In this document: positions 1 through 64,000 of the stretch, one piece after another | Layout of the letters: every line of letters starts with the position of its first letter | How positions within the stretch are numbered: position 1 is the stretch's first letter | Origin: Klenkia sp. PcliD-1-E | GTDB lineage: Bacteria > Actinomycetota > Actinomycetes > Mycobacteriales > Geodermatophilaceae | Length of the DNA stretch: 64,000 nt | Direction of reading: 5' to 3' | Assembly: GCF_024124375.1 (NCBI RefSeq) | Contig: NZ_JAMXRZ010000003.1 | Location: 1 to 64,000 of the forward strand | The notes under the pieces: generated by a model | The model's database searches: none | Seen by the model: only the letters and a program-made list of their open reading frames with translations | What the model was told of the DNA's origin: nothing | Position numbers and translations under genes: made by a program

Positions 1-2
1 GC

Positions 3-779
3 GCCCTGCTGTCGGCGGTGTGCGCGCTGGCGGTGCTGCTGGGCGTCGGGTTCGGCGTGCTGGGCGGCGAGGACCCCGCCCCGCCGCCGGTCCCCACCGC
101 CAGCACCCAGGTGCCGCCGTCCCCCTCGGCGCCCTCGACCCAGCCGCCCGCGACGGCCCCGACCACGACGACGGACGCCGCGCCGGTCGCCGCCGAGCCG
201 GGCACCGTGCTGGCGGCGCTGGCGCAGCTGCCGGTCAAGGGCCGGGCCCCGCAGACCGGCTACACCCGCGACCAGTACGGCGAGGGCTGGGTCGACACCG
301 ACCGCAACGGCTGCGACACCCGCAACGACGTGCTGGCCCGCGACCTCACCGCCGAGCAGTTCCGCCCGGGCACCCGCGACTGCGTCGTCACCAGTGGGGT
401 CCTGGTCGACCCGTACTCCGGCGCCACGATCCTCTTCCAGCGCGGGCAGGGCACCAGCGAGGCCGTGCAGATCGACCACGTGGTGGCGCTGTCCAACAGC
501 TGGCAGACCGGTGCCCAGGGCTGGGACGCCGCCACCCGGGTCGCCTTCGCCAACGACCCGCTCAACCTGCTGGCCGTCGACGGCACGCTCAACGCGCAGA
601 AGCGCGACGGCGACGCCGCGACCTGGCTGCCGCCCGACCGCGGGTACCGCTGCGCCTACGTCGCCCGCCAGGTCGCGGTCAAGGTCGCCTACGGCCTGTG
701 GACCACGCAGGCCGAGCACGACGCGATGGCGGGCATCCTCGGCACCTGCCCGCAGGAGCCGCTGCCGACCGCGGGGTGA
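3..779 (+). CDS. Secreted HNH endonuclease (DUF1524/GmrSD C-terminal-like), 5' end outside window
   Basis: The reading frame is open to the window edge. The hydrophobic N-terminus (AVLLGVGFGVLGG) lacks the positive charges expected at a true start, so the gene probably begins upstream; a GTG at 18 is the first start codon inside. After the hydrophobic segment comes a Pro/Thr/Ser-rich linker (about residues 20-60) typical of exported actinobacterial proteins. A domain with TGYTRDQYG, RNGCDTRNDVL and the catalytic-looking QIDHVVALSNSW follows, then a conserved NDPLNLLAV and NAQKRDGD. This is the usual order of the DUF1524 HNH family. It is probably an extracellular or surface DNase; the family is clear, the substrate is not known. 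Confidence 0.8.
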   Translation, partial: ALLSAVCALAVLLGVGFGVLGGEDPAPPPVPTASTQVPPSPSAPSTQPPATAPTTTTDAAPVAAEPGTVLAALAQLPVKGRAPQTGYTRDQYGEGWVDTDRNGCDTRNDVLARDLTAEQFRPGTRDCVVTSGVLVDPYSGATILFQRGQGTSEAVQIDHVVALSNSWQTGAQGWDAATRVAFANDPLNLLAVDGTLNAQKRDGDAATWLPPDRGYRCAYVARQVAVKVAYGLWTTQAEHDAMAGILGTCPQEPLPTAG

Positions 780-865
780 GGGCAGCAGGGTGACCCCCGA
801 CCGGGTGGTGCCGGCCACCGATGCGGTGACGCAGCGTGAGCGCGGGCGGGTTCCGGCACCACGAT

Positions 866-1555
866 GTGCCGGTGACCTCCCCGCGCCGCCGCTCCCGCCT
901 CCGGGCCGCCGCCCTCGTCGTCCTCGCCGTCGAGGTGCCGGTGGCCGCCGCCCTGCTGGTGGCGCGGACGACGTCGTCGGCGCAGGCGCTGGAGCCGGGT
1001 GCGCACGCCTTCATCCAGGAGCACCCCGACGGCACCCCGGTCACCTGGGACCCGTGCAGCCCGATCGGCTACGCCGTCAACTGGGACCACGCCCCCGCCG
1101 GCGCGCTGGAGCTGCTGACCGACGCGGTCGACTCCGTGGAGGACGCCACCGGCCTGACCTTCCAGGCCGTCGGGGCCACCCGGGTCAGCCCCACGTCGGC
1201 CAGCGCGGTCGACGTCCTGCCGGCCGGCGCGGAGGTCCTCGTCTCCTGGGTGCCCACCGCCGACGAGCAGCTGTACCGCGACGGCGAGGCCCTCGCCTGG
1301 GCGCGACCGGTGGTCACCGGCGGCGTGTACACCCGCGGCCAGGTCTCCCTGGACGCCGACTGGTTCGCCGCGGCCTCCCGCGAGCAGGCCCGCGGGGTGC
1401 TGCTGCACGAGCTCGGCCACCTCGTCGGCCTGGACCACGTCGACGACCCGAGCCAGCTGATGGACGCCGGCGGGTCGCGGGGGCGGGTGTACCAGCAGGG
1501 GGACCTGGAGGGGCTGGCCGAGCTCGGCCCGCGCAGCGGACCCCGCTGCAGCTGA
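866..1555 (+). CDS. Membrane-anchored matrixin-like zinc metalloprotease (copy 1)
   Basis: A basic N-terminus and one hydrophobic segment (ALVVLAVEVPVAAALLVA) suggest a signal anchor or signal peptide. The C-terminal third carries HELGHLVGLDHV, the HExxHxxGxxH zinc motif of metzincins, followed by a Met-turn-like SQLMDA. HAFIQEHPDGTPVTWDPCSP near the start of the mature region is also present in modified form in the gene at 2156, so the two are paralogues. The start is uncertain: GTG codons at 836, 866 and 872 are in frame and none has a clear ribosome binding site. The protease would act outside the membrane; its substrate is unknown. Confidence 0.72.
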   Translation: MPVTSPRRRSRLRAAALVVLAVEVPVAAALLVARTTSSAQALEPGAHAFIQEHPDGTPVTWDPCSPIGYAVNWDHAPAGALELLTDAVDSVEDATGLTFQAVGATRVSPTSASAVDVLPAGAEVLVSWVPTADEQLYRDGEALAWARPVVTGGVYTRGQVSLDADWFAAASREQARGVLLHELGHLVGLDHVDDPSQLMDAGGSRGRVYQQGDLEGLAELGPRSGPRCS

Positions 1556-1584
1556 ACCGGCCCGCCGTCGACCAGACTGTGCCC

Positions 1585-2118
1585 ATGACCGAGGCGACCA
1601 CCCTGACCGACGCCGGCTGGCTCTCCCGGGAGGAGATGGACTCGGCCCGCGAGCGGCTGCCGATCCTCTACGTCGACGCCGTCCCGGTCCGGGTGGACGA
1701 CCACGGGGCGGTGACCAAGATCGGGCTGCTGCTGCGCGCGGGCGAGGACGGGCAGATCAAGCGGGCGCTGGTCTCGGGCCGGGTGCTCTACCACGAGCGG
1801 GTGCGGGCGGCGCTGCTGCGGCACCTGGAGAAGGACCTCGGCCCGCTCGCCCTGCCCCGGGTGCCGGTCTCGCCGCAGCCGTTCACCATCGCCGAGTACT
1901 TCCCGACCCCCGGGGTCACCCCGTTCCACGACCCCCGGCAGCACGCGGTCTCGCTGGCCTACGTGGTCCCCGTCGAGGGCGACTGCGAGCCGCAGCAGGA
2001 CGCGCTGGAGCTCACCTGGTTCACCCCCGACGAGGCCCGCGACCCCGGTGTCCTCGCCGAGCTGGCCAACGGGCAGAGCCACCTGCTGGTCCAGGCGCTG
2101 GCGCACCTCGGCGTGTGA
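1585..2118 (+). CDS. Nudix hydrolase-like protein (DUF4916 type)
   Basis: A 177-residue protein opening with GWLSREEMDSARERLPILYVDAVPVRV, the usual start of the actinobacterial DUF4916 Nudix-fold family. The region that should hold the Nudix box (LYHERVRAALLRHLEKDLG) keeps only part of the consensus, so hydrolase activity is uncertain. The downstream QHAVSLAYVVPVEG and ELTWFTPDEA are typical of the Nudix fold. ATG 1585 fits the conserved N-terminus. It sits between two paralogous metalloproteases with short gaps, but no functional link is evident. Confidence 0.75.
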   Translation: MTEATTLTDAGWLSREEMDSARERLPILYVDAVPVRVDDHGAVTKIGLLLRAGEDGQIKRALVSGRVLYHERVRAALLRHLEKDLGPLALPRVPVSPQPFTIAEYFPTPGVTPFHDPRQHAVSLAYVVPVEGDCEPQQDALELTWFTPDEARDPGVLAELANGQSHLLVQALAHLGV

Positions 2119-2155
2119 CGCCGGTCCGGGCGAGCGGTCCCGCACACTGGAGGGG

Positions 2156-3049
2156 ATGACCGAGGACCCGGCGACGCAGCGGTACGCGCTGCCGCCGCAC
2201 GCCTGGCCGCCGCCGGCACCGGTGCCGGCCCCGCCGCGTCGCGGGTCGCGGGTGCTGCGGGCGTTCGTGGTGCTCGTCGCCGTCGTCGGGCTGGTCGCCG
2301 GTGGTTGGTGGCTGCGCACCGGGGACCCCCTGCCCGTGCCGCAGGCCCGCCCGGCGGTCACCGCCGACGCGGCGCCGCGCACCGTGCCCAGCCCCGGCGT
2401 CGAGGAGTCCGACGAACCGCTCGGTGCGCCGCCCGCGGCCCCCGACAGCGACGTCTACGCGTTCGTGGCGAAGCAGGAGGACGGCACCACCCCGGTCGCC
2501 TGGGACCCGTGTCGGCCGGTCGCGGTCGTGCTCAGCCCCGACGGGGCGCCCGCGGACGCCGAGCCGCTGCTGGTCGACGCGCTGGCCCGGATGACCGAGG
2601 TGACCGGGCTGCAGTTCCGCTACGAGGGCCTCACCGACGAGCTGCCCGGCGGCGACCGCGCGGCCTACCAGCCCGACCGCTACGGCGACCGGTGGGCGCC
2701 GGTTCTGGTCGGCTGGCGCACCCCGGAGCAGGAACCGGCCCTGGCCGGCGACGTCGCGGGGCTCGGCGGCAGCGCCTCGGCCGGGCCCGAGGGCGGGCCG
2801 CTGGCCTGGGTGACCGGCAGCGTCACCCTGGACGGGCCCGAGTACGCCGAGCTGGCCGCCGGCGGGGACGCCGCCGTGGGCCGGGCCATCCTGCTGCACG
2901 AGCTCGGCCACGTGGTCGGGCTGGCCCACGTCTGGGACTCCGACCAGCTGATGGCCTCCACCACGTCCGGCGAGGTGCTCGACTTCGCCGACGGCGACCT
3001 CGCCGGTCTCGCGCAGCTCGGCGCCGGGGTGTGCATCCCGGAGCTGTAG
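2156..3049 (+). CDS. Membrane-anchored matrixin-like zinc metalloprotease (copy 2)
   Basis: A 297-residue protein starting at an ATG just behind a GGAGGGG ribosome binding site. It has a Pro-rich cytoplasmic N-terminus, one membrane segment (VLRAFVVLVAVVGLVAGGWWL, about residues 30-50) and a long acidic/Pro linker. The catalytic domain includes WDPCRPVAVVLSPDG, shared with the upstream copy, and the zinc motif HELGHVVGLAHV, followed by SDQLMAST as the likely Met-turn. It is larger than copy 1 through its linker. Family placement rests on the HExxHxxGxxH motif and the shared architecture; the substrate is unknown. Confidence 0.75.
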   Translation: MTEDPATQRYALPPHAWPPPAPVPAPPRRGSRVLRAFVVLVAVVGLVAGGWWLRTGDPLPVPQARPAVTADAAPRTVPSPGVEESDEPLGAPPAAPDSDVYAFVAKQEDGTTPVAWDPCRPVAVVLSPDGAPADAEPLLVDALARMTEVTGLQFRYEGLTDELPGGDRAAYQPDRYGDRWAPVLVGWRTPEQEPALAGDVAGLGGSASAGPEGGPLAWVTGSVTLDGPEYAELAAGGDAAVGRAILLHELGHVVGLAHVWDSDQLMASTTSGEVLDFADGDLAGLAQLGAGVCIPEL

Positions 3050-3066
3050 CGCGGCACACTCCTGCG

Positions 3067-3861
3067 GTGACCACCCACACGATCGACGCCCCGGGCGCCG
3101 TCCTGTCCTACGAGGTGCTCGGCAGCGGCCCGGTGCTGGCGCTGATCGGCCACCCGATGCCCGCCGACGGGTTCCGCCCGCTGGCGCAGCAGCTGGCCGG
3201 GTCGCACACCGTCGTGCTGCACGACCCGCGCGGCACCGGGGACTCCACGATGACCGACCCCACCGAGCCGCCGGACGTCGCGACCCTGGCCGACGACCTG
3301 TCCCGGGTGCTGGCTGCGGTCACCACCGAGCCGGCCGACGTGTTCGGCTCCAGCGGCGGCGGGATCACGGCGCTGGAGCTGGCCGCCACGCACCCCGAGC
3401 AGGTGCGCACCGTGGTCGCGCACGAGCCGCCCCTGATCACCTACCTCGACGACGCGGCCGAGCAGCGGGCCAACGCGGGGCAGGTGCAGCAGGTGTACCG
3501 GGACCAGGGCCTGTTCCCGGCGATGGGGCTGTTCGCCCAGCAGAACGGGTTCGCACCGCCGCCCGGGGCGCCGGCCCCGCCGCCGCCGTCCGAGGCCGAC
3601 CAGCGGTCGATGACCCGGCTGGTGCTGGGCCTGGGCACGCTCATCGAGCACCGGGTCGGTGCGCTGCCCGAGGGCCAGGTGGCGGTCGGCGTCGGCGCAT
3701 GGTCGGGCGGGGCGATGACCGGCCGGACGTCGCGCGCGGTCGCCGCCGAGCACGGCCTGCCGCTGCTGATCTTCCCCGGCGGGCACGGCGGGTTCCACCC
3801 CGGACAGGGCGGCGACCCGGTCGCGTTCGCCGCCGCCCTGACCGACGCGATCAGGCGGTGA
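3067..3861 (+). CDS. Alpha/beta hydrolase
   Basis: A 264-residue single-domain alpha/beta hydrolase starting at GTG 3067. It shows the oxyanion-region motif IGHPMPADGF, the strand/turn DPRGTGDSTM, and the nucleophile elbow GSSGGG (around residue 96), a variant of GxSxG. A late GGHGGFHPGQ contains the probable catalytic histidine. Its end overlaps the end of the convergent jetC by 11 nt, so no gene fits between them. The substrate cannot be told; esterase or dienelactone-like activity is possible. Confidence 0.8.
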   Translation: MTTHTIDAPGAVLSYEVLGSGPVLALIGHPMPADGFRPLAQQLAGSHTVVLHDPRGTGDSTMTDPTEPPDVATLADDLSRVLAAVTTEPADVFGSSGGGITALELAATHPEQVRTVVAHEPPLITYLDDAAEQRANAGQVQQVYRDQGLFPAMGLFAQQNGFAPPPGAPAPPPPSEADQRSMTRLVLGLGTLIEHRVGALPEGQVAVGVGAWSGGAMTGRTSRAVAAEHGLPLLIFPGGHGGFHPGQGGDPVAFAAALTDAIRR

Positions 3862-6800
3862 CGGAGCGGGCCAGCGCCCGCCGGGCCCGGTAGTCGGCGA
3901 CGGTGAGGCACTGCAGCCGCGACTCGTCGCCCTGCTGGTTGTCCACGTAGGCCAGCGACGCCACGTAGGGCTCGATGGTGTGGATCTTCTGCAGCGGGGT
4001 GACGACGAGCAGCTGCAGGCCCAGCCGGGCGAAGAGGTCCAGGGCGAACCGGGTGGAGTCGTCCGAGCCCCGCCCGAACGCCTCGTCGATGACCACGAAC
4101 CGGAAGTCGCGGGCCATCGGCGCGGCCGGGTCGATGCCGAACTGGTGGGCCAGCGAGGCGGCGAGCACGGTGTAGGCCAGCTTCTCCTTCTGGCCGCCGG
4201 ACTTGCCGCCGGCGTCGGTGTGCGTCTCGTGCTCGGCGTCGTCGTGCCGCCACCGCTCGGTCGCGGTGAACTCGAACCAGGCGCGGACGTCGGTGACCAG
4301 CCGCGCCCAGCGGCGGTCCTCGGCGACGTGCCCGGCGCGGCCGCGCAGCCGGTGCACCACCCGGGCGACCCGGGCGAAGCGCTCCTCCGGGTCGGTCTCG
4401 CCGGCGTCGGCGCAGGCCCGCAGGTCGGCGCGGAAGTCCGCGACCTCGGGGGCGTCGGTGCGCCGGGCCTCCAGGGCCAGGTAGCGGCCGGGGTGGTAGT
4501 CGATGTCGTGCAGCGACCCGTTGATCGCCGCGACCCGCTCGGTGACCTGGTCGGCACGCCGCTCCAGCTCGGCGAGGAACCCGGCGACGTCGCGCACGGT
4601 GTCCTGCTCCAGCAGCGCGGTGAAGGTGGCCTCGGCGCGGGGCAGCTGGTCGGTGCGCAGCCGCTCGTGCAGCGCGCGGAAGGCCTCCACGGCGCCGCGC
4701 GAGGCGTCCAGGGACGCGGCGACGTCGGGGTGCTGGGCGCGGAAGGCGGCCATCGCGCGCACCATCCGCTCCTCGACCTCGGCGCGCACCGACACCTGGG
4801 TGGTGCGCTCGCGCTCCAGCAGGGCGCGCATGTTCCGCTCGCGCTCGTCGACGTCGGCCAGGTCGGTCACCGGCACCGAGGCGACCAGCGCCCGGCGGTC
4901 CAGCCGCTCGGGAGCGCTCAGCGACCGGTCGATGCGCAGCGCCCGGGCGACCGCTGAGCCGTCGTCCACGGCCAGGCGGGCAGGCTGCACGTCGGGGGCG
5001 TCGCCGGCGACGGGGTAGCCGGCCAGCCGGCGGCGCACGGCCTCCAGCACCGAGAACGTCTCGCCCAGGGCGTAGGCGGCCGCGCCGCGGCGCTGCTGCA
5101 GGGTGGCCTGGGCGGTGGCCAGGGAGACGATGTCGCGGCGGACGTCGTCCATGGCGCCGTCCAGGCCGAACAGCACCCCGGACGCCGCGATGAGCAGGTC
5201 GCGCTCGCGGCCGAGCTCGGCGATCTCCCGGATGGCGCCCTGCCAGTCCAGCGCCCGCCAGCTGTCGTAGGCCGACAGCTGCGCGAGGTCGCGGCCGCGG
5301 GCGGCGGCGCGGGCCCGCTCGGCCCGGACGGCGTCGCGGGCGGCGGTGAGCTCGGTCAGCTGCGGCAGCAGCGCGTTCTCCGCGGCGGTCAGCGCGCGGA
5401 TCTTGCCGGCGGCGTCCCACCCGAGCACCCGGTGCGCCGGGTCGCCGGCGGGGTGCCGGTCGTCCAGGGCGTGCCGGCCGGTGCGGTCCTTGACCTGCCC
5501 GGTGCGGGTGACCGCGACGGGGGTGCGGGCGAACTCCGCGACGTCGTCCACGCGCAGGTGCGCCGCGCGGCGGGCCAGCTGGCCCTCCACCCAGGCCGCC
5601 AGCGGGGTGGACCGGACCTCCAGCACCGCGGCCAGCGACTGCGGCGCGGGCATGGGGGCGGTGGTGGGCAGCTCGGCCGGCACCGGCAGGTAGGCCAGCT
5701 GCGCGCCGAGGTCGGCGTCCTCGACCCAGGCGCAGACCTCGGCGTAGCGGTCGGCGGGGACCAGCAGGGTGAGCGCGAACCCACGTAGCACCCGCTCGGC
5801 GGCCGGCAGCCACTCGGCGTGCACGGGGGAGACCCGCACCAGCTCGCCGGCGAAGGGCAGCACCTCGGTGTCCACCCCGAGGGCGGCGGCCAGCCGGTCG
5901 CGCAGCAGGGTCTGCTCCCGGGGGACGGCGCCGGTGCGCCCGCGCAGCCCGGTCAGCTCGTGGCCGATGCCGGCGGCGCGGGAGCGCAGCGCGGCCAGGG
6001 CGACCTCGACCTCGGCGAGCCGGTCCTCGGCATCGGCCTCGCTCTCCACGGCGCGGGCGAGGGCCTCGGCGATCTCGGTGCGCCGGACGACGAAGTCCTC
6101 GCCGTCGGCGACCGGGTCCAGGCCGGTGGCCTCCAGCAGCCCGGCGAAGACCCCGGCGCGGGTGCGTCGCTCGCGGCGGGCCTCCTCCAGCTCCAGCAGC
6201 TGCTCGTCGATGTAGCGCAGCCGCTCGCCGCCGTGGCCGGTGCGCTGCATGGTCAGCGACAGCTCGCGGGCGCGGGCCAGGTCGAGGTTGGTGATGCCCT
6301 GGGTCAGCGCCCGGTCGACGGTGGCGACCTCGGCGCGCTGGGTGGTGGCGCGGGCGGCCAGCAGCTTCTCCCGCAGGGTGTCCGCCCAGCGGGGGAGCGC
6401 GGCCAGGTCGGCGTCGACGGTGGCGATCTGCTCGGTGAGGACGGCGTGCCGGTCGGCGTCGGCGAGGACGGGGCGCAGCTGGGCGAGCTGGGCGCGGCCG
6501 GTGACGACGGCGTCGTGCGCGCGGGTGAGGTGGTCGACGTGACCCAGCAGCCGGTCGACCCAGCCGGCGGAGTCGCCGGGTTCGAGCAGGTGGCTGCGGA
6601 CGAAGCCGCCCAGGTCGCCGACGGTCTTCATCGACACGGTCTGGTGGAACAGGTCCATCGCCTGCTCGCTCGCGATGCCCAGCCGGCCGCGGTAGGCGCG
6701 GCCGTACTCGGTGAAGGTGCCGAACACCTCGACGTCGGGCCGCGCGGCCAGCCGGCGGCGCAGCGCCTGCGGGTCGCTGCCGAAGTCGGCCAGGTCGCCG

Positions 6801-7309
6801 GCGATGGAGAGGTCGCGGTCGGCGACGAGGTGGAACCGGTCGGGCTGGCCGACCTCGCCCGAGCGCAGCCAGAACACCTGGCCGAGGGTGACGACCTCGT
6901 CCAGGCCCTCGTTGCGGAACACCGCCAGCAGCGCGGTCCAGGTGCTGCCCGGGCGCAGCCCGACGGTGCGGGTGCCGCCGGTCGCGCCGGTGCGCTCGGC
7001 CCGCCAGTGGCCCTGCACGTAGGAGCGCAGGTCCCGCTCGCGGGTGGGGGCCCCGGCGGCCTCGTTGTAGGAGACCCGGGCGGCGGGCAGCAGCAGGGTG
7101 CTCAGCGCGTCGACGATGGTCGACTTGCCCGACCCGATGTCGCCGGTGAGCAGCGTGTTCTGCCCGTCGGCGCGCAGCGTCCACACCTTGCGGTCGAAGG
7201 TGCCCCAGTTGAGCAGCTCGAGCCGGTCGAGGCGGAACCCGGCGCGGGGGGCGGGCCCGTCGTCCTCGGTGGTGAGCAGCAGGTGCGGCACCGGTGGGAG
7301 AGCGGTCAC
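3851..7309 (-). CDS. jetC: JetC/MksB-like SMC ATPase of a Wadjet-type complex
   Basis: A 1152-residue SMC-like ATPase. Near the N-terminus RLDRLELLNWGTFD leads into the P-loop LLTGDIGSGKSTIVDAL (about residue 56). The long middle is rich in Arg/Glu/Leu/Ala, as expected for coiled coils with a hinge. Close to the C-terminus VVIDEAFGRGSDD (about residue 1070) is the Walker B followed by the TPLQKIHTIEPYV segment seen in JetC/MksB proteins. In Wadjet type I, JetC with JetA and JetB forms a condensin-like loop extruder that acts on plasmid DNA, with JetD cutting. The GTG start lies 4 nt inside jetB, indicating translational coupling. No jetD follows: the next gene is a convergent hydrolase. Confidence 0.9.
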   Translation of the reverse strand: MTALPPVPHLLLTTEDDGPAPRAGFRLDRLELLNWGTFDRKVWTLRADGQNTLLTGDIGSGKSTIVDALSTLLLPAARVSYNEAAGAPTRERDLRSYVQGHWRAERTGATGGTRTVGLRPGSTWTALLAVFRNEGLDEVVTLGQVFWLRSGEVGQPDRFHLVADRDLSIAGDLADFGSDPQALRRRLAARPDVEVFGTFTEYGRAYRGRLGIASEQAMDLFHQTVSMKTVGDLGGFVRSHLLEPGDSAGWVDRLLGHVDHLTRAHDAVVTGRAQLAQLRPVLADADRHAVLTEQIATVDADLAALPRWADTLREKLLAARATTQRAEVATVDRALTQGITNLDLARARELSLTMQRTGHGGERLRYIDEQLLELEEARRERRTRAGVFAGLLEATGLDPVADGEDFVVRRTEIAEALARAVESEADAEDRLAEVEVALAALRSRAAGIGHELTGLRGRTGAVPREQTLLRDRLAAALGVDTEVLPFAGELVRVSPVHAEWLPAAERVLRGFALTLLVPADRYAEVCAWVEDADLGAQLAYLPVPAELPTTAPMPAPQSLAAVLEVRSTPLAAWVEGQLARRAAHLRVDDVAEFARTPVAVTRTGQVKDRTGRHALDDRHPAGDPAHRVLGWDAAGKIRALTAAENALLPQLTELTAARDAVRAERARAAARGRDLAQLSAYDSWRALDWQGAIREIAELGRERDLLIAASGVLFGLDGAMDDVRRDIVSLATAQATLQQRRGAAAYALGETFSVLEAVRRRLAGYPVAGDAPDVQPARLAVDDGSAVARALRIDRSLSAPERLDRRALVASVPVTDLADVDERERNMRALLERERTTQVSVRAEVEERMVRAMAAFRAQHPDVAASLDASRGAVEAFRALHERLRTDQLPRAEATFTALLEQDTVRDVAGFLAELERRADQVTERVAAINGSLHDIDYHPGRYLALEARRTDAPEVADFRADLRACADAGETDPEERFARVARVVHRLRGRAGHVAEDRRWARLVTDVRAWFEFTATERWRHDDAEHETHTDAGGKSGGQKEKLAYTVLAASLAHQFGIDPAAPMARDFRFVVIDEAFGRGSDDSTRFALDLFARLGLQLLVVTPLQKIHTIEPYVASLAYVDNQQGDESRLQCLTVADYRARRALARSVTA

Positions 7310-7950
7310 GGGAGGTCCTCCACGGCGGGCTGGAGCTGCTGGGTGGCGGCGGCGTACTCGGCGAGCTTGGCGTCGAAGTCGGCCAGCCACTGCGCGTCGA
7401 CGAAGGCCTTGAGCACCCGGCGGACCTCGAACCCGCCGTCCGGGCCGGGCATCCGGCGCAGGAAGCCGAGCTCGACGGCCTTGGCGACGTGCCCGTCGAC
7501 CTGCTCGACGAGCCGGTTGCGCCGGCCGGGGTCGGGCAGGACGTCGGCCAGCAGGTCGACGATCTCCATCCGGGACAGCACCAGCCGGCTGCCGGCCTCG
7601 CCGGCGTCGGCGGCGGCCAGCCGGCGGCGCAGCAGCGCCAGTAGCAGGCTCACCGGGAACGACAGCGAGCGGCGGGCGACCAGGCGGGGCACGGGGACGC
7701 CGTCGGGCTCCTCCTCGGGCCGCTGCCGCAGGAACGCGAAGCCCTCGGTCTCGTCGACCACCGGCACCAGGCCCAGGACGGCGACGTGGTCGCGCAGGTC
7801 GGGCTGCAGGGCGAGCAGGTGCCGCCACACCTCCGGGGCCGTCTCGCGGTAGACGACGCCGCGCATCAGCGAGGTCACCACCAGCGGCAGGCTGAGCTCG
7901 GCCCGGGCGGGCCGGGCCTCGGTGCCGGTGTCGGGCAGCAGGGCGGTCAT
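7306..7950 (-). CDS. jetB: JetB/MksE-like (DUF4194) accessory subunit
   Basis: A 214-residue DUF4194 protein, the KITE-like partner in Wadjet/MksBEF complexes. Recognisable features are VTSLMRGVVYRE near residue 30, the FLRQRPEEEP stretch, and the C-terminal wHTH-like EQVDGHVAKAVELGFLRRM followed by FEVRRVLKAFVDAQWL. It overlaps the end of jetA and the start of jetC by 4 nt each, so the three genes are made as one unit. It would bind the kleisin JetA and regulate engagement of the JetC heads. Length is usual for the family. Confidence 0.88.
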   Translation of the reverse strand: MTALLPDTGTEARPARAELSLPLVVTSLMRGVVYRETAPEVWRHLLALQPDLRDHVAVLGLVPVVDETEGFAFLRQRPEEEPDGVPVPRLVARRSLSFPVSLLLALLRRRLAAADAGEAGSRLVLSRMEIVDLLADVLPDPGRRNRLVEQVDGHVAKAVELGFLRRMPGPDGGFEVRRVLKAFVDAQWLADFDAKLAEYAAATQQLQPAVEDLP

Positions 7951-9380
7951 CGGGGGTCCTCCGCGAGCACGGTCGGGACGGCGGGGTGGGCGCGGCGGCC
8001 GGCGGGGTGCCGGGAGCCGGCGCGGGGGTCGGTGTCGCGGCGGGCGTAGACCACGCGGGGCAGGGTGGCGGTGCGGGCGCGGCCGTCGGGGTCGGTCCAG
8101 GTGACGGTGTCGTCGTCCCCGGGCTGGTCGTCGGCGGAAGGCGTGGGCAGGACGACGTCGAAGGCCTCGTCGCGCAGCGACAGGTAGGCGACGAGCTCGG
8201 CCAGCCCGTGCTGCAGCGGGTGCTGCTCGAGCACGGTCGCGAGCTCGACCCGGGGCCGCTGCAGCAGCGCGCGGCGCACGTGCGCGCTCAGCGGGACCGG
8301 GTCGACCTGCACCTGGTCGAACAGCGCGGCGGCGGCGAAGTCCTCCTCGCCGGCCGGGGGCCGGGCGCTGTCGACGGCGGCGCGGCGGGGCGGGGCGTAG
8401 AGGTGGCGCTCCATCGGCAGGACGACGGTGGGGTGCAGGTCGTCGAGCTCGACGGCGAACCCGTCCAGGTCGGCCAGCCCCGCCGAGAGCACCCGGGCGC
8501 GGTCCTCGATGCCGGCGACGAGGTCGAGCACGCGCCGGTCCTCGTGCCGCACCTGCTCGTCCAGGCCGGTGCGCAGCGCGTCGACCAGGCCGCGCAGCAC
8601 CTGCCGGGTGTGCTGGGCGGCGGCGACCAGGTCGTGCCGGATGCGGCGCATGCGGGGGTCGGTGCAGGTGCGCAGCGCGGGCAGGGCGTGCACCCGGTCG
8701 AGCAGGTCGGTGAGCTCGTCCTGCAGGCGGGGGGAGAGCAGCCGGTCGTAGCAGGCGTGGAAGCTGCGGCCCTGGTCGGTCCCGGCGATCCCCCGGCGGC
8801 CGGCGACGACGTCCGCGGCCAGGGCGCCGTCCCCGGCGGCGATGGCGGCGCGCAGCTCCCGGTCGCGGTCGCGGAAGGCGGCCTCCACCGCACGCAGGTC
8901 GGCCAGCAGACCGGTCGCGGTGGCGGTGGCGTGCAGGTAGCGGTCGCGCTGGGCGGTGGGCTCGGCGTCCTCGGTCGCCAGCGCGCGCAGCTGGTCGACG
9001 ACGGTGCCCAGCCGGGCGGCGGTGTCGACGAGGGGCCGGGGTGCCAGGCCGCGGACGAAGGCGACGGCGAGCTCGGCGGCGGGCGTGGCGTCCATGAGCG
9101 GCTCGTCGGAGCCGGGCGGGTACCAGGCGCGCAGCCAGCCGCCGTCCGGGCCGGCCCAGCCGTCGAGGTAGCCGCGGGCGTCGACCGGCACGCGGGGGGT
9201 GCCGTCGAGCTCGGCGAGCAGGTCGGCGAGGCGGTCGGCGAGCTCGCCGGCGGGCAGGCCGTGCGCGCCGCCGTCGGTGAAGACCCGGGCGAGGAAGGCG
9301 ACGACGAGGGGGGCGTCGTCGGCGCGGAGCAGGCGCCAGGCCGCGTGCTGCTGCAGCGCCTGGACGTCGTCGACCTGCAT
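7947..9380 (-). CDS. jetA: JetA/MksF-like (DUF3375) kleisin subunit
   Basis: A 477-residue DUF3375 protein, first gene of the jetABC operon. The N-terminus VDDVQALQQHAAWRLLRADDAPLVVAFLARVF is the typical family opening. The centre contains SFHACYDRLLSPRLQDELTDLL and a long helical region; the C-terminal wHTH-like part includes ATVLEQHPLQHGLAELVAYL. A Pro/Arg-rich tail of about 30 residues seems an extension. In the complex the protein bridges the JetC heads as a kleisin. The next gene upstream (GGDEF-EAL) is in the same orientation about 100 bp away; there is no sign of co-function. Confidence 0.88.
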   Translation of the reverse strand: MQVDDVQALQQHAAWRLLRADDAPLVVAFLARVFTDGGAHGLPAGELADRLADLLAELDGTPRVPVDARGYLDGWAGPDGGWLRAWYPPGSDEPLMDATPAAELAVAFVRGLAPRPLVDTAARLGTVVDQLRALATEDAEPTAQRDRYLHATATATGLLADLRAVEAAFRDRDRELRAAIAAGDGALAADVVAGRRGIAGTDQGRSFHACYDRLLSPRLQDELTDLLDRVHALPALRTCTDPRMRRIRHDLVAAAQHTRQVLRGLVDALRTGLDEQVRHEDRRVLDLVAGIEDRARVLSAGLADLDGFAVELDDLHPTVVLPMERHLYAPPRRAAVDSARPPAGEEDFAAAALFDQVQVDPVPLSAHVRRALLQRPRVELATVLEQHPLQHGLAELVAYLSLRDEAFDVVLPTPSADDQPGDDDTVTWTDPDGRARTATLPRVVYARRDTDPRAGSRHPAGRRAHPAVPTVLAEDPR

Positions 9381-9482
9381 GCCACCCCTCCCGGCCTGCT
9401 CCGTGGTCCGTCGTGATCGGCGCGAGGGTAGGTCTCCGCTGCGGCTCGACCCGGCGGGGCGCTCCGGGGTGTGACTATTGAG

Positions 9483-11663
9483 CTACGTGGGGTTCCCGAC
9501 GGGTGCCGCCAGGTCCGCCAGGCGGTCGGCGGTCATCGGGCGGCCGAACAGCCAGCCCTGGCCGGCGTCGACCCCGAGGCCGGCCAGCCGGGCGCACTGC
9601 TCGTCGGTCTCGATGCCCTCGGCCAGCACGGTGGTGCCCAGCGCGTCGGCCAGGCCCACCAGGCCGCGCAGCAGGGCGACCGAGGCGTCGGCACCGGTGA
9701 CCGAGCGGTCGAGCTTGAGCACGCTGATCGGGTAGCGCTGCAGGTAGGCGACCGAGGTGTAGCCGGTGCCGAAGTCGTCCAGCGCGACGCCGACGCCGTC
9801 GGCGGCCAGCTCGTGCAGGGCCAGCACGGCGGCGTCGGCGGGCAGCTGGTCGTGCTCGGTGATCTCCAGGTGCAGGCGGCCGGCCGGCAGGCCGGTCGCG
9901 GCGAGGGTGGTCCGCACGCGGGCGGCGAGGTCGGGGCAGACCATCGACGAGCGGCCGAGGTTGACGCTCACCGTCCAGGTCGGGTCGGGCCAGGTGAGCG
10001 CCGACCGGCAGGCCTCGCGGAGCACCCAGGCGTCGATCGCGGCGCCGTGGCCCTGGGCCTCGGCGACCGGCAGGAAGGTGTCGGGGGACAGCAGGCCGCG
10101 CTCGGGGTGCCGCCAGCGGACCAGCGCCTCGCAGCCGCGCACGCGGCGGTCGGGCAGCGCGACCAGCGGCTGGTAGTGCAGCACCAGCTCGCCGGCCGCG
10201 GGGTCGCCGCTGACGAGGCGGCGCAGGTCGGCGCCCAGGGCGAGGCTGCCCAGCACCTGTTCCCGCTGCTCGGGGGCGAACCGGGTGGCGCCGCCCCGGT
10301 CGCCGTCCTTGCTGGCGTAGAGGGCGACGTCGGCGTCGGCCAGGGCCAGCGGCAGCTCGCTGGCGCCGGTGAGCTCGACCCAGCCGGCACTGGCGCGGAC
10401 CCCGAAGGACAGCTCGCCCAGGGCCACGGGGTCGGCGAACGCGGCGTGCAGCAGGTCGCCGACGTCGGGGGCGGCGGGGCGCAGCAGCAGCACGAACTCG
10501 TCACCGCCGGAGCGGGCGACGGTGCCCCCGCCGCCGATCGCGTCGGCGAGCCGGCCGCCGACGGCGACCAGCAGGTGGTCGCCGGTCTCGTGGCCGTAGG
10601 TGTCGTTGACGTGCTTGAAGTCGTCGAGGTCGAGCACCGCGAGGCGGCCCACCGGCAGCGCGGGGTCGGCGGTGGTCGGGACGAGGTCGTCGAAGGCCAC
10701 CCGCAGGCCGCGTCGGTTGGCCAGCCCGGTGAGCGGGTCGCGGCGGGCGAGCCGCTCGCTGGCCCGGATCGTCTGCGCACCGCGGACGATGGCCAGTGCC
10801 GCGACGGCGGCCGCGGTGGCGAGGTAGGCGGCGGTGGGCAGCACCCGCGCGCCGTCGAGCAGGGACAGCGCCACGGGCACGAGCAGCAGCGGGGTGGACC
10901 CCAGCAGCCGGGCGGACTCCGAGCGCAGCCGGGCCAGCCGGCGCGGGGAGAAGGCGGTGGTCATGCCCGGGTGCAGCGACCCGGCGGTGAAGAGCAGGAC
11001 GGCGACCGTCCAGACCACGTTCTGGACCGGCTCCGGGCCCAGGACCCGGACGCCGGTGTTCGCGCACAGGCAGTCGTAGACCGCGGCGGTCACGCCGCCA
11101 GCCACCAGCAGCCGCATGCTGGGGCCCAGGTCGGCGCGGGAGGCGGTGAAGCGCAGCAGGAGGCAGACCAGCACCAGGTCCACGGGGGCGAACGCCGTCG
11201 GCCAGGGCAGGGCGGGGTCCAGCAGGCTGGTGGCCGACTGGGCCAGCGCCAGGCCGATGACCAGCGCGACCATCAGCCGGTCGGTGCGTCGTCCCCAGGT
11301 CTCCCGGCGGGACCGTCTGCGGTCCTGAGGTCCCGAGCGGCGCTGGCGGGCGAAGATGACCGCGAACAGGCCGCCGGCCACGGCGATCCCGGCGGCCTGC
11401 AGGGCGAGCGCGACCGGGTAGGCGGGTGCCGCGAGCGCCAGCGCCAGGCCCCAGCAGGTCAGCATCGCCGCGACGGCCAGCCACGGCTCGGGCCGGGCGG
11501 GCCGGTGCCGCACCACCCCCACCAGGGGTGCCGCGGCGGCCACCGCGGAGACCGCGAGCACGGTCGGCACGCGGGTCGGCGGGACGGCGGAGAGCACGAC
11601 CACGACCACACCCGCCGCGGCGACCAGCGCCGAGCGGGGGCGGAACGGGGCCGGACGCATCAT
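9483..11663 (-). CDS. Membrane GGDEF-EAL cyclic di-GMP protein
   Basis: A 726-residue protein. About the first 290 residues are hydrophobic with several membrane spans. The GGDEF domain follows (RDPLTGLANRRGL at about 305; catalytic RSGGDEFVLLL at about 386). The EAL domain includes GCEALVRWRHPE (about 511), SVNLGRSSM, LEITEHD, DDFGTGYTS (about 624), KLDRSV and LAEGIETDEQ (about 681). Both catalytic signatures look intact, so it may make and degrade c-di-GMP; the usual RxxD inhibition site just before GGDEF is not visible. There is no obvious sensor domain, so the membrane region probably senses the signal. Confidence 0.9.
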   Translation of the reverse strand: MMRPAPFRPRSALVAAAGVVVVVLSAVPPTRVPTVLAVSAVAAAAPLVGVVRHRPARPEPWLAVAAMLTCWGLALALAAPAYPVALALQAAGIAVAGGLFAVIFARQRRSGPQDRRRSRRETWGRRTDRLMVALVIGLALAQSATSLLDPALPWPTAFAPVDLVLVCLLLRFTASRADLGPSMRLLVAGGVTAAVYDCLCANTGVRVLGPEPVQNVVWTVAVLLFTAGSLHPGMTTAFSPRRLARLRSESARLLGSTPLLLVPVALSLLDGARVLPTAAYLATAAAVAALAIVRGAQTIRASERLARRDPLTGLANRRGLRVAFDDLVPTTADPALPVGRLAVLDLDDFKHVNDTYGHETGDHLLVAVGGRLADAIGGGGTVARSGGDEFVLLLRPAAPDVGDLLHAAFADPVALGELSFGVRASAGWVELTGASELPLALADADVALYASKDGDRGGATRFAPEQREQVLGSLALGADLRRLVSGDPAAGELVLHYQPLVALPDRRVRGCEALVRWRHPERGLLSPDTFLPVAEAQGHGAAIDAWVLREACRSALTWPDPTWTVSVNLGRSSMVCPDLAARVRTTLAATGLPAGRLHLEITEHDQLPADAAVLALHELAADGVGVALDDFGTGYTSVAYLQRYPISVLKLDRSVTGADASVALLRGLVGLADALGTTVLAEGIETDEQCARLAGLGVDAGQGWLFGRPMTADRLADLAAPVGNPT

Positions 11664-11723
11664 GGGACCCGTGTCGGCGGGCCGGCACCGCCGCTTGACC
11701 AGGTGCTCACCCCGTCGAGGGTG

Positions 11724-12557
11724 TCACCCGGTCAGGTCGTCGCAGCCGGTCTCGTCGGGCAGCAGCGGCCGGAACGCCAGCGACCAGGTGGCGGTGCCGT
11801 CGGTCCACGGGGTCAGCGTGTCGGCGGCCTGCGCGGCGGCCACCACCGCGCTCGCCTGCTCGCCGGTGGCGACGGTGCAGCCGGTGCCGGGGGCGACGGT
11901 CTCCCCGGGCAGCGGCGGGCCGGGCCAGGTGACCGCATCGCGGGGCAGCTCGGGGTCGCCGGCGTACTCGCCGGCGAGGGCGACGACCGCGGCCGGGGTG
12001 AACGGCTCGCTGCGGCCGTCCTCGGGGAGGCCGGTGAGCCGCTCGACGAGGGCGGCCAGCTCCGCGCGGGCCGCGGTCTGCTCGGGGGTGACGGCGGGGT
12101 CGCCGGCCGCCTCGCCCAGGGCGTACACCTCGGTGGTGCGGGTGCCCTCCGCGGTGGTCAGCGTGAGCACGGTGGTGGTGGCGTCGGCGATCCCTGGGTT
12201 GCCGAGGTCGACGGCGTCGCCCACCCCGGCGTCGACGGCGGCCTGCACCAGGTCGGTCAGGGTGGCGTCGTCGACCTGGTTCACCTGCACGTTGGGCCAG
12301 GCCGGCGGCGGGTAGATCGCGATCACCGGGCCCTCGGTGACCACCCGGCCGTCGCGGTAGACGCTGACCAGGGGGAGCCGGGACAGCAGCGCCGACGGGG
12401 TGCTGAACCCGCCGGTCAGGGCCACCCGCAGCACCAGCGCGGCGTCGTCGGTGGGCAGGGCGGGGGCGTCGGGGGCGGGGCCGGCGACCCCGCCGGTGGG
12501 CCGGCCGCAGGCGGTGAGCGCGAGCAGGCCGGCCAGGACGGCGAGTCGGGTGCGCAT
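11724..12557 (-). CDS. Putative lipoprotein of unknown function
   Basis: A 277-residue protein chosen to start at the ATG giving a normal lipoprotein signal: MRTRLAVLAGLLALTAC, with LTAC as lipobox and Cys18 as the lipidated residue. The mature part has no motif I recognise. It contains YRDGRVVTEGPVIAIYPPP and a second half with GEYAGDPELPRDAVTWPGPPLP and one conserved-looking pair of cysteines (GTGCTVA, DETGCDD). Similar lipoproteins with a YxDGRV motif are common in actinobacteria without assigned function. The gene is probably monocistronic. Confidence 0.65.
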   Translation of the reverse strand: MRTRLAVLAGLLALTACGRPTGGVAGPAPDAPALPTDDAALVLRVALTGGFSTPSALLSRLPLVSVYRDGRVVTEGPVIAIYPPPAWPNVQVNQVDDATLTDLVQAAVDAGVGDAVDLGNPGIADATTTVLTLTTAEGTRTTEVYALGEAAGDPAVTPEQTAARAELAALVERLTGLPEDGRSEPFTPAAVVALAGEYAGDPELPRDAVTWPGPPLPGETVAPGTGCTVATGEQASAVVAAAQAADTLTPWTDGTATWSLAFRPLLPDETGCDDLTG

Positions 12558-12691
12558 GCCCCAGGCTCCCGCACCCGTCGAGCGGGCGCCGGAGCGGGGA
12601 CCGGCTGTCGGGTCAGCCGCCGCCCGCATGGCACGATCCGCTCACGGGCGGTGCCCGCTCATCCGTCCGGCGGGTCCGAGGAGTTCCAGGC

Positions 12692-13087
12692 GTGGACAGC
12701 GAGCGCGAAGAGGCCATGCGCCCGGCCCCCGACCGCCGCTTCCCACGGCGGGTCTACGGGACGGGGGAGGAGCCCGACCCCCGGTTCAGCATGGCCAACG
12801 AGCGCACGTTCCTGGCTTGGGTGCGGACATCGCTGGCCCTGCTGGCGGCCGGGGTGGCGCTCGAGGCCCTCGACCTGCCCATCGCGGAGGGACTCCGGTT
12901 GGCCAGTGCCCTGGTCTTCATCGCGCTGGGTCTGCTGGCACCCGTGCAGGCCTGGTGGGGCTGGGTGACCACCGAGCGCGCGATGCGGACGTCGCGACCG
13001 CTCCCCCCGCCGCGTCTGGGGTTGCCGGTCGCGGTCGGGGTGGTCCTGGCGGGCCTGCTCGTGCTCGTCGGGCTCCTCCTGCGGTGA
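12692..13087 (+). CDS. YidH-family DUF202 membrane protein
   Basis: A 131-residue protein with the DUF202 signature DPRFSMANERTFLAWVRTSLALLAAGVAL and three predicted membrane helices (about residues 47-65, 71-90 and 107-129). GTG 12692 is preceded by GAGGAG at good spacing; an internal ATG 24 nt later is the alternative. It overlaps the next DUF202 gene (GTGA), giving a two-gene unit as is common for yidH/yidG-like pairs. Function is not established for the family. Confidence 0.82.
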   Translation: MDSEREEAMRPAPDRRFPRRVYGTGEEPDPRFSMANERTFLAWVRTSLALLAAGVALEALDLPIAEGLRLASALVFIALGLLAPVQAWWGWVTTERAMRTSRPLPPPRLGLPVAVGVVLAGLLVLVGLLLR

Positions 13088-13455
13088 CCTCCGGGCCCGC
13101 CGGGTCCCCCGGTCACGTGTTCGACGTCGGGCTGCAGGCCGAGCGCACCGCCCTGGCCTGGCGGCGCACGACGTTGGCCCTGGCGCTGGGTGCGGTGACC
13201 GTCGGTCGGCTGGCCACCCCGGTGTTCGGCGTGTGGGGGTTGGCGCTCGCCGCGGTCGGCCTGCTCCAGGCGCTGCTCGTGGCCGGTGCCGCGGCACGCC
13301 GCTACCGGGCCACGCACCACTCCCTGACCGAGCGCGGCGACCTGACAGGGGTGCGCCAGGCGGGCCTGCCGATCGCGGTGCTGACCTGCTCCTGCCTGGT
13401 CATCGGAGTCCTCGCGCTCGTCGTGGTGCTCGGCGAGCGGTTCAGCGGCCGGTAG
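13084..13455 (+). CDS. DUF202 membrane protein (second of pair)
   Basis: A 123-residue protein with the shorter DUF202 signature VGLQAERTALAWRRTTLALALGAV, then two further hydrophobic helices (about 45-67 and 96-118). Its GTG start overlaps the stop of the preceding YidH-like gene by 4 nt. The two proteins probably sit together in the cytoplasmic membrane. No catalytic residues are apparent. Confidence 0.8.
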   Translation: MTSGPAGSPGHVFDVGLQAERTALAWRRTTLALALGAVTVGRLATPVFGVWGLALAAVGLLQALLVAGAAARRYRATHHSLTERGDLTGVRQAGLPIAVLTCSCLVIGVLALVVVLGERFSGR

Positions 13456-13484
13456 CGAGCACCCCGGCCGGACGCCCCCGCCGA

Positions 13485-13847
13485 CTACCGCGGGGTCGTC
13501 GGCTGCAGCACCGCCTCGGTGAGCGCCTCGCTGCGGAAGTGGGTGACCTGCTGGTACTCGGGGTCGGCCACCATCGCGCTGAACGCCTCGCGGCTGGGGT
13601 AGCGCACGAGCAGGACGACGTCCCAGGCCTGGCCCTCCTCGGCCACCAGCGGGGTGCCGCCGTCCCCGGCGTAGACGACCTCGCCGCCGTAGCGGGGTAG
13701 GAAGGTCTCCTTCAGCGCGGCCGCGTACCGGTCGTAGGACTCGCGCCCGCCCTCGGCGAAGCGCAGCAGGTTGAGCATGACGACGGGTCCGCCGGGGTCC
13801 TCGGCGAGGAGCCGCTTCAGGTCGCTGCCGCGGGGGTCGATGGCCAT
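13485..13847 (-). CDS. DUF1330 domain protein
   Basis: A 120-residue protein with the ferredoxin-like DUF1330 pattern: GPVVMLNLLRFAEGG, YAAALKETFLPRYGGEVVYAG, VVLLVRYPSREAFSAMVADPEYQ. These dimeric alpha/beta proteins have no firmly assigned reaction. It is convergent with the DUF202 pair (29 bp apart) and diverges from the DGPF/ECF42 operon, leaving about 100 bp for promoters in between. Confidence 0.8.
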   Translation of the reverse strand: MAIDPRGSDLKRLLAEDPGGPVVMLNLLRFAEGGRESYDRYAAALKETFLPRYGGEVVYAGDGGTPLVAEEGQAWDVVLLVRYPSREAFSAMVADPEYQQVTHFRSEALTEAVLQPTTPR

Positions 13848-13948
13848 GCCCGACCGTAGCGGGGACGGCGATGTCGAGGACGGCGACCCGGTTCCGTCCC
13901 CCGGGTGGATGCGGCCAGGATGGGCCGCACGGATGCGAGGAGACGACC

Positions 13949-14356
13949 ATGCCGAAGTACCTGATGCTCAAGCACTACCGCGGCGCGCCGGCCCCCACCA
14001 ACGACGTCCCGGGCGACCGGTGGACGCCGCAGGAGTGGGCCGACCACATCCAGTTCATGCGCGACTTCGCCGAGCGGCTGCAGGACACCGGCGAGTTCGT
14101 CTCCGCCGACGCGCTGGCGCCGGAGGGCACCTGGGTCCGCTTCGACGGCGAGGGCAAGCCGCCGGTCACCGACGGCCCGTTCGCCGAGACCAAGGACCTG
14201 ATCGCCGGCTGGATGATCATCGACGTCGCCGACCACGGCCGGGCACTGGAGCTCGCCGGTGAGCTGTCCTCGGCGCCCGGCGCGGGCGGGCGGCCGCTGG
14301 GGGAGTGGCTGGAGCTGCGGCCGGTGATGAGCGAGCCGCCGACCGTCACGGAGTGA
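13949..14356 (+). CDS. YCII-family DGPF protein, partner of ECF42 sigma factor
   Basis: A 135-residue protein of the YCII/DGPF family: KYLMLKHYRG at the N-terminus and the namesake motif VTDGPFAETKDLIAGWMIIDV. ATG 13949 follows GCGAGGAGACGACC, a fair ribosome binding site. Its stop overlaps the GTG start of the sigma factor gene by 4 nt. DGPF proteins are the standard genomic companions of ECF42 sigma factors, where they are usually target genes; their biochemical role is not established. Confidence 0.87.
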   Translation: MPKYLMLKHYRGAPAPTNDVPGDRWTPQEWADHIQFMRDFAERLQDTGEFVSADALAPEGTWVRFDGEGKPPVTDGPFAETKDLIAGWMIIDVADHGRALELAGELSSAPGAGGRPLGEWLELRPVMSEPPTVTE

Positions 14357-15489
14357 CCCACCCCGACGCAGCCGACCTGCGGGCCGCCGTCCCGCAGGTG
14401 CTGGCGGCGCTGGTCCGCCGGGGTGCGGACTTCGCCGCGGCCGAGGACGCCGTCCAGGACGCGCTGGTCGAGGGCCTGCGCACCTGGGCGGCGGACCCGC
14501 CGCGGGACGTCCGGGCGTGGCTGGTCACCGTCGCGTGGCGCCGGTACCTGGACGCCGTCCGCTCGGACGTCGCCCGCCGGCGCCGGGAGCCGGCGCCCGA
14601 GGAACCGGTCGAGGTGCCCGGCCGGGACGACTCGCTGCAGCTGTACTTCCTCTGCGCGCACCCGTCGCTGACCCCGTCGTCGGCGGTGGCGCTGACGCTG
14701 CGCGCGGTGGGTGGGCTGACCACCCGGCAGATCGCCGAGGCCTACCTGGTGCCCGAGGCGACGATGGCGCAGCGGATCAGCCGGGCGAAGCGGACGGTGT
14801 CCGGCGTCCGGCTGGACGCACCCGGCGACGTCGCGACCGTGCTGCGGACGCTGTACCTGGTGTTCAACGAGGGCTACGGCGGGGACGTCGACCTGGTCGC
14901 CGAGGCGGTCCGGCTCACCCGGCAGCTGCACGACGCGTACGACCACCCCGAGGTCGCCGGGCTGCTGGCGCTGATGCTGCTGCACGCGGCCCGCCGTCCG
15001 GCCCGGTTCTCGGCGGACGGCGCGCTGGTGCCGCTGGCGGCGCAGGACCGGTCGCTCTGGGACACCCGGCTGATCGCGGAGGGGGTCGACCTGCTGCAGG
15101 GGGCGCTGGCCCAGGATCGGCTGGGGGAGTACCAGGCGCAGGCGGCGATCGCGGCGCTGCACTGCGACGCGGCCTCGGCCGCGGAGACCGACTGGGTGCA
15201 GGTCGTGGAGTGGTACGACGAGCTGGTCGCGCTGACCGGGTCGCCGGTGGCGCGGCTGAACCGTGCGGTGGCGGTGGGGGAGGCCGACGGCCCGCGCGCC
15301 GGCCTGGCCGCGCTCGCCGAGCTGGACCCGTCGCTGCCGCGGTGGGCGGCGGTCGCCGCGCACCTGCACGAGAAGGACGGCGACCCGGGCCGCGCCGCCG
15401 AGCTCTACGCCGAGGCCGCGCGGGCCGCGACCAACACCGCCGAGCGGGACCACCTGCAGCGCCAGGCCGCGCGGCTGCGCAGCACCTGA
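14353..15489 (+). CDS. ECF42-type RNA polymerase sigma factor with C-terminal TPR-like extension
   Basis: A 378-residue protein. Residues about 8-75 form a sigma-2 region (AEDAVQDALVEGLRTW, AWLVTVAWRRYLDAVRS). Residues about 100-155 form sigma-4 (LTTRQIAEAYLVPEATMAQRISRAKR). About 220 residues of helical, TPR-like sequence follow (LYLVFNEGYGG, LNRAVAVGEADG, AELYAEAARAATNTAERD). This long extension and the overlapping DGPF gene define the ECF42 group; no anti-sigma factor is expected, and the extension is thought to control activity. Translation is coupled to the DGPF gene through a GTGA overlap. Confidence 0.88.
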   Translation: MTHPDAADLRAAVPQVLAALVRRGADFAAAEDAVQDALVEGLRTWAADPPRDVRAWLVTVAWRRYLDAVRSDVARRRREPAPEEPVEVPGRDDSLQLYFLCAHPSLTPSSAVALTLRAVGGLTTRQIAEAYLVPEATMAQRISRAKRTVSGVRLDAPGDVATVLRTLYLVFNEGYGGDVDLVAEAVRLTRQLHDAYDHPEVAGLLALMLLHAARRPARFSADGALVPLAAQDRSLWDTRLIAEGVDLLQGALAQDRLGEYQAQAAIAALHCDAASAAETDWVQVVEWYDELVALTGSPVARLNRAVAVGEADGPRAGLAALAELDPSLPRWAAVAAHLHEKDGDPGRAAELYAEAARAATNTAERDHLQRQAARLRST

Positions 15490-15603
15490 CGACCGTGGTG
15501 GACGGCGTCTTCGTCCCTCGGCGAGTTGCCTGAGAGGTGACGATGGTTGCCTGCTGCACAACTCCCACGTAGCGTCCTGCCGTCACCCGACGAGGAGGTC
15601 GCC

Positions 15604-17001
15604 GTGCTGCACGACCTCGCCCAGGCGGTCGCCGACGGGAGCACCAGCGCCCGCGCGCTCGTCGAGCTGTGCCTGGCCCGGGTCTCCGAGCACGCCGACC
15701 TGGGCGCCGTCGTGGCGCTGCGGGCCGAGCAGGTGCGGCAGGAGGCCGACGCGCTGGACCGCGCCGTCGCCGCCGGGGACGCCGTCCCCCGCCCGCTGAC
15801 CGGCGTGCCGCTGCTGGTCAAGGACACCCACGACGTCGCGGGCATGGTCACCACGCACGGTTCCCGCTGGTTCGCCGACGCCCCGCCGGCCGCCCGCGAC
15901 AGCCTGGTCGTGGCCCGGCTGCGCGCCGCGGGTGCCCTGGTCGTCGGCAAGACCAACCAGCCCGAGTTCTGCATCGAGGGGTTCACCGACAACCCCGTGC
16001 ACGGCGCCACCACCAACCCGTGGGACCCGGCGCTGTCCCCGGGCGGGTCCAGCGGCGGGTCGGCCGCGGCGCTGGCCGCGGGTCTGGCGCCGCTGGTCAC
16101 CGCCGGGGACGGCGCGGGCTCGGCCCGCATCCCCGCCGCCTTCTGCGGCCTGCTGGGGTTCAAGCCCACCAACGGCGTCATTGCCCGGGACGGCGACCCC
16201 GACTGGATCGACTTCCACACCGAGGGCCTGATGGCCACCACGGTCGCCGACCTGGCGCTGCAGCTGGAGGTGCTGGCCGGGCCGCACGCCGGGGACCCCA
16301 CCGCGCTGCCCGTCCCGCTGCCCTCGGCCGGGCTGCCGCAGCGGGTCGTCGTGGCCGACCGCACCGACGAGCTGGGACCCCTGCCCGCCGACGTCGCCGA
16401 CCAGCTCGCCCGCCGCGCGGAGGACCTGGCCCGCCTGCTCGGCGTCCCGCTGGAGCGGTGGCAGCCCGGCGACTTCTTCCCCGGCTGGTCGCCCGACGAG
16501 GACTGGTTCACCCTGGCCGCGGCCGAGCACGCCTCGGTCTTCGGGCGCACGCGCATCGAGCAGGGTGCGGACCAGCTGCACCCCACCACCGCGGAGTTCC
16601 TCACCACCGGCCTCGCCGTCCCGGCCGATGAGTACCTGGCGGCCCGGCGTCGCCGGTACGCCGCCGTCCGCCGGCTGGACGACGTCCTGGCTGCCGGCAC
16701 CGCGCTGGTCACCCCGACCGTCGCCGTGCCCGGGTGGGGTCCGCGCGGGGAGGTCCCCGGGCGGGCACCGGGCCTGCTCGGCGCCGACGTCTACTCCACC
16801 GCCGTGCAGAACATGACCGGCCTGCCGGCGGTCTCGCTGCCCGCGGGCGCCCTGCCCACGGGGGAGCGCTTCGGCCTGCAGGTGACCATGCCGCGCTGGG
16901 CCGACATCGGCCTGCTGCAGCTGGCCGCGCGGTGGGAGCAGCACCACCCCTGGCCCCGGACCGCGCCGGGCCACCCCGAGTTCCCACCGACCCAGGAGTG
17001 A
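15604..17001 (+). CDS. Amidase (amidase-signature family)
   Basis: A 465-residue amidase. The Ser-cisSer-Lys triad is visible: Lys in LLVKDTHDVAG (about 72), cis-Ser in SPGGSSGGSAAAL (about 148), nucleophile Ser in GAGSARIPAAF (about 171). The nucleophile motif has GSARIP where GSIRIP is usual. GTG 15604 follows AGGAGG at ideal spacing. A purine-cytosine-type permease starts 3 nt after the stop with its ribosome binding site at the end of this gene. The pair probably imports a small nitrogen compound and hydrolyses its amide; the substrate cannot be read from sequence. Confidence 0.87.
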   Translation: MLHDLAQAVADGSTSARALVELCLARVSEHADLGAVVALRAEQVRQEADALDRAVAAGDAVPRPLTGVPLLVKDTHDVAGMVTTHGSRWFADAPPAARDSLVVARLRAAGALVVGKTNQPEFCIEGFTDNPVHGATTNPWDPALSPGGSSGGSAAALAAGLAPLVTAGDGAGSARIPAAFCGLLGFKPTNGVIARDGDPDWIDFHTEGLMATTVADLALQLEVLAGPHAGDPTALPVPLPSAGLPQRVVVADRTDELGPLPADVADQLARRAEDLARLLGVPLERWQPGDFFPGWSPDEDWFTLAAAEHASVFGRTRIEQGADQLHPTTAEFLTTGLAVPADEYLAARRRRYAAVRRLDDVLAAGTALVTPTVAVPGWGPRGEVPGRAPGLLGADVYSTAVQNMTGLPAVSLPAGALPTGERFGLQVTMPRWADIGLLQLAARWEQHHPWPRTAPGHPEFPPTQE

Positions 17002-17003
17002 GC

Positions 17004-18443
17004 ATGGCCCACGACCCCACGTCCGCCGAGCCCCGCCGCGTCCTCGAGCAGCGCTCGATCGACTACGTCCCCCGGGCCGAGCGGCGCGGCAAGGTGTGGC
17101 ACCAGGCCCCGTTCTGGTTCACCGGCAACTTCGTGCTGCCCACCCTGGTCATCGGGTTCATCGGCCCCGAGCTCGGGCTGTCGGCGCTGGTCTCGTTCCT
17201 GGCCATCGTGCTGGGCGCGGGCGTGGGCACCTTCTTCATGGCCTTCCACGCCAACCAGGGCCCGCGGATGGGGCTGCCGCAGATGATCCAGTCGCGGGCG
17301 CAGTTCGGCAGCCGCGGCGTGATCCTGCCGTTCCTGGCGACGGTGTTCGTCTACGTCGGGTTCATGGTCTTCGACGTCATCCTGGCCACCGACGGGCTGG
17401 CGCTGGTGCTGCCCGACGTCCGGTGGTTCTGGTACCCGGTGCTGACGGCGCTGTCCATCCTCATCGCCGTGGTCGGCCACGACCTGCTGCACCTGGTGCA
17501 GCGCTGGCTGACCTACGTGCTGATCGTCGCGTTCGCGATCACCACGGTCATCGCCTTCACGCTGCCGGCCGCACCGGCCGTGGCCGCGACCCCGGGCTTC
17601 GACCTGACCGCGTTCCTGGTGCAGTTCTCCTTGGCCGCGGGCTACAACATCAGCTACGCGGTCTACGTCTCGGACTACTCCCGCTACCTGCCGGCGGACT
17701 CCTCCGCGCCGAAGCTGATCTTCTTCACCTACCTGGGCGCGGCCGGGTCGGCGATCTGGCTGATGGGGCTGGGGTCGCTGCTGGCCAGCCGACTGCCCGA
17801 GGTCGACGCCGTCGGGACGATCAAGCAGGTCGGCGACGAGCTGTTCCCCGGGTTCGGGACCATCGTGGTGCTGGTGTCGGCGGTGGCGCTGATCTCGATC
17901 ATGGGCGTCAACGCCTACGGCGCGATGCTCACCGGCATCAGCGGCCTGGACGCCTTCCGCCGGGTCAAGGCCACCCAGACGCCGCGGGTCGTCGGGCTGA
18001 CCGTCGTCGGCGTGCTCACCGTCGTGGTCGCGCTGCTCATCCCGGCCGACTACCTGGGCAGCTTCAACAACTTCGTGCTGTTCATGCTGTACTTCCTGGT
18101 CCCCTGGACGGCGGTCAACCTGGTCGACTTCTACGCCGTCCGGCACGGGAAGTACGCGATCACCGAGATCTTCAACCCCGACGGGATCTACCGCCGGTGG
18201 TCCTGGCGCGGGCTGATCGCCTACGTGCTCGGCGTGCTGGCCATGGTGCCGTTCTTCTCCCTGCCCGGGCTCTACACCGGCCCGGTCGCCGCGGCCATCG
18301 GCGGCGCGGACCTGTCCTTCGCCGTGGGCCTGGGGGTCGCCGGCGGCGCCTACTACCTGTTCAGCCGCGGCATCGACCACGACGCCGAGCGGGCCGCGCG
18401 GGAGCGCAGCGAGCGCGAGCTGGAGGGCGCGGCCCAGCGGTAG
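17004..18443 (+). CDS. NCS1-family permease (purine/cytosine/allantoin type)
   Basis: A 479-residue membrane protein with about 12 hydrophobic helices, of the nucleobase-cation-symport-1 family. Seen are VWHQAPFWFTGNFVLPTLVIG in helix 1, the GPRMGLPQMIQSRAQFG motif after helix 2, and VSDYSRYLP in the middle, all typical. The C-terminus is charged and cytoplasmic. The start ATG follows the amidase stop by 3 nt with AGGAG upstream, so amidase and permease are one operon. It would import a ring-shaped nitrogen compound by proton or sodium symport and supply the amidase. Confidence 0.87.
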   Translation: MAHDPTSAEPRRVLEQRSIDYVPRAERRGKVWHQAPFWFTGNFVLPTLVIGFIGPELGLSALVSFLAIVLGAGVGTFFMAFHANQGPRMGLPQMIQSRAQFGSRGVILPFLATVFVYVGFMVFDVILATDGLALVLPDVRWFWYPVLTALSILIAVVGHDLLHLVQRWLTYVLIVAFAITTVIAFTLPAAPAVAATPGFDLTAFLVQFSLAAGYNISYAVYVSDYSRYLPADSSAPKLIFFTYLGAAGSAIWLMGLGSLLASRLPEVDAVGTIKQVGDELFPGFGTIVVLVSAVALISIMGVNAYGAMLTGISGLDAFRRVKATQTPRVVGLTVVGVLTVVVALLIPADYLGSFNNFVLFMLYFLVPWTAVNLVDFYAVRHGKYAITEIFNPDGIYRRWSWRGLIAYVLGVLAMVPFFSLPGLYTGPVAAAIGGADLSFAVGLGVAGGAYYLFSRGIDHDAERAARERSERELEGAAQR

Positions 18444-18464
18444 GCCCGGGCCGGGCGACGTCCG

Positions 18465-19649
18465 TCAGGGCGCCCGGAACAGGTAGAGGTGCTGCTCGTT
18501 GGTGGACTCGTCGCTGCACAGCGCCGACACCAGCAGCGTCGCACCGGAGCTGCCGAGGGCGGGCACGGAGCCCGACCCCTCGCGGCAGAACCCGGTGGCC
18601 GGGGTGATGTCGCCGGTGGCCAGGTCGACCGCCCGCACCGTCTGACCGAGATCGGTGTCGGTGATGCCGGTCAGGTAGGCGTAGCCGCCGGTGGCCACCA
18701 GTCCGGTCACGGTGGCCGGGCCGTCGGCCAGAACCGCGACCTCCTCCGGTGCGGTCGCGCCGACCGGCACGCGCAGCAGCTGGACGCCGGCGGCGGTCTG
18801 GGTCAGGTAGGCGGTGCCGTCGTCGTCCGCGGCCAGGAAGGTGGTGCCGTCGACATCGGGTCGGTCGTAGGGCGCCTTCGCCCCCGGGATGAGCGACGGG
18901 TCGAACCGCAGCAGCTGCGACTGCTGGCCGGCCAGGCCGACGGCGACCAGGACGCTGCCGTCGGCGGTGACCAGGGTGTCCTCGACGGCGACCGCCGGGT
19001 CGGCACCGGGGATCTCGGCGGCCGGCGGGGCGAGCTGCACCTGGGCGGTCTGCGTCGTCGTCCCGGTGGTGGTGTCCAGGACGGCGACCTGCAGCGTGCC
19101 GGTGGCGAGGGGCGTGCCCTGGGAGTAGTCGGTCGGGGTGCTGACGACGACGGCGCGCGAGGCGTCGGGGGTGAGGTCGACCGCGCGCGGGGAGACCGAG
19201 GACAGCGAGCTGATCCCGGCCGCCTCCGGCAAGGTCACCGGCAGCACCTGCTCGGTGCCGTCGGGGGCGACCCGGATGACCGCGGGCCCGTCGGCGGCGT
19301 CCCCCAGGAGCACGGCCGTGTCGTCGGGGGCGATGCCCATCTCGGCCACGCCGCCGGTCTGGCCGAGCGACGTGATCGGCGCGCGGGCGGCGAGGTCGGT
19401 GCCGCGGGTGAGCCCCGGTGCGCCGCCGGTCTCGGTGGTGCTCAGCAGCACGGGCGTGTCGGTGCTGTCGAGCGCGGCCTGCAGCAGCCGGCCGGTGCCG
19501 CCGGTCATGGCGAGCCCGGTGTCGACGTCCTGCACCTGGTCGAGCAGGACGCCGCCGGGCAGGTCGGCCTGCGGGGCGTCGTCGGGTGCGGAGGAGCTGC
19601 AGGCGGTCAGCGCGAGCGCGGCGCCGAGGACGACGAGGCGGGTACGCAC
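18465..19649 (-). CDS. Lipoprotein with beta-propeller-like repeats
   Basis: A 394-residue protein with a lipoprotein signal (VRTRLVVLGAALALTAC, lipobox LTAC). The mature region has repeated short segments such as MGIAPDDTAVLLGD, VDLTPDASRAVVVST, LVTADGSVLVAVG, FLAADDDGTAYLT and LVATGGYAYLTG. This pattern is typical of beta-propeller proteins, so a surface-exposed propeller is inferred. GTG 19649 gives the normal basic n-region. No catalytic motif is visible and function is unknown. It diverges from the GIY-YIG gene with only about 30 bp between. Confidence 0.65.
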   Translation of the reverse strand: MRTRLVVLGAALALTACSSSAPDDAPQADLPGGVLLDQVQDVDTGLAMTGGTGRLLQAALDSTDTPVLLSTTETGGAPGLTRGTDLAARAPITSLGQTGGVAEMGIAPDDTAVLLGDAADGPAVIRVAPDGTEQVLPVTLPEAAGISSLSSVSPRAVDLTPDASRAVVVSTPTDYSQGTPLATGTLQVAVLDTTTGTTTQTAQVQLAPPAAEIPGADPAVAVEDTLVTADGSVLVAVGLAGQQSQLLRFDPSLIPGAKAPYDRPDVDGTTFLAADDDGTAYLTQTAAGVQLLRVPVGATAPEEVAVLADGPATVTGLVATGGYAYLTGITDTDLGQTVRAVDLATGDITPATGFCREGSGSVPALGSSGATLLVSALCSDESTNEQHLYLFRAP

Positions 19650-19682
19650 CGGACCATGCTCGCAGGGCGGTTGACTGGGCCG

Positions 19683-20231
19683 GTGGACCCCGTGCTCGAC
19701 GCCCGCCGCTCGGTGCCCGTCCCGGTGCCCGAGGTGCCCGACGCGGTCCCGAAAGCGCCCGGCCTGTACGCCTGGTGGGGCCGGTTCGGCGCGCTGCCCG
19801 GCGTCTCCGGCCCGAGGCACCCGACCGCACAGGTTCAGCTGCTGTACGTCGGCATCGCGCCGAACGGCCCGACGTCGGCGGCGACCCTGCGGTCGCGGGT
19901 GGTCGGCGACCACATCCGGGGGACGACGGGGTCCTCCACCCTGCGCCGGTCGCTGGCGGCGCTGCTGGTGGAGCAGCAGGGCTGGCGCAGCCGCTGGACG
20001 ACGCGGCCGGTGCTGGTCAACCGGGACGAGCTGGCGCTGTCGGAGTGGATGGCGGTGACCCTGCACCTGAGTTGGGCCGAGCACCCGGAGCCCTGGACGG
20101 TCGAGGCCGACGTCATCGCCGAGCTGGAGCCGCCGCTGAACCAGGCCGAGAACCGCTCGCACCCCATGCACGCCGTGGTGGCCGCCGCCCGCAAGCGGTG
20201 GCGGGAGGAGGCGCGCACATCGGGGCACTGA
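19683..20231 (+). CDS. GIY-YIG nuclease-like protein
   Basis: A 182-residue protein. PKAPGLYAWWG (about residue 25) and LLYVGIAPNG (about 55) correspond to the GIY and YIG strands, and LRSRVVGDHI provides the conserved Arg helix. The later EADVIAELEPPLNQAENR contains the Glu and Asn expected at the end of the fold. This compact GIY-YIG type is common in actinobacteria without known role. GTG 19683 was chosen from the conserved start; ATG 19656 is in frame and possible. Confidence 0.7.
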   Translation: MDPVLDARRSVPVPVPEVPDAVPKAPGLYAWWGRFGALPGVSGPRHPTAQVQLLYVGIAPNGPTSAATLRSRVVGDHIRGTTGSSTLRRSLAALLVEQQGWRSRWTTRPVLVNRDELALSEWMAVTLHLSWAEHPEPWTVEADVIAELEPPLNQAENRSHPMHAVVAAARKRWREEARTSGH

Positions 20232-20260
20232 CGTCGCTGCCAATTCGGATGTTGCGCTGC

Positions 20261-20266
20261 TAGATT
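20261..20266 (+). promoter_or_regulatory. Possible -10 box for leaderless vapBC
   Basis: TAGATT lies 7 nt upstream of the antitoxin GTG, in an otherwise GC-rich stretch. That spacing would place transcription start at or next to the start codon, giving a leaderless mRNA, which is common in actinobacteria. No convincing -35 box was found. Confidence 0.35.
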
Positions 20267-20272
20267 GCAAGT

Positions 20273-20509
20273 GTGCCCGTCTCGATGACCATCAGGGATG
20301 TCCCCGTCAGCACGCGTGACGAGCTCGCGGCTCGCGCTGCGCGGGCGGGTCAGTCCCTCCAGGAGTACGTGCGCGCCCAGCTGAACGCGCTGGCGGATCG
20401 ACCTGATCCGCAGGACTACTGGTCGCGCGTTCGCGCACGGGTGCATGCCACCGGTACCCGCTTCCCCGCGGCGGAGATCTTGGAAGCACGGGACGCCGAC
20501 CGGCGATGA
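20273..20509 (+). CDS. VapB/FitA-type antitoxin
   Basis: A 78-residue protein with an N-terminal ribbon-helix-helix: VSMTIRDVPVSTRDELAARAARAGQSLQEYVRAQL. The C-terminal half (YWSRVRARVHATG, PAAEILEARDADRR) would wrap around and inhibit the PIN toxin. GTG 20273 is preferred because family members begin with a PVS-TIRDVP sequence; ATG 20285 is the alternative. The stop overlaps the toxin start by 4 nt. The protein is expected to repress its own operon together with the toxin. Confidence 0.85.
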   Translation: MPVSMTIRDVPVSTRDELAARAARAGQSLQEYVRAQLNALADRPDPQDYWSRVRARVHATGTRFPAAEILEARDADRR

Positions 20510-20904
20510 CGATCGTCGTCGACTCGTCCGTGGTGGTCGCTGCACTCATCGACGACGGGCCGGACGGGGAGTGGGCGAGCGCCGGCCTGCGGGGTGATTC
20601 CCTGGCCGGCCCGGCTCATCTGTACATCGAGGTGTCCAGCGTCATCCGACGCCGGGTGCTGTCCGGGCAGCTGTCCGAGGACCTCGGCGCGCTCGTGCAC
20701 CGCGAGGCGATGGAACTGCCGGTGGACGTCTTCGACCTCCGTGCCGTGGCCGGACGGGTGTGGGCGTTGCACTCCTCGGTGACGCCGTACGACGCCGCCT
20801 ACGTCGCCTTGGCGGAAGAGCTCGGTGCGCCCTTGTGGACCCTGGACCGGCGCCTTGCTCGTGCGAACGGACCCCGGTGCACCTTCGTCACCGGGCCGGC
20901 CTGA
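20506..20904 (+). CDS. VapC-type PIN-domain toxin ribonuclease
   Basis: A 132-residue PIN domain. The acidic active-site residues appear as Asp in IVVDSSVVVAAL (residue 6), Glu in HLYIEVSSVIRR (about 42), Asp in SVTPYDAAYVALA (about 97) and a final Asp in LWTLDRRLARA (about 115). It overlaps the antitoxin gene (ATGA). VapC toxins cut specific tRNAs or rRNA when free of antitoxin; the target here cannot be predicted. Confidence 0.88.
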   Translation: MTIVVDSSVVVAALIDDGPDGEWASAGLRGDSLAGPAHLYIEVSSVIRRRVLSGQLSEDLGALVHREAMELPVDVFDLRAVAGRVWALHSSVTPYDAAYVALAEELGAPLWTLDRRLARANGPRCTFVTGPA

Positions 20905-20905
20905 C

Positions 20906-20932
20906 CGCGTCCCCCCCCCGGCCGGGGACGCG
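20906..20932. terminator. GC-rich hairpin between convergent genes
   Basis: CGCGTCCCC and GGGGACGCG form a perfect 9-bp stem with a 9-nt C-rich loop, directly after the vapC stop and before the end of the opposite-strand membrane gene. There is no T-tract, as usual in high-GC actinobacteria. It could end transcription from both sides. Confidence 0.45.
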
Positions 20933-20976
20933 TCGGCTGGGTCGTGGCAGCTACCGCCCCGATCCAGGTGAAGTGC

Positions 20977-21834
20977 TCAGCCCAGGAAGCCGGTGACCGG
21001 GATCCCGGCCAGCGCCTGCCAGGTCAGGAACGCGACCAGTCCGGCACAGCCCACCGACGCGGCCGCGATCACCCGGAAACGGGTGCGCGGAGCGGCCAGC
21101 GCGGGCACCCGCCGGCGCAGCGCCTCCAGGCCCAAGGCGAGCAGCGGCAGCGCCTGCAGGGCGTGCATGCCGACGAAGTGCGGCACCCGCAGGTCCCCGC
21201 CGGTGGTGGACCAGCCCAGCAGCGGCAGGCCTGGCCCGTCGTCCGGCACCCCGACCGCGTGCGCCCCGGCGATGCCCTGGAAGTCCGAGAGCTGATCGGC
21301 GGTTGGCGACGTCATCAGGAACGCCACGGCCATGCCGGCCAGCCCGATGACCAGCCCGGCCCGGATCGCCAGCCGTCGGGACGGGTCCTCGACCGAGCGC
21401 CACAGCAGGACGGCGAGCAGGAGGTTGACCAGCCAGACGGCGGCGATCGCGGTGCCCATGGACGCCCACACCGCGGTGCGGAACGGCGTCGAGACGTTGA
21501 AGTGGCTGGTGGTGCCGGCAGCGACGGCGCCGACGATGGCGGCCATCTCCACGGCCATGGCGATCGCGATGACCCAGGCGATGCCCCGGCCCAGGCGCTG
21601 CCGGCGGGCGGGCAGCAGGGTGAGCAGCCAGGCGATGGTGAGCGCGTAGACGGCGATCGAGATGGAGAACTTCAGCGGCTTGAGCCAGCCGTTGCGGCCG
21701 GCGATCTGCACCGGGTCGACCACCGCCAGGACGGCGGTGACGACGGCGGTCGCGGCCATGACGACGGCGACGGCGAGCAGCACCCGGTCCAGGCGGGGTG
21801 CGGTGGTGGTGGGGCGATCGAGGACGGCGGTCAT
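20977..21834 (-). CDS. Multi-spanning membrane protein, MerR-linked
   Basis: A 285-residue protein with about seven hydrophobic helices. WLKPLKFSISIAVYALTIAWLL (about residues 50-71) and HFNVSTPFRTAVWASMG are the most conserved-looking stretches; a late PHFVGMHALQALPLLALG is also notable. Similar proteins are common next to MerR regulators in actinobacteria and have no proven function. Its ATG overlaps the stop of the MerR gene by 4 nt, so it is the second gene of that operon and shares its palindrome-bearing promoter. Confidence 0.7.
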   Translation of the reverse strand: MTAVLDRPTTTAPRLDRVLLAVAVVMAATAVVTAVLAVVDPVQIAGRNGWLKPLKFSISIAVYALTIAWLLTLLPARRQRLGRGIAWVIAIAMAVEMAAIVGAVAAGTTSHFNVSTPFRTAVWASMGTAIAAVWLVNLLLAVLLWRSVEDPSRRLAIRAGLVIGLAGMAVAFLMTSPTADQLSDFQGIAGAHAVGVPDDGPGLPLLGWSTTGGDLRVPHFVGMHALQALPLLALGLEALRRRVPALAAPRTRFRVIAAASVGCAGLVAFLTWQALAGIPVTGFLG

Positions 21835-22463
21835 GACGGGCTCCCGGTTCCGAAACGGCGGATGGACTCGCTCTCCTGCGCCATGCGGCGGAGTCCGGCG
21901 AGGAGGGCGTCGCCGAGCACGGTGCCGACGACGACGGTCTGGGCGGCGGTCGCGGGGCCGGCGTCCAGCTTCGTGGAGACGGTGTCGAGGTCGGCCTCGG
22001 CGACCACCTCGGCGGCTCGGGCGTAGGCGGGCAGGACGGCGGCCAGGTCGTCGCGTCCCAGCGCCAGGTAGCGGTCCAGGACGGCGGCAGCCGCGACCAG
22101 GCCGGGGTTGCCGTCGTGCACGGTCCAGCCCTGGCGGCGGGCGACGTCGGCCACCCGGCGAAGCGACTCCTCCGACGGCGGGGCGGCGACGCGGGGGAGC
22201 GAGGCCTGGGCGATGCCGAGGGTGTTGCCGAACGGGTGGTCGGGGTCGTCGGCGGCGGCGAGGACGTCCTTCGCGGCGGCGACGGAGAGCCCGCCGACCT
22301 CGACGAGGGAGCGGATGAGCCGGAGCCGGGCGAGGTGGTCGTCGTCGTAGGAGGTCTGGTTGTAGCTGGTGCGCTCGCCGGCCGGCAGCAGGCCCTCGCT
22401 GACGTACCACTTGATCGAGGCGGCGCTGACCCCGCTCCGTTCGGCCAGCTCGGCGATACGCAT
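21831..22463 (-). CDS. MerR-family transcriptional regulator
   Basis: A 210-residue protein. Residues 1-70 are a MerR winged helix (MRIAELAERSGVSAASIKWYVSEGLLPAGE, SYDDDHLARLRLIRSLVEVGGLSVAAAKDVL). The C-terminal 130 residues have no metal- or thiol-binding cysteines and contain long helices (VLDRYLALGRDDLAAVLPAYARAAEVV), so it probably senses an organic ligand. ATG 22463 sits immediately downstream of a TTGACA element and a perfect 24-bp palindrome, suggesting autoregulation. It is co-transcribed with the membrane protein gene. Confidence 0.85.
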   Translation of the reverse strand: MRIAELAERSGVSAASIKWYVSEGLLPAGERTSYNQTSYDDDHLARLRLIRSLVEVGGLSVAAAKDVLAAADDPDHPFGNTLGIAQASLPRVAAPPSEESLRRVADVARRQGWTVHDGNPGLVAAAAVLDRYLALGRDDLAAVLPAYARAAEVVAEADLDTVSTKLDAGPATAAQTVVVGTVLGDALLAGLRRMAQESESIRRFGTGSPS

Positions 22464-22469
22464 GTCGAG

Positions 22470-22498
22470 AGCATCACTATCGATAGTGATGCTGTCAA
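22470..22498 (-). promoter_or_regulatory. MerR promoter/operator: perfect 24-bp palindrome overlapping TTGACA
   Basis: Positions 22470-22493 form an exact inverted repeat (half-site AGCATCACTATC followed by its complement). On the minus strand TTGACA (22498-22493) shares its last base with the palindrome, which therefore lies between the -35 and the start codon of the MerR gene. MerR regulators bind dyads in just this place. The same DNA is the upstream region of the divergent ERCC4-Lsr2 gene, so that gene could be affected as well. Confidence 0.65.
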
Positions 22499-22521
22499 CC
22501 CCGCCGTGCACGCCTGCCCGC

Positions 22522-23487
22522 GTGCCGGACGACCTCCTCGTGGCCCGCAACCCCGAGCCCGACTCGTCGCTGCCCTACCTGGTGCGGGTGCCGCTCGGTG
22601 CCGACGGCATCGTCCTGAAGACCCGGGAGACGTGGCCGGGGGCGACGAAGGTGTACTGCCACCGCGCCGAGAGCTGGCCCGCCGACGCCGAGGTCATCGA
22701 GCGGCACGAGGTGCGCAGCTGCTCGCGGCGCGGACCGGCCATCGACCTGGTGCTGGCGCGGTCGCGGATGAACCGCTCGCAGCTGGTCCTCACCCGGGCC
22801 CGCGGCCGCGAGATGATCTTCTGGCAGTCGCCGTCGACGACGAAGCAGGCCCGGCCGCGGGTGTCGGTGCCCACCGCGCGGGCGTCCGGTCAGGTGCTGG
22901 AGATCGTTGTGGACACCGGCGAGAAGTACCCGTGGAGCTTCGGCCACCAGCAGGCGACGACGACCCGGCGCCGGCTGTCGGCCGGGGACTACGCGGTCTG
23001 CGGTGCGGACGGCGAGGTGCTGGCCGCGGTCGAGCGGAAGAGCGTCGCGGACCTGGGGAACAGCCTGCTGTCTACGCGGCTGACCTACGCCCTGGCCGAG
23101 CTCGCGGGGCTGCCCCGGGCGGCGGTCGTGGTCGAGGACCGCTACAGCCGACTGTTCGCGCTGGAGAACGCGCGGGGCGCGGCGGCCGCCGAGGCGCTGG
23201 CGGAGGCGCAGGCCCGGTTCCCGAGCGTGCCGGTGGTGTTCTGCGAGACCCGGCCGCTGGCGCAGGAGTGGGCGTACCGGTGGCTGGGTGCGTGCCTGGC
23301 CGAGCTGTCGGGCGCGGCGGCGACGGCGGGGCTGGAGTCGACGTGCGCACCCGGTGGAGCGGTCCCCGAGCCCGAGGCGACGCCTGCGCAGATCAGGGCA
23401 TGGGCCGCGGCGCAGGGCATCGCGGTGAGCGCGAAGGGCCGCATCCCGGCGAGAGTGCGGGCGGCCTTCGACAGGCGGGACCGCTGA
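22522..23487 (+). CDS. ERCC4-type nuclease fused to an Lsr2-like C-terminus
   Basis: A 321-residue protein. The N-terminal half contains LVARNPEPDSSLPYLVRVPLG and KTRETWPGATKVYCH. Residues about 130-260 form an ERCC4/XPF-like nuclease: LEIVVDTGEKYPW, then the catalytic VERKSVADL (ERKxxxD). The last 40 residues (PAQIRAWAAAQGIAVSAKGRIPARVRAAF) match the DNA-binding domain of Lsr2, which reads AT-rich minor grooves through RGR-like loops; here the loop reads AKGR. It would cut DNA at sites selected partly by that tail. GTG 22522 fits the conserved start; ATG 22489 is also in frame. Confidence 0.8.
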   Translation: MPDDLLVARNPEPDSSLPYLVRVPLGADGIVLKTRETWPGATKVYCHRAESWPADAEVIERHEVRSCSRRGPAIDLVLARSRMNRSQLVLTRARGREMIFWQSPSTTKQARPRVSVPTARASGQVLEIVVDTGEKYPWSFGHQQATTTRRRLSAGDYAVCGADGEVLAAVERKSVADLGNSLLSTRLTYALAELAGLPRAAVVVEDRYSRLFALENARGAAAAEALAEAQARFPSVPVVFCETRPLAQEWAYRWLGACLAELSGAAATAGLESTCAPGGAVPEPEATPAQIRAWAAAQGIAVSAKGRIPARVRAAFDRRDR

Positions 23488-23527
23488 CCTGGTTTGCCCG
23501 TCGCGATGGTGGGGACGTGCAACCACC

Positions 23528-24565
23528 ATGGAGATGCGCACGCTCGGACGCACTGGTGTGAAGGTCAGCCCGCTCTGCCTGGGGGCGATGATGTTCGGGG
23601 CGTGGGGCAACCCCGACCATGACGAGTCGGTGCGGATCATCCACGCCGCGCTCGACGCCGGGATCAACTTCGTGGACACCGCGGACGTGTACTCGGCGGG
23701 GGAGAGCGAGGAGATCGTCGGCAAGGCGCTCGCCGGTGGACGGCGGGAGAACGTGGTGCTGGCGACCAAGGCGCACGGCGCGATGGGGGAGGACCCCAAC
23801 CAGCAGGGCAACAGCCGGCGGTGGCTGGTGACCGAGGTGGAGAACAGCCTGCGGCGGCTGCAGACCGACCACATCGACCTGTACCAGATCCACCGCCCGT
23901 CGCCGGAGACGGAGATCGAAGAGACACTCGATGCGCTGACCGACCTGCAGCGGGCGGGGAAGATCCGCTACTTCGGGTCCTCGACGTTCCTGCCGTCGCA
24001 GGTGGTGCAGGCGCAGTGGGCGGCCTCGGTGCGGCACAGCGGTCGGTTCGTGACTGAGCAGCCCCCGTACTCGATGCTGGTGCGCGGGATCGAGCGCGAG
24101 CTGCTGCCGGTGACCCAGGAGTACGGGATGGGCACGCTGGTGTGGAGCCCGCTGGCCGGCGGATGGCTGTCGGGCAAGTGGCGCAAGGGCGCCGATGCGC
24201 CGGAGACGCACCGCGCGTCGGCGATGGGCGGCCGGATGGCCTCGCGCTACGACCTCTCGGACCCGGTCAACCAGCGCAAGCTGGACGCCGCCGACGCGCT
24301 GGCCGGGGTGGCCGAGCAGGCGGGGGTGAGCCTGCCGCAGCTGGCGATCGCGTTCACGATCCGGCACCCGGGGGTGACGTCGTCGATCATCGGTCCGCGG
24401 ACGATGGAGCAGCTGACGAGTCAGCTCCCGGCGGTGGACGTCGAGCTGTCGGACGACGTCCTGGACGCCATCGACGCGATCGTGCCGCCGGGGACCAACA
24501 TCCGCGCCGACGACGCCGGCTACGCCCCGCCCGCGCTCACCGACGCGTCCCTGCGGCGCCGCTGA
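23528..24565 (+). CDS. Aldo/keto reductase
   Basis: A 345-residue NADPH-dependent reductase with (beta/alpha)8 fold. The catalytic tetrad is visible: Asp and Tyr in FVDTADVYSAG (about 47-53), Lys in VLATKAHG (about 80) and His in YQIHRPSPE (about 121). Cofactor-binding SSIIGPRTMEQL is near the C-terminus. The substrate is unknown. Positions 24080-24517 are repeated at 26681-27118 with about 96% identity. Two genes of the Tm-1/PEP-hydrolase type follow 34 bp downstream on the same strand. Confidence 0.88.
   Translation: MEMRTLGRTGVKVSPLCLGAMMFGAWGNPDHDESVRIIHAALDAGINFVDTADVYSAGESEEIVGKALAGGRRENVVLATKAHGAMGEDPNQQGNSRRWLVTEVENSLRRLQTDHIDLYQIHRPSPETEIEETLDALTDLQRAGKIRYFGSSTFLPSQVVQAQWAASVRHSGRFVTEQPPYSMLVRGIERELLPVTQEYGMGTLVWSPLAGGWLSGKWRKGADAPETHRASAMGGRMASRYDLSDPVNQRKLDAADALAGVAEQAGVSLPQLAIAFTIRHPGVTSSIIGPRTMEQLTSQLPAVDVELSDDVLDAIDAIVPPGTNIRADDAGYAPPALTDASLRRR
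24080..24517 (+). repeat. Direct repeat, copy A (inside the aldo/keto reductase gene)
   Basis: 438 bp that align without gaps to 26681-27118 (offset 2601). I count about 16 mismatches by eye, most of them synonymous. Copy A is inside an intact gene; copy B is an isolated gene fragment. Recombination between them would delete the two intervening genes. Confidence 0.85.
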
Positions 24566-24599
24566 CCGTTCCACCCCTTCGACGACGAGGAGGCGGTCG

Positions 24600-25829
24600 A
24601 TGGCGACCGTGGTTCTGCTGGGCACGCTCGACACCAAGGGCGAGGAGTACCGCTGGCTGCGCGCGCAGCTGGAGGCCGCCGGGTGCGCGGTGGTGTCAAT
24701 TGACGTCGGCAGCTTCACCGACAGCTCGCCGGCGGACGTCCCGTCGTCCGACGTGGCCGCACGGTCGGGCGTGGACGTCGGGCCGCTGCTGGAGGCGCGG
24801 GACCGCGGGGCGGTGATGGACGCGATGGGCCGGGGCGCGGCGGTCGTCGTCCGGGAGCTGTTCGAGCAGGGACGGCTGCACGCCGTGCTCGCCGTCGGCG
24901 GGTCCGGGGGCTCGTCGATCGCGGCGCCGGCGATGCAGGCGTTGCCGGTCGGCGTCCCGAAGCTGCTGGTGTCCACCATGGCGGCGGGGGACGTCGCGCC
25001 GTACGTGGGGCAGTCCGACGTCACGCTCATGTACTCCGTCGTCGACATCTCGGGGCTGAACTCGATCTCGCGGGCGGTGCTCGGCAACGCCGCGGCCGCG
25101 GCGGCCGGCATGGCGGCGGCCTACGAGCGACGGACGGCGGAGCCGGCGGCCGACGAGAAGCCGCTGATCGGCGCGAGCATGTTCGGGCTCACCACGCCTG
25201 CGGTCGACGAGGCCCGCGGCCGGCTGACCGAGCTCGGCTACGAGGTGCTGGTCTTCCACGCGACCGGCGCCGGCGGGCGCGCCATGGAGGGGCTGGTCGA
25301 CGACGGGCTGCTCGCCGGGGTGCTCGACCTGACCACCACCGAGCTCGCCGACGACCTGGTGGGCGGGGTGCTCACCGCGGGTCCGCACCGACTCGAGGCG
25401 GCGGGGCGCCGCGGCATCCCCCAGGTGGTGAGCGTCGGCGCGCTGGACATGGTCAACTTCGGTGGCCGGGAGACGGTGCCCGCCGAGTTCGCCGACCGGC
25501 AGTTCCTGGTGCACAACCCCACCGTCACGCTGATGCGCACCACGCCTGCGGAGAGTGCGGAGCTGGGACGGCGGGTCGCGGCCAAGCTGGCCGCGGCCAC
25601 CGGTCCGGCCGAGGTGCTGTTGCCGGTGGGCGGTGTGTCCGGCATCGACGTCCCCGGCGGTCCGTTCGCCGACCCCGAGGCGGACGACGCGCTCTTCACC
25701 GCGGTCCGGGAGGGCCTGACCGGCACGGACGTCGAGGTCACCGACTGGGACGGCGCGATCAACGACCCCGGCTTCGGCCGGCTGGCCGCCGAGCGGCTGC
25801 ACTCCCTGATCACCGCTGGAGGGAACTGA
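24600..25829 (+). CDS. Tm-1-like ATP-binding protein (UPF0261)
   Basis: A 409-residue protein beginning with [18 protein letters not shown], the signature of the Tm-1-like/UPF0261 family. [35 protein letters not shown] is the Gly-rich nucleotide-binding part, and the later [17 protein letters not shown] begins the second domain. In plants the related domain of Tm-1 binds ATP and blocks tobamovirus replication; bacterial members have no proven role. It overlaps the next gene by 1 nt (TGATG). This two-gene order is common in bacteria and corresponds to a single fused gene in plants. Confidence 0.85.
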
Positions 25830-26653
25830 TGGACGCCGCGACCGCACGCGCCCGCCTGCTGGAGACCGCGGCAGCAGGCCGGCCGATCATCGGCGCGGGC
25901 GCCGGCACGGGCCTGTCGGCGAAGGCTGCGGAGGCCGGCGGGGTCGACCTGCTGATCATCTACAACTCGGGGCGCTACCGGATGGCCGGCCGCGGGTCGC
26001 TGGCCGGGCTGATGCCCTACGGCGACGCGAACGCGATCGTGGTCGACATGGCCCGCGAGGTGCTGCCGGTCGTGCGGGACACCCCGGTGCTCGCCGGGGT
26101 GTGCGGCACCGACCCGTTCCGGCTGATGGGTCCGTTCCTCGACGAGCTGGTGCGGATCGGCTTCGCCGGGGTGCAGAACTTCCCGACGGTCGGGCTGATC
26201 GACGGCTCGTTCCGGGCGAACCTCGAGGAGACCGGGATGGGCTTCGACCTGGAGGTCGAGATGATCCGGGCCGCGCACGAGCGTGGGCTGGTGACGGCGC
26301 CCTACGTGTTCGACGCCGAGCAGGCGGTCGCTATGGCCCAGGCGGGGGCCGACGTGCTGGTTCCGCACATGGGGCTGACCACCAGCGGGACCATCGGAGC
26401 GCAGACGGCGATGACCTTGGACGACGCGGTGGCGCGGGTGCAGGAGCTGCGGGACGCCGCGGTGGGCGTGCGGGACGACGTGCTGGTGCTGTGCCATGGC
26501 GGGCCGATTGCCGAGCCCGCCGACGCGCAGTACGTGCTGGAGCACACCACCGGGGTCGCCGGGTTCTTTGGGGCGTCGTCAATGGAGCGGCTGCCCACGG
26601 AGAAGGCGATCGCCGGTCAGGCGGCGGAGTTCAAGGCGCTGCGGCTGAGGTGA
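25829..26653 (+). CDS. TIM-barrel phosphoenolpyruvate hydrolase-family protein
   Basis: A 274-residue protein related to PEP mutase/hydrolase barrels. Typical parts are [73 protein letters not shown] and [12 protein letters not shown]. The ATG overlaps the Tm-1-like stop by 1 nt, so the two are coupled. Function in bacteria is not established; a metabolic role in handling small oxo-acids is a family-level inference. Confidence 0.83.
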
Positions 26654-26680
26654 CCCAGCCACGTTCCGCCCTCGAAGAAG

Positions 26681-27157
26681 GTGCGGGGGATTGAGCGCGA
26701 GCTGCTGCCGGTGACCCAGGAGTACGGCATGGGCACGCTGGTGTGGAGCCCGCTGGCCGGCGGGTGGCTGTCGGGCAAGTGGCGCAAGGGCGCGGACGCG
26801 CCGGAGACGCACCGCGCGTGGGCGATGGGCGGCCGGATGGCCTCGCGCTACGACCTGTCGGACCCGGTCAAGCAGCGCAAGCTGGACGCCGTCGACGCGC
26901 TGGCCGGGGTGGCCGAGCAGGCCGGGGTGAGCCTGCCGCAGCTAGCGATCGCGTTCACGATCCGGCACCCGGGGGTGACGTCGTCGATCATCGGCCCGCG
27001 GACGATGGAGCAGCTGACCAGTCAGCTGCCGGCGGTGGACGTCGAGCTGTCGGACGACGTCCTGGACGCCATCGACGCGATCGTGCCGCCGGGGACCAAC
27101 ATCCGTGCCGACGACGCCCCGCCGGCGCTGACCGCCGCCGTACTGCGTGGTCGATGA
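26681..27157 (+). pseudogene. Aldo/keto reductase 3' fragment (duplicate copy B)
   Basis: An open frame of 158 codons equal to the last 160 or so residues of the reductase at 23528. It starts abruptly at GIERELLPVTQEYG and lacks the catalytic Asp, Tyr, Lys and His, so it cannot be an active reductase. DNA identity is about 96% over 438 bp, and the last codons differ (two codons missing, different tail). The stretch before GTG 26681 shows no ribosome binding site. It is probably the scar of a partial duplication with the Tm-1/PEP-hydrolase pair caught in between. Confidence 0.8.
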
Positions 27158-27327
27158 CGCTCCGCAGCACGTGCACCGACCCCGGTCGGTACGCGTGTGA
27201 CTGAAGGAGCTGAAAGTGAGTCGGTGGACTGATGGACGGCGCGCCTGCAACGGTGTTCACAGCGAGCCCCAATGATCGGCCGGAGTGGTTTCGATTCGAG
27301 AGCCGCCCGCCGACACTGGAGGTAGTC

Positions 27328-27585
27328 GTGAAGAAGACTGTTCTGCTGATGATCGTTGTTGCCGGTCTGGCGACGGGCTGCGGGGCTGATCCGGTCGGCC
27401 CGGACGTACGCGGGATGACCCTTCCCGACGCCAGGACTGCACTGGCCGAGGCTGGTGTCGAAGCCAGTGCCCACGCCGAGGATGCAGCGTTCGGAATCCT
27501 CGTCGAGGAGAACTTCGTCGTCTGCGAGATCGAGGCGATCAATGAGCGAATGGTGCGCCTGGAGGTCGCGAAGCGCGGCTGCTGA
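27328..27585 (+). CDS. Small PASTA-like lipoprotein
   Basis: An 85-residue protein starting at GTG 27328 behind a GGAGG box. The N-terminus KKTVLLMIVVAGLATGC is a lipoprotein signal with lipobox ATGC. The mature part PDVRGMTLPDARTALAEAGVEASAHAED is the first half of a PASTA domain, which in other proteins binds peptidoglycan fragments or beta-lactams. Only a single PASTA unit is present. Similar lone PASTA lipoproteins are frequent in actinobacteria; function is unknown. It is the last gene before the defence island. Confidence 0.7.
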   Translation: MKKTVLLMIVVAGLATGCGADPVGPDVRGMTLPDARTALAEAGVEASAHAEDAAFGILVEENFVVCEIEAINERMVRLEVAKRGC

Positions 27586-27745
27586 GCATCTCCGCCGGGG
27601 GCGATGGACTGGCCTGATCAGCTGAGCCGAGCGCTCCGCGTGGGTCTCCGGGCAGAGTCCCCTATCGTCGACTTGGGTTTGGCTAGCGACGACACGCGCG
27701 CGTCAGGCAGCACAAGTCGCGCGCTCCGAGCAAACGGGGGAATCG

Positions 27746-29521
27746 ATGGCGTTCCAGACACCAGTGACAGTTCAAGACGTGCTTTCAGGCATACACGAGA
27801 AGCGGTACCTGCTGCCTGCTATCCAGCGGGAGTTCGTCTGGGGACCGGACCAGATCCGTCAGTTGCTGGACAGCCTGATGCGTGGCTACCCGATCGGGTC
27901 CTTCCTCTTCTGGGAGGTCCAGGCCGGCACTGCTTCCGACTACGTCTTCTACGACTTCCTGACCGACTTCCACGAACGGGACCACCCCTTCGCGTCGAAG
28001 GCGACAGTCCCGGCAGGACGGCCGACGGTCGCGATCCTCGACGGTCAGCAGCGCCTCACAGCGCTCAACATCGCGGTATACGGAAGCCACGCGGAGAAGA
28101 AGAAGTACGCCTGGTGGAACAGTCCCGACGCCTTCCCGAAGAAGCGGCTCTTCCTGAACCTTCTGGAAGATCCAGATCACGGCGACCTGTCGCTCCGCTA
28201 CGACCTGCGGTTCCTCACTGACCAGGAGGCGAAGCCGGCGGACGGGGAGCCGGACAAGTGGTTCAGAGTCGGCGACGTCTTCAGCCTGGGGGACGCCGGG
28301 CCCGCACTGATGAAGACCCTAGCTACACGAGGAATAGACCTCAACGAGACCGGTGCGTACAACCGGTTGTACGAGCTGTTCGAGGCGTTGCGGGTCAAGC
28401 AACCGATCAACTACTACCTGGAAGGGTCGCAAGACGCGGACAAGGTCCTGGACATCTTCGTGAGGGTGAACAGCGGCGGGACGACGCTCTCCTACTCCGA
28501 CCTCCTGTTGTCCATGGCGACGAACCAATGGGAGGACCACGATGCTCGCGAAGAGGTTCGCGCTCTGGTGCAGGAGCTCAACACCGGCGGTTCCCGCGAG
28601 TTCTCCTTCTCGAAGGACGTCGTCCTCAAGACCGCTTTGATGGTTGCAGGGGTCGACCTGCGATTCCGGGTCTCGAATTTCACGCGGGAGAACATGCAGA
28701 AGGTCGAGGCCGCATGGGGCACGACCCGGGCTGCGCTCCTGCGGGCAGCGACGCTGCTGAGCCGCCTGGGTCTGTCCACGCGCAGCCTGACCGCACACAG
28801 CGTCGTGATCCCGGTGGCCTACTTCCTGGCTTCGAAGAAGCTCGATGACGCCTACCTCGATTCGACGGCGACCGCGGACGATCGAGCACGTCTGCAAGCC
28901 TGGATCATCAGGTCGCTCATGAAGCGGGGGATCTGGGGGTCCGGCCTCGATACGACCTTGACCCGGATCAGGCAGGCGATCGATGCCCACGAAGGTGGGA
29001 CCTTCCCCGTTCGGTCGGTCCAGGCCGAGATGGCCGCCATCGGCAAGTCGTTGGAGTTCGAAGCGACCGAAGTCGACGAGCTGCTGGAGCTCAAGTACGG
29101 CGGTCAGCGGACCTTCCCGGTGCTGGCGATGCTTTACCCGGGGCTCGACCTCAGCAAAGTCTTCCACGAAGACCACGTCTTCCCGCGATCGAGATTCACC
29201 AGGAAGCGGCTCGCCGAAGCAGGAGTTCCTACGCAACAGCTGGACGCCTTCATGGACGCCGTCGACCGACTGCCCAACCTGCAGCTGCTCCAAGGGTTGG
29301 CGAATGTGGAGAAGCAAGCGGTGCTGCCGGCGGCCTGGCTCGACCAGGCCTTCACAACGCCCGACAAGAAGGCTGCCTACGTCGAACAGAATGATCTCGG
29401 TGTCCTGCCCGACGACGTCACCGGGTTCATGGACTTCTACGAGGTCCGGAAAGGACTCCTGCGTGGTCGCCTCCAGAAGCGGCTTGGGGTCAGGGAGCTG
29501 CCAGAGGCTCCGACCCGCTGA
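27746..29521 (+). CDS. DUF262/HNH protein, GmrSD-like modified-DNA endonuclease
   Basis: A 591-residue single-chain protein. The N-terminal DUF262 part has LPAIQREFVWGPDQIRQLLDSL (about 24) and the nucleotide-binding ILDGQQRLTAL (about 97, DGQQR), then FVRVNSGGTTLSYSDLL. The C-terminal part carries an HNH-like FHEDHVFPRSRF (about 472) and LPNLQLLQG, as in DUF1524. This is the GmrS-GmrD arrangement fused in one chain, which in studied cases restricts glucosylated or otherwise modified phage DNA. A 160-bp gap upstream probably holds its promoter. It marks the left end of the island. Confidence 0.82.
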   Translation: MAFQTPVTVQDVLSGIHEKRYLLPAIQREFVWGPDQIRQLLDSLMRGYPIGSFLFWEVQAGTASDYVFYDFLTDFHERDHPFASKATVPAGRPTVAILDGQQRLTALNIAVYGSHAEKKKYAWWNSPDAFPKKRLFLNLLEDPDHGDLSLRYDLRFLTDQEAKPADGEPDKWFRVGDVFSLGDAGPALMKTLATRGIDLNETGAYNRLYELFEALRVKQPINYYLEGSQDADKVLDIFVRVNSGGTTLSYSDLLLSMATNQWEDHDAREEVRALVQELNTGGSREFSFSKDVVLKTALMVAGVDLRFRVSNFTRENMQKVEAAWGTTRAALLRAATLLSRLGLSTRSLTAHSVVIPVAYFLASKKLDDAYLDSTATADDRARLQAWIIRSLMKRGIWGSGLDTTLTRIRQAIDAHEGGTFPVRSVQAEMAAIGKSLEFEATEVDELLELKYGGQRTFPVLAMLYPGLDLSKVFHEDHVFPRSRFTRKRLAEAGVPTQQLDAFMDAVDRLPNLQLLQGLANVEKQAVLPAAWLDQAFTTPDKKAAYVEQNDLGVLPDDVTGFMDFYEVRKGLLRGRLQKRLGVRELPEAPTR

Positions 29522-29560
29522 GGTCGGCGGTCGACAGCCGCGCTTTCCCGACGTGCCTGG

Positions 29561-30472
29561 TCAAGCCGCTCGGAACTGTGCATAGCGCTCCATCAACCGG
29601 TCCGAGTCCGGCCGTTCGCGTCGGATCGACGGAAGTGTCATCAACGGCCGACCGTGGTGTTCCTGCAAGCCGTGGCGCAGCATCGGGCCGTCGACCTCGT
29701 CGAGCAGTCGACGGTGGATCTCGACCGTGTAGTCGGGTCGGATCCCGAGGATGTTGCGGTCGTAGGCGGCATGGTGAAGCTTGCAGAGCGCCAGTCCGTT
29801 GGGCACGACGGCGTCCCCGCCTGGTTGTGAATCGGGGATGATGTGAGCAGCATCGAGCAGCTCTCGGTGGTTGAGGGAGCAGACGGTGCAGCGAGTCTCG
29901 TAGGCAACCATCACCTGGCTCGCGAACAGCGGTTGGTGCAGTCGACGCTTGGTCAGCGCCAGCATGTACTGGCGGATCGTCTGTTCAACGCGGCTGCCGG
30001 GTTGGACGCTCCGTTGCTCCTCGGTCAGGGCCATGACGAACTGTGACTGTTCCGGCTCCTCGGCGATGAGGTACACCGGGGAGATGGCCTGGAAGATGGC
30101 GGGACGAATGCCGTAGAACCACATCAACGGTGCCTGCTCCAGCATCGCGCGGCGGAGCCCCTCGTTCTCCGCCGCGCCTCCCTGGTCCCGACGGAGCTTG
30201 TACCTGTGCAGACCGTCGGGGCCCTCCGAATCGTCGTACGGCCGCGATGGTGCACCCTCCGGGACCGCAGTCAGGATGCTCAGGGCCGACGACCATCCTT
30301 TCGGGCGCCGAATCCCACGACCGGCGTCTACCAACGGGAACCGGTCGCCGGCGACGCGGAAGTCGTCTCGCAGCTGGGCCCGGGTGATGGGGATGGTGCC
30401 GTCGAGGGTCACGGCTCTGAGCCATTCGAGCGCCGCTGCCCTGACGTCCCGCTCTGATACCGCTCCGGTCAT
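29561..30472 (-). CDS. HNH endonuclease, probable restriction subunit
   Basis: A 303-residue protein. The C-terminal half holds an HNH domain: CTVCSLNHRELLDAAHIIP (Zn cysteines and first His, about 194) and NGLALCKLHHAAYDRNILGI (about 225). The N-terminal 170 residues, with MWFYGIRPAIFQAISPVYL, are probably for DNA recognition and are not familiar. ATG 30472 has GGAGG upstream. It diverges from a C5 methyltransferase across 136 bp and is best read as its cognate restriction enzyme; this is inferred from position. A modified-DNA nuclease is the alternative. Confidence 0.75.
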   Translation of the reverse strand: MTGAVSERDVRAAALEWLRAVTLDGTIPITRAQLRDDFRVAGDRFPLVDAGRGIRRPKGWSSALSILTAVPEGAPSRPYDDSEGPDGLHRYKLRRDQGGAAENEGLRRAMLEQAPLMWFYGIRPAIFQAISPVYLIAEEPEQSQFVMALTEEQRSVQPGSRVEQTIRQYMLALTKRRLHQPLFASQVMVAYETRCTVCSLNHRELLDAAHIIPDSQPGGDAVVPNGLALCKLHHAAYDRNILGIRPDYTVEIHRRLLDEVDGPMLRHGLQEHHGRPLMTLPSIRRERPDSDRLMERYAQFRAA

Positions 30473-30608
30473 GAGCGGAGCCTCCAGCGATCCGCGTTCT
30501 TCAGCAACGGGGAGCGTCGGGGACGGCATCGGAGAGGTGACCTGGAGTCGAGGTCGCGTGGGGCGGGGCGGCGTCGAGGTCGGCGCTCACCATGGAAGGC
30601 TGCACGTC

Positions 30609-31769
30609 GTGGCTCACTCGATCCTCGGACTGTTCGCTGGGGTCGGTGGCATGGAGCTCGGGTTGCAACAAGCAGGATTTGACGAGCCTTCTGAGTTCTA
30701 CGAGTGGTGGCCGTCCGCGCGATCCGTTCTGGCCCACCGCTTCGGCGACTCAGATCTACACGGCGATGTGATCGGACTGCGGGATCTGCGCGATGCCACG
30801 ATCGTCACCGCCGGATTCCCGTGCACCGACTTGTCGCAAGCGGGCCGCACGTCAGGCCTGGAAGGACTCGCCTCCGGCCTGATCCGTCACGTGCTCCAGC
30901 TCCTCCGGACGGCCAGTCCCGAGTGGGTGCTGATCGAGAACGTGCCGAACATGCTTCGCCTCGGCCGGGGAGCGGCAATCCGGGAAATCACCGCGTCCTT
31001 GGAGGCCGCTGGGTACGCGTGGGCTTACCGAACCATCGACTCCCGCTCCTTCGGACTGCCGCAGCGACGCAAGCGCGTGTACCTGCTTGCATCGGCCGTC
31101 CACGACCCAGCAGCGATCCTCTTCCGCGATGACCTGCCGTCCGAGGACCCGGACGGTGCAGCCTCCGGAGCCGCACGCGATAGTGCGTATGGCTTCTACT
31201 GGACCGAGGGCAACCGCGGCGTCGGGTGGGCGATCGACGCAGTGCCGACCTTGAAGGGCTCCACGACCGTCAGCATTCCCAGCCCGCCGGCCGTGTGGAT
31301 GTGCGACAGCGAGCCGGGGATGTCCATCGTGCGGCCGTCGATCGAGTCGGCGGAGGTGCTCCAGGGATTTCCTGCCGGGTGGACCGCGAACGCGCCCGTG
31401 CGCGACCGCTGGAAACTGGTGGGAAACGCCGTCAGCGTCCCGGTGGCGCGGTGGATCGGTGAAGGCATGCTGGCAGCTGGGGAGCAGGACGTCACACCCC
31501 ATAGGAAGCATCACTCGGATGGGGCCGCCTGGCCGAAGTCTGCATGCCACCTCGACGGGCGGAGATGGGACGTCGAGGTCTCCGAGTGGCCGCGATCTCC
31601 AGAAGCTAGCTACCAACACCTGGCCGACGTGCTGCTTGCCCACGGGCAGGAGCCGTTGTCGCACAGAGCGACCAGAGGCTTCCGCGACCGGTTGCTGCGC
31701 AGCAATCTCAGGTACTCGGTCGAATTCATGTCTGCACTCGACGAGCACGTGGCGCTGTCAGCGACCTGA
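30609..31769 (+). CDS. DNA (cytosine-5) methyltransferase
   Basis: A 386-residue methyltransferase with the C5 motifs in order: SILGLFAGVGGMELGL (I), AGFPCTDLSQAGRTSG (IV, catalytic Cys), LIENVPNML (VI), RSFGLPQRRKRVYLLAS (VIII), a target-recognition stretch, LQGFPAGWT and KLVGNAVSVPVARWIGEGM (X). About 95 residues follow motif X (to EHVALSAT), longer than a minimal Dcm-type enzyme. GTG 30609 lies 9 nt after GGAAGG. It ends tail to tail with vsr, overlapping by 12 nt, and diverges from the HNH gene, so it is the modification part of an R-M-V set. Confidence 0.9.
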   Translation: MAHSILGLFAGVGGMELGLQQAGFDEPSEFYEWWPSARSVLAHRFGDSDLHGDVIGLRDLRDATIVTAGFPCTDLSQAGRTSGLEGLASGLIRHVLQLLRTASPEWVLIENVPNMLRLGRGAAIREITASLEAAGYAWAYRTIDSRSFGLPQRRKRVYLLASAVHDPAAILFRDDLPSEDPDGAASGAARDSAYGFYWTEGNRGVGWAIDAVPTLKGSTTVSIPSPPAVWMCDSEPGMSIVRPSIESAEVLQGFPAGWTANAPVRDRWKLVGNAVSVPVARWIGEGMLAAGEQDVTPHRKHHSDGAAWPKSACHLDGRRWDVEVSEWPRSPEASYQHLADVLLAHGQEPLSHRATRGFRDRLLRSNLRYSVEFMSALDEHVALSAT

Positions 31770-32219
31770 TCGGATCGCGTCATCGGGAGACATGATCCGT
31801 CCGACGATGGTTGATGCAACATCCTCCGGCGCCTCGTGCTCCCAGAAGCGCAGCACCGTCCAGCCCATGTCCTCCAGCTGAGAGGTCACGTCTGCGTCGC
31901 GGGCTTGATTGGTCGAGATCTTCTCGGCCCACCAAGCTGCGTTGGCCTTGGGTGACGTCGCGTGGAGGGGGCAGCCGTGCCAGAAGCATCCGTCGACGAA
32001 AACGGCGAGTCGTGCGCGCGTGAAGGCTATGTCGATCGTCCGCCGGCGCTGGCCGGGGACCGGCCAGGTCACTCGGTAGCGGAGTCCGGCGGCGTGCAGC
32101 AGCCGACGTACGGCCATCTCCGGGCCGTTGTCGCGCTTCTTGACGCTGCCCATGCGCCGGGACATCTCGGCGCTGGAGGACCCGGGATGCGGGCCGGGCT
32201 GGGGGGTCCTCGCGGTCAC
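31758..32219 (-). CDS. vsr: Very-short-patch-repair (Vsr) endonuclease
   Basis: A 153-residue Vsr protein. Seen are RRMGSVKKRDNGPEMAVRRLLH, TIDIAFTRARLAVFVDGCFWHGCPLHAT (catalytic Asp and zinc-binding Cys/His) and GWTVLRFWEHEAPEDV. Vsr nicks next to T:G mismatches left by deamination of 5-methylcytosine, which fits the neighbouring C5 methyltransferase. GTG 32219 is chosen to keep a normal N-terminus; ATG 32165 is an alternative. It lies about 50 bp downstream of drmC on the same strand and might be read through from the DISARM operon. Confidence 0.85.
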   Translation of the reverse strand: MTARTPQPGPHPGSSSAEMSRRMGSVKKRDNGPEMAVRRLLHAAGLRYRVTWPVPGQRRRTIDIAFTRARLAVFVDGCFWHGCPLHATSPKANAAWWAEKISTNQARDADVTSQLEDMGWTVLRFWEHEAPEDVASTIVGRIMSPDDAIRSGR

Positions 32220-32268
32220 GCGCACAGCGTTCCACGCGAGGGACCGGCCGGCGGCGCGTCCACCCACG

Positions 32269-32982
32269 TCAGGCGGAGTAGTCCACCAAGAACTGGTTCT
32301 CGTGCAGCTGGTCGAGGTGGGTCTTGATCGACGTGGCCAGTGCGGCGTCGCGCAACAGGACGCCGCACTCGAGATTTGTCTCTGCGGCAGCGGAGGAGAA
32401 GTTCGCACTGGTCACGAGCGCCGCGAGCCCGTCGATCATGACGATCTTGGAGTGCTGCACGGCGTACTCGCCCACCCCGGGCGGGCTCATCGTCCAGATG
32501 CGAGCGCCGGCGAGCTTCCCGGCCAGCTGCGTGGCTGTCTTGGCTTGCCGCGCCTGGTCGACGACCAGCGTCACTGCGACGCCGCGGGCGACTGCCTCTC
32601 GGAGCGCCGCTACGTACGACGATCCCATGGTCGCCGAGTAGGTGGCGGCGTAGACGTAGGACTGCGCCTCATTGATCAACTGTGAAGCGGCGAGGGTCGT
32701 GCGACCTTCGCTGTGCGGCAGGCTCGGTGACGTCCACACCAGCTGCGGTCGCGCGGCGCGAGGAACACCGCTCAGCGCCGACAGCACGGCGGACAAAGCA
32801 CGGACGTCGCCTGCGAGAGCGGCGAGTGCGGCGTCGAGTAGCTCGAGCACGCGCTCACGACGATCCGCGTGAATGCTCTTGACGGCCTGATGGAGGAGGC
32901 CGTGGCCGAGGTCGAGAGATCCGCCGATCCGCTTCGCCTCATCCTTGGTCAGGAAGGCGCCGAGGTCAGCGGCGGCCCTCAT
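32269..32982 (-). CDS. drmC: DISARM protein DrmC (phospholipase D-like nuclease)
   Basis: A 237-residue PLD-superfamily protein with one HKD motif, VQHSKIVMIDG (about 175), followed by ALVTSANFSSAAAETNLE. The N-terminal half is helical. DrmC is the final gene of DISARM operons and was reported as not essential for protection in the tested class 2 system. ATG 32982 overlaps the drmB stop by 4 nt; ORF extension upstream is therefore unlikely. Dimerisation would be needed to complete the active site. Confidence 0.9.
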   Translation of the reverse strand: MRAAADLGAFLTKDEAKRIGGSLDLGHGLLHQAVKSIHADRRERVLELLDAALAALAGDVRALSAVLSALSGVPRAARPQLVWTSPSLPHSEGRTTLAASQLINEAQSYVYAATYSATMGSSYVAALREAVARGVAVTLVVDQARQAKTATQLAGKLAGARIWTMSPPGVGEYAVQHSKIVMIDGLAALVTSANFSSAAAETNLECGVLLRDAALATSIKTHLDQLHENQFLVDYSA

Positions 32983-35072
32983 CCGGCGTCCTCTTCGCAC
33001 AGCCCGGCGAAGAGTCCGGGCGTCCAGGTGCTCGGATCAGAGACCAGGTCGAGGACCATCCGGCGGTCGAGGAAGCGGTTGGTGCGCTCACAGCTGGTCT
33101 CGCTGACGAACAGGCAGAAATGGCATGCCGCGCCGTGCAGGAAGTCCTCCTTGCCGCACGGTGCTCGGTGCGAACAGATCGGGTCGGACGAGCAGCGGGT
33201 GCCGCGTCGGAGGGCGTCCAGCACGACCTTCTGCAGCTTCGCCGGCTTGGCCAGCTCGACGAGGCCACCGAGGGTGCCTTCGCTGTCAGAGGACGTCGTG
33301 CTGACGAGGAGCCCCGCCGCCGGTTGGACGTCGTCGTCGCCGGGCCAGGCGAAGATGCGTTCGGTCAGGCTGGCCGACCCGTAGCCGCTGGACATCGCCA
33401 TCTCGCGGATCAACAGGTGCGAGAGCGTGTGGATGGCCCAGTAGCGCGGAGACGGGAAGCGGCCGTCCGGATCGATCTCCGCTGCTGTCTTGCTGGTGCG
33501 GCGCAGGAAGTTGAGTCTGTGCGCCTCCTTGTAGCGCTGCCAGACTGGACGGTCCAACACGTCGGCTTCCCAGGCGGCGACGCGGGCCTCGTCGAACTGG
33601 ATGAACACCCCTTCACCGCGGTCCTCGGTGGCCGGCACCCACGATGCCGCGCCGGTGCGGGTGAGGGGTGCGACGCGGTCGGAGGCGTCGTCGATGCGGT
33701 CGAAGGCGTCGATCCGGGTGAACCCTATGAAGGCGTTGACCTTCTTCAGTCGTTCGACGGCGACTACTGCGGTCACAGAGGGCTGCAGCTCGTCCGCGAC
33801 CTTGCGTGAGTCCGCCTTGAAGTCGTGGCTGCCGCTGTACTTGGTGAACTTCGATGGATCGCTCAGCACGGTCCACTCAGGCGCCAGCAGCGTGCGAGGG
33901 TCGCGACGAGTGGCGGCACGGTCGCTGTCGTCCTCGTCGACCGCCTGGCCGGTCGCGATCTGGACAGCGTCCCAGAGGACGACGTCGTCGACGTCGTCCA
34001 GTCCGTGCAGCCCGTTCAATGCCGCCAGCTGCTTGAACAGGCCCATGCTGTCGGGGCCGGGGACCGCTGCCAGGACCTGCTTCGGCAAGGACGCGATGGC
34101 GGGAGCCAGCTCGGACGCCGAAGCCTGGTCCTCGCGCGGCAGGGAGAGAGCGCTCACCGTGTTCGAGAACCACTGATTGGCGGCGCCGAGGAGCATGAGG
34201 CGTCCCTGCTCCTGGCATTTGAAGAAGGCGTCGAGGTGCGGGTGACGCCCGCGGCAGCGGGGCAGCTTCGTGTCGGCTCCGCGAGCAGTCGCCTCGAGCA
34301 TGCCGCGCTTCTGCTTGCAGGCCTGGCACATGATCTGGACGTCCGGACCGATGTTGCTCTTCCACTCCCGCATGCGCAGTCGCGGTCGAGCCGCTGAAGG
34401 ACACTTCTCGCCTCGGTGCACCCACGCGACGTAGGGGAACTCGTCCAGGTGCCCCTTCTGGCAGGCGATGAGGTAACGGGCGGGTACGGCGGTGCGGTCC
34501 CGCGGCTTGCGCTTGACGGTGCCGCCCTCGGACCAACCCGTGCACTTGAGATGCACGAACTCTGCCTGGTCTGGTCGAAACGGGTTGGTGTTCCGGTACT
34601 CGAAGCTGACGCCGTCCGACACCTGACCGAGCAGGCCGCAGCCCGTGCACCGCAGCCACTGCGGAAAGATCCGTCCGGGGATGCCCAGGTCCGTCGCCGA
34701 GTCCTTCTGCCCGATCTCGGCGGACGCCCACGGCGGCTTGCGGAGCTCATGCACGGTCTTTCCGAGATGGGCCTGGACGACCTGCAGCAGGCGAGGCTCG
34801 ACGATCGTCTCCGGAGGCGTCGGGCGTCGCCGGTATATGCGCTCCCAGTCGTCGAGGCCGTGCGGCATGACCGAGAGGTGCGGCAGGTCGACCGTCGAGC
34901 CGATGCCTTGCGTGTAGAGCAGCGCGGACGGCCGGACGGCGCCGACCTTCGCCCGGTTCTTCGGCTTGTTGTCCTCGACGTCGGCGATCGGATCGAGCTC
35001 CTGCTCGACGCTTGCCAGCATCGGCTCGGGTGAACCGGTGGCAAGGACGGGAACCTTCGACACGGCGGTCAT
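32979..35072 (-). CDS. drmB: DISARM protein DrmB (DUF1998)
   Basis: A 697-residue protein. Zinc-knuckle cysteines appear in WLRCTGCGLLGQVSDG (about 150) and MCQACKQKRGM (about 250). The C-terminal DUF1998 domain includes AIHTLSHLLIREMAMSSGYGSASLTERIF and cysteines in TRCSSDPICSHRAPCG and CHFCLF. DrmB binds the helicase DrmA and the two act together on incoming DNA with 5' overhangs, blocked by a loop until triggered in studied examples. It starts 4 nt inside drmA's end and ends 4 nt inside drmC. Confidence 0.93.
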   Translation of the reverse strand: MTAVSKVPVLATGSPEPMLASVEQELDPIADVEDNKPKNRAKVGAVRPSALLYTQGIGSTVDLPHLSVMPHGLDDWERIYRRRPTPPETIVEPRLLQVVQAHLGKTVHELRKPPWASAEIGQKDSATDLGIPGRIFPQWLRCTGCGLLGQVSDGVSFEYRNTNPFRPDQAEFVHLKCTGWSEGGTVKRKPRDRTAVPARYLIACQKGHLDEFPYVAWVHRGEKCPSAARPRLRMREWKSNIGPDVQIMCQACKQKRGMLEATARGADTKLPRCRGRHPHLDAFFKCQEQGRLMLLGAANQWFSNTVSALSLPREDQASASELAPAIASLPKQVLAAVPGPDSMGLFKQLAALNGLHGLDDVDDVVLWDAVQIATGQAVDEDDSDRAATRRDPRTLLAPEWTVLSDPSKFTKYSGSHDFKADSRKVADELQPSVTAVVAVERLKKVNAFIGFTRIDAFDRIDDASDRVAPLTRTGAASWVPATEDRGEGVFIQFDEARVAAWEADVLDRPVWQRYKEAHRLNFLRRTSKTAAEIDPDGRFPSPRYWAIHTLSHLLIREMAMSSGYGSASLTERIFAWPGDDDVQPAAGLLVSTTSSDSEGTLGGLVELAKPAKLQKVVLDALRRGTRCSSDPICSHRAPCGKEDFLHGAACHFCLFVSETSCERTNRFLDRRMVLDLVSDPSTWTPGLFAGLCEEDAG

Positions 35073-38000
35073 GCGTCCTCCTCGACAGGCGGTGTGAAGT
35101 TCCAACCCGGAGCGTCGACGGGCTCCTTCGCGGCCAGTCGGTCCGGGCTCGGGCTGACGAGCAGGTTGATCTCCGGTTGCACCTCGCGCATCGAGTTCGC
35201 GACGACGAACACCTTCTGGTTGGGCGTGGTCGTGCGCACCTCGGGGCTGATGAGCATCGGCTGGGTGGTCTGGTTCTTGTCAGTCGACCGCTCGTACACC
35301 AGCCCGCCCTGCTCTTCCTGGGCGCGACCGAACCAGCGGTCCCTCCGCTGGACGAGCTTGGCCCGGACCCGCTCGTCGAAATCGGGCTCCAGGTAGGCCC
35401 GCGACGCGCGCTCGGTGAGCCGATCGATGATCTCGTCCAGGCGATGTGTCCCGTCGAGGATCCGGCCGGCGCCGAGCTCGGGGGAGAGGGAGTCAGGCCG
35501 GCCGACGTCCATCACGCGGGCTGCGCTGACCAGCACCCCCATCAAGCCTCGCTCGAGCGCTGCCTCCGAGAACGGGGTGACGCTGAGTGCCTCCACCTGG
35601 GCGTAGAAGGTCTCGTGGTAGTGCCGAAACTGCTCGAAGTGCGCCATGTTCCGCGGCCTCGACCAGTTGGCGAGCGACACGACAAGACCTGGCTTGTCCT
35701 TGTCGCGTCCGACGCGGGACGAGGCCTGGATGTACTCCGCGGTGTTCTTCGGCTGCCCGACGACGAGCATGAGACCGAGGCGGGGGACGTCGACCCCGAC
35801 CTGGAGCATCGACGTGGCGAGCACGAAGTCGTACGGCTGTTGGACGAAGCCGCCCTTCACCTTCCCGTCCTGCATGGCCTTCGCGAAGGCCGCCTTGCCT
35901 ACCGTGCTCCAGCGCTCCGGGTCGAACTCAAGGGCCAGCCTGTCGAGCGTCGCGCCGATCTCCGATGACGAGATGCGGGAGGTCAGCTCGCCGATCTGGA
36001 GGCGGGAGAAGTCCGTCGTCCGTCGGGGGAAGGGTTCCGTGTTGCCCGACACGCGCGTGGTGACGTCGTCGTCGAGGTACCGGCGCATGCCGGCCAGCTC
36101 ACGGGTCGCACTGAAGTAAGCGACCGACGTCATGTACGGGTCGGCTGCCTTGCCGTGCTCGTCGAGCAGCTTCTGCCCGGCTAGCAGGAGGACCTCCGCG
36201 ATGCGGATCTCGGCGAGCGTGAGCCGGATGCCGTGCGCGCAGACACCGAGGTACTTCCGGCCGGGTTGGTCCGGGGTGACCTCGAGCTCCCGGGAGAAGT
36301 ACGTGTGCCGGACGTCGAGAACCTGGGGTGGGAAGACATCGACGCCGCGCCCGTACAGGTTGCGAACCTGGTCCTCGGCCTTTCGCACCGTCGCCGTGGA
36401 GGCAACGATCAGCGGCAGGACCGCCTGGCCGTCGCGGGACCATGAGCAGAGGACGTCGACGACGTTCTCGAAGACGCCGACCGCCGTCCCCAGCGCTCCG
36501 GTGATCAGGTGCAGCTCGTCCTGGATGATCAGGTCCGGTGGCCGCAAGCGCGGCACCGGCCGGACCTCCACGGCCGGGTAGGCGACGCCGCCCTTCGTAA
36601 TCGCGTTGTGCTTCTGGCCCTTGCAGAAGTCGCCGCGGGCGTCGGGATGGCGGTAGCCGTGCCGCTCGCACCGTTCGGCGACGTAGCCGAAGAGGCTCGC
36701 GGCCTCGCCCTCGCGCGCCAGCCGCGCGAACTTGTCGACGGTGGCGAGCAGGAACGTTGGCGGATGCCTGTAGATCTCCTCGTCGACGGTGAGGATGGGG
36801 AGCCCCTCGTCCTCCGGTCCGCGTCCGGAGAACGGGCACTCCTCGTCGCGGTCGCCGCAGTAGACGTGGATCCGCTGCGTCGTGGCGACGGCGTCGACGT
36901 CGCGCTTCGGGTCGATCGGCGTCCCGCACCAGGGGCAGCGCTTGATCTGCAGGACGGTCAGGCCGTGGGCCCTGCCGTCCTCGGACTTGGCCAGTTGCAC
37001 CTGCGCCTGTGCCTCGGTGAAGCGCTTCGGGCTGACGCTGCTGCCGACCCACAGCCCAATGCGGAAGGGGTCGCTGCCCCAGGTCGCCGCGTCCTCCTGA
37101 CGGATCAGCTCGGCCGCGCACACGAGCGCCGCCGCACGCTGGAACTGCTGGGAAGTCAGGAGACGGAGGGTGTAGCGCATGAGGACGGCGACGCCGTCAC
37201 CGCCGTCGAGCTCTCCGTCGCCGCCCTGGACAGTGCCCTGCAGTCGCCGGATCGCGAAGGTGAAGGCAGCCAGACCTAGGTATGCCTCGGTCTTGCCGCC
37301 ACCGGTCGGGAAGAAGAGGAGTTCGACGCGAGCGTCATCGCCGCTGCGGTAGGGGTCGGTTGGGTCCACGAGCGCCGGCAGCTGCATGACGATGAACGCC
37401 AACTGGAACGGTCGCCACGAGGCGGCCTTGTCGCCCTCGGCCTCCACCTCGGCGATGGCCTGCTCGACTGTCACGCCCGCCTTGGCGGCTCGCTTGGCCG
37501 CGACCTGCGAGCGGATGCGCTGGTCGCGCATGGCGCGGTTCATGAACCGGAACGCCTTCAGCGTGTCCGGGTCGCTCTCCAGGAGCGCGAGGCCGGCCTC
37601 CAGTCTGGACGCAGCGATGCGCGCATCGCCGATCGCATCGGACGCCGTCTTCTTGAGGTGGTCGGGGAGGGAACGCGCTGCCTTCTCCTGGTCCTCTCCC
37701 AGCCACGTGACGTAGCCGGAGACCATCGGCTCGAGTGCCTGGCGGATGTCGCCGGCCTCGATGTCGGCCAGGACGCGCATCGCCGTCACCGTCTGGCCGG
37801 CAGCGCCCGCGACCGTCTGCGGGACGTCCGCCGTCGGCAGCCACGTGGTCATGACCTTGGTGGCTCGCCGTTGGTCGCCCGCTTCCTTCCAGTCGACGGA
37901 GCAGGTGCGGCCGACCGCGTACTCAAGCTTGTGCTTGTACTGCAGATCCAGGCGACGCCGCTCCGGGTCGGCCTCTTGATAGCCCGGCTCGCAGACGTCG

Positions 38001-38734
38001 CGGCTGGGTAGGAAACAGGCGGAGCCGTCCATCGCCTCGACGCTGAGCTCGGTCTGGAACAGCCAGTCCCCGGGCGGGGCGTCGACGCCGGTCACCCGGT
38101 CGTTGCTCAGCGCCAGCTCAACGATCAGGCGATCGCCCAGCGGGAAGACCTCAACCCGGAGGCTGACATCCTGATCCAGCTCCAAGACCTCGTTTCGGCG
38201 AGCGTCCGTGCCCGCGAGGTCGACTTCCTTCGCCACCTCGACGGGGGTCCGCCGGAACCACGTCCGCTTGCGACCTGTCTCCTCGTTGAGGCGCTGGAAA
38301 CTCCCGTACCGCCCCCATGACGCCGTGACGACGAGCGCGGCGGCGTCAACCGGCACCTGGAACCTCAGGCCCATTGATGAGGGATGTGTCAGGGCGCCCT
38401 TCGGACCTGCGTCTTCCTCGTCGTCCGAATCCGCGGTCGCAAAGTCCTCATCCGTTGGCACGGGCACACCAGGTTGACCGGGGTGGTCCGGGTCCGCATC
38501 GCTGATCGCCTGCACCGGAGCGCCATCGACTCCCTGACTTTCGGCGTCGTCGACGTCGGAGTCCAGCCGCGCAAGGGAGGGATCGATGGTGACCGGAGCG
38601 AGTCCTCCCACGGCGTACATGGCGCGGGGGCTAGCTGGGATCTCCCCGTCCTTGTCGCCACGTGGACCGAGAAGCTCGTCTCGGACGATACCGATAAGCT
38701 CCGTGCGGACGACCGTGGAAGATTCGCGGGCCAT
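35069..38734 (-). CDS. drmA: DISARM helicase DrmA
   Basis: A 1221-residue superfamily 2 helicase. The first 450 residues are acidic and variable. Walker A is LLFFPTGGGKTEAYLGLAAF (about 475), the DEAH-box equivalent is LIIQDELHLITGALG (about 740), and motifs V/VI are MLQVGVDVPRLGLMLVVG and QASSRVGRDKDKP (about 990). Cysteines in RCPWCGTPI and YCGDRDEECPF suggest a zinc site between the lobes. The start overlaps the drmMI stop by 1 nt and the end overlaps drmB by 4 nt. With DrmB it forms the core complex of DISARM. Confidence 0.95.
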   Translation of the reverse strand: MARESSTVVRTELIGIVRDELLGPRGDKDGEIPASPRAMYAVGGLAPVTIDPSLARLDSDVDDAESQGVDGAPVQAISDADPDHPGQPGVPVPTDEDFATADSDDEEDAGPKGALTHPSSMGLRFQVPVDAAALVVTASWGRYGSFQRLNEETGRKRTWFRRTPVEVAKEVDLAGTDARRNEVLELDQDVSLRVEVFPLGDRLIVELALSNDRVTGVDAPPGDWLFQTELSVEAMDGSACFLPSRDVCEPGYQEADPERRRLDLQYKHKLEYAVGRTCSVDWKEAGDQRRATKVMTTWLPTADVPQTVAGAAGQTVTAMRVLADIEAGDIRQALEPMVSGYVTWLGEDQEKAARSLPDHLKKTASDAIGDARIAASRLEAGLALLESDPDTLKAFRFMNRAMRDQRIRSQVAAKRAAKAGVTVEQAIAEVEAEGDKAASWRPFQLAFIVMQLPALVDPTDPYRSGDDARVELLFFPTGGGKTEAYLGLAAFTFAIRRLQGTVQGGDGELDGGDGVAVLMRYTLRLLTSQQFQRAAALVCAAELIRQEDAATWGSDPFRIGLWVGSSVSPKRFTEAQAQVQLAKSEDGRAHGLTVLQIKRCPWCGTPIDPKRDVDAVATTQRIHVYCGDRDEECPFSGRGPEDEGLPILTVDEEIYRHPPTFLLATVDKFARLAREGEAASLFGYVAERCERHGYRHPDARGDFCKGQKHNAITKGGVAYPAVEVRPVPRLRPPDLIIQDELHLITGALGTAVGVFENVVDVLCSWSRDGQAVLPLIVASTATVRKAEDQVRNLYGRGVDVFPPQVLDVRHTYFSRELEVTPDQPGRKYLGVCAHGIRLTLAEIRIAEVLLLAGQKLLDEHGKAADPYMTSVAYFSATRELAGMRRYLDDDVTTRVSGNTEPFPRRTTDFSRLQIGELTSRISSSEIGATLDRLALEFDPERWSTVGKAAFAKAMQDGKVKGGFVQQPYDFVLATSMLQVGVDVPRLGLMLVVGQPKNTAEYIQASSRVGRDKDKPGLVVSLANWSRPRNMAHFEQFRHYHETFYAQVEALSVTPFSEAALERGLMGVLVSAARVMDVGRPDSLSPELGAGRILDGTHRLDEIIDRLTERASRAYLEPDFDERVRAKLVQRRDRWFGRAQEEQGGLVYERSTDKNQTTQPMLISPEVRTTTPNQKVFVVANSMREVQPEINLLVSPSPDRLAAKEPVDAPGWNFTPPVEEDA

Positions 38735-41700
38735 TAGAAGAGCCTTTCCCGGCCGACGACCGCCTCGCCTTCCGCCGCTGCTCGGCGGTGATTCTCATCC
38801 AGCAGACGATCAAGGACCTCGACCCGAGCTACGGAATCGATGGTGTAACGGACGACCTTCTTGTACTCGTGAAAGCCGTGATTGAGCTCGATGTCTGACC
38901 AGCCGTAGGAGTCTGCGACGGCTTCGTCTAGGCGAGCGTGGATATCGCGTATCCGTGTCACGTCCACGTCCTCGGAGCACGAAGGATCGTTGACAAGGTT
39001 ATACAGCTTAGTGAGCCCCAGTCCGCGCCGCTGCATGATCTCCCGTCGTTCGCGGTGGAGAACTTCACCGACGCTACGCAGGCGCGGAGTTGCAGGAGGC
39101 CGAGGGAAGGGTTCGAAGCAGGTTGTTGGTGTGTAGCGAGCGTCGGCCCGCATCGTGATTCCGTAACGGAGTGCCCACATGCGATGTGGCGCTGAGCTCA
39201 GTACCGCGAGATCGGCGAAGTCATTTGAGGCGAAAACTACAAGGGCTGCGTCCAGGACCTGCTTGGGCGACACGAGCATCGGCATCAGCGTCTTGCTCAC
39301 CTGTGCGATCGCAATCACTTGGTCAAGGTCCCTGATGGCTCGGTGCATACCAAGCGCGGGCTCCGCATATAGCCACCAGCGGTCCCTGCGGGCCGAGCGA
39401 CTACTCCCGTCGCGGTCGGGCTTCACCCTGTGAAGGACCCTTTCGAATGCGGGACCGTACTGTTCGGCTTGTTCAAGGGAGCGATTTCCGAAGTTGATGA
39501 TCCAACGACTCGCGCCGCCGTCGCTTCTCGAGTTTAGGTCTTCACCATTTAGGTATGGGAATACGACGTCTGTACACCGAGGATCGGTGCGGGTTATCGC
39601 GGCGGCCTCTTCGGCGGTAAGTACGAAGCCTCGACCGAGGACGATAACTCCTTGGAAAGCGATTCCTTCATTCTCGGGAAGTCGAATCGCGTCCCCGGAG
39701 ACGCGGCCGGCGGCTTCCAGCATGGTGGAGATGACGGATGCTTGCTCTCCGTCAACCCAAAGAAGTACACCATTCTGAGCGGACCGGCGGGAGGCCCACA
39801 CGGCCGCATATTCGAGCGCGGCATTCTTGGTTGGCCAGGCGCTGCTGCGGATTGCCCGGAGGATGTGGAATCCCTCAGCCACGATGCCGCTCAGGCCAAC
39901 TTCTCGGGACACCCCCTGAGCGATTGAGTTCGTGCCGATGAGGCCAAGGCTGCCGGCGTCGTTGAGGAGAGCCGCTGCCCGGCGGAAGAAGTAGGCGACT
40001 AGATCCGCGCTGCCTCGCTTCCCGCCTCCTAGTTGCCAAACCAGCAACTCGCGAAGATTGTCACCAAAAGCGGAAGTGAGTTTTTGGCCTCCAAGAAATG
40101 GTGGGTTGCCGATCATGGCGTCGAAGCCGCCGTGTTCGAGGATGACGTCGGGGGCTTCGATGATCCAATGGAGGGGCTCCCACTGTCGGTAGTCCGTCGG
40201 AACGGTAGGGGCGAGCCCTTGATCGATAATGCGGTCGAGTGCGGTGACGTCGCCGCTGCTGCCATCGGCGGGGAAGGCTTCGATGAGGGCGCCTTCGAGG
40301 GCGGTGTAGGCGTCGTCGAGGGCGTTGCCGGTCTTGCCGCCGAGGCGGAGCGCGGTAGCCACGATGGCATCGGCGATCAACCGAAGCTTCTCGCTGACAC
40401 GATCGGACTGTTCGAGCAGGCGGCGCTTCCCGGTTCGAGTGCGCTGCGGGTCGTCCTCGTCGACGGTGGTGGCAAGTTGGTGGCGGATCCGGATGACCTC
40501 CTGCAGCACGCTCTCCGCGTCGACGAACGCGTTGAGCTGCTTGGCTCGCCTCGTGTCCGGAGCGATATGCAGATAGCGCAGCTGGTCGAGCATTGTGAGG
40601 CCGAGCAGGGAGTTGCCTTGAAAGATCTTGTCGTCGACGAACGAGAACGGCCTGGTCGGATCGAGGGAGACCAGCCAGAGGGAGAGCTTGCACATCTCGA
40701 CGGCCATGCCGTTGATGTCGGCGCCGTAGAGGCAGTGCGCGATGACCTCGCGGATGGCTCGGGTGCGGAGGCTGCCGTCGACGTGGTCGCCGTCGACGAT
40801 GCGTTCCGAGGTCCAGGCCTCGACCAGGCGGTCGGCAAGGTAGCGAGCAGCAGCGACCAGGAAGGCGCCGGAGCCAGCGGCTATGTCAGCGACCTTGAGG
40901 TCGAGAATTGCCGAGCTCGACTTCAGTCGCCAGGCGTCCTCGTCGTTGGTCTGCAGCGGGCCAGGCTCGTAGACCAGCGGCTGCAGCGCGTGGAGCACGA
41001 CCTCCTCGGCCAGGGACCGCGGGGTGTAGTGCGCCCCGGCGTTCTTGCGCGACGGAGTCTCCGCCACGACGAGGCCACCGCGCGGGATGACATAGGGCAG
41101 GTCGCGAAGGTCCCGGCGGATGTAGTTGGACCAGTCGATCAGTGCGCTTAGCAGGTCGGGGTCGTGGCCAGCGACGGGCTTTAGCAGGCGGTTCATTTCC
41201 GCCTCGTCGACCGCAGCGTCGTGCAACTTGGCCAGCTTGACGGCCGAGACGGGCTTCGCCGCGGGCTGTGTCGTCTTGACCCACTCGGTGAGCCGGGCGG
41301 CGAAGTTCTTGGCGCCGGTCGACTCGTCGTAGATGTCAGCGAGCGTGTCCAGGTCGATCTCGGGCTCTTCGCCGTCCTTGCCGACCAGTCCGAGGACGAC
41401 CTCGTGGTCGACCTCGCGGCAGGTGTAGCCGAGCAGGCCTTCGTAGATGTAGCCGATCTGCTCGACGTCAACGTCCCGGAAGGAGATCCGGCGTGCTTGG
41501 CCGCCGACCTTGGCCACCTGCACCGACCCCAGCACGTGCAGCATGACGCGGTCGGACACCCGGAGGCTGAGGCCGCCGTCGGGGCGCTCGGCGGTCAGCC
41601 ATGGGAACCGCTGCGGGTCGAAAAGAGATCCGCCGTAGGCCGGCATCCGGACCTCGTCGAAGTTCGCCCCGCCGTAGAGGGCGGTGCTGACCGCGAGCAG

Positions 41701-42741
41701 GCGGTGCCAGACGTCCGACGAGTGGTCGAGGCTTTCCTCGCCCTCCGCTTGGGCGCGACCTTGCAGGTCGTCGAGCAGGTCGCTGATCCCGTAGGCGGCT
41801 CGGTATAGCTCGGGGGTGGGCAGCATCCCGCGCTCCTCGGCGAAGAGCAGGAAGACCACCCGCATCATCACCGTGACCGCCGCCTGGTAAATCTCGTCCG
41901 GGTCTTTGCAGAGTGGGTCGACCGAGCCCTTGGCTCGCGCCCCGAGCCTCGCCTCGGAGAATGACTGGACCAGCAACTCGACGGACTGGCGCACCTGAAC
42001 GCCGAGCGCCTCGGTGATCTCCTCGGCCTCGAGCACGCTCCGCTCGAACAGCCGCGGGAGCCGGCGCTCCGAGTTCTTGTGCCGCAGCGTCGAGGCGTTG
42101 ACCAGCGTCAGGAACGCATCGCGCAGCTGCGGCTCCTCCCGCCACGTCAGCGCATCCACCACGCCCGAGCCGGTGGTGGTCCCGTCACCGGTCCAGACCA
42201 CTGCCCACCAGCGGCCGTCGGTCACCACGCCGATCGCGACGTCCGCCTTGCGCAGCAGCGCGGCCATGCGATCGACCTCGCTGGCCGACCAGCCGTCCAC
42301 GCCCGCTGCGTTCAGGCTCTCCGTCGGCGCTACAAGGCGGAGCAGGCACACCAGCTCGCCGTCCCGGCCGCCGAGCCCACCGTCGGGACGCACCGTGATC
42401 GTCTCGCCGGGAGAGCGGACGACCAGATCACCGGGGACGTCCGCCGCCGCGACCCGATGGGGTCCCCAAAGCGCGAGGTCGTCGAGGACCACGTCGATCC
42501 AGGAAGCGACGGCGCGGTCGTACTCCTCGACCGAACCGAATCGGGAACGGTCGAACGCCGTCTCCCAGGCAGCGTGATTCTCCTTGAACGCGACCAGTCG
42601 GTCGTCGACGTCGCTGAGCCGGTCCATCCCGTCGGGCCAGATGTCCTTGAGGACGGGCAGGGACAGGAAGGGGCCGTCGGTCTCGACCTGGGCCAGCCAA
42701 TCCTGGTGCAGCTGCGACACGCTCGGCGGTCGACGCCTCAT
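38734..42741 (-). CDS. drmMI: DISARM class 1 adenine-N6 methyltransferase DrmMI
   Basis: A 1335-residue Eco57I-like methyltransferase. The SAM-binding motif is VADIAAGSGAFLVAAARYL (about 622) and the catalytic motif is MIGNPPFLGGQKLTS (about 878). A following third (about residues 900-1250) is the likely DNA-recognition part. The DNA coding for that part, roughly 39.0-40.1 kb, is clearly less GC-rich than the rest of the gene. The methylase marks host DNA so that DISARM spares it. ATG 42741 overlaps the drmD stop by 4 nt; the ORF could extend 69 nt further upstream but overlap favours this start. Confidence 0.93.
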   Translation of the reverse strand: MRRRPPSVSQLHQDWLAQVETDGPFLSLPVLKDIWPDGMDRLSDVDDRLVAFKENHAAWETAFDRSRFGSVEEYDRAVASWIDVVLDDLALWGPHRVAAADVPGDLVVRSPGETITVRPDGGLGGRDGELVCLLRLVAPTESLNAAGVDGWSASEVDRMAALLRKADVAIGVVTDGRWWAVVWTGDGTTTGSGVVDALTWREEPQLRDAFLTLVNASTLRHKNSERRLPRLFERSVLEAEEITEALGVQVRQSVELLVQSFSEARLGARAKGSVDPLCKDPDEIYQAAVTVMMRVVFLLFAEERGMLPTPELYRAAYGISDLLDDLQGRAQAEGEESLDHSSDVWHRLLAVSTALYGGANFDEVRMPAYGGSLFDPQRFPWLTAERPDGGLSLRVSDRVMLHVLGSVQVAKVGGQARRISFRDVDVEQIGYIYEGLLGYTCREVDHEVVLGLVGKDGEEPEIDLDTLADIYDESTGAKNFAARLTEWVKTTQPAAKPVSAVKLAKLHDAAVDEAEMNRLLKPVAGHDPDLLSALIDWSNYIRRDLRDLPYVIPRGGLVVAETPSRKNAGAHYTPRSLAEEVVLHALQPLVYEPGPLQTNDEDAWRLKSSSAILDLKVADIAAGSGAFLVAAARYLADRLVEAWTSERIVDGDHVDGSLRTRAIREVIAHCLYGADINGMAVEMCKLSLWLVSLDPTRPFSFVDDKIFQGNSLLGLTMLDQLRYLHIAPDTRRAKQLNAFVDAESVLQEVIRIRHQLATTVDEDDPQRTRTGKRRLLEQSDRVSEKLRLIADAIVATALRLGGKTGNALDDAYTALEGALIEAFPADGSSGDVTALDRIIDQGLAPTVPTDYRQWEPLHWIIEAPDVILEHGGFDAMIGNPPFLGGQKLTSAFGDNLRELLVWQLGGGKRGSADLVAYFFRRAAALLNDAGSLGLIGTNSIAQGVSREVGLSGIVAEGFHILRAIRSSAWPTKNAALEYAAVWASRRSAQNGVLLWVDGEQASVISTMLEAAGRVSGDAIRLPENEGIAFQGVIVLGRGFVLTAEEAAAITRTDPRCTDVVFPYLNGEDLNSRSDGGASRWIINFGNRSLEQAEQYGPAFERVLHRVKPDRDGSSRSARRDRWWLYAEPALGMHRAIRDLDQVIAIAQVSKTLMPMLVSPKQVLDAALVVFASNDFADLAVLSSAPHRMWALRYGITMRADARYTPTTCFEPFPRPPATPRLRSVGEVLHRERREIMQRRGLGLTKLYNLVNDPSCSEDVDVTRIRDIHARLDEAVADSYGWSDIELNHGFHEYKKVVRYTIDSVARVEVLDRLLDENHRRAAAEGEAVVGRERLF

Positions 42742-45700
42742 CGGACCGCCACCCCCTGCTCCGCGTCGGCGGGGCTGATGGCGAAGAGGACCGCGGCGGG
42801 AAAGGGCCACGGCTTGACGTCCTCATAGCGGGTCTCCACCGCACGCCTCTCGCGGCGGCGCTCCTCGTCGAGCTCGTCGAGCCGCACCCGCATCTGCCTC
42901 AGATCCCTCTCCGACTGGTGCTGCTCCACGTCGAACAACATGGCTTCCGCCTCCTCCTGCAGCTTCTCCGCCTCGGCGATGGACTCGCGTAGCGTCTGGC
43001 CGAACCGGGTGAAGATGGCGTCGACGCGGGCGAGGTCCTCTTCGCGCCGCTTCGCCAGCCGCGCTTCGACGTCCTGTGTCCGCTTCTCGACCCGGGTCCG
43101 GATGGCCTCCTCGACGCGGGCTCGCAGACCTGCGTCGTCGTCCCAGGCCGTAGCGAGTCCCTTCCGCACGTCGTCCGGCGCCTCGGTCAGCTCGTCGCCG
43201 TCCAGAGCTCGGGCCAGAAGGTCTTCAGCCTTCTCGACCCCGACCTGCTGCCGGCGGTTCAGCCGCGTGCCGGCGAGGAAGACCTCCTCGTGCAGCCGGA
43301 TGCCGCCGCGGCCGACGAGGACCAACCGGACCACCGCGGCGGCAAACGACTCGTCGAGCCCCGGGACGACGACGGCGCTGACGCGGCTCAGGTCAGTCTC
43401 TCCGCCCCACAAGGCCGATCGCAGCAGGCGCGTGGACCGCTGGAGCAGCGGGTGACCGAGGTGGGCGTGGACGACATCGGTGGTGGCTCGGGCGACGTCC
43501 TGGTCGAACGTGATGGGACGCAAGCGCTCTGGCTCCAGCCGGCTGGCGAGGCCACGCGTCACCGGTTCCCACGAGCGCGCGAGGTCGGGGAGCTCGAAGA
43601 CGGCGTCGTCGTCCTCTTCCGCGTGCGTGGGGATCAAGGGCGGCTGCATGTCGAGTTCGAGCGCCGTCTCGACCACTCGACGAAGGTTCATCGGTCGGAG
43701 GTGCAGGCTCTCGCGGTCCTCCTGCAGCTGCGTCTCGAGGGCGGTCAGCTCGGCGTTCACCTGCCGCTGACCGAGGAGCATCTCGTTGATCGCGTGGTCG
43801 CCCTTGGGGACGTCCTTCTCCGAGCGGATGGCCATGACGGAGCCGGCGAGCTGCCGCTGGATGTCCGGGGCGATGATCTCGTTCGCGGAACCCAGGTCGA
43901 GCTCCACCCGGGCGATCTTCGTCGCCACGAGTGCCAGGAAGTGGACGTCGGACGCCAGGCCGGACCGACCGCCGAGCGGCTTGAAGTGCCGGATGTCGGG
44001 CTGGTGGTCCTGGCCGTAGCGGTCGACCCGACCGATGCGCTGCTCCAGCCGGTTCGGGTTGAACGGGATGTCGTAGTTGAACAGCCGGTGGCAGTGCGCC
44101 TGGAGGTCGATGCCCTCGCCGGCGGCGTCGGTGGCGAGCAGGACGCGAACCTTGGTCTTGCTGGGCGGCTCGTTGAACTCGGCCCGGGTGATCTCCCGCT
44201 GTTCGGGGTCGGTGGATCCGTCGATGATGGCGATGCGCTCGACGTCGTAGCCGTGCTGGAGGAGGTTGTCCCGGATCCATGTCAGCGTGTCCACGTACTC
44301 GGTGAAGACGACGATGCGCTCGTCCAACCAGTGCTCACCCGCGAGCAGGACGCCGTCCAGGTGCCGGACGAGCGCGGCGAGTCGGGAGTCGACGGTGCCG
44401 TCGAAGTCGTGCCCCCAGTTGCTCAGCCAACGGAGGTCCTCGACGTCCTCGTCCGTGAGGGGCGGGAGCTTGCGCCGGGTGCTGGCGAGGGTGAGCAGCT
44501 CCGTCTGGTCGGACCTGCCCTCCTCGAGGTCATCGGCGTCGGCGCCCAGGACGTCGTCGTAGTCGCCGCTCAGGTCCGCGTCGACGCCTCGCAACCGCGT
44601 CTGGAGGTAGACGTCCACGGTCTTGGCGAAGGCGACGGGGGAGGAGAAGAAGCGCTTCTTCAGCAGCAGCGTCGCCAAGTCGCGTGCCTGCTCGGCGGCG
44701 CCGTCGCCCGTCGCGACCGCCTTGTCGCGCCGGCTGGTGAAGTCGAGGAGGCGCTCGTACGCCTCCTCCTCGGAAGCGGTGGGCTCGAACGGCAGCGCCG
44801 TGACCTGCCGCTCCTTGAACCCCTTGGCCTCTTTCAGCGTGCTCTTGAGGCGCCGCACGGCGACTTCCTTGAGGGCCGACTGATCGATGTGGGACCCGCG
44901 GACGAAGCGCTGTGGGTCGATCATCTCCAGCAGCGCGGTGAACGACTCGACGTAGCCGTTGTGCGGGGTGGCACTGAGGAAGAGACGGTGCTCGCACTTC
45001 TCGGCGAGCTCCCGGACGGCGTGGGTGCGCTGCGAGTCGACCGCGTAGCCGCGCCGCGTGATGTTGAGCTTGTCGACGCGCTGCGGGCTCGACGGGGCGA
45101 CGTGGTGCGCCTCGTCGACGATCAGGATGTCGTAGGCGAACCGACGGGCGCCCTCACCCTTCGCCGTCTGCGCGTACACGTCGCGCAGGAGTCGTTGAGC
45201 ACGCTGCCCGGGCAGCCAGGACATCGAGACGATGATCCGTGGGAAGAGCGTGAACGGGTTTGCGTGCAGGACATGGCTGCGCCGGACTTCGCGCATCGTC
45301 TCGGAGTTGATGATCGTGAAGTCGAGGCCGAACTTATCGATCATCTCGTCCTGCCACTTCAGAGCGAGGCCGGCCGGGCAGACGATGATCGCAGTGCGAG
45401 CGCGGTGACGGAGGAAGAGCTCCTGGACGACCAGGCCGGCCTCGATGGTCTTGCCGAGGCCGACGTCGTCGGCAAGGAGCAAGTTGGCCCGCGACTCGCG
45501 AAGGGCTCGTCGCAGCGGCTCCAGCTGGTAGGCCTCGACGTTCGCCCCGCTGCGGAAGGGTGCCTGCACGACCTGCGAGTCAGCCGAGGTGATCGCGCCC
45601 CAGCGGAGGGCGTCGATGAAGGCAGCGAGGCGGCTGGGATCATCGAAGCGTTCCGCGTCGATCGTGGCGGGCAGGCCGAGCTCTGGCCGCAGTGAACGAC

Positions 45701-45893
45701 CCTGCTCAAGCTCCCAGACCACCTGGAGCTCCTGGCCGAGCCGATCCTCTTCGAGGGATTGCAGAGTGACGGCGTGCTGGAGGCCCGTGACGGCGTCGTC
45801 TGCTCCGCTGCGCGGCAGCCCCTGGACGCGTACGTCCGTGACTGCCCAGGTCGACCCACGCACCTGTGCGATTTGGCCTTGCTGCGGCACCAT
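42738..45893 (-). CDS. drmD: DISARM class 1 SNF2-like helicase DrmD
   Basis: A 1051-residue SNF2-family protein. Motif I is LLLADDVGLGKTIEAGL (about 141), motif II is LIVDEAHHVAPSSP (about 259), motif III is LFLSATPHNGY, and motif VI is RLEQRIGRVDRYGQ (about 621). The C-terminus has a long charged coiled coil (EKRTQDVEARLAKRREEDLA and after). It is the first gene of the five-gene operon and identifies class 1 DISARM. ATG 45893 gives the family-like VPQQGQIAQVRG start; GTG 45953 is also possible. Confidence 0.93.
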   Translation of the reverse strand: MVPQQGQIAQVRGSTWAVTDVRVQGLPRSGADDAVTGLQHAVTLQSLEEDRLGQELQVVWELEQGRSLRPELGLPATIDAERFDDPSRLAAFIDALRWGAITSADSQVVQAPFRSGANVEAYQLEPLRRALRESRANLLLADDVGLGKTIEAGLVVQELFLRHRARTAIIVCPAGLALKWQDEMIDKFGLDFTIINSETMREVRRSHVLHANPFTLFPRIIVSMSWLPGQRAQRLLRDVYAQTAKGEGARRFAYDILIVDEAHHVAPSSPQRVDKLNITRRGYAVDSQRTHAVRELAEKCEHRLFLSATPHNGYVESFTALLEMIDPQRFVRGSHIDQSALKEVAVRRLKSTLKEAKGFKERQVTALPFEPTASEEEAYERLLDFTSRRDKAVATGDGAAEQARDLATLLLKKRFFSSPVAFAKTVDVYLQTRLRGVDADLSGDYDDVLGADADDLEEGRSDQTELLTLASTRRKLPPLTDEDVEDLRWLSNWGHDFDGTVDSRLAALVRHLDGVLLAGEHWLDERIVVFTEYVDTLTWIRDNLLQHGYDVERIAIIDGSTDPEQREITRAEFNEPPSKTKVRVLLATDAAGEGIDLQAHCHRLFNYDIPFNPNRLEQRIGRVDRYGQDHQPDIRHFKPLGGRSGLASDVHFLALVATKIARVELDLGSANEIIAPDIQRQLAGSVMAIRSEKDVPKGDHAINEMLLGQRQVNAELTALETQLQEDRESLHLRPMNLRRVVETALELDMQPPLIPTHAEEDDDAVFELPDLARSWEPVTRGLASRLEPERLRPITFDQDVARATTDVVHAHLGHPLLQRSTRLLRSALWGGETDLSRVSAVVVPGLDESFAAAVVRLVLVGRGGIRLHEEVFLAGTRLNRRQQVGVEKAEDLLARALDGDELTEAPDDVRKGLATAWDDDAGLRARVEEAIRTRVEKRTQDVEARLAKRREEDLARVDAIFTRFGQTLRESIAEAEKLQEEAEAMLFDVEQHQSERDLRQMRVRLDELDEERRRERRAVETRYEDVKPWPFPAAVLFAISPADAEQGVAVR

Positions 45894-46418
45894 GCGTGTG
45901 CCTGTCAGGTCATCTGCCTGTCGAGCCGTGCCTTCGCGAGCCCCCGTGATCACGTATCGACACTATCTGGTCACAAGCGGCGATAGGCATGCGTGCGGTG
46001 CCAGGTGCCTGGCCGCGAACTAGTCGGTCTTGGTGCAGCAAGAGCCAGAAGCGGCAGTCGCAGAGGGCGCGTTAATCCGGTTTCCAACCTCCGGTCGACC
46101 GGGGTTCACGCCGCGACCGCAGGCGTGGCAAGGCGGATGCGTTCTCGCTGGTGCGGATGCATTCGAGAACCGGCAAAGGCCATCCTCGCGTCTCCTGGGC
46201 CGCAAGTGGATGAATTGACCCCTCTTGAGACAACGCATTCTCCACCGACTTCGGTCCGCGGTCTTCTCGCACCTCGGGCCGTGCGCCACAACCGGGTGAG
46301 GTGGAGGCGCTCAGTATCGAGATCTGTCGTGACGGGATGGCAAGGTTGCGGAACGAGGTTGGTCGCAGCCACATGGGGGAGATCGTTGTCGGGGCGCACC
46401 GCAGTCGAAGGTCAGTCG
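45894..46418. other. Divergent intergenic region between DISARM and the helicase pair
   Basis: About 525 bp without a convincing gene; it must hold the promoters for drmD (minus) and the HelD-like gene (plus). It is less GC-rich than the genes around it. The only symmetric element I see is a 12-bp palindrome, CCGGTCGACCGG, at 46091-46102, which is short enough to be chance. The in-frame extension of the plus-strand ORF through this region has a residue composition unlike the helicase and is not believed. Confidence 0.6.
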
Positions 46419-48665
46419 TTGCAGGGCGGGACATCAGTCAGCGCGGCCGCGCTGACTAGGCACCCGGAGCACGAGCTCGAGCAGGCCTACGTGTCCACCG
46501 CCTACGAGATGCTCGACAAGGGGCTCGCCGCGGTCGAGGTCACCTACAACACGTACGAGGAAGGCAACCGCGCCACGTCCTTCGCCCTCAAGCGTGCGTT
46601 GGACCTCCTGCGGAACTCGCGCGGATCCGGGCAGCTCGTCTTCGGTCGTGTAGACCGACCGCACGAAGAGCCGCTCTACATCGGTCGGCGCCGTGTGCAC
46701 GACGAGACGAAGAACCTCCTCGTCGCAGGTTGGCACTCCCCGGCGGCGCAGGTGTTCTACGAGGCCAGCCCTGCCCAACCATGCGGTCTCGCGCTCAAGC
46801 GGGTCTTCGTCGAGCAGGACCGGCTCTTGTCCCAGGTCGTCGACGAGATCACCGCATCGACAGCAGTCGACGTCCTTGCCGGCCGGTCGGACGGCCCGAC
46901 TCCGCTCAGCGACGCCCTGCTGATCGAGCTGGACCGGTCTCGTGATGGCGTCATGCGCGAGGTCGTGGCCACGATCCAGGCCGAGCAGTTCCGCGCCATT
47001 CGTGCACCTCGGGAGGGAGTGCTCGTCGTCCAAGGCGGGCCCGGGACGGGCAAGACGGTCGTGGGCCTCCACCGGGCGGCCTGGCAGGCGTTCAACGACG
47101 CCGACCTGAGGCGGACCGGGATCCTGGTCGTCGCGCCCTCCACCGCTTTCCTCAGCTACATGAGCGGTGTCCTCCCGTCGCTGGACGCATCCGACGTGCT
47201 GCAGGTCGACCTCGGGTCTCTCTACGCGGGGGAGGCGTTGGCGACTGGTTCGGAGAGCCCGGAGACAGCACGCATCAAGGGCAGCGCCGCGATGAGTGCG
47301 GTGCTGCGCCGGGCGCTCGACGCGCGTCGCGGGTGGGCCGATGGTGACCTCGAGTTCGCGCTCGGTGGTGCGAGGGCGTCGCTGACGGGCGACGAGGTCC
47401 GGCAGCTCGTCGCTGACGCGGCGTCGCGTCGCCTTCCGCACAACCAGGCCCGCGACGTGCTGCGGCAGGCTTTGTCGGCTGCCGCTTTCCGCGCCTACTC
47501 GGAGGCTCAAGCGGCGGCCGGGCGTGCGGTCATCGCGACCGAGCCGGCGCTGAGGAGGCTCTCCACCTTCACGAACGCTCTGGACCGGATGTGGCCGACG
47601 CTCACACCTGAGGAAATGCTGCGCGGCGTCTATGGCACCCAGACATGGTTGGTCGACGCGACAGCGGGGGTGCTCTCGGTCGATGAACGGGCTCTGCTCT
47701 TCCGTGAGCCGCGCTCCTCGATCAACGACGAGCCCTGGACGGCCGCGGACCTGTTCTGCCTCGACGAGCTCTCCTACCTCCTGAACGGCGAGGGCCGCTC
47801 CTACGGACACGTCGTCGTGGACGAGGCGCAGGACCTCTCACCCATGCAGGCCCGAGCGCTGGCCCGGCGCTGTCCGAGCGGGTCGTTCACGCTCCTCGGC
47901 GACCTGGCCCAGGCCACCGGCCAGTGGATCCGCGATGAGTGGCAGGAGCTGACGGTCCACCTGCACGACCAGCCGGCGCAGATCGAGGAACTCGCCGTCG
48001 GCTACCGGGTGCCCGGCCCCGTGGTCGAGCTGGCAGCCGGCCTGCTACCGCACATCGCACCGGACCTCGCAGTACCCCGCTCGGTCCGTCAGGGCTTGGG
48101 AGTACCGACGGTCCATGTGGCGGCGCAGTCGGACGCCGACCTCCTCGCAACTGTGGTGACGCTGGCGAGCGCGGACGTCGATGCGGGTCTGACCACCGCC
48201 GTCGTCGTCGCTGATGAAAACCACGCGGAGGTGTACGAGGCTCTCACCGCGGAGTTTGCTGACCGCGTCGGCGACGGTGCGGCAGAGGACTTCGGGCGGG
48301 CGCTGACCGTCGTCCCGGTGTCCATGGTGAAAGGACTGGAGTTCGACGCGGTGTACGTCGTCGAACCGTCCGCCATCGCGGCCGCGGGTGCCGACGGCCT
48401 TCGCCGTCTCTACGTGGCGATGACCCGCTGCACCCAGCTCCTCAGGTTGATCTGCACGGAGGACCTTCCCCCCGGTCTAGGGCACCTCCTGCCGCACGAG
48501 GTCCACGCCGACCGAGCGGACGTCGACGAGACGGACGACGTCGAGGACCTGACGAAGCCGACGGCAAGCCCTGGCTTGGCCGAACTCATCGACATGCTGG
48601 ACGACGACGACCGCGAGCTGGTTGTTTCGCTGGTTCACCGCCTCGCGAGGAGCACCCGACGATGA
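46419..48665 (+). CDS. HelD-like superfamily 1 helicase/ATPase
   Basis: About 748 residues, depending on the start. An N-terminal helical part (HELEQAYVSTAYEMLDKGL) precedes the P-loop LVVQGGPGTGKTVVGLHRAAW (about 205). Motif II is VVVDEAQDLSPMQARAL (about 465), and the late motifs are SMVKGLEFDAVYVV (about 636) and RLYVAMTRC (about 664). This is the HelD/HelR pattern; HelD proteins remove stalled RNA polymerase from DNA, but the family also includes DNA helicases. The start is uncertain: TTG 46419 after GAAGG is chosen, TTG 46386 after GGGGGAG is possible. The stop overlaps the next gene by 4 nt. Confidence 0.82.
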   Translation: MQGGTSVSAAALTRHPEHELEQAYVSTAYEMLDKGLAAVEVTYNTYEEGNRATSFALKRALDLLRNSRGSGQLVFGRVDRPHEEPLYIGRRRVHDETKNLLVAGWHSPAAQVFYEASPAQPCGLALKRVFVEQDRLLSQVVDEITASTAVDVLAGRSDGPTPLSDALLIELDRSRDGVMREVVATIQAEQFRAIRAPREGVLVVQGGPGTGKTVVGLHRAAWQAFNDADLRRTGILVVAPSTAFLSYMSGVLPSLDASDVLQVDLGSLYAGEALATGSESPETARIKGSAAMSAVLRRALDARRGWADGDLEFALGGARASLTGDEVRQLVADAASRRLPHNQARDVLRQALSAAAFRAYSEAQAAAGRAVIATEPALRRLSTFTNALDRMWPTLTPEEMLRGVYGTQTWLVDATAGVLSVDERALLFREPRSSINDEPWTAADLFCLDELSYLLNGEGRSYGHVVVDEAQDLSPMQARALARRCPSGSFTLLGDLAQATGQWIRDEWQELTVHLHDQPAQIEELAVGYRVPGPVVELAAGLLPHIAPDLAVPRSVRQGLGVPTVHVAAQSDADLLATVVTLASADVDAGLTTAVVVADENHAEVYEALTAEFADRVGDGAAEDFGRALTVVPVSMVKGLEFDAVYVVEPSAIAAAGADGLRRLYVAMTRCTQLLRLICTEDLPPGLGHLLPHEVHADRADVDETDDVEDLTKPTASPGLAELIDMLDDDDRELVVSLVHRLARSTRR

Positions 48666-51600
48666 CAGCTTCGCGCCCTGTACCCCAGCTGTTGACGCGC
48701 GACGCCGAGGCGAAGCTCAACCGCCAACTCGAGGCGTGGAAGAGCGCCCTGGTCGCGGTCGACCGGCGTCAGCGGCTCGTCTACTTCAAGCACACCAAGT
48801 CGGCGTCGCTCGAGGTGCAGCCGAGCCGCCTGTCGAACCTGTGGGAGGCCCTGGGGTCGGGTGACGTTGCGGTCCGAGGAACCGCGGTGCCGGGGGAGGA
48901 GTCCGAGCACCGGCCGCTCCCGCGGGACGGTCGCGTCGTCGTCGAGGTGACCAACAAGTCCGAGAAGGACCTACCAGCTTCGTTGCGGCGCCTCGACCAG
49001 GTCAGCCAGCAGACCTTCGCGGACCGCGGGTTCTGGAGCCTGTACCTCGGCATCGGGTTCCTCTCATGGGTCGACGCGGACGACAAGCCGGCCGAGAGCC
49101 CCTTGCTCCTGCTGCCCGTGCGGCTCAGCCGAGCCGGCGATGCATCACACTGGACACTCGCCGCCACCGAGGACGACGTGGTCCTCAACCCGGCACTCGG
49201 TCTGGTGATGGAGCAGCTGTTCGGCATCGCACTGCCGCCTGCGGACATCGACTCGACGGACGTCGAGGGCTACCTACAGCAGGTGGCAGCCGCCGTCGCG
49301 GGCGACCACCGGATGCAGGTCACCCAGCGCGCCGTGCTGACCACGTTCAGCTTCCACAAAGAGGCCATCTACCGAGACCTCCAGGAGAACGGCGCGACGG
49401 TCCTCGCCGACCCGATGGTCCAGGTGCTGGCGCTCGGTCCTGACGCACCTTCGGGCCAGGACTACGCCTTCGACACCACGATCTACGACGACGTCGACCG
49501 GGTGCTGCCACCCGAGCAGATGATGTCAATTCTGGATGCGGACAGCACGCAACGGCGCTGCATCATCGCCGCTCGCGACGGCAAGAGCTTCGTGATGGAC
49601 GGCCCGCCGGGAACGGGCAAGAGCCAGACGATCGCCAACGTCATCGCCGAGTTGATGGCGGCGGGCAAGTCGGTTCTGTTCGTCAGCGAGAAGGCCGCCG
49701 CGCTGGACGTCGTCCGCAACCGCCTGACAGCAAAGGGACTTGACCCGTTCATCCTGGAGCTGCACAGCCATGCTGCGACCCGCAAGCAAGTCGCGGGTCA
49801 GCTCCACTCCGCCCTGACCAAGCGGACTCGGGTGTCGACCGGCTTCAGCGGTGCCCAACGCAGCTCCCTCGTCGCCGACCGGACGCAGCTCACAGCGTTC
49901 GCAGCCGCGATGAACGAGCAGCGGGAGCTCCTCGGGCAGACCTTGTTCCAGGTCCTCGGCAGGACGACCCAGCTGGCCGCCTACACGGGGGTCACCGTGC
50001 CCTACAGGGAGGGATGGCTCGACCTACGCGAGCACGAACTCGCCGAGATCCGCGATCGGGCGGTACGGCTGAGCCGTGTCTGGGATCCGGTCACCGCCGG
50101 TCCGGACTTCCTGTGGCGAGATCTCGACATCGTGCCGGGCTCCCGGGTCGACGTCGATGACCTGCAGCGCAGGGCGCACGCCGCCGCGGCCGCAGGATCG
50201 TCGCTCGTCGACCTCGTCGACGCGGTGGACACCGAGATCGGTCGAAGCTTCCCGCGCTCGCACGACGCGGTGCGCCGTCGAATCTCCCTCCTGGCGCTGG
50301 CTGAGCAGCGTCCGCGCCACGCCCTCGTCGAGTGGTTGTGCCTGGACGGTGCAGCCCTGAGCGAGAAGCGTGCCCGTCTGACGGCGCGCAAGCAGGCTGT
50401 CGAGGAGTTCATGGCTGCTCAGGCCGAGCTGGAGCGCACTGCAGGTCCGCGGCACGGGGCCCTGGAGAGCGAGCTCGTCGTCCAGACCGAGGGGCTGCAC
50501 GACGACGGCCGGTTCGGCTGGGCGGTCGGCGACGCCGTGGTGGCGAGCGAGGTCGCACAGCTGGTGGCCTGGTTGACGGCTCTGCCGCCGAGGCTGGTCG
50601 AGATCGATCAGCATGCCCGTCGACTCGGGGTGGATCTGGGGTTCGGAGCGGATGGGCCCAGCCTGGAGGTCGCGCACCGCCTCGCCGACCTGGCTGCTCT
50701 CGGCACCTCGGCGGCGCGCCCGCTCAACGAATGGTTCAACCCGCACCTCCACGCCGCCCTCGCCGAGTCCGAGGCCGTGCTGAGAACTCTTGTCGTGACT
50801 GTGCGCGAGAGGCGAGCGTCCATCGACGAGGTCTTCACGCCTGCGGCCCTCGAGCTGGATCTCCATGCCCTCCATCGCCGGTTTGCTGAGTCGCACACAG
50901 GATTCGGTCGTTTCTCCAGCCAGGCCCGGGCCGACCGCAGGGCGTTGAAGGCCGTGACGGTCACGGGGAAGGCCAACGCCGACGTGCGGGCGCGACTGGA
51001 GGAGGCGGCTGCGTGGCAGCAGGCAGAGCGCGCTCTGTCGCACGGTGAGCAGGACCGCGCGGCGGGCCTTGGCTCATACTACCGAAGCGTCGACACGGAC
51101 TTCGACCGCGTCAGCGCCGCGTTGGAAGTTGCACGACGAGCCGTCCAGATCGCGGGACGTGACCTCGACGTCCCCGCCCTGGCCAACCAGCTCGGCGCTC
51201 ACGGGCAGCCGGACCCGCTGCTGAGCACGATCGGGACCGAGCTCAGGAACGCCGTCGCGCAGCTCTGGGGCGAGGTCCACCAAAGGTTCGGACAGTTCAC
51301 CAACCATCTGACCGGCCTGCGGGTCGTCGATCTGGCCACGTGGGCGGAGGGCCTCGCCGAAGCCTTGCGCCCCGTCCAGCAGGCGTCCGACCACGTGGCC
51401 ACGATCGTGGGTCGTGATCTGTCGCTGGCTGAGGTCCGGAGCATCCTCGTCGAGGCTGCGGACCGGGACGCCACGAGCTCCGCGATCCTCGAGGCCTTCG
51501 ATGCGGACAGGGAAGAGCTCGGTCCTGCCTACGACGGGATCGACACCGATTGGGCCGGCCTCGGGGGGTGCCTCACCTGGGCGGAATCGGTGCGAGCGCT

Positions 51601-54559
51601 GCTCGGTGGGAAGGCCGAGCCCGTGGTTGCGCAATCGCTCGACTCCCTCACCATCACCTCGGCCGAACTGGAAGGACGGCTGACGGCGTGGAGTGAGCAC
51701 CGCCCGCTGCTGGTCGAGGTCTTCGTCCCCGCTCGCCGGCGAGAGCTGACCGACGACCTTGCATCCGACCTCGTAGCAGCCGTGGAGCTGCTGCAGGAGA
51801 TGGCGGACACAGCACTCAACCAGGTGCCTGTCTTCGAGCAGTACACCCGGCAGCGGGCGTGGTTCGCCGTCAAGCTGGGCAAGGTGGTGGATGAGATCGT
51901 CGACCAGGCTCGCCCCGCCGATCAGGTCGCGCCGCTCATCGAACGAGCGGTGCTGCTGGCTTGGGTGGACGCCATCGTCCGGTCGGACGACAGACTGGAG
52001 CGGCACACTCCAGCAGACAGGGATGCCCTGGTCGAGCATTTTCGAGGCCTCGACGCACAACTGGTCGAACAACGCTTCGCTGACGTCGTAGACGCGTGCA
52101 ACGCACTGCGACCGGCGTCCCTCCACTCGCCAGCTGCGGGGATCATCCAGCGGGAAGCGATGAAGAAGTCCCGCCACAAGCCGATCAGGCAACTGATCAG
52201 CGAGACGGCAGGACTGCTTCGCCAGCTCAAGCCGTGCTTCATGATGAGCCCGCTGGCCGTGTCCCAGTACCTGCCCGCCGACATGCGGTTCGACGTCGTC
52301 ATCTTCGACGAGGCCTCACAGGTGCTGCCGTGGGACGCCATCAACTGCGTCTACCGAGGCTCCGCGCTGATCGTCGCCGGCGATCAGCGGCAGCTCCCGC
52401 CCACCAACTTCTTCGGTTCGACGGACGACGACGTGGCCGAGGACGACGAGTCGGCGCCGGACTCCTTCGGCTCGGTGCTCGATCTCGCCAAGGCGGCCGG
52501 GACCATTCCCAGCCTCGGGCTCGACTGGCACTACCGGAGCCAGCACGAATCGCTGATCACGTATTCCAATCACCGCGTGTACGAGGGCCGGCTGCACACC
52601 TTCCCGGGCGCAACGTTCGCAGCCGACGACCTGGGCATCGAGAGCTTCGTGGTCGAGGGCATCTACCAGCGGGGGACGACGCGGGACAACCCCATCGAGG
52701 CCGAAGCGGTCGTGGACAGGGTCCTGCACCACGTGGTGCGGAACCCGAGCCTGTCGATGGGTGTCATCACCTTCTCGGCCGCCCAGGAAGACGCAGTGCT
52801 CGCAGCCCTCGAGCGGCGGGCGGCTGACGAGCCCGTCCTGGGTCAGCTGCTCACCCAGACGGACCGCCTGGACGGGTTCTTCGTGAAGAGCCTCGAGAAC
52901 GTCCAGGGCGACGAGCGGGACATCACCATCTTCAGCGTCGGCTACGGCCCGGACGCCGACGGCAAGTTCACGATGAACTTCGGCCCTCTGAACAAGAAGT
53001 CCGGCTGGCGCCGTCTCAACGTGGCCATCACACGTGCCCGTCGCAAGGTAGAGGTCGTCTCGTCGTTCCGGGCCTCGCAGATCACCAACGACGAATTCCC
53101 TGCCCCGGATCCGGACCAGGGAGGGATTCCCCATTTGAAGGCCTACCTCGACTACGCGGCCCGTGGGCGAACGGCCCTCGCAGTCAGTGCCGTCGACGGC
53201 GACGCCGCACCCGAGAGCCCTTTCGAGGAGGACGTGCTGGATGTGGTGCGGTCGATGGGGTACCAGGCAACACCGCAGGTGGGAAGCGCTGGCTACCGCA
53301 TCGACCTGGCGGTGACGCATCCGGAGCGACCGGGTGAGTACGTCCTGGGTATCGAGTGCGACGGCGCCCAGTACCACTCCGCGAAATCAGCGCGTGATCG
53401 GGACCGTCTCAGGCAGCAAGTCCTGGAGGGCCTCGGGTGGCGGATGCACCGCATCTGGGGTCTCACCTGGGTGCGTGATCGCAACGGATCAATCCGACGT
53501 CTGAAGGCCGCCATCGACGCTGCGGTGGCTGATGAACCAGTTCCCACCGTGCCCCAGCCGCGAGTGTCGGCACCGGTGCAGGTCATCGAGGAGGAGATCG
53601 ACTTCGATGCACCTCCGGCGTGGGCCGTGCCGCTACCGAGCGCAGTCGGCTACGGGCGCACGCGTGGTGAGTTCAGCGGCTTCGCGCCCGGTGCGGCGGA
53701 GTCCCGACCGGCGCTGCGGGCCTACATCGAGCGGGTGTTGAGGGCCGAGGCCCCGATGCACCGGGACCGGCTCTTAGAGCTCCTGAGGACGGATTGGGAC
53801 ATCGGCCGAGCGGGTGCCCTCATCCAGGGCAACGTGGATTGGGTGCTGTCGCGTGTCCAGGTCGACGGCCTGCGCGTCATCCGCGATGACCGGGACTTCC
53901 TCAGCATCTCCGGGCGGACCGCGGAGACCGTCCGCGTCCCGGCCGACGACGATGCTGTTCGGAAGGTCGGCCACGTCCCGCCCGCCGAGATGGATCTGGC
54001 GGTGACGCTGCTCGTGCGCGATGCGGGTGTCATGACCGACGAGGCAGTGCTGGCCGCTGTGCGGAACCTGTACCGGTGGCGTCGAGCCGGCGCAGACATC
54101 CAGTCCGCGGTGTCCGCCGCGGTCTCGCGCGCGGAGACGGCCGGAGCAGTCCATCGCAGGGGCACCGACTTGATCGCGGCGGACCCGGCAAGGGTGCAGT
54201 CCGGCAATTTGACGCCGTCAGCCGCGATGCCTCACCGCCGGGACGCTGCGGATGCGCTGCCCGACCCGGCTGAGGCTTTCCGATCGAGGATCGCTTCGGG
54301 TGTCGCTGCCGCTAACCCATTGCTGAACGAGTGGTACCGCGAACGGTTGGACGCACTGGGTGCGGTGGACTTCGCGAAGTACATCGTGGGCCGGTCGGAG
54401 CCACTTCGGCTCCTGCGGCGGCTGGACCAGGAGGACATGATCGAGCACAGCGTCGAATGGGCTGTCGTGGACCCCGACTTCGCATCGCTGTTCTCCCGTC
54501 GGGAGATTGCAGTCGCCCGGCAGCGCCTGATGGACCTCGGCTACGAAGAGGAACGGTGA
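48662..54559 (+). CDS. Giant helicase/nuclease: DUF4011 - UPF1-like helicase - Vsr-like nuclease - DUF3320
   Basis: A 1965-residue protein. Residues about 1-250 are the DUF4011 region (VDRRQRLVYFKHTKS, GIGFLSWVDADDKP). The SF1 motor has VMDGPPGTGKSQTIANV (about 316), VIFDEASQVLPWDAI (about 1213), LDWHYRSQHESLI and LNVAITRARRKVEVVSS (about 1452). A long helical insertion separates motifs I and II. Next is a Vsr/MTES_1575-like nuclease (PFEEDVLDVVRSMGYQ, YRIDLAVTHPERPG, LGIECDGAQYHSA, about 1520-1620) with Asp, Glu and Glu in place. The C-terminus has a DUF3320-like domain. The architecture belongs to defence-island helicases. It overlaps the HelD-like gene by 4 nt. Confidence 0.88.
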   Translation: MTASRPVPQLLTRDAEAKLNRQLEAWKSALVAVDRRQRLVYFKHTKSASLEVQPSRLSNLWEALGSGDVAVRGTAVPGEESEHRPLPRDGRVVVEVTNKSEKDLPASLRRLDQVSQQTFADRGFWSLYLGIGFLSWVDADDKPAESPLLLLPVRLSRAGDASHWTLAATEDDVVLNPALGLVMEQLFGIALPPADIDSTDVEGYLQQVAAAVAGDHRMQVTQRAVLTTFSFHKEAIYRDLQENGATVLADPMVQVLALGPDAPSGQDYAFDTTIYDDVDRVLPPEQMMSILDADSTQRRCIIAARDGKSFVMDGPPGTGKSQTIANVIAELMAAGKSVLFVSEKAAALDVVRNRLTAKGLDPFILELHSHAATRKQVAGQLHSALTKRTRVSTGFSGAQRSSLVADRTQLTAFAAAMNEQRELLGQTLFQVLGRTTQLAAYTGVTVPYREGWLDLREHELAEIRDRAVRLSRVWDPVTAGPDFLWRDLDIVPGSRVDVDDLQRRAHAAAAAGSSLVDLVDAVDTEIGRSFPRSHDAVRRRISLLALAEQRPRHALVEWLCLDGAALSEKRARLTARKQAVEEFMAAQAELERTAGPRHGALESELVVQTEGLHDDGRFGWAVGDAVVASEVAQLVAWLTALPPRLVEIDQHARRLGVDLGFGADGPSLEVAHRLADLAALGTSAARPLNEWFNPHLHAALAESEAVLRTLVVTVRERRASIDEVFTPAALELDLHALHRRFAESHTGFGRFSSQARADRRALKAVTVTGKANADVRARLEEAAAWQQAERALSHGEQDRAAGLGSYYRSVDTDFDRVSAALEVARRAVQIAGRDLDVPALANQLGAHGQPDPLLSTIGTELRNAVAQLWGEVHQRFGQFTNHLTGLRVVDLATWAEGLAEALRPVQQASDHVATIVGRDLSLAEVRSILVEAADRDATSSAILEAFDADREELGPAYDGIDTDWAGLGGCLTWAESVRALLGGKAEPVVAQSLDSLTITSAELEGRLTAWSEHRPLLVEVFVPARRRELTDDLASDLVAAVELLQEMADTALNQVPVFEQYTRQRAWFAVKLGKVVDEIVDQARPADQVAPLIERAVLLAWVDAIVRSDDRLERHTPADRDALVEHFRGLDAQLVEQRFADVVDACNALRPASLHSPAAGIIQREAMKKSRHKPIRQLISETAGLLRQLKPCFMMSPLAVSQYLPADMRFDVVIFDEASQVLPWDAINCVYRGSALIVAGDQRQLPPTNFFGSTDDDVAEDDESAPDSFGSVLDLAKAAGTIPSLGLDWHYRSQHESLITYSNHRVYEGRLHTFPGATFAADDLGIESFVVEGIYQRGTTRDNPIEAEAVVDRVLHHVVRNPSLSMGVITFSAAQEDAVLAALERRAADEPVLGQLLTQTDRLDGFFVKSLENVQGDERDITIFSVGYGPDADGKFTMNFGPLNKKSGWRRLNVAITRARRKVEVVSSFRASQITNDEFPAPDPDQGGIPHLKAYLDYAARGRTALAVSAVDGDAAPESPFEEDVLDVVRSMGYQATPQVGSAGYRIDLAVTHPERPGEYVLGIECDGAQYHSAKSARDRDRLRQQVLEGLGWRMHRIWGLTWVRDRNGSIRRLKAAIDAAVADEPVPTVPQPRVSAPVQVIEEEIDFDAPPAWAVPLPSAVGYGRTRGEFSGFAPGAAESRPALRAYIERVLRAEAPMHRDRLLELLRTDWDIGRAGALIQGNVDWVLSRVQVDGLRVIRDDRDFLSISGRTAETVRVPADDDAVRKVGHVPPAEMDLAVTLLVRDAGVMTDEAVLAAVRNLYRWRRAGADIQSAVSAAVSRAETAGAVHRRGTDLIAADPARVQSGNLTPSAAMPHRRDAADALPDPAEAFRSRIASGVAAANPLLNEWYRERLDALGAVDFAKYIVGRSEPLRLLRRLDQEDMIEHSVEWAVVDPDFASLFSRREIAVARQRLMDLGYEEER

Positions 54560-54688
54560 GCTTCTGTGATGTACCGGTGCACGTGTGACCTCGGCCGCAG
54601 ATCGAAGAACGGGCTTCGCGCCCAAGTGGGACCCCGACGCTCGTCCGTCCCGGCCGCGCCGTCCGGACGGCCGGGATAGGTTGGCGCC

Positions 54689-55882
54689 ATGCCCGGTTAT
54701 CCTCGAATCCGTCGACAGAGCATCGCTGTATTCGGTGAGTCAGGTTCGGGGAAGACCGTTCTGGTCTCCTCCTTCTTCGGGCCGACGCAAGAAGGTTCTT
54801 TCAAGAACGACCTGTGGGACGTCGTGGCGCAGAAGGCGGGGCAGGGCAACCGCCTCTACCAGAACTACCTGGGGATGCGGGACAGTTCGACTCTGCCGTC
54901 GCAGACCCGTTTCGCCAACACTACGTACGACTTCGCGATCAAGCTGAAGAACGACAACCAAGAATCACAGAGCAAGCGACCCTTCGACGAGCTGCACCTG
55001 GTCTGGCACGACTACCCGGGTGAATGGTTCGAGGAGGACCCGGACAGCGAGGAGGAGCGTCGACGTCGCACCGACACGTTCAGGACCCTCCTCAGCTCCG
55101 ATGTCGCGCTGCTGCTCGTCGATGGCCAGAAGCTGCTCGACTATCGAGGTGAAGAGGAGCGGTACCTCAAGTCGCTGATCGGGAACTTCCGTCAATCGCT
55201 CGTGAGACTGAAGCCCGACCTGCTGGGGGACAAGGGTCCGCTCGTCGAGTTCCCACGGATCTGGATTCTCAGCTTGTCGAAGTCGGACCTCCTCAGCGAG
55301 TGGGACGTGGACAACTTCCGCGACCTCCTCATCCGCACTGCAGCAGACGACATGGACAGACTCAGGTCCGCGATAGCCGATCTGGTCGAGGCGCCGGAGG
55401 CGCTGTCCGTCGGGGAGGACTTCATGCTGCTCTCGTCAGCCAAGTTCGAGCTGGGGGCTGCCCAGTCAGGTGGTCCGGCCATCGACGTCACCAGTCGTGT
55501 CGGACTAGACCTCATCCTCCCCATCGCTTCTCTGCTGCCTCTGGAACGTCGAGTGCTGTGGGAGGAGCGGATGACCCTTCCGCGCAAGGTGGTCGACTCC
55601 TTGGCGGACGGTGCTGATGTCATCGCTGCCGCTCTCACCGGAGCGAAGTTCTCGGGCGTGGACAAGCTCCTGAAGAAGTTCGCCAAAGCCGACAAGCGTG
55701 CAGATTTCCTCGCGAAGGTCCTGCCTCTCTTGGCGGCGGCGGTCAAGGTCGCTGGCCCAAAGTTGAAGGAGGTGAACGAACATGCCCGGGCCCAGAACCA
55801 GCACCTCCGCGCCATGCTGACCCAGTTCAAAATGGATCTGGAGCAGGGGGTGGAGGACCGCATCCTCAGGGCACAGAAGTGA
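54689..55882 (+). CDS. P-loop GTPase-like protein of a putative two-gene system
   Basis: A 397-residue protein. Walker A is AVFGESGSGKTVLVSSFFG (residues about 13-30). LVWHDYPGEWFEED supplies a DxxG-type switch 2, and ILSLSKSDLLSEWD a TKxD-like base-recognition motif, so a TRAFAC-type GTPase is likely. ADKRADFLAKVLPLLAAAVKVAG and the rest of the C-terminus are helical with many Lys, without a clear membrane span. A 125-aa gene overlaps its stop by 1 nt. I do not recognise the family; related GTPases are known from conflict systems in which they switch an effector, and that role is inferred here. Confidence 0.65.
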   Translation: MPGYPRIRRQSIAVFGESGSGKTVLVSSFFGPTQEGSFKNDLWDVVAQKAGQGNRLYQNYLGMRDSSTLPSQTRFANTTYDFAIKLKNDNQESQSKRPFDELHLVWHDYPGEWFEEDPDSEEERRRRTDTFRTLLSSDVALLLVDGQKLLDYRGEEERYLKSLIGNFRQSLVRLKPDLLGDKGPLVEFPRIWILSLSKSDLLSEWDVDNFRDLLIRTAADDMDRLRSAIADLVEAPEALSVGEDFMLLSSAKFELGAAQSGGPAIDVTSRVGLDLILPIASLLPLERRVLWEERMTLPRKVVDSLADGADVIAAALTGAKFSGVDKLLKKFAKADKRADFLAKVLPLLAAAVKVAGPKLKEVNEHARAQNQHLRAMLTQFKMDLEQGVEDRILRAQK

Positions 55883-56259
55883 TGCCCTCGTCCCCACTCG
55901 CCGAGTGCGTCATCTGGGCCACGCGGGGACACACCTGGGGGTTTCGGTTCCTCCTCGGCGCAGGGCGCGGTGACCCACTCCACGACTACGAGCTGGCCTT
56001 CAGTGGACTAGGTGATGGGAATCAGTTCGTACCTGGTAAGGCGCGGGTTGCCTTCCGGATCGACGATCCACTCAGTCGCAGGGACGCGTCCGGCCGGATC
56101 ATTCCGCACGAGTTCGTCCTCTACGACGATTGGGCCGAGTCGATTGATTCGATGGAGGCAGGGATCGAGCGCATCTGGCCCTGCGTGGAGAACATCTACG
56201 CGGATGTCTGGGCGATGGAGCGCCCTCCTCAGCGATCCGCCATCCGGCATCGCCTCTGA
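55882..56259 (+). CDS. Small protein coupled to the GTPase
   Basis: A 125-residue protein of unknown family. It contains CVIWATRGHTWGFRFLLGAGRGDPLHDYE, YDDWAESIDSMEAGIERIWP and ENIYADVWAMER; the Trp- and acidic-rich pattern suggests a compact alpha/beta fold. No signal or membrane segment is seen. TGATG joins it to the GTPase gene (the adjacent GTG 55879 is also in frame). As the invariable second gene it may be the sensor or the effector. Confidence 0.6.
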   Translation: MPSSPLAECVIWATRGHTWGFRFLLGAGRGDPLHDYELAFSGLGDGNQFVPGKARVAFRIDDPLSRRDASGRIIPHEFVLYDDWAESIDSMEAGIERIWPCVENIYADVWAMERPPQRSAIRHRL

Positions 56260-56462
56260 CACTCAGCCGCAGGTCGTCTCAGCGTCCAAATTCCGTCAGG
56301 ACCCGTTCGCGGCGTTCGGCGCGCAACCGCGTGCGATCGTCGTTGTCATGCTGCACGAGTAGATGACATCCGTTGGTGGTGCAGAGCTGCTCAGAGCGCT
56401 CGCGCTCCACCCTGTGAAATGACCGCCGTCATGGATGAGCGATGGGTACCTGAGGAGGATCT

Positions 56463-58055
56463 GTGACTGGTCACGTATTCGTCGTCCGCAGCAGCATCGA
56501 GGGCATCGTGTGCGATGACCTCGTCGTCTCCACAGATGGCCGGGGGGCCACCGGCGTTCGCAGGTCGTGGTGGCCTGCGTTGGGGTGGAGGTCCGAAGCG
56601 GATCGGTCAGCCGCACGACCGGAGGATGCACAGGGGCGATGGACCCGACTTGCGTCGGGTACCGGCGGCGAGCCAGGGCGGTGGCTGCTCGCCGTCGGGT
56701 CTCGAGGAAGTGCAGGGCCGTCCTGGGTCGCTGATGGCGTCCGCGAAGTTCTGGATGCCATCGCTTCTCAGGGCGCCGAGCACCTGACTCCCGCGCGACC
56801 GAGGAGGGTGGCGGTACCCGTCTTCGGGGTGGACGGCGGTGGCCTCGATGGTCAGCGCGGTGAAGTGGTCGGGGAGCTGCTGAAGGCATGCCAGGACGCA
56901 GCCGAACTGCACGGCCTGGACGTGGTCATCGTCGCGAGAGCGGCCTCCGACTACTCAGCTCTTCAGTCTCTCCGGCGCAGTGCTCCTGCGCGGGGACTCG
57001 CCGAGCACCTCCAGGAAGATGCTCGTCGACTGGGCGACCTGGCACGGCGCGGCCAGCTCGCGCTCTTCATGGGAGCCGGGACAGGGGTCGCTGCGGGTCT
57101 CCCGCTCTGGAATGGTCTGCTGGCGCGCTTGGCCGAGGACGTGCGCCTGCCTGGTGGAGCCGGGGCCCTCGGCCGCATGAACCCGCTGGACGCCGCCGAG
57201 GTGCTGCGGCGAGCATTCGGCAAGTCGAGCGGCGAGACGCACTCGCTGGGTGAGCGGGTCGCCGACGTGATCGGCACGCCGGCTCGGTTCGCGCTCAGCC
57301 ATGCACTGCTCGCTGCCCTGGATGTCGCCAACGCGATCACCACGAACTTCGACGACCTCTATGAACGCGCCGTCGAGAGCGCGTCCGGCGCTCGGCCTCG
57401 AGTGCTGCTCCCGAAGGGGGAGCAAGCAGAAGGCGACTCGGGACGGTGGCTCCTCAAGCTGCACGGGGACGCCAGCGAGCCGGACACCGTGGTCCTGGAC
57501 CGTCGATCGTTCGTTCGTTACGACGCCGAGCAGCGCCCGCTGGCCGCGGTCCTGCAAGCAACGCTGCTGACCCGCCACCTGTTCGTGGTCGGCGCCTCCA
57601 TGAACGACGACAACGTCATCAGGCTCGTCCACGAGGTGGCGGTCCTGAAGGAGAAGCGCGGTGGCAAGGCCGAGCTGGGCACCGTTGTGACACTCCAGGA
57701 CGACCCTCTCTCCGCAGATCTGTGGGCGCCGGAGCTGCGCTACCTCTCGGTCGGTGGCGCCGCACCCACCGAGGAGACGGATGATGAACGCACGGCCCGG
57801 ATGGTGGGCGCGGCCCGGGAGCTCGACGTCTTCCTCGACCGCGTCGCGCAGCACGCAGCGCGTGGCACTGCCACCCTGATGGACCCGAGGTACTCGGCAC
57901 TGATCCGGGACGACGACGAGCGCAAGACGGCCCAGAAGCTCGCACAGCTGCGTAGCTGGGTCGAGAAGTGGGCGACGTCCGGTCAGCATGCCGATGAATG
58001 GCGCGACGTCCTGAATTCCTTGGACTCAGCAGGAGGAATCTCCGCCAAGCCCTAG
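56463..58055 (+). CDS. Macro-like - SIR2 fusion, putative NADase effector
   Basis: A 530-residue protein with two parts. Residues about 1-180 resemble a macro-type ADP-ribose-binding domain: HVFVVRSSIEGIVCDDLVVSTD at the start, then RRVAVPVFGVDGGGLDGQRG and LDVVIVARAASDYSAL. Residues about 190-430 are SIR2: LALFMGAGTGVAAGLPLW (about 200), AITTNFDDLYERAVE (about 290) and LLKLHGDASEPDTVVLDR (about 330; catalytic His in LHGD). GTG 56463 follows GAGGAGG. SIR2 domains in defence proteins consume NAD+; this activity is inferred. The macro-like assignment is by eye and less sure than SIR2. Confidence 0.8.
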   Translation: MTGHVFVVRSSIEGIVCDDLVVSTDGRGATGVRRSWWPALGWRSEADRSAARPEDAQGRWTRLASGTGGEPGRWLLAVGSRGSAGPSWVADGVREVLDAIASQGAEHLTPARPRRVAVPVFGVDGGGLDGQRGEVVGELLKACQDAAELHGLDVVIVARAASDYSALQSLRRSAPARGLAEHLQEDARRLGDLARRGQLALFMGAGTGVAAGLPLWNGLLARLAEDVRLPGGAGALGRMNPLDAAEVLRRAFGKSSGETHSLGERVADVIGTPARFALSHALLAALDVANAITTNFDDLYERAVESASGARPRVLLPKGEQAEGDSGRWLLKLHGDASEPDTVVLDRRSFVRYDAEQRPLAAVLQATLLTRHLFVVGASMNDDNVIRLVHEVAVLKEKRGGKAELGTVVTLQDDPLSADLWAPELRYLSVGGAAPTEETDDERTARMVGAARELDVFLDRVAQHAARGTATLMDPRYSALIRDDDERKTAQKLAQLRSWVEKWATSGQHADEWRDVLNSLDSAGGISAKP

Positions 58056-58945
58056 GCGGCGAGCGCGGCGCCCTTGAAGACCTGGTCCGTGTGCCACGCG
58101 ACGTGCACAGGCGCGGGAAGAGGCGTGCCGGGGCGAGCAGACAGAGGGCGGCCATGGAGCCCGTAGACCTGTCGGCCCGCCTCGGTCCTCGCCGTGAAAG
58201 AACCGGAAACCGTGACCTGATGGCTGTCGTCGAGCCCAAGAATGCCTCGGTCGAACAGCTTGTGGTGGAGCATGCACAGCGCCAACCCGTTGTCCAGGTC
58301 ATCCGGACCGTCGAAGGCGAACCAGCGGACGTGCGCCGCCTCCAGCCCGACCGGGACGCCTGCGACCTGACCGTCGTAACCGCAGAAGGCGCACTGACGG
58401 TCCCAGGCGTCGACGACGGACATCCGCCACGTCGAGTCCCGCCGACGAGGGGTCGACGGCGGGAGGATGGACGTCTCCACCAGCTCGGCGAGGCCGGCGG
58501 CGGTCAGGACGTCGTCGGAGATGGTGGCGGGGAACTGGCTGTCCACGAGGAGGCGAGCCAGTCCGGCGACGGCGGCCGGGGTCGACAGGAGGTGCTTCTC
58601 GATGTCCGGGACGAAGGCCCCGGTGACCCCCTCCCGACGAAGAGGCCCGACCGAGTCCATGACGACGTCACGGTCGAGCTGCCAGACGGCGTCCGTCCGG
58701 AGCCGGGTGAACGGGTACGCGGCGCTCTGTGCGGGCGATGTCCGGGAAGCCGGACCGAACTCGGCAATGAGCTCTGCGAGTTGGGTCTCGGCCACTGACC
58801 ACGGCACCGCCGAAGAACCGGTCGACTGCAGTCGACCAAGGGCGAGCAGAACCAGCAGCGGCTTGTGGGGCGACCGGGTGCCGTCGCGTTGGTGCTGTCT
58901 CAGGCTGCTGAAACGTCGGAGGACATCAGCGGACGTGGCCGTCAT
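58052..58945 (-). CDS. Sulfur-binding HNH endonuclease (phosphorothioate-DNA type, SprMcrA-like)
   Basis: A 297-residue protein. The N-terminus RRFSSLRQHQRDGTRSPHKPLLVLLALGRL carries the HKPLLxLLALGR signature of the sulfur-binding domain of ScoMcrA/SprMcrA proteins. The HNH part has CAFCGYDGQVAGVPVGLEAAHVRWF (about 190) and NGLALCMLHHKLFDRGILGL (about 230). Members cut phosphorothioated DNA (type IV restriction). No dnd modification genes are in the window, which fits. It overlaps a coupled upstream gene by 4 nt and shares the CCTAGG stop region with the convergent SIR2 gene. Confidence 0.85.
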   Translation of the reverse strand: MTATSADVLRRFSSLRQHQRDGTRSPHKPLLVLLALGRLQSTGSSAVPWSVAETQLAELIAEFGPASRTSPAQSAAYPFTRLRTDAVWQLDRDVVMDSVGPLRREGVTGAFVPDIEKHLLSTPAAVAGLARLLVDSQFPATISDDVLTAAGLAELVETSILPPSTPRRRDSTWRMSVVDAWDRQCAFCGYDGQVAGVPVGLEAAHVRWFAFDGPDDLDNGLALCMLHHKLFDRGILGLDDSHQVTVSGSFTARTEAGRQVYGLHGRPLSARPGTPLPAPVHVAWHTDQVFKGAALAA

Positions 58946-59454
58946 TCTCCCGACAATGAAGCGATGAGGGCGTCGTCGCGAACGGCTTCAATGCCCAATC
59001 CCTCGAGCGCGTCGACGAGCACCTGCTCCCGCGCCGGGTCGATCTCGAGGTAGTCGCCGTTCAGCGTCGTCGTGACGCGTCGTGCCCCCACGGGCGGCGA
59101 TCCCAGCGCAGCCCACGCCTCGTCGTCGGCCTCTGCGAACAAGTCCAACGTCAGCGCGGTCGGCATGGGTGGCCAGTCACCGTCCTGAACGGCGCCAGTG
59201 TCGTTCCACGAGTAGGGCGACTCCGGACTGAGGTCTTCGTCCTCCATCTCCTCCACGCTCTCGGGCGCGCCCGGCACCCACGTCGCCTTGAGCTCCCGGT
59301 TGAGATCCATTGCCTGACCGACAGTGGTGCATTCCTTCACCCGCGCGATTGCGTCGCTCAATGCCTGTGCGCGCTCCCTGTCGATGACACAGAGCGATTC
59401 GTGCAACGGGTAGACCCCGTAGACAACAGAGCTCGGCCGTGCGTCACCCGTCAT
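58942..59454 (-). CDS. Unknown protein coupled to the sulfur-binding HNH gene
   Basis: A 170-residue acidic protein. VVYGVYPLHESLCVIDRERAQALSDAI starts it; GDWPPMPTALTLDLFAEADDEAWAAL is in the middle. Neither a known motif nor a membrane segment is seen. Its stop overlaps the ATG of the HNH gene by 4 nt, so the two are produced together, with this protein first. It may be an inhibitor or a specificity partner of the nuclease. Start ATG 59454 is the only convincing one. Confidence 0.6.
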   Translation of the reverse strand: MTGDARPSSVVYGVYPLHESLCVIDRERAQALSDAIARVKECTTVGQAMDLNRELKATWVPGAPESVEEMEDEDLSPESPYSWNDTGAVQDGDWPPMPTALTLDLFAEADDEAWAALGSPPVGARRVTTTLNGDYLEIDPAREQVLVDALEGLGIEAVRDDALIASLSGE

Positions 59455-59529
59455 GCCGCCCAGGCAATCAGAATGGTGACCTAGCTGACAAGCGGTCGTG
59501 TTCGAACGGGTGGTGCCAGACGCAGTTGG

Positions 59530-60135
59530 TCAGGCCTGGACCCCCGCCGCTCGCAGCAGCTGAGCCAGCCGGCCAATCTCCGACGCGGCGGGTGTGGTCG
59601 TGAGCGACGCCTGGAGATGGGCCCACATGTCCTTCATCGTCAGGAAACTGAAGGTGCACCCGTCCAGATGCTTCGCGATGGTCGGGTCCACCGACCAGGC
59701 CTGCGCGGCAACCGTCGGATCACCCGATCCGGGACCCTTCAACGCCGTGACTGCGATGGAGTAGTGGAAGTCGCGCTGCCCCGTCGCCATTTCGACCTCG
59801 TTGCGGAAGGCCTCTGACCACTCAGGCTTCCAGAGCTCGCGGAAGTGGTGCCAGGTTGCTCGCTTCGGGTTGGCCTTCTCTCCGCGCAGCTCGGCGAGCT
59901 TCCCCGTTGGGGAGAAGCCGGCCTGCCAGGCCTTGCAGGACACCACGCGGACTCGATCGGGCCCCGAAAGGCTTGGGTGGATTCCGATGACGTCTACATC
60001 GCTCGCCACTGAGTGCTGCTGCGCCACGTACCCCGAGAAGGTCTTGGCCGGCCGAAACTTCAGGTTGTGACGGGTGAAGTAGCCATTGAGCTGCAGGTAG
60101 TCCTCGACGACCTGCTCCAGCACGTCCTCCTTCAC
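59530..60135 (-). CDS. PD-(D/E)xK nuclease-like protein
   Basis: A 201-residue protein. VEDYLQLNGYFTRHNLKF near the N-terminus, SDVDVIGIHPSLSG and RVVSCKAWQAGF form a degenerate PD-(D/E)xK core: Asp at DVIG and Lys at SCKAW, with Ser at the usual Glu/Asp position. GTG 60135 has GGGAGG upstream, which decides it against GTG 60150. The later half has no known domain. It may be a solitary restriction-type nuclease at the right edge of the island. Activity is uncertain because of the SxK. Confidence 0.6.
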   Translation of the reverse strand: MKEDVLEQVVEDYLQLNGYFTRHNLKFRPAKTFSGYVAQQHSVASDVDVIGIHPSLSGPDRVRVVSCKAWQAGFSPTGKLAELRGEKANPKRATWHHFRELWKPEWSEAFRNEVEMATGQRDFHYSIAVTALKGPGSGDPTVAAQAWSVDPTIAKHLDGCTFSFLTMKDMWAHLQASLTTTPAASEIGRLAQLLRAAGVQA

Positions 60136-60252
60136 AGGTGTTCCTCCCACATCGGGCCATCGGACTCTGCTCGGGCGCCGCCCACGGGGAGGGACGAGCC
60201 GACGTTCCGTCCGACCTGCCAGAGTTCACACGCTTCGCGGAGCGCCCTCACC

Positions 60253-60639
60253 TCACCAGGCATAGCTCGCCACCAGGCTGCGGATCTCGGCGAGGTCGCC
60301 GTCCAGCTCGCGGCGGGTGTCCGCCGTCCAGGCCATGGCGAGGGCCTCGCAGATGTCCGTCGCGTCCTTCAGCTCGGCCATGGTTTCCTCGTAGCCCTCG
60401 GGGACGACCATGGACGCCAGGCCGTCCTTCGCGTGGGTCTCGACCTTGGCCTCGTAGCGCTCACCGACCCACCGGCGCAGCAGGTTCAGCGCGGCGGTCG
60501 GGCGGCCGTAGATGTCCTCGCCGCCGGATTTCTGCAGCTCGCGGACCACAGCGGTGGCCAGGACCGTCCGCTGTTCGAGCAGGTCGATGGCCTCGAACCG
60601 TTCGACCGCACCCGCCTGTGATGACGCAACCAGTCGCAT
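60253..60639 (-). CDS. Unknown 128-aa protein of the ARPP-1/ARG operon
   Basis: A helical protein with RFEAIDLLEQRTVLATAVVRELQKSGGEDIYGRPT and EALAMAWTADTRRELDGDLAEIR. No known motif. ATG 60639 has GGGGAGG at good spacing, and the gene lies 15 bp after the ADP-ribosylglycohydrolase gene, so it is the third gene of that operon. A role linked to ADP-ribose or NAD is inferred from position only. Confidence 0.65.
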   Translation of the reverse strand: MRLVASSQAGAVERFEAIDLLEQRTVLATAVVRELQKSGGEDIYGRPTAALNLLRRWVGERYEAKVETHAKDGLASMVVPEGYEETMAELKDATDICEALAMAWTADTRRELDGDLAEIRSLVASYAW

Positions 60640-60654
60640 GTCGTCCTCCCCGTG

Positions 60655-62040
60655 TCAGTGCACGCGCTCGAGCGCGGCGGTGAAGCTGTCGTTCCACCGG
60701 CTCAGGTGCGGCCACCTGGCTGCGACCGTGTCCGTCGCTTGCTGCGCGGTCAAGCCCTCGCTGCGCCGCAGCCACGCCCGCAGCACGAGCCCGGTCCGCG
60801 ACTGGCCGGCGTGGCAGTGCACCAGCACCGGCCGTCCCTCGGCTCGCAGTGCCTGGATGTCGTCGAGGACGTCGGTCAGGACGGCGTCCAGCTCGCTGTT
60901 GGCGTCGTCGTCGGTCAGGTAGGCGAAGCGCTGCACCGCGTGGCCGAACGGTTCGCCGACGCGGCACAGCGAGACCACGGCGAACTCGCGTGAGCTGTGC
61001 CGGGCGCCGTCCAGGTCGCTGGCCCACACGCCGTCCGCGACCTCGACCGGCTCGATCCGGGCGGTCGCCGACGGCTGGTGCCGGGTGAACCGGGACCCGG
61101 TGAGCGCGGCGGCGAGCGCGTGCAGGTCGGTCAGGTCCCAGCGCCGGTCGCCGTCCCCGGGCACCCGGCCGTGCACGACCGACGTCCAGCGCATCGGGAT
61201 GCCCGCGATGCCGAAGACGGCCCCGGCCAGCCCGCCGGCGACGGCGGCCACCGTGTCGGTGTCCCCGCCCAGGTCGATCACCCGCCGCATGACCTGCGCG
61301 AACGACGTCGCCCCGCGCAGCGCCCACACGGCCTGGCCGAGCGTGGGCCACACGGCGCCGTTGGTCTCGGTCGCGTCGGCTGGCGTCCAGTCCGGCGCGA
61401 GAACCGTCGCCCAGCGATCGCGGTGCTGCGCCGGGACGGCAGCGAGCGCGTCGTCGATGGCGGCGAGCGGGTCGCCGCCGTCCAGCGCGACGCGGACCAG
61501 CTCGTGGAAGACCGCGCAGCCCTCGCCGGCGGACGGGTCGCCGTGGGTCAGCGCCGAGATCCGGCGGGCGTTGTCCATCGTGGCCTCCCGCCCGTGCGGG
61601 GCGAAGAAGACCGCGGCGGGCGTCGTCCGCATCAGGGAGCCGTTGCCGGCGGCGTGACCGGACCGGGCGAAGTGCTCGCCCGCGGCGCGGTCCCACGGCA
61701 GGCCGGACCCCAGGACGGCCCGGGTCTGGTTGCCGATGTCCGGCGGGTTCGCGGCGGCCCAGCGGCAGAACCGGTCGAACACATCTGCCTCGTCCAGCCC
61801 GCCGCGCTCGACCAGGGACTGCGCCAGCAGCAGCGCCATCTGGGTGTCGTCGGTGAACTCACCCGGCGCCCACCGCAGCGCCCCGCCACCGCACATCTCG
61901 GTCGCAGCACCTCGAGCGTCGGTCGGGAACCGGGCGCTGAACTGGCCGCCGCGGCCGAACTCGAAGGGCGCGCCGAGGGCGTCACCGACCGTGGATCCGA
62001 TGACCGCGCCGGCGACGCGGTGGGAGCGGGGCATGGTCAT
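60655..62040 (-). CDS. ADP-ribosylglycohydrolase fused to dual-specificity phosphatase
   Basis: A 461-residue fusion. Residues 1-300 are a DraG-type ADP-ribosylglycohydrolase with VIGSTVGDALGAPFEFG, the metal-binding FTDDTQMALLLAQ, GNGSLMRTTP and DLGGDTDTVAAVAGGLAG. Residues about 310-461 are a DSP phosphatase with the CX5R signature VHCHAGQSRTG. This ARG-phosphatase arrangement goes with ARPP-1 and NrtR in ADP-ribose-processing operons. ATG 62040 overlaps the ARPP-1 stop by 4 nt. It would remove ADP-ribose from proteins or nucleic acids and a phosphate from a product; the exact substrate is unknown. Confidence 0.87.
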   Translation of the reverse strand: MTMPRSHRVAGAVIGSTVGDALGAPFEFGRGGQFSARFPTDARGAATEMCGGGALRWAPGEFTDDTQMALLLAQSLVERGGLDEADVFDRFCRWAAANPPDIGNQTRAVLGSGLPWDRAAGEHFARSGHAAGNGSLMRTTPAAVFFAPHGREATMDNARRISALTHGDPSAGEGCAVFHELVRVALDGGDPLAAIDDALAAVPAQHRDRWATVLAPDWTPADATETNGAVWPTLGQAVWALRGATSFAQVMRRVIDLGGDTDTVAAVAGGLAGAVFGIAGIPMRWTSVVHGRVPGDGDRRWDLTDLHALAAALTGSRFTRHQPSATARIEPVEVADGVWASDLDGARHSSREFAVVSLCRVGEPFGHAVQRFAYLTDDDANSELDAVLTDVLDDIQALRAEGRPVLVHCHAGQSRTGLVLRAWLRRSEGLTAQQATDTVAARWPHLSRWNDSFTAALERVH

Positions 62041-62891
62041 GACGCCTCCAGGACGGGGTGGGTGAGGTCGATCGCGGTCAGGTGCGCGGTGCGGTCGCGC
62101 CAGCGGACGTCGTCCACCCGGACGCGCCCACCACCACTGAACCGCCGTCCGGCGCCGGCGCCGCGGACCGGCACCAGGTCGGTCGCCTGCACGCGCTCGG
62201 CGAAGCCGCGGGCGAGGGCGGCGGTGGTGCGGACCTGCGGTCGGCCGAGCGCGTCGAGGACGGCAGCGTCGAGCAGCGCCGTCCAGTGGGCAGCGAGGGC
62301 GCGGCGTGAGCCGAACAGCTCGAGCGAGACCGGGCGGCCGGCGATGCCGATGAGCACCCCGCTCTGGCCGGCCAGCGGAGCGAGACCGTCGACCAGGCCG
62401 TGCCCGCGGGACCGATCGAGCCGGTCGAGGAGGGAGTCGGTGGGGGAGGGGCCGGCGACGGCGCCGTAGCCGCTGACCCGCCGCCAGACCTCGTGCTGGG
62501 CGTCCGCGCGCTCGAGGTGCGGGCGCAGTGCGACGGGTGCACGACGGGCCCGCCGACGGTGCTGGGCGTCGCCGCCCCAGCGGCCCTGCTCGACGCAGAG
62601 CACCGGGAGCACCGTGGGGACGGTGGGCTCGAGCACCGTGGTGGCGGTCAGCGTCCGGTTCTGCCAACCGCCCTCGAGCAGCTCGCCCGCCAGCAGGAGC
62701 GCCGGCCGGTCGGCCCGGTTGGTGACGACGAGCTGGTCGACGGCGGGGGACCCGGACCGCTCGGCGACGTCGACCGCGGCCGAGGTCCCGGTGAGCAGCC
62801 CGGTGAGGGGTGGGGCGTCGGTCCAGACGGGGAACACCGTGAGCGGGCCGCGGTGCGTGCCCTGCCCGACGTGGATGCGGAGACGAACCAT
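62037..62891 (-). CDS. ARPP-1 family protein
   Basis: A 284-residue protein with RGPLTVFPVWTDAPP at the start, LLLAGELLEGGWQNRTL in the centre and SGVLIGIAGRPVSLELFGS near residue 200. This is the ARPP-1 (ADP-ribosylglycohydrolase- and phosphatase-associated) family as I know it; biochemical role is not established. ATG 62891 is preferred over GTG 62900. It is the first gene of the operon and divergent from nrtR, with repeats suited to a shared operator in the 76-bp gap. Confidence 0.78.
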   Translation of the reverse strand: MVRLRIHVGQGTHRGPLTVFPVWTDAPPLTGLLTGTSAAVDVAERSGSPAVDQLVVTNRADRPALLLAGELLEGGWQNRTLTATTVLEPTVPTVLPVLCVEQGRWGGDAQHRRRARRAPVALRPHLERADAQHEVWRRVSGYGAVAGPSPTDSLLDRLDRSRGHGLVDGLAPLAGQSGVLIGIAGRPVSLELFGSRRALAAHWTALLDAAVLDALGRPQVRTTAALARGFAERVQATDLVPVRGAGAGRRFSGGGRVRVDDVRWRDRTAHLTAIDLTHPVLEAS

Positions 62892-62912
62892 GGTGACCAC
62901 CCCGTTCGAGTA

Positions 62913-62958
62913 AGCGCTATTCTGCGCTAATCAAGGAATAGACGGGTTCTGCGCTAAT
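62913..62958. promoter_or_regulatory. Putative NrtR operator (tandem TTCTGCGCTAAT)
   Basis: TTCTGCGCTAAT occurs at 62920-62931 and 62947-62958, 27 bp apart. The first copy is part of an inverted repeat AGCGC-TATTCT-GCGCT (62913-62928). The region is between the two divergent start codons and is AT-richer than its surroundings. Binding by the downstream NrtR protein is the obvious reading; the second copy ends 9 nt before its GTG. Confidence 0.6.
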
Positions 62959-62967
62959 GTCAAGCGT

Positions 62968-63612
62968 GTGTACCGGGACTCGTCAGGCAAGGCCCTCAGC
63001 GACTACGAGCAGCCGTCGGTGGCGGTTGACACGGCCGTCCTCACGGTCGGGCCGTCGTCTCGGCTCGAGGTCGTGCTGGTCCGGGGGGAGGGGACCTGGG
63101 CGCTGCCTGGCACGTTCGTGCACGCCCGGGAGAGGCTGGCCGAGGCGGTGCAGCGCAGCCTGGTCGACAAGGTCGGGCTGCGGGGGCGGTCGCCGGCGCA
63201 GCTGCAGGTCTTCGACGCACCCGACCGCGACGACCGCGGGTGGGTGCTGAGCGTCGCGCACGTGGACGTCGTCCCCTGGGTCAAGCTGGCACCGGTGCTC
63301 CAACGACGTCCGGACGACGTCGCGGTGCGGCCGTGCGCCGAGGCGCGGGGGTTGGCGTTCGACCACGACGCGATCGTCGAGTTGGCCGCCGAGCATGTCC
63401 GGGCCGGCTACCGCGAGCGGCCCGACCCGGCCGGGCTGGTGACCGAGCCGTTCACGTTGCGGGAGCTGCGGGTGATGCACGAGGCGGTGCTGGGCGGGCT
63501 GCCGTACTCGGCGGACACGTTCCGGCGGTCGATGCTGCCGTTCCTGGTCGAGGTGCCTGGAGTGCGGGAGGGGACGGTCGGGAAGCCGGCGCAGCTGTAC
63601 CGCCGGGCCTGA
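62968..63612 (+). CDS. NrtR-type Nudix-domain transcriptional regulator
   Basis: A 214-residue protein. The N-terminal Nudix-fold (SVAVDTAVLTVGP, GTWALPGTFVHARERLAEAV) has lost the catalytic glutamates: the Nudix box reads RSLVDKVGL where REUxEExGU is expected. The C-terminal winged helix includes FTLRELRVMHEAVLGG and FRRSMLPFLVE. This is the NrtR design: ADP-ribose or a related compound is sensed and the DNA-binding domain released. It probably represses the divergent ARPP-1/ARG operon and itself. GTG 62968 may be leaderless. Confidence 0.83.
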   Translation: MYRDSSGKALSDYEQPSVAVDTAVLTVGPSSRLEVVLVRGEGTWALPGTFVHARERLAEAVQRSLVDKVGLRGRSPAQLQVFDAPDRDDRGWVLSVAHVDVVPWVKLAPVLQRRPDDVAVRPCAEARGLAFDHDAIVELAAEHVRAGYRERPDPAGLVTEPFTLRELRVMHEAVLGGLPYSADTFRRSMLPFLVEVPGVREGTVGKPAQLYRRA

Positions 63613-63677
63613 CCCCGATGGGTGCGCCCGTCCGGCCGGACGGCTGAGATGTCGTACCAGTGCGCCACGATCGAGTC

Positions 63678-64000
63678 ATGGCAGCCGCACCCGACGCCCG
63701 CCCCCACTCGCTCGTGAAGATCGTGGGCGGTGACCGCGCGCACCTGACGTCGTGCGGCCACCTGTTCGGCAAGGAGGTGGTGCCTGCTGCCGGCGAGCAG
63801 GTCTGCGATCTGTGCCAGCGCGAGATCGACGGGTTCGGGCGGACGAGCTTCCCCGACCTCGATGCCGCCCTGCCGGCCATGGGGGTGTCCAGCACGGACT
63901 GGCCCGCGGTCAAGACGGCACTATCGGGAGTGGCTCACGACGAGGTCTTCATGCCCTACAGCCGCAGCTACATCGCGCTGAACCGCAACGGCCAGGGTGT
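63678..64000 (+). CDS. Unknown protein with putative zinc motif, 3' end outside window
   Basis: The first 107 codons of a gene running beyond the window. LTSCGHLFGK and QVCDLCQREIDG supply Cys-Gly-His and Cys-x-x-Cys, consistent with a zinc knuckle. The remainder (FPDLDAALPAMGVSSTDW, VFMPYSRSYIALNRNGQG) is unfamiliar. It follows nrtR on the same strand by 65 bp. It may belong to the same NAD-linked locus, but this cannot be judged from the fragment. Confidence 0.55.
   Translation, partial: MAAAPDARPHSLVKIVGGDRAHLTSCGHLFGKEVVPAAGEQVCDLCQREIDGFGRTSFPDLDAALPAMGVSSTDWPAVKTALSGVAHDEVFMPYSRSYIALNRNGQG

What the first reader, a model, noticed from the sequence alone, without database searches (positions are those of the whole stretch)
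46419..54559. HelD-like helicase translationally coupled to a 1965-aa helicase/nuclease, divergent from DISARM
The two genes overlap by 4 nt, so the products are probably made in fixed ratio. One looks like an RNA-polymerase-clearing ATPase, the other like a UPF1-type helicase with a Vsr-like nuclease and DUF3320. The two together may be a system that attacks transcribed or stalled foreign DNA. They sit back to back with drmD and may also be an accessory of DISARM.
Basis: partly seen in the sequence, partly recalled or inferred. Interest (0 to 1): 0.62.

Follow-up and report, generated by a model that had tools for sequence, protein, structure and literature searches.

The report
HelD partner of giant helicase-nuclease
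Two overlapping genes in a bacterial defence island, one related to a protein that frees stuck RNA polymerase and one a giant DNA-cutting helicase, were found together in every member of their lineage that was examined and seem to move as one unit, so they are probably a two-part defence system that may attack foreign DNA while it is being transcribed.

Summary
A 748-aa HelD-family ATPase (46419-48665) overlaps by 4 nt a 1965-aa protein (48662-54559) with DUF4011, UPF1-like helicase, Vsr-like nuclease and DUF3320. The giant is a diverged member of a known defence-candidate family (PADLOC PDC-S37; related to Hhe and 'ProA').

New here: the partnership is lasting. All 10 HelDs found of this clade, from two orders, have the giant directly downstream, and the paired giants form one clade. 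None of 17 related giants outside it and none of 20 sampled core-type giants has a HelD nearby; one further core-type giant (G020) has a HelD of another clade 3.4 kb away. HelD and giant trees largely agree and no third gene recurs. Klenkia brasiliensis shares just the pair plus 135 bp, without DISARM; DISARM lies near 4 of 10 pairs. So this is a separate two-gene cassette, not a DISARM accessory and not the chromosomal HelD.

The HelD keeps its ATPase motifs, but lacks the loop that clears the polymerase active site, has [GS]WH instead of DWR, and a C-terminal motif of its own. RNA-polymerase targeting is plausible but unproven. Verdict: new variant of a known kind; mechanism and anti-phage activity need experiments.

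The parts
46284..46418 (+). Leader upstream of the HelD-like gene, conserved with K. brasiliensis; left edge of the shared block
   Evidence: blastn block 46284-54561, 91.5% over 8280 bp; the last ~90 bp nearly identical on direct reading; no sigma-70-like promoter found, no Rfam hit at gathering score
46419..48665 (+). HelD-family ATPase, 748 aa from TTG; Walker A GGPGTGKT, DEAQDL, LYVAMTR; GWH in place of DWR; no PCh-loop; clade-specific C-terminal motif
48662..54559 (+). Giant helicase-nuclease, 1965 aa, PDC-S37/ProA/Hhe-like
48749..49198 (+). DUF4011 domain (aa 30-179)
   Evidence: Pfam PF13195 E 1.7e-23
49601..49624 (+). Walker A GPPGTGKS (aa 314-321)
   Evidence: AAA_11
52307..53041 (+). 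Helicase motifs DEAS (aa 1216), GDQRQLPP (1240), ENVQGDERD (1412), ITRAR (1456)
   Evidence: AAA_12
53222..53515 (+). MTES_1575 Vsr-like nuclease (aa 1521-1618); Asp of RIDLAV and Cys-Asp-Gly of IECDG invariant in the 16 aligned sequences (this one included), Glu of IECDG nearly invariant
   Evidence: best PDB match of the predicted fold is I-Bth0305I, E 3.6e-3
53699..54178 (+). DUF3320 (aa 1680-1722) and a second winged-helix-like unit (to about aa 1839)
   Evidence: my reading of helices and strands in the model
54287..54556 (+). C-terminal tail (aa 1876-1965), shared with a HelD-like protein in another genome
42738..45953 (-). drmD of the divergent DISARM operon (neighbour, not part of the pair)
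   Evidence: PADLOC DrmD 1237.7 bits

Best explanation
A two-gene anti-invader cassette. The giant is the effector: a UPF1-like SF1 translocase carrying a Vsr-like nuclease and winged-helix-like units that probably bind DNA. The upstream gene is a HelD relative recruited as its dedicated partner. Proposed mechanism: the HelD-like ATPase docks on RNA polymerase that is transcribing or stalled on foreign DNA, opens the clamp and exposes or loosens the bubble. It thereby hands an entry site to the giant, which translocates and cuts. Shown here: domains, intact motifs, the conserved overlapping or touching pair, one clade in each protein's tree, largely congruent trees, defence genes nearby, independence from DISARM. 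Inferred: physical complex, polymerase docking, loading, cleavage, and anti-phage activity itself. My estimates: two-gene defence cassette about 0.8; the polymerase step about 0.4.
For: Pairing: all 10 in-clade HelDs have the giant directly downstream. Paired giants form one clade, support 86/87, 0 of 500 shuffles as low; paired HelDs one clade, 100/100. Pairwise distances correlate r = 0.95, 0 of 5000 permutations as high, 6 of 7 splits shared. In an all-against-all of neighbour proteins only HelD and the giant recur in all 10 pair loci (crude gene calls of 100 aa or more). The block shared with K. brasiliensis is the pair plus 135 bp. Giant: PDC-S37 1158.7 bits, Hhe 532.7, antiphage_ProA 1122.8. 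Near pairs: DISARM, BREX (BrxC 1473, PglZ 708 bits) and ZacC 1150, type I R 595 and GmrSD-type Orf5 578 bits. HelD residues 17-456 align with M. smegmatis residues 9-447, i.e. the N-terminal arm and clamp-opening domain. A HelD-like protein in G020 carries the giant's own C-terminal tail, 46% over 79 aa, which links the two protein types a second time.
Against: No experiment. The HelD lacks the counterpart of M. smegmatis residues 448-520 (PCh-loop and 1A extension), and 10 of 10 carry [GS]WH instead of DWR, so polymerase docking or clearing may be lost. Giants outside the clade are found without HelD, so the family as a whole does not need it. Support for the clade of paired giants is moderate (86/87) and one split differs between the trees. 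The survey samples genomes; it is not complete. G020 has a core-type giant with a HelD of another clade 3.4 kb off on the other strand, so nearness of the two protein types is not wholly confined to this clade. I scanned only chosen neighbours; for G866 none.
Confidence: 0.5

Rival explanations
1. The HelD-like protein no longer acts on RNA polymerase. It is an SF1 motor subunit or regulator of the giant, like one motor of a two-motor helicase-nuclease such as AddAB/RecBCD, and the complex works on DNA ends or replication intermediates.
For: ATPase motifs kept in 10 of 10, while the polymerase-clearing PCh-loop is absent and DWR is changed; a clade-specific C-terminal motif in 10 of 10 could dock on the giant; paired giants show their strongest group-specific conservation in the central insertion (aa 931-960, about 2.9 s.d. 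above the mean 30-residue window, 9 paired against 5 unpaired giants, a weak hint).
Against: The N-terminal arm and clamp-opening domain, known to me only for their role on RNA polymerase, still align in the main without large gaps. The PCh-loop is also absent from B. subtilis HelD, which acts on polymerase (PMC7749160 passages), and from class III (PMC8655204).
Confidence: 0.3
2. Self-protection: the giant attacks transcribed DNA or R-loops, and the HelD-like protein clears host polymerase or restrains the giant so that the host chromosome is spared.
For: Overlapping or touching genes with the partner first, an order also seen in toxin-antitoxin modules (recalled).
Against: Related giants exist without it: 17 of 17 outside the clade and 20 of 20 core-type had no HelD nearby, so there is no general need for protection.
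Confidence: 0.12
3. Accessory module of DISARM.
For: Divergent from drmD here and in G014 and G039; in G476 drmB and drmA lie roughly 6-12 kb from the HelD gene.
Against: Six of 10 pairs lack DISARM in the stretches read (one 48-bit partial helicase match in G1047 belongs to a ZacC protein). Pair and DISARM differ in divergence (DrmD 89% against HelD 66-67% and giant 55-58%), and the blocks shared with relatives end between them.
Confidence: 0.05
4. Chance neighbours in a hotspot, joined only by hitch-hiking.
For: Defence islands shuffle genes; the clade is small (10 genomes found).
Against: Kept across two orders with overlap or near-contact, largely congruent trees and no other neighbour recurring in all 10.
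Confidence: 0.03

Closest known systems
PDC-S37 (PADLOC single-gene defence candidate)
   Same: The giant matches it with 1158.7 bits in 3 stretches, the best covering profile 645-1541 of 1550
   Different: As I understand the name (recalled), PDC-S37 is a one-gene candidate; here a HelD-like gene always came with the giant. I did not see the paper that defines it
Antiphage ProA (NCBIfam NF058533; possibly the DefenseFinder system called Prometheus, my inference from the name)
   Same: 1122.8 bits, best stretch aa 918-1802
   Different: Below the curated cut-off of 1500, so a diverged relative
Hhe (NCBIfam NF042953, PADLOC PDLC02194)
   Same: DUF4011, SF1 helicase, Vsr-like nuclease; its origin in the Gao et al. 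2020 screen is recalled
   Different: 758.8 bits against a cut-off of 2000; no HelD partner known to me
HelD of M. smegmatis (class II) and HelR
   Same: Near whole-length homology, N-terminal arm, clamp-opening domain, ATPase motifs
   Different: No PCh-loop or 1A extension, [GS]WH for DWR, extra C-terminal motif; 28-40% of the class II HelD and HelR cut-offs; beside the giant in 10 of 10
DISARM
   Same: Neighbour in this window and near 4 of 10 pairs
   Different: The pair is not among the drm genes and occurs in 6 of 10 cases without them nearby

Membership tests
HelD (transcription recycling factor) | SF1 ATPase with Walker A, DEAQ and motif VI | tested here: met
   10 of 10 paired HelDs
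HelD (transcription recycling factor) | N-terminal arm and clamp-opening insertion in domain 1A | tested here: met
   By sequence only: residues 17-456 align to 6yxu 9-447; the structure prediction failed (pLDDT 34)
HelD (transcription recycling factor) | Absolutely conserved DWR motif (PMC8655204, section 3.3 read) | tested here: not met
   [GS]WH in 10 of 10; Trp kept
HelD class II | PCh-loop that folds into the polymerase active site (PMC7749160, passages read) | tested here: not met
   6yxu 448-520 falls in the gap between two aligned stretches, where this protein has 4 residues; Walker A to DEAQ is 259-262 residues in all 10 against 329 in 6yxu (counted from the alignment)
HelD / HelR equivalogs (NCBIfam) | Curated score cut-offs 1100, 750, 1051, 419 | tested here: not met
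   340, 297, 294, 140 bits
HelD (transcription recycling factor) | Binds RNA polymerase | not testable with these tools
   none
Hhe | DUF4011 + SF1 helicase + Vsr-like nuclease in that order | tested here: met
   Pfam hits in that order
Hhe | NCBIfam equivalog cut-off 2000 bits | tested here: not met
   758.8 bits
ProA | NCBIfam equivalog cut-off 1500 bits | tested here: not met
   1122.8 bits
PDC-S37 | PADLOC HMM match | tested here: met
   1158.7 bits, E 0, 3 stretches, the best over profile 645-1541 of 1550; PADLOC's own cut-off is not shown by the tool
PDC-S37 / Hhe / ProA | Protects against phage | not testable with these tools
   none
DISARM accessory | Regular co-occurrence with drm genes | tested here: not met
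   4 of 10 pairs (this window)

The most novel reading that the evidence does not exclude
Transcription-targeted immunity: a HelD descendant senses or prises open RNA polymerase on invading DNA and loads a dedicated giant helicase-nuclease there, so that transcription of the phage genome itself marks it for destruction.
Probability: 0.33. Interest if true: 0.85.

Novelty: new variant of a known kind. Interest (0 to 1): 0.6.

Why it matters
HelD proteins are known for rescuing RNA polymerase and for rifampicin resistance. A HelD lineage that has become the constant genetic partner of a defence-type helicase-nuclease would be a new use of this family; I saw none reported in the listings, which are noisy and cover part of the literature. 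It makes a concrete question testable: can bacterial defence read transcription of invading DNA as its trigger? It also gives a handle on how PDC-S37/Hhe-type giants, whose mechanism is not known to me, find their target.

Tried and rejected
DISARM-accessory reading: rejected on co-occurrence (4 of 10).

Conserved chromosomal HelD reading: rejected (5 of 112 family genomes; HelD relatives elsewhere on C111 and C66).

Core giant reading: 95 of 112 family genomes have a match to the giant at E <= 1e-50. Five are full-length or nearly so at over 50% identity, and all 5 are paired. Of the other 90 genomes I read 20 with flanks; none has a HelD within the 16-kb stretch. G020, outside those 20, has a HelD of another clade 3.4 kb from its core-type giant.

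Check of the 17 unpaired giants without regard to gene calls: one 36.6-bit, 90-residue match in L084, inside a protein related to a Schlafen-type helicase of G053, no HelD.

Structure of the giant's C-terminus: partial (pLDDT 70.7, pTM 0.39; no Foldseek hit at E <= 0.001, best 3.6e-3).

Viral contigs: no relative of either protein (single-sequence patterns reach close relatives only). Plasmids: all 10 records with a HelD match at E <= 1e-60 were listed, best identity 38.7%, so no clade member among them; of 84 records with a giant match at E <= 1e-100, 25 were listed and 1 covers at least 80% of the query.

Promoter and Rfam scans: nothing. Literature searches. No listing showed a paper that ties HelD to phage defence, but the word 'held' makes such searches noisy, only the top rows are shown and the library is partial. 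Papers: sections 3.3 and 3.5 of PMC8655204 read, plus passages; passages only of PMC7749160, PMC10250203, PMC13092281, PMC12629846, PMC12846349, PMC13356809 and PMC12390725; all others as listings.

Rows dropped before counts: L040 (contig begins inside the giant) is not among the 17 unpaired. L041-L057, more distant giants, are not counted either; no HelD match at E <= 1e-3 in L040-L057, but several of these contigs are cut near the giant. L078 and L080, whose giants are cut by the contig end, are in the 17 but not in the tree.

Full report
What is there. The window lies on contig C196 of a genome whose closest named relative in these searches is Klenkia brasiliensis (Geodermatophilaceae by recall). 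The first gene, 46419-48665 (+), encodes a HelD-family ATPase; the second, 48662-54559 (+), a 1965-aa helicase-nuclease. They share ATGA. The TTG start of the first is supported by a GAAGG 7 nt upstream that is kept in K. brasiliensis, not proven. Both frames are clearly protein-coding: each has homologues aligned over nearly its whole length.

The giant. Pfam finds DUF4011 (aa 30-179), AAA_11/AAA_12 helicase parts, MTES_1575 nuclease (1521-1618) and DUF3320 (1680-1722). The SF1 motifs looked for are present. In 16 aligned sequences, this one included, the Asp of RIDLAV and the Cys-Asp-Gly of IECDG are invariant and the Glu nearly so. A model of the C-terminal 486 residues (pLDDT 70.7, pTM 0.39) gives a nuclease whose best PDB match is the catalytic domain of I-Bth0305I (E 3.6e-3, target TM 0.70-0.82), a Vsr-like enzyme by recall, followed by two units that I read as winged helices. 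By sequence the giant is PDC-S37-like (1158.7 bits), with Hhe at 532.7, and it lies below the NCBIfam cut-offs for ProA (1122.8 of 1500) and Hhe (758.8 of 2000). The wider family is common: 95 of 112 genomes of the family have a match at E <= 1e-50, in most cases to another giant at about 34-44% identity over part of the length, which I call core-type. A DUF4011 gene is likewise a core flank of a defence hotspot in P. aeruginosa (PMC10250203, passages read).

The HelD-like protein. It matches M. smegmatis HelD (6yxu) at E 9.6e-73 and B. subtilis HelD at 1.9e-31, but reaches only 140-340 bits against NCBIfam cut-offs of 419-1100. Residues 17-456 align with 6yxu 9-447, the N-terminal arm and clamp-opening domain; the next aligned stretch begins at 461 against 521. 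What is missing holds the PCh-loop (448-503), which folds into the polymerase active site, and nearly all of the 1A extension (504-521) (PMC7749160, passages read). The DWR motif, described as absolutely conserved in HelD (PMC8655204, section 3.3 read), is GWH or SWH in 10 of 10 paired HelDs, while Walker A, DEAQDL and motif VI are intact in 10 of 10; Walker A and DEAQ are 259-262 residues apart in all 10, against 329 in 6yxu. Absence of the loop alone is not special: B. subtilis HelD lacks it, and a second HelD relative in this genome has a short spacing too (254). All 10 have an extra C-terminal stretch with a recurring pattern of hydrophobic residues, roughly LxxLIxxLxxxDxxLVxxLVxRL.

The pair is real. 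HelD searches independent of the giant (249, 394, 112 and 312 genomes, overlapping samples, thresholds 1e-105 to 1e-115) gave hits in 13 genomes. Ten form one clade with 100/100 support, and all 10 have the giant directly downstream on the same strand. The other three (G020, G163, G312; 38-40% identity) fall outside the clade and have no giant directly downstream; G020 has a core-type giant on the opposite strand 3.4 kb away. The exact 4-nt overlap recurs in 6 of 10; the others are overlaps of 17, 11 and 8 nt and a 10-nt gap with my start choices. In the tree of 26 giants the 10 paired ones are one side of a branch (86/87; one change, against 8.3 in shuffles). The five giants nearest to them (G141, G183, Prescottella, Gordonia, Williamsia) are unpaired. 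Of 17 giants outside the clade read with upstream sequence (L036-L039, L074-L086) none has a HelD, nor has any of 20 core-type giants read in 16-kb stretches, chosen out of 90. HelD and giant distances correlate at r = 0.95 and the trees share 6 of 7 splits; the one that differs is the placing of G014 and G039. An all-against-all of neighbouring proteins, from crude gene calls of 100 aa or more, shows no third family in all 10 loci.

It moves as a unit, apart from DISARM. Against K. brasiliensis the window shares 46284-54561 at 91.5% (8280 bp): the pair, 135 bp before it and 2 bp after its stop. The right-hand flank from 60250 is shared too, but not the DISARM block. Against G014 and G039 the DISARM region (within 29559-45878, in two pieces) is shared at 82-85%, the pair in pieces at 66-74%; as proteins DrmD is 89%, HelD 66-67% and the giant 55-58% identical. 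DISARM genes lie by the pair in 4 of 10: here, G014 and G039 (divergent drmD) and G476 (drmB and drmA roughly 6-12 kb off, with genes that I read as a McrBC-like pair between). In the stretches read around the other six there are none (about 34-60 kb each). Other defence genes near pairs: BREX BrxC and PglZ (G957), ZacC (G1047), a weak ZorD-like match of 56 bits (G791); type I R and a GmrSD-like Orf5 (K. brasiliensis). I scanned only chosen neighbours, and none of G866.

An unexpected link. The giant's last 90 residues were sought in 25 genomes. Besides this giant they occur in the K. brasiliensis giant, weakly in the G014 giant and in a short frame downstream of it, and at the C-terminus of the 917-aa HelD-like protein of G020 (46% over 79 aa). 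That one tail sits on a HelD-like protein and on a HelD-paired giant suggests a common partner or an exchanged docking module. Only 3 of the 10 paired giants show it, so it cannot be the general basis of pairing.

How it probably works. The giant has what an effector needs: motor, nuclease and probable DNA-binding units. The partner descends from a protein whose arms enter the two channels of RNA polymerase. I favour a loader or sensor role at polymerase on foreign DNA, about 0.4, over a polymerase-free motor-subunit role, about 0.3. The missing PCh-loop and the changed DWR speak against simple polymerase recycling and fit either a modified engagement (clamp opening without active-site clearing) or a new role. 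Complex formation, polymerase binding, cutting and phage protection are all unshown.

Novelty. Giant and HelD are each known kinds; the fixed pairing is not described in anything I saw (with the limits stated). I rate it a new variant of a known kind.

Noticed in passing
window 54689-55882, 55879-56259, 56463-58055: Double-GTPase-2 protein (E 4.5e-10), a small ORF with no family hit, and a SIR2_2 protein (E 3.9e-19; ThsA-like 77.6 bits in PADLOC) next to the pair; possibly another defence system. A 35%-identical SIR2 relative lies beside a lone giant in Gordonia (L037).
   Followed up: partly
L106:12397-15150 (-) (G020): A 917-aa HelD-like protein ends in the C-terminal tail of the window's giant (46% over 79 aa), 3.4 kb from a core-type giant on the other strand.
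   Followed up: partly
L074:13552-16047 (G141); G1047 and G053 loci: A lone giant overlaps by 4 nt an 831-aa SMC/RecN-like ATPase (my reading of its sequence, no family scan); relatives of it also lie near the pairs of G1047 and G053.
   Followed up: no
L107:2989-6540, L109:2812-6243: Two conjugative Streptomyces plasmids carry HelD-like proteins of 1183 and 1143 aa with a long extra C-terminal part and LWT or PWT in place of DWR.
   Followed up: no
genus of the window, G077-G083: The core-type DUF4011 giant found in most of the family has no match at E <= 1e-50 in 7 other genomes of this genus; the only matches in the genus are the two HelD-paired giants.
   Followed up: no
contig C196 about 64970-66610 (L092:9971-11611); L093:2042-3682; L059:17549-19186; L060:3393-5039: A 545-548-aa gene that I read as nuclease-helicase-like flanks the island in four genomes of three genera, which suggests a shared defence hotspot.
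   Followed up: partly
window 27746-29521, 29561-30529, 58052-58945: GmrSD_N and two HNH_2 proteins on either side of the DISARM-pair region.
   Followed up: no
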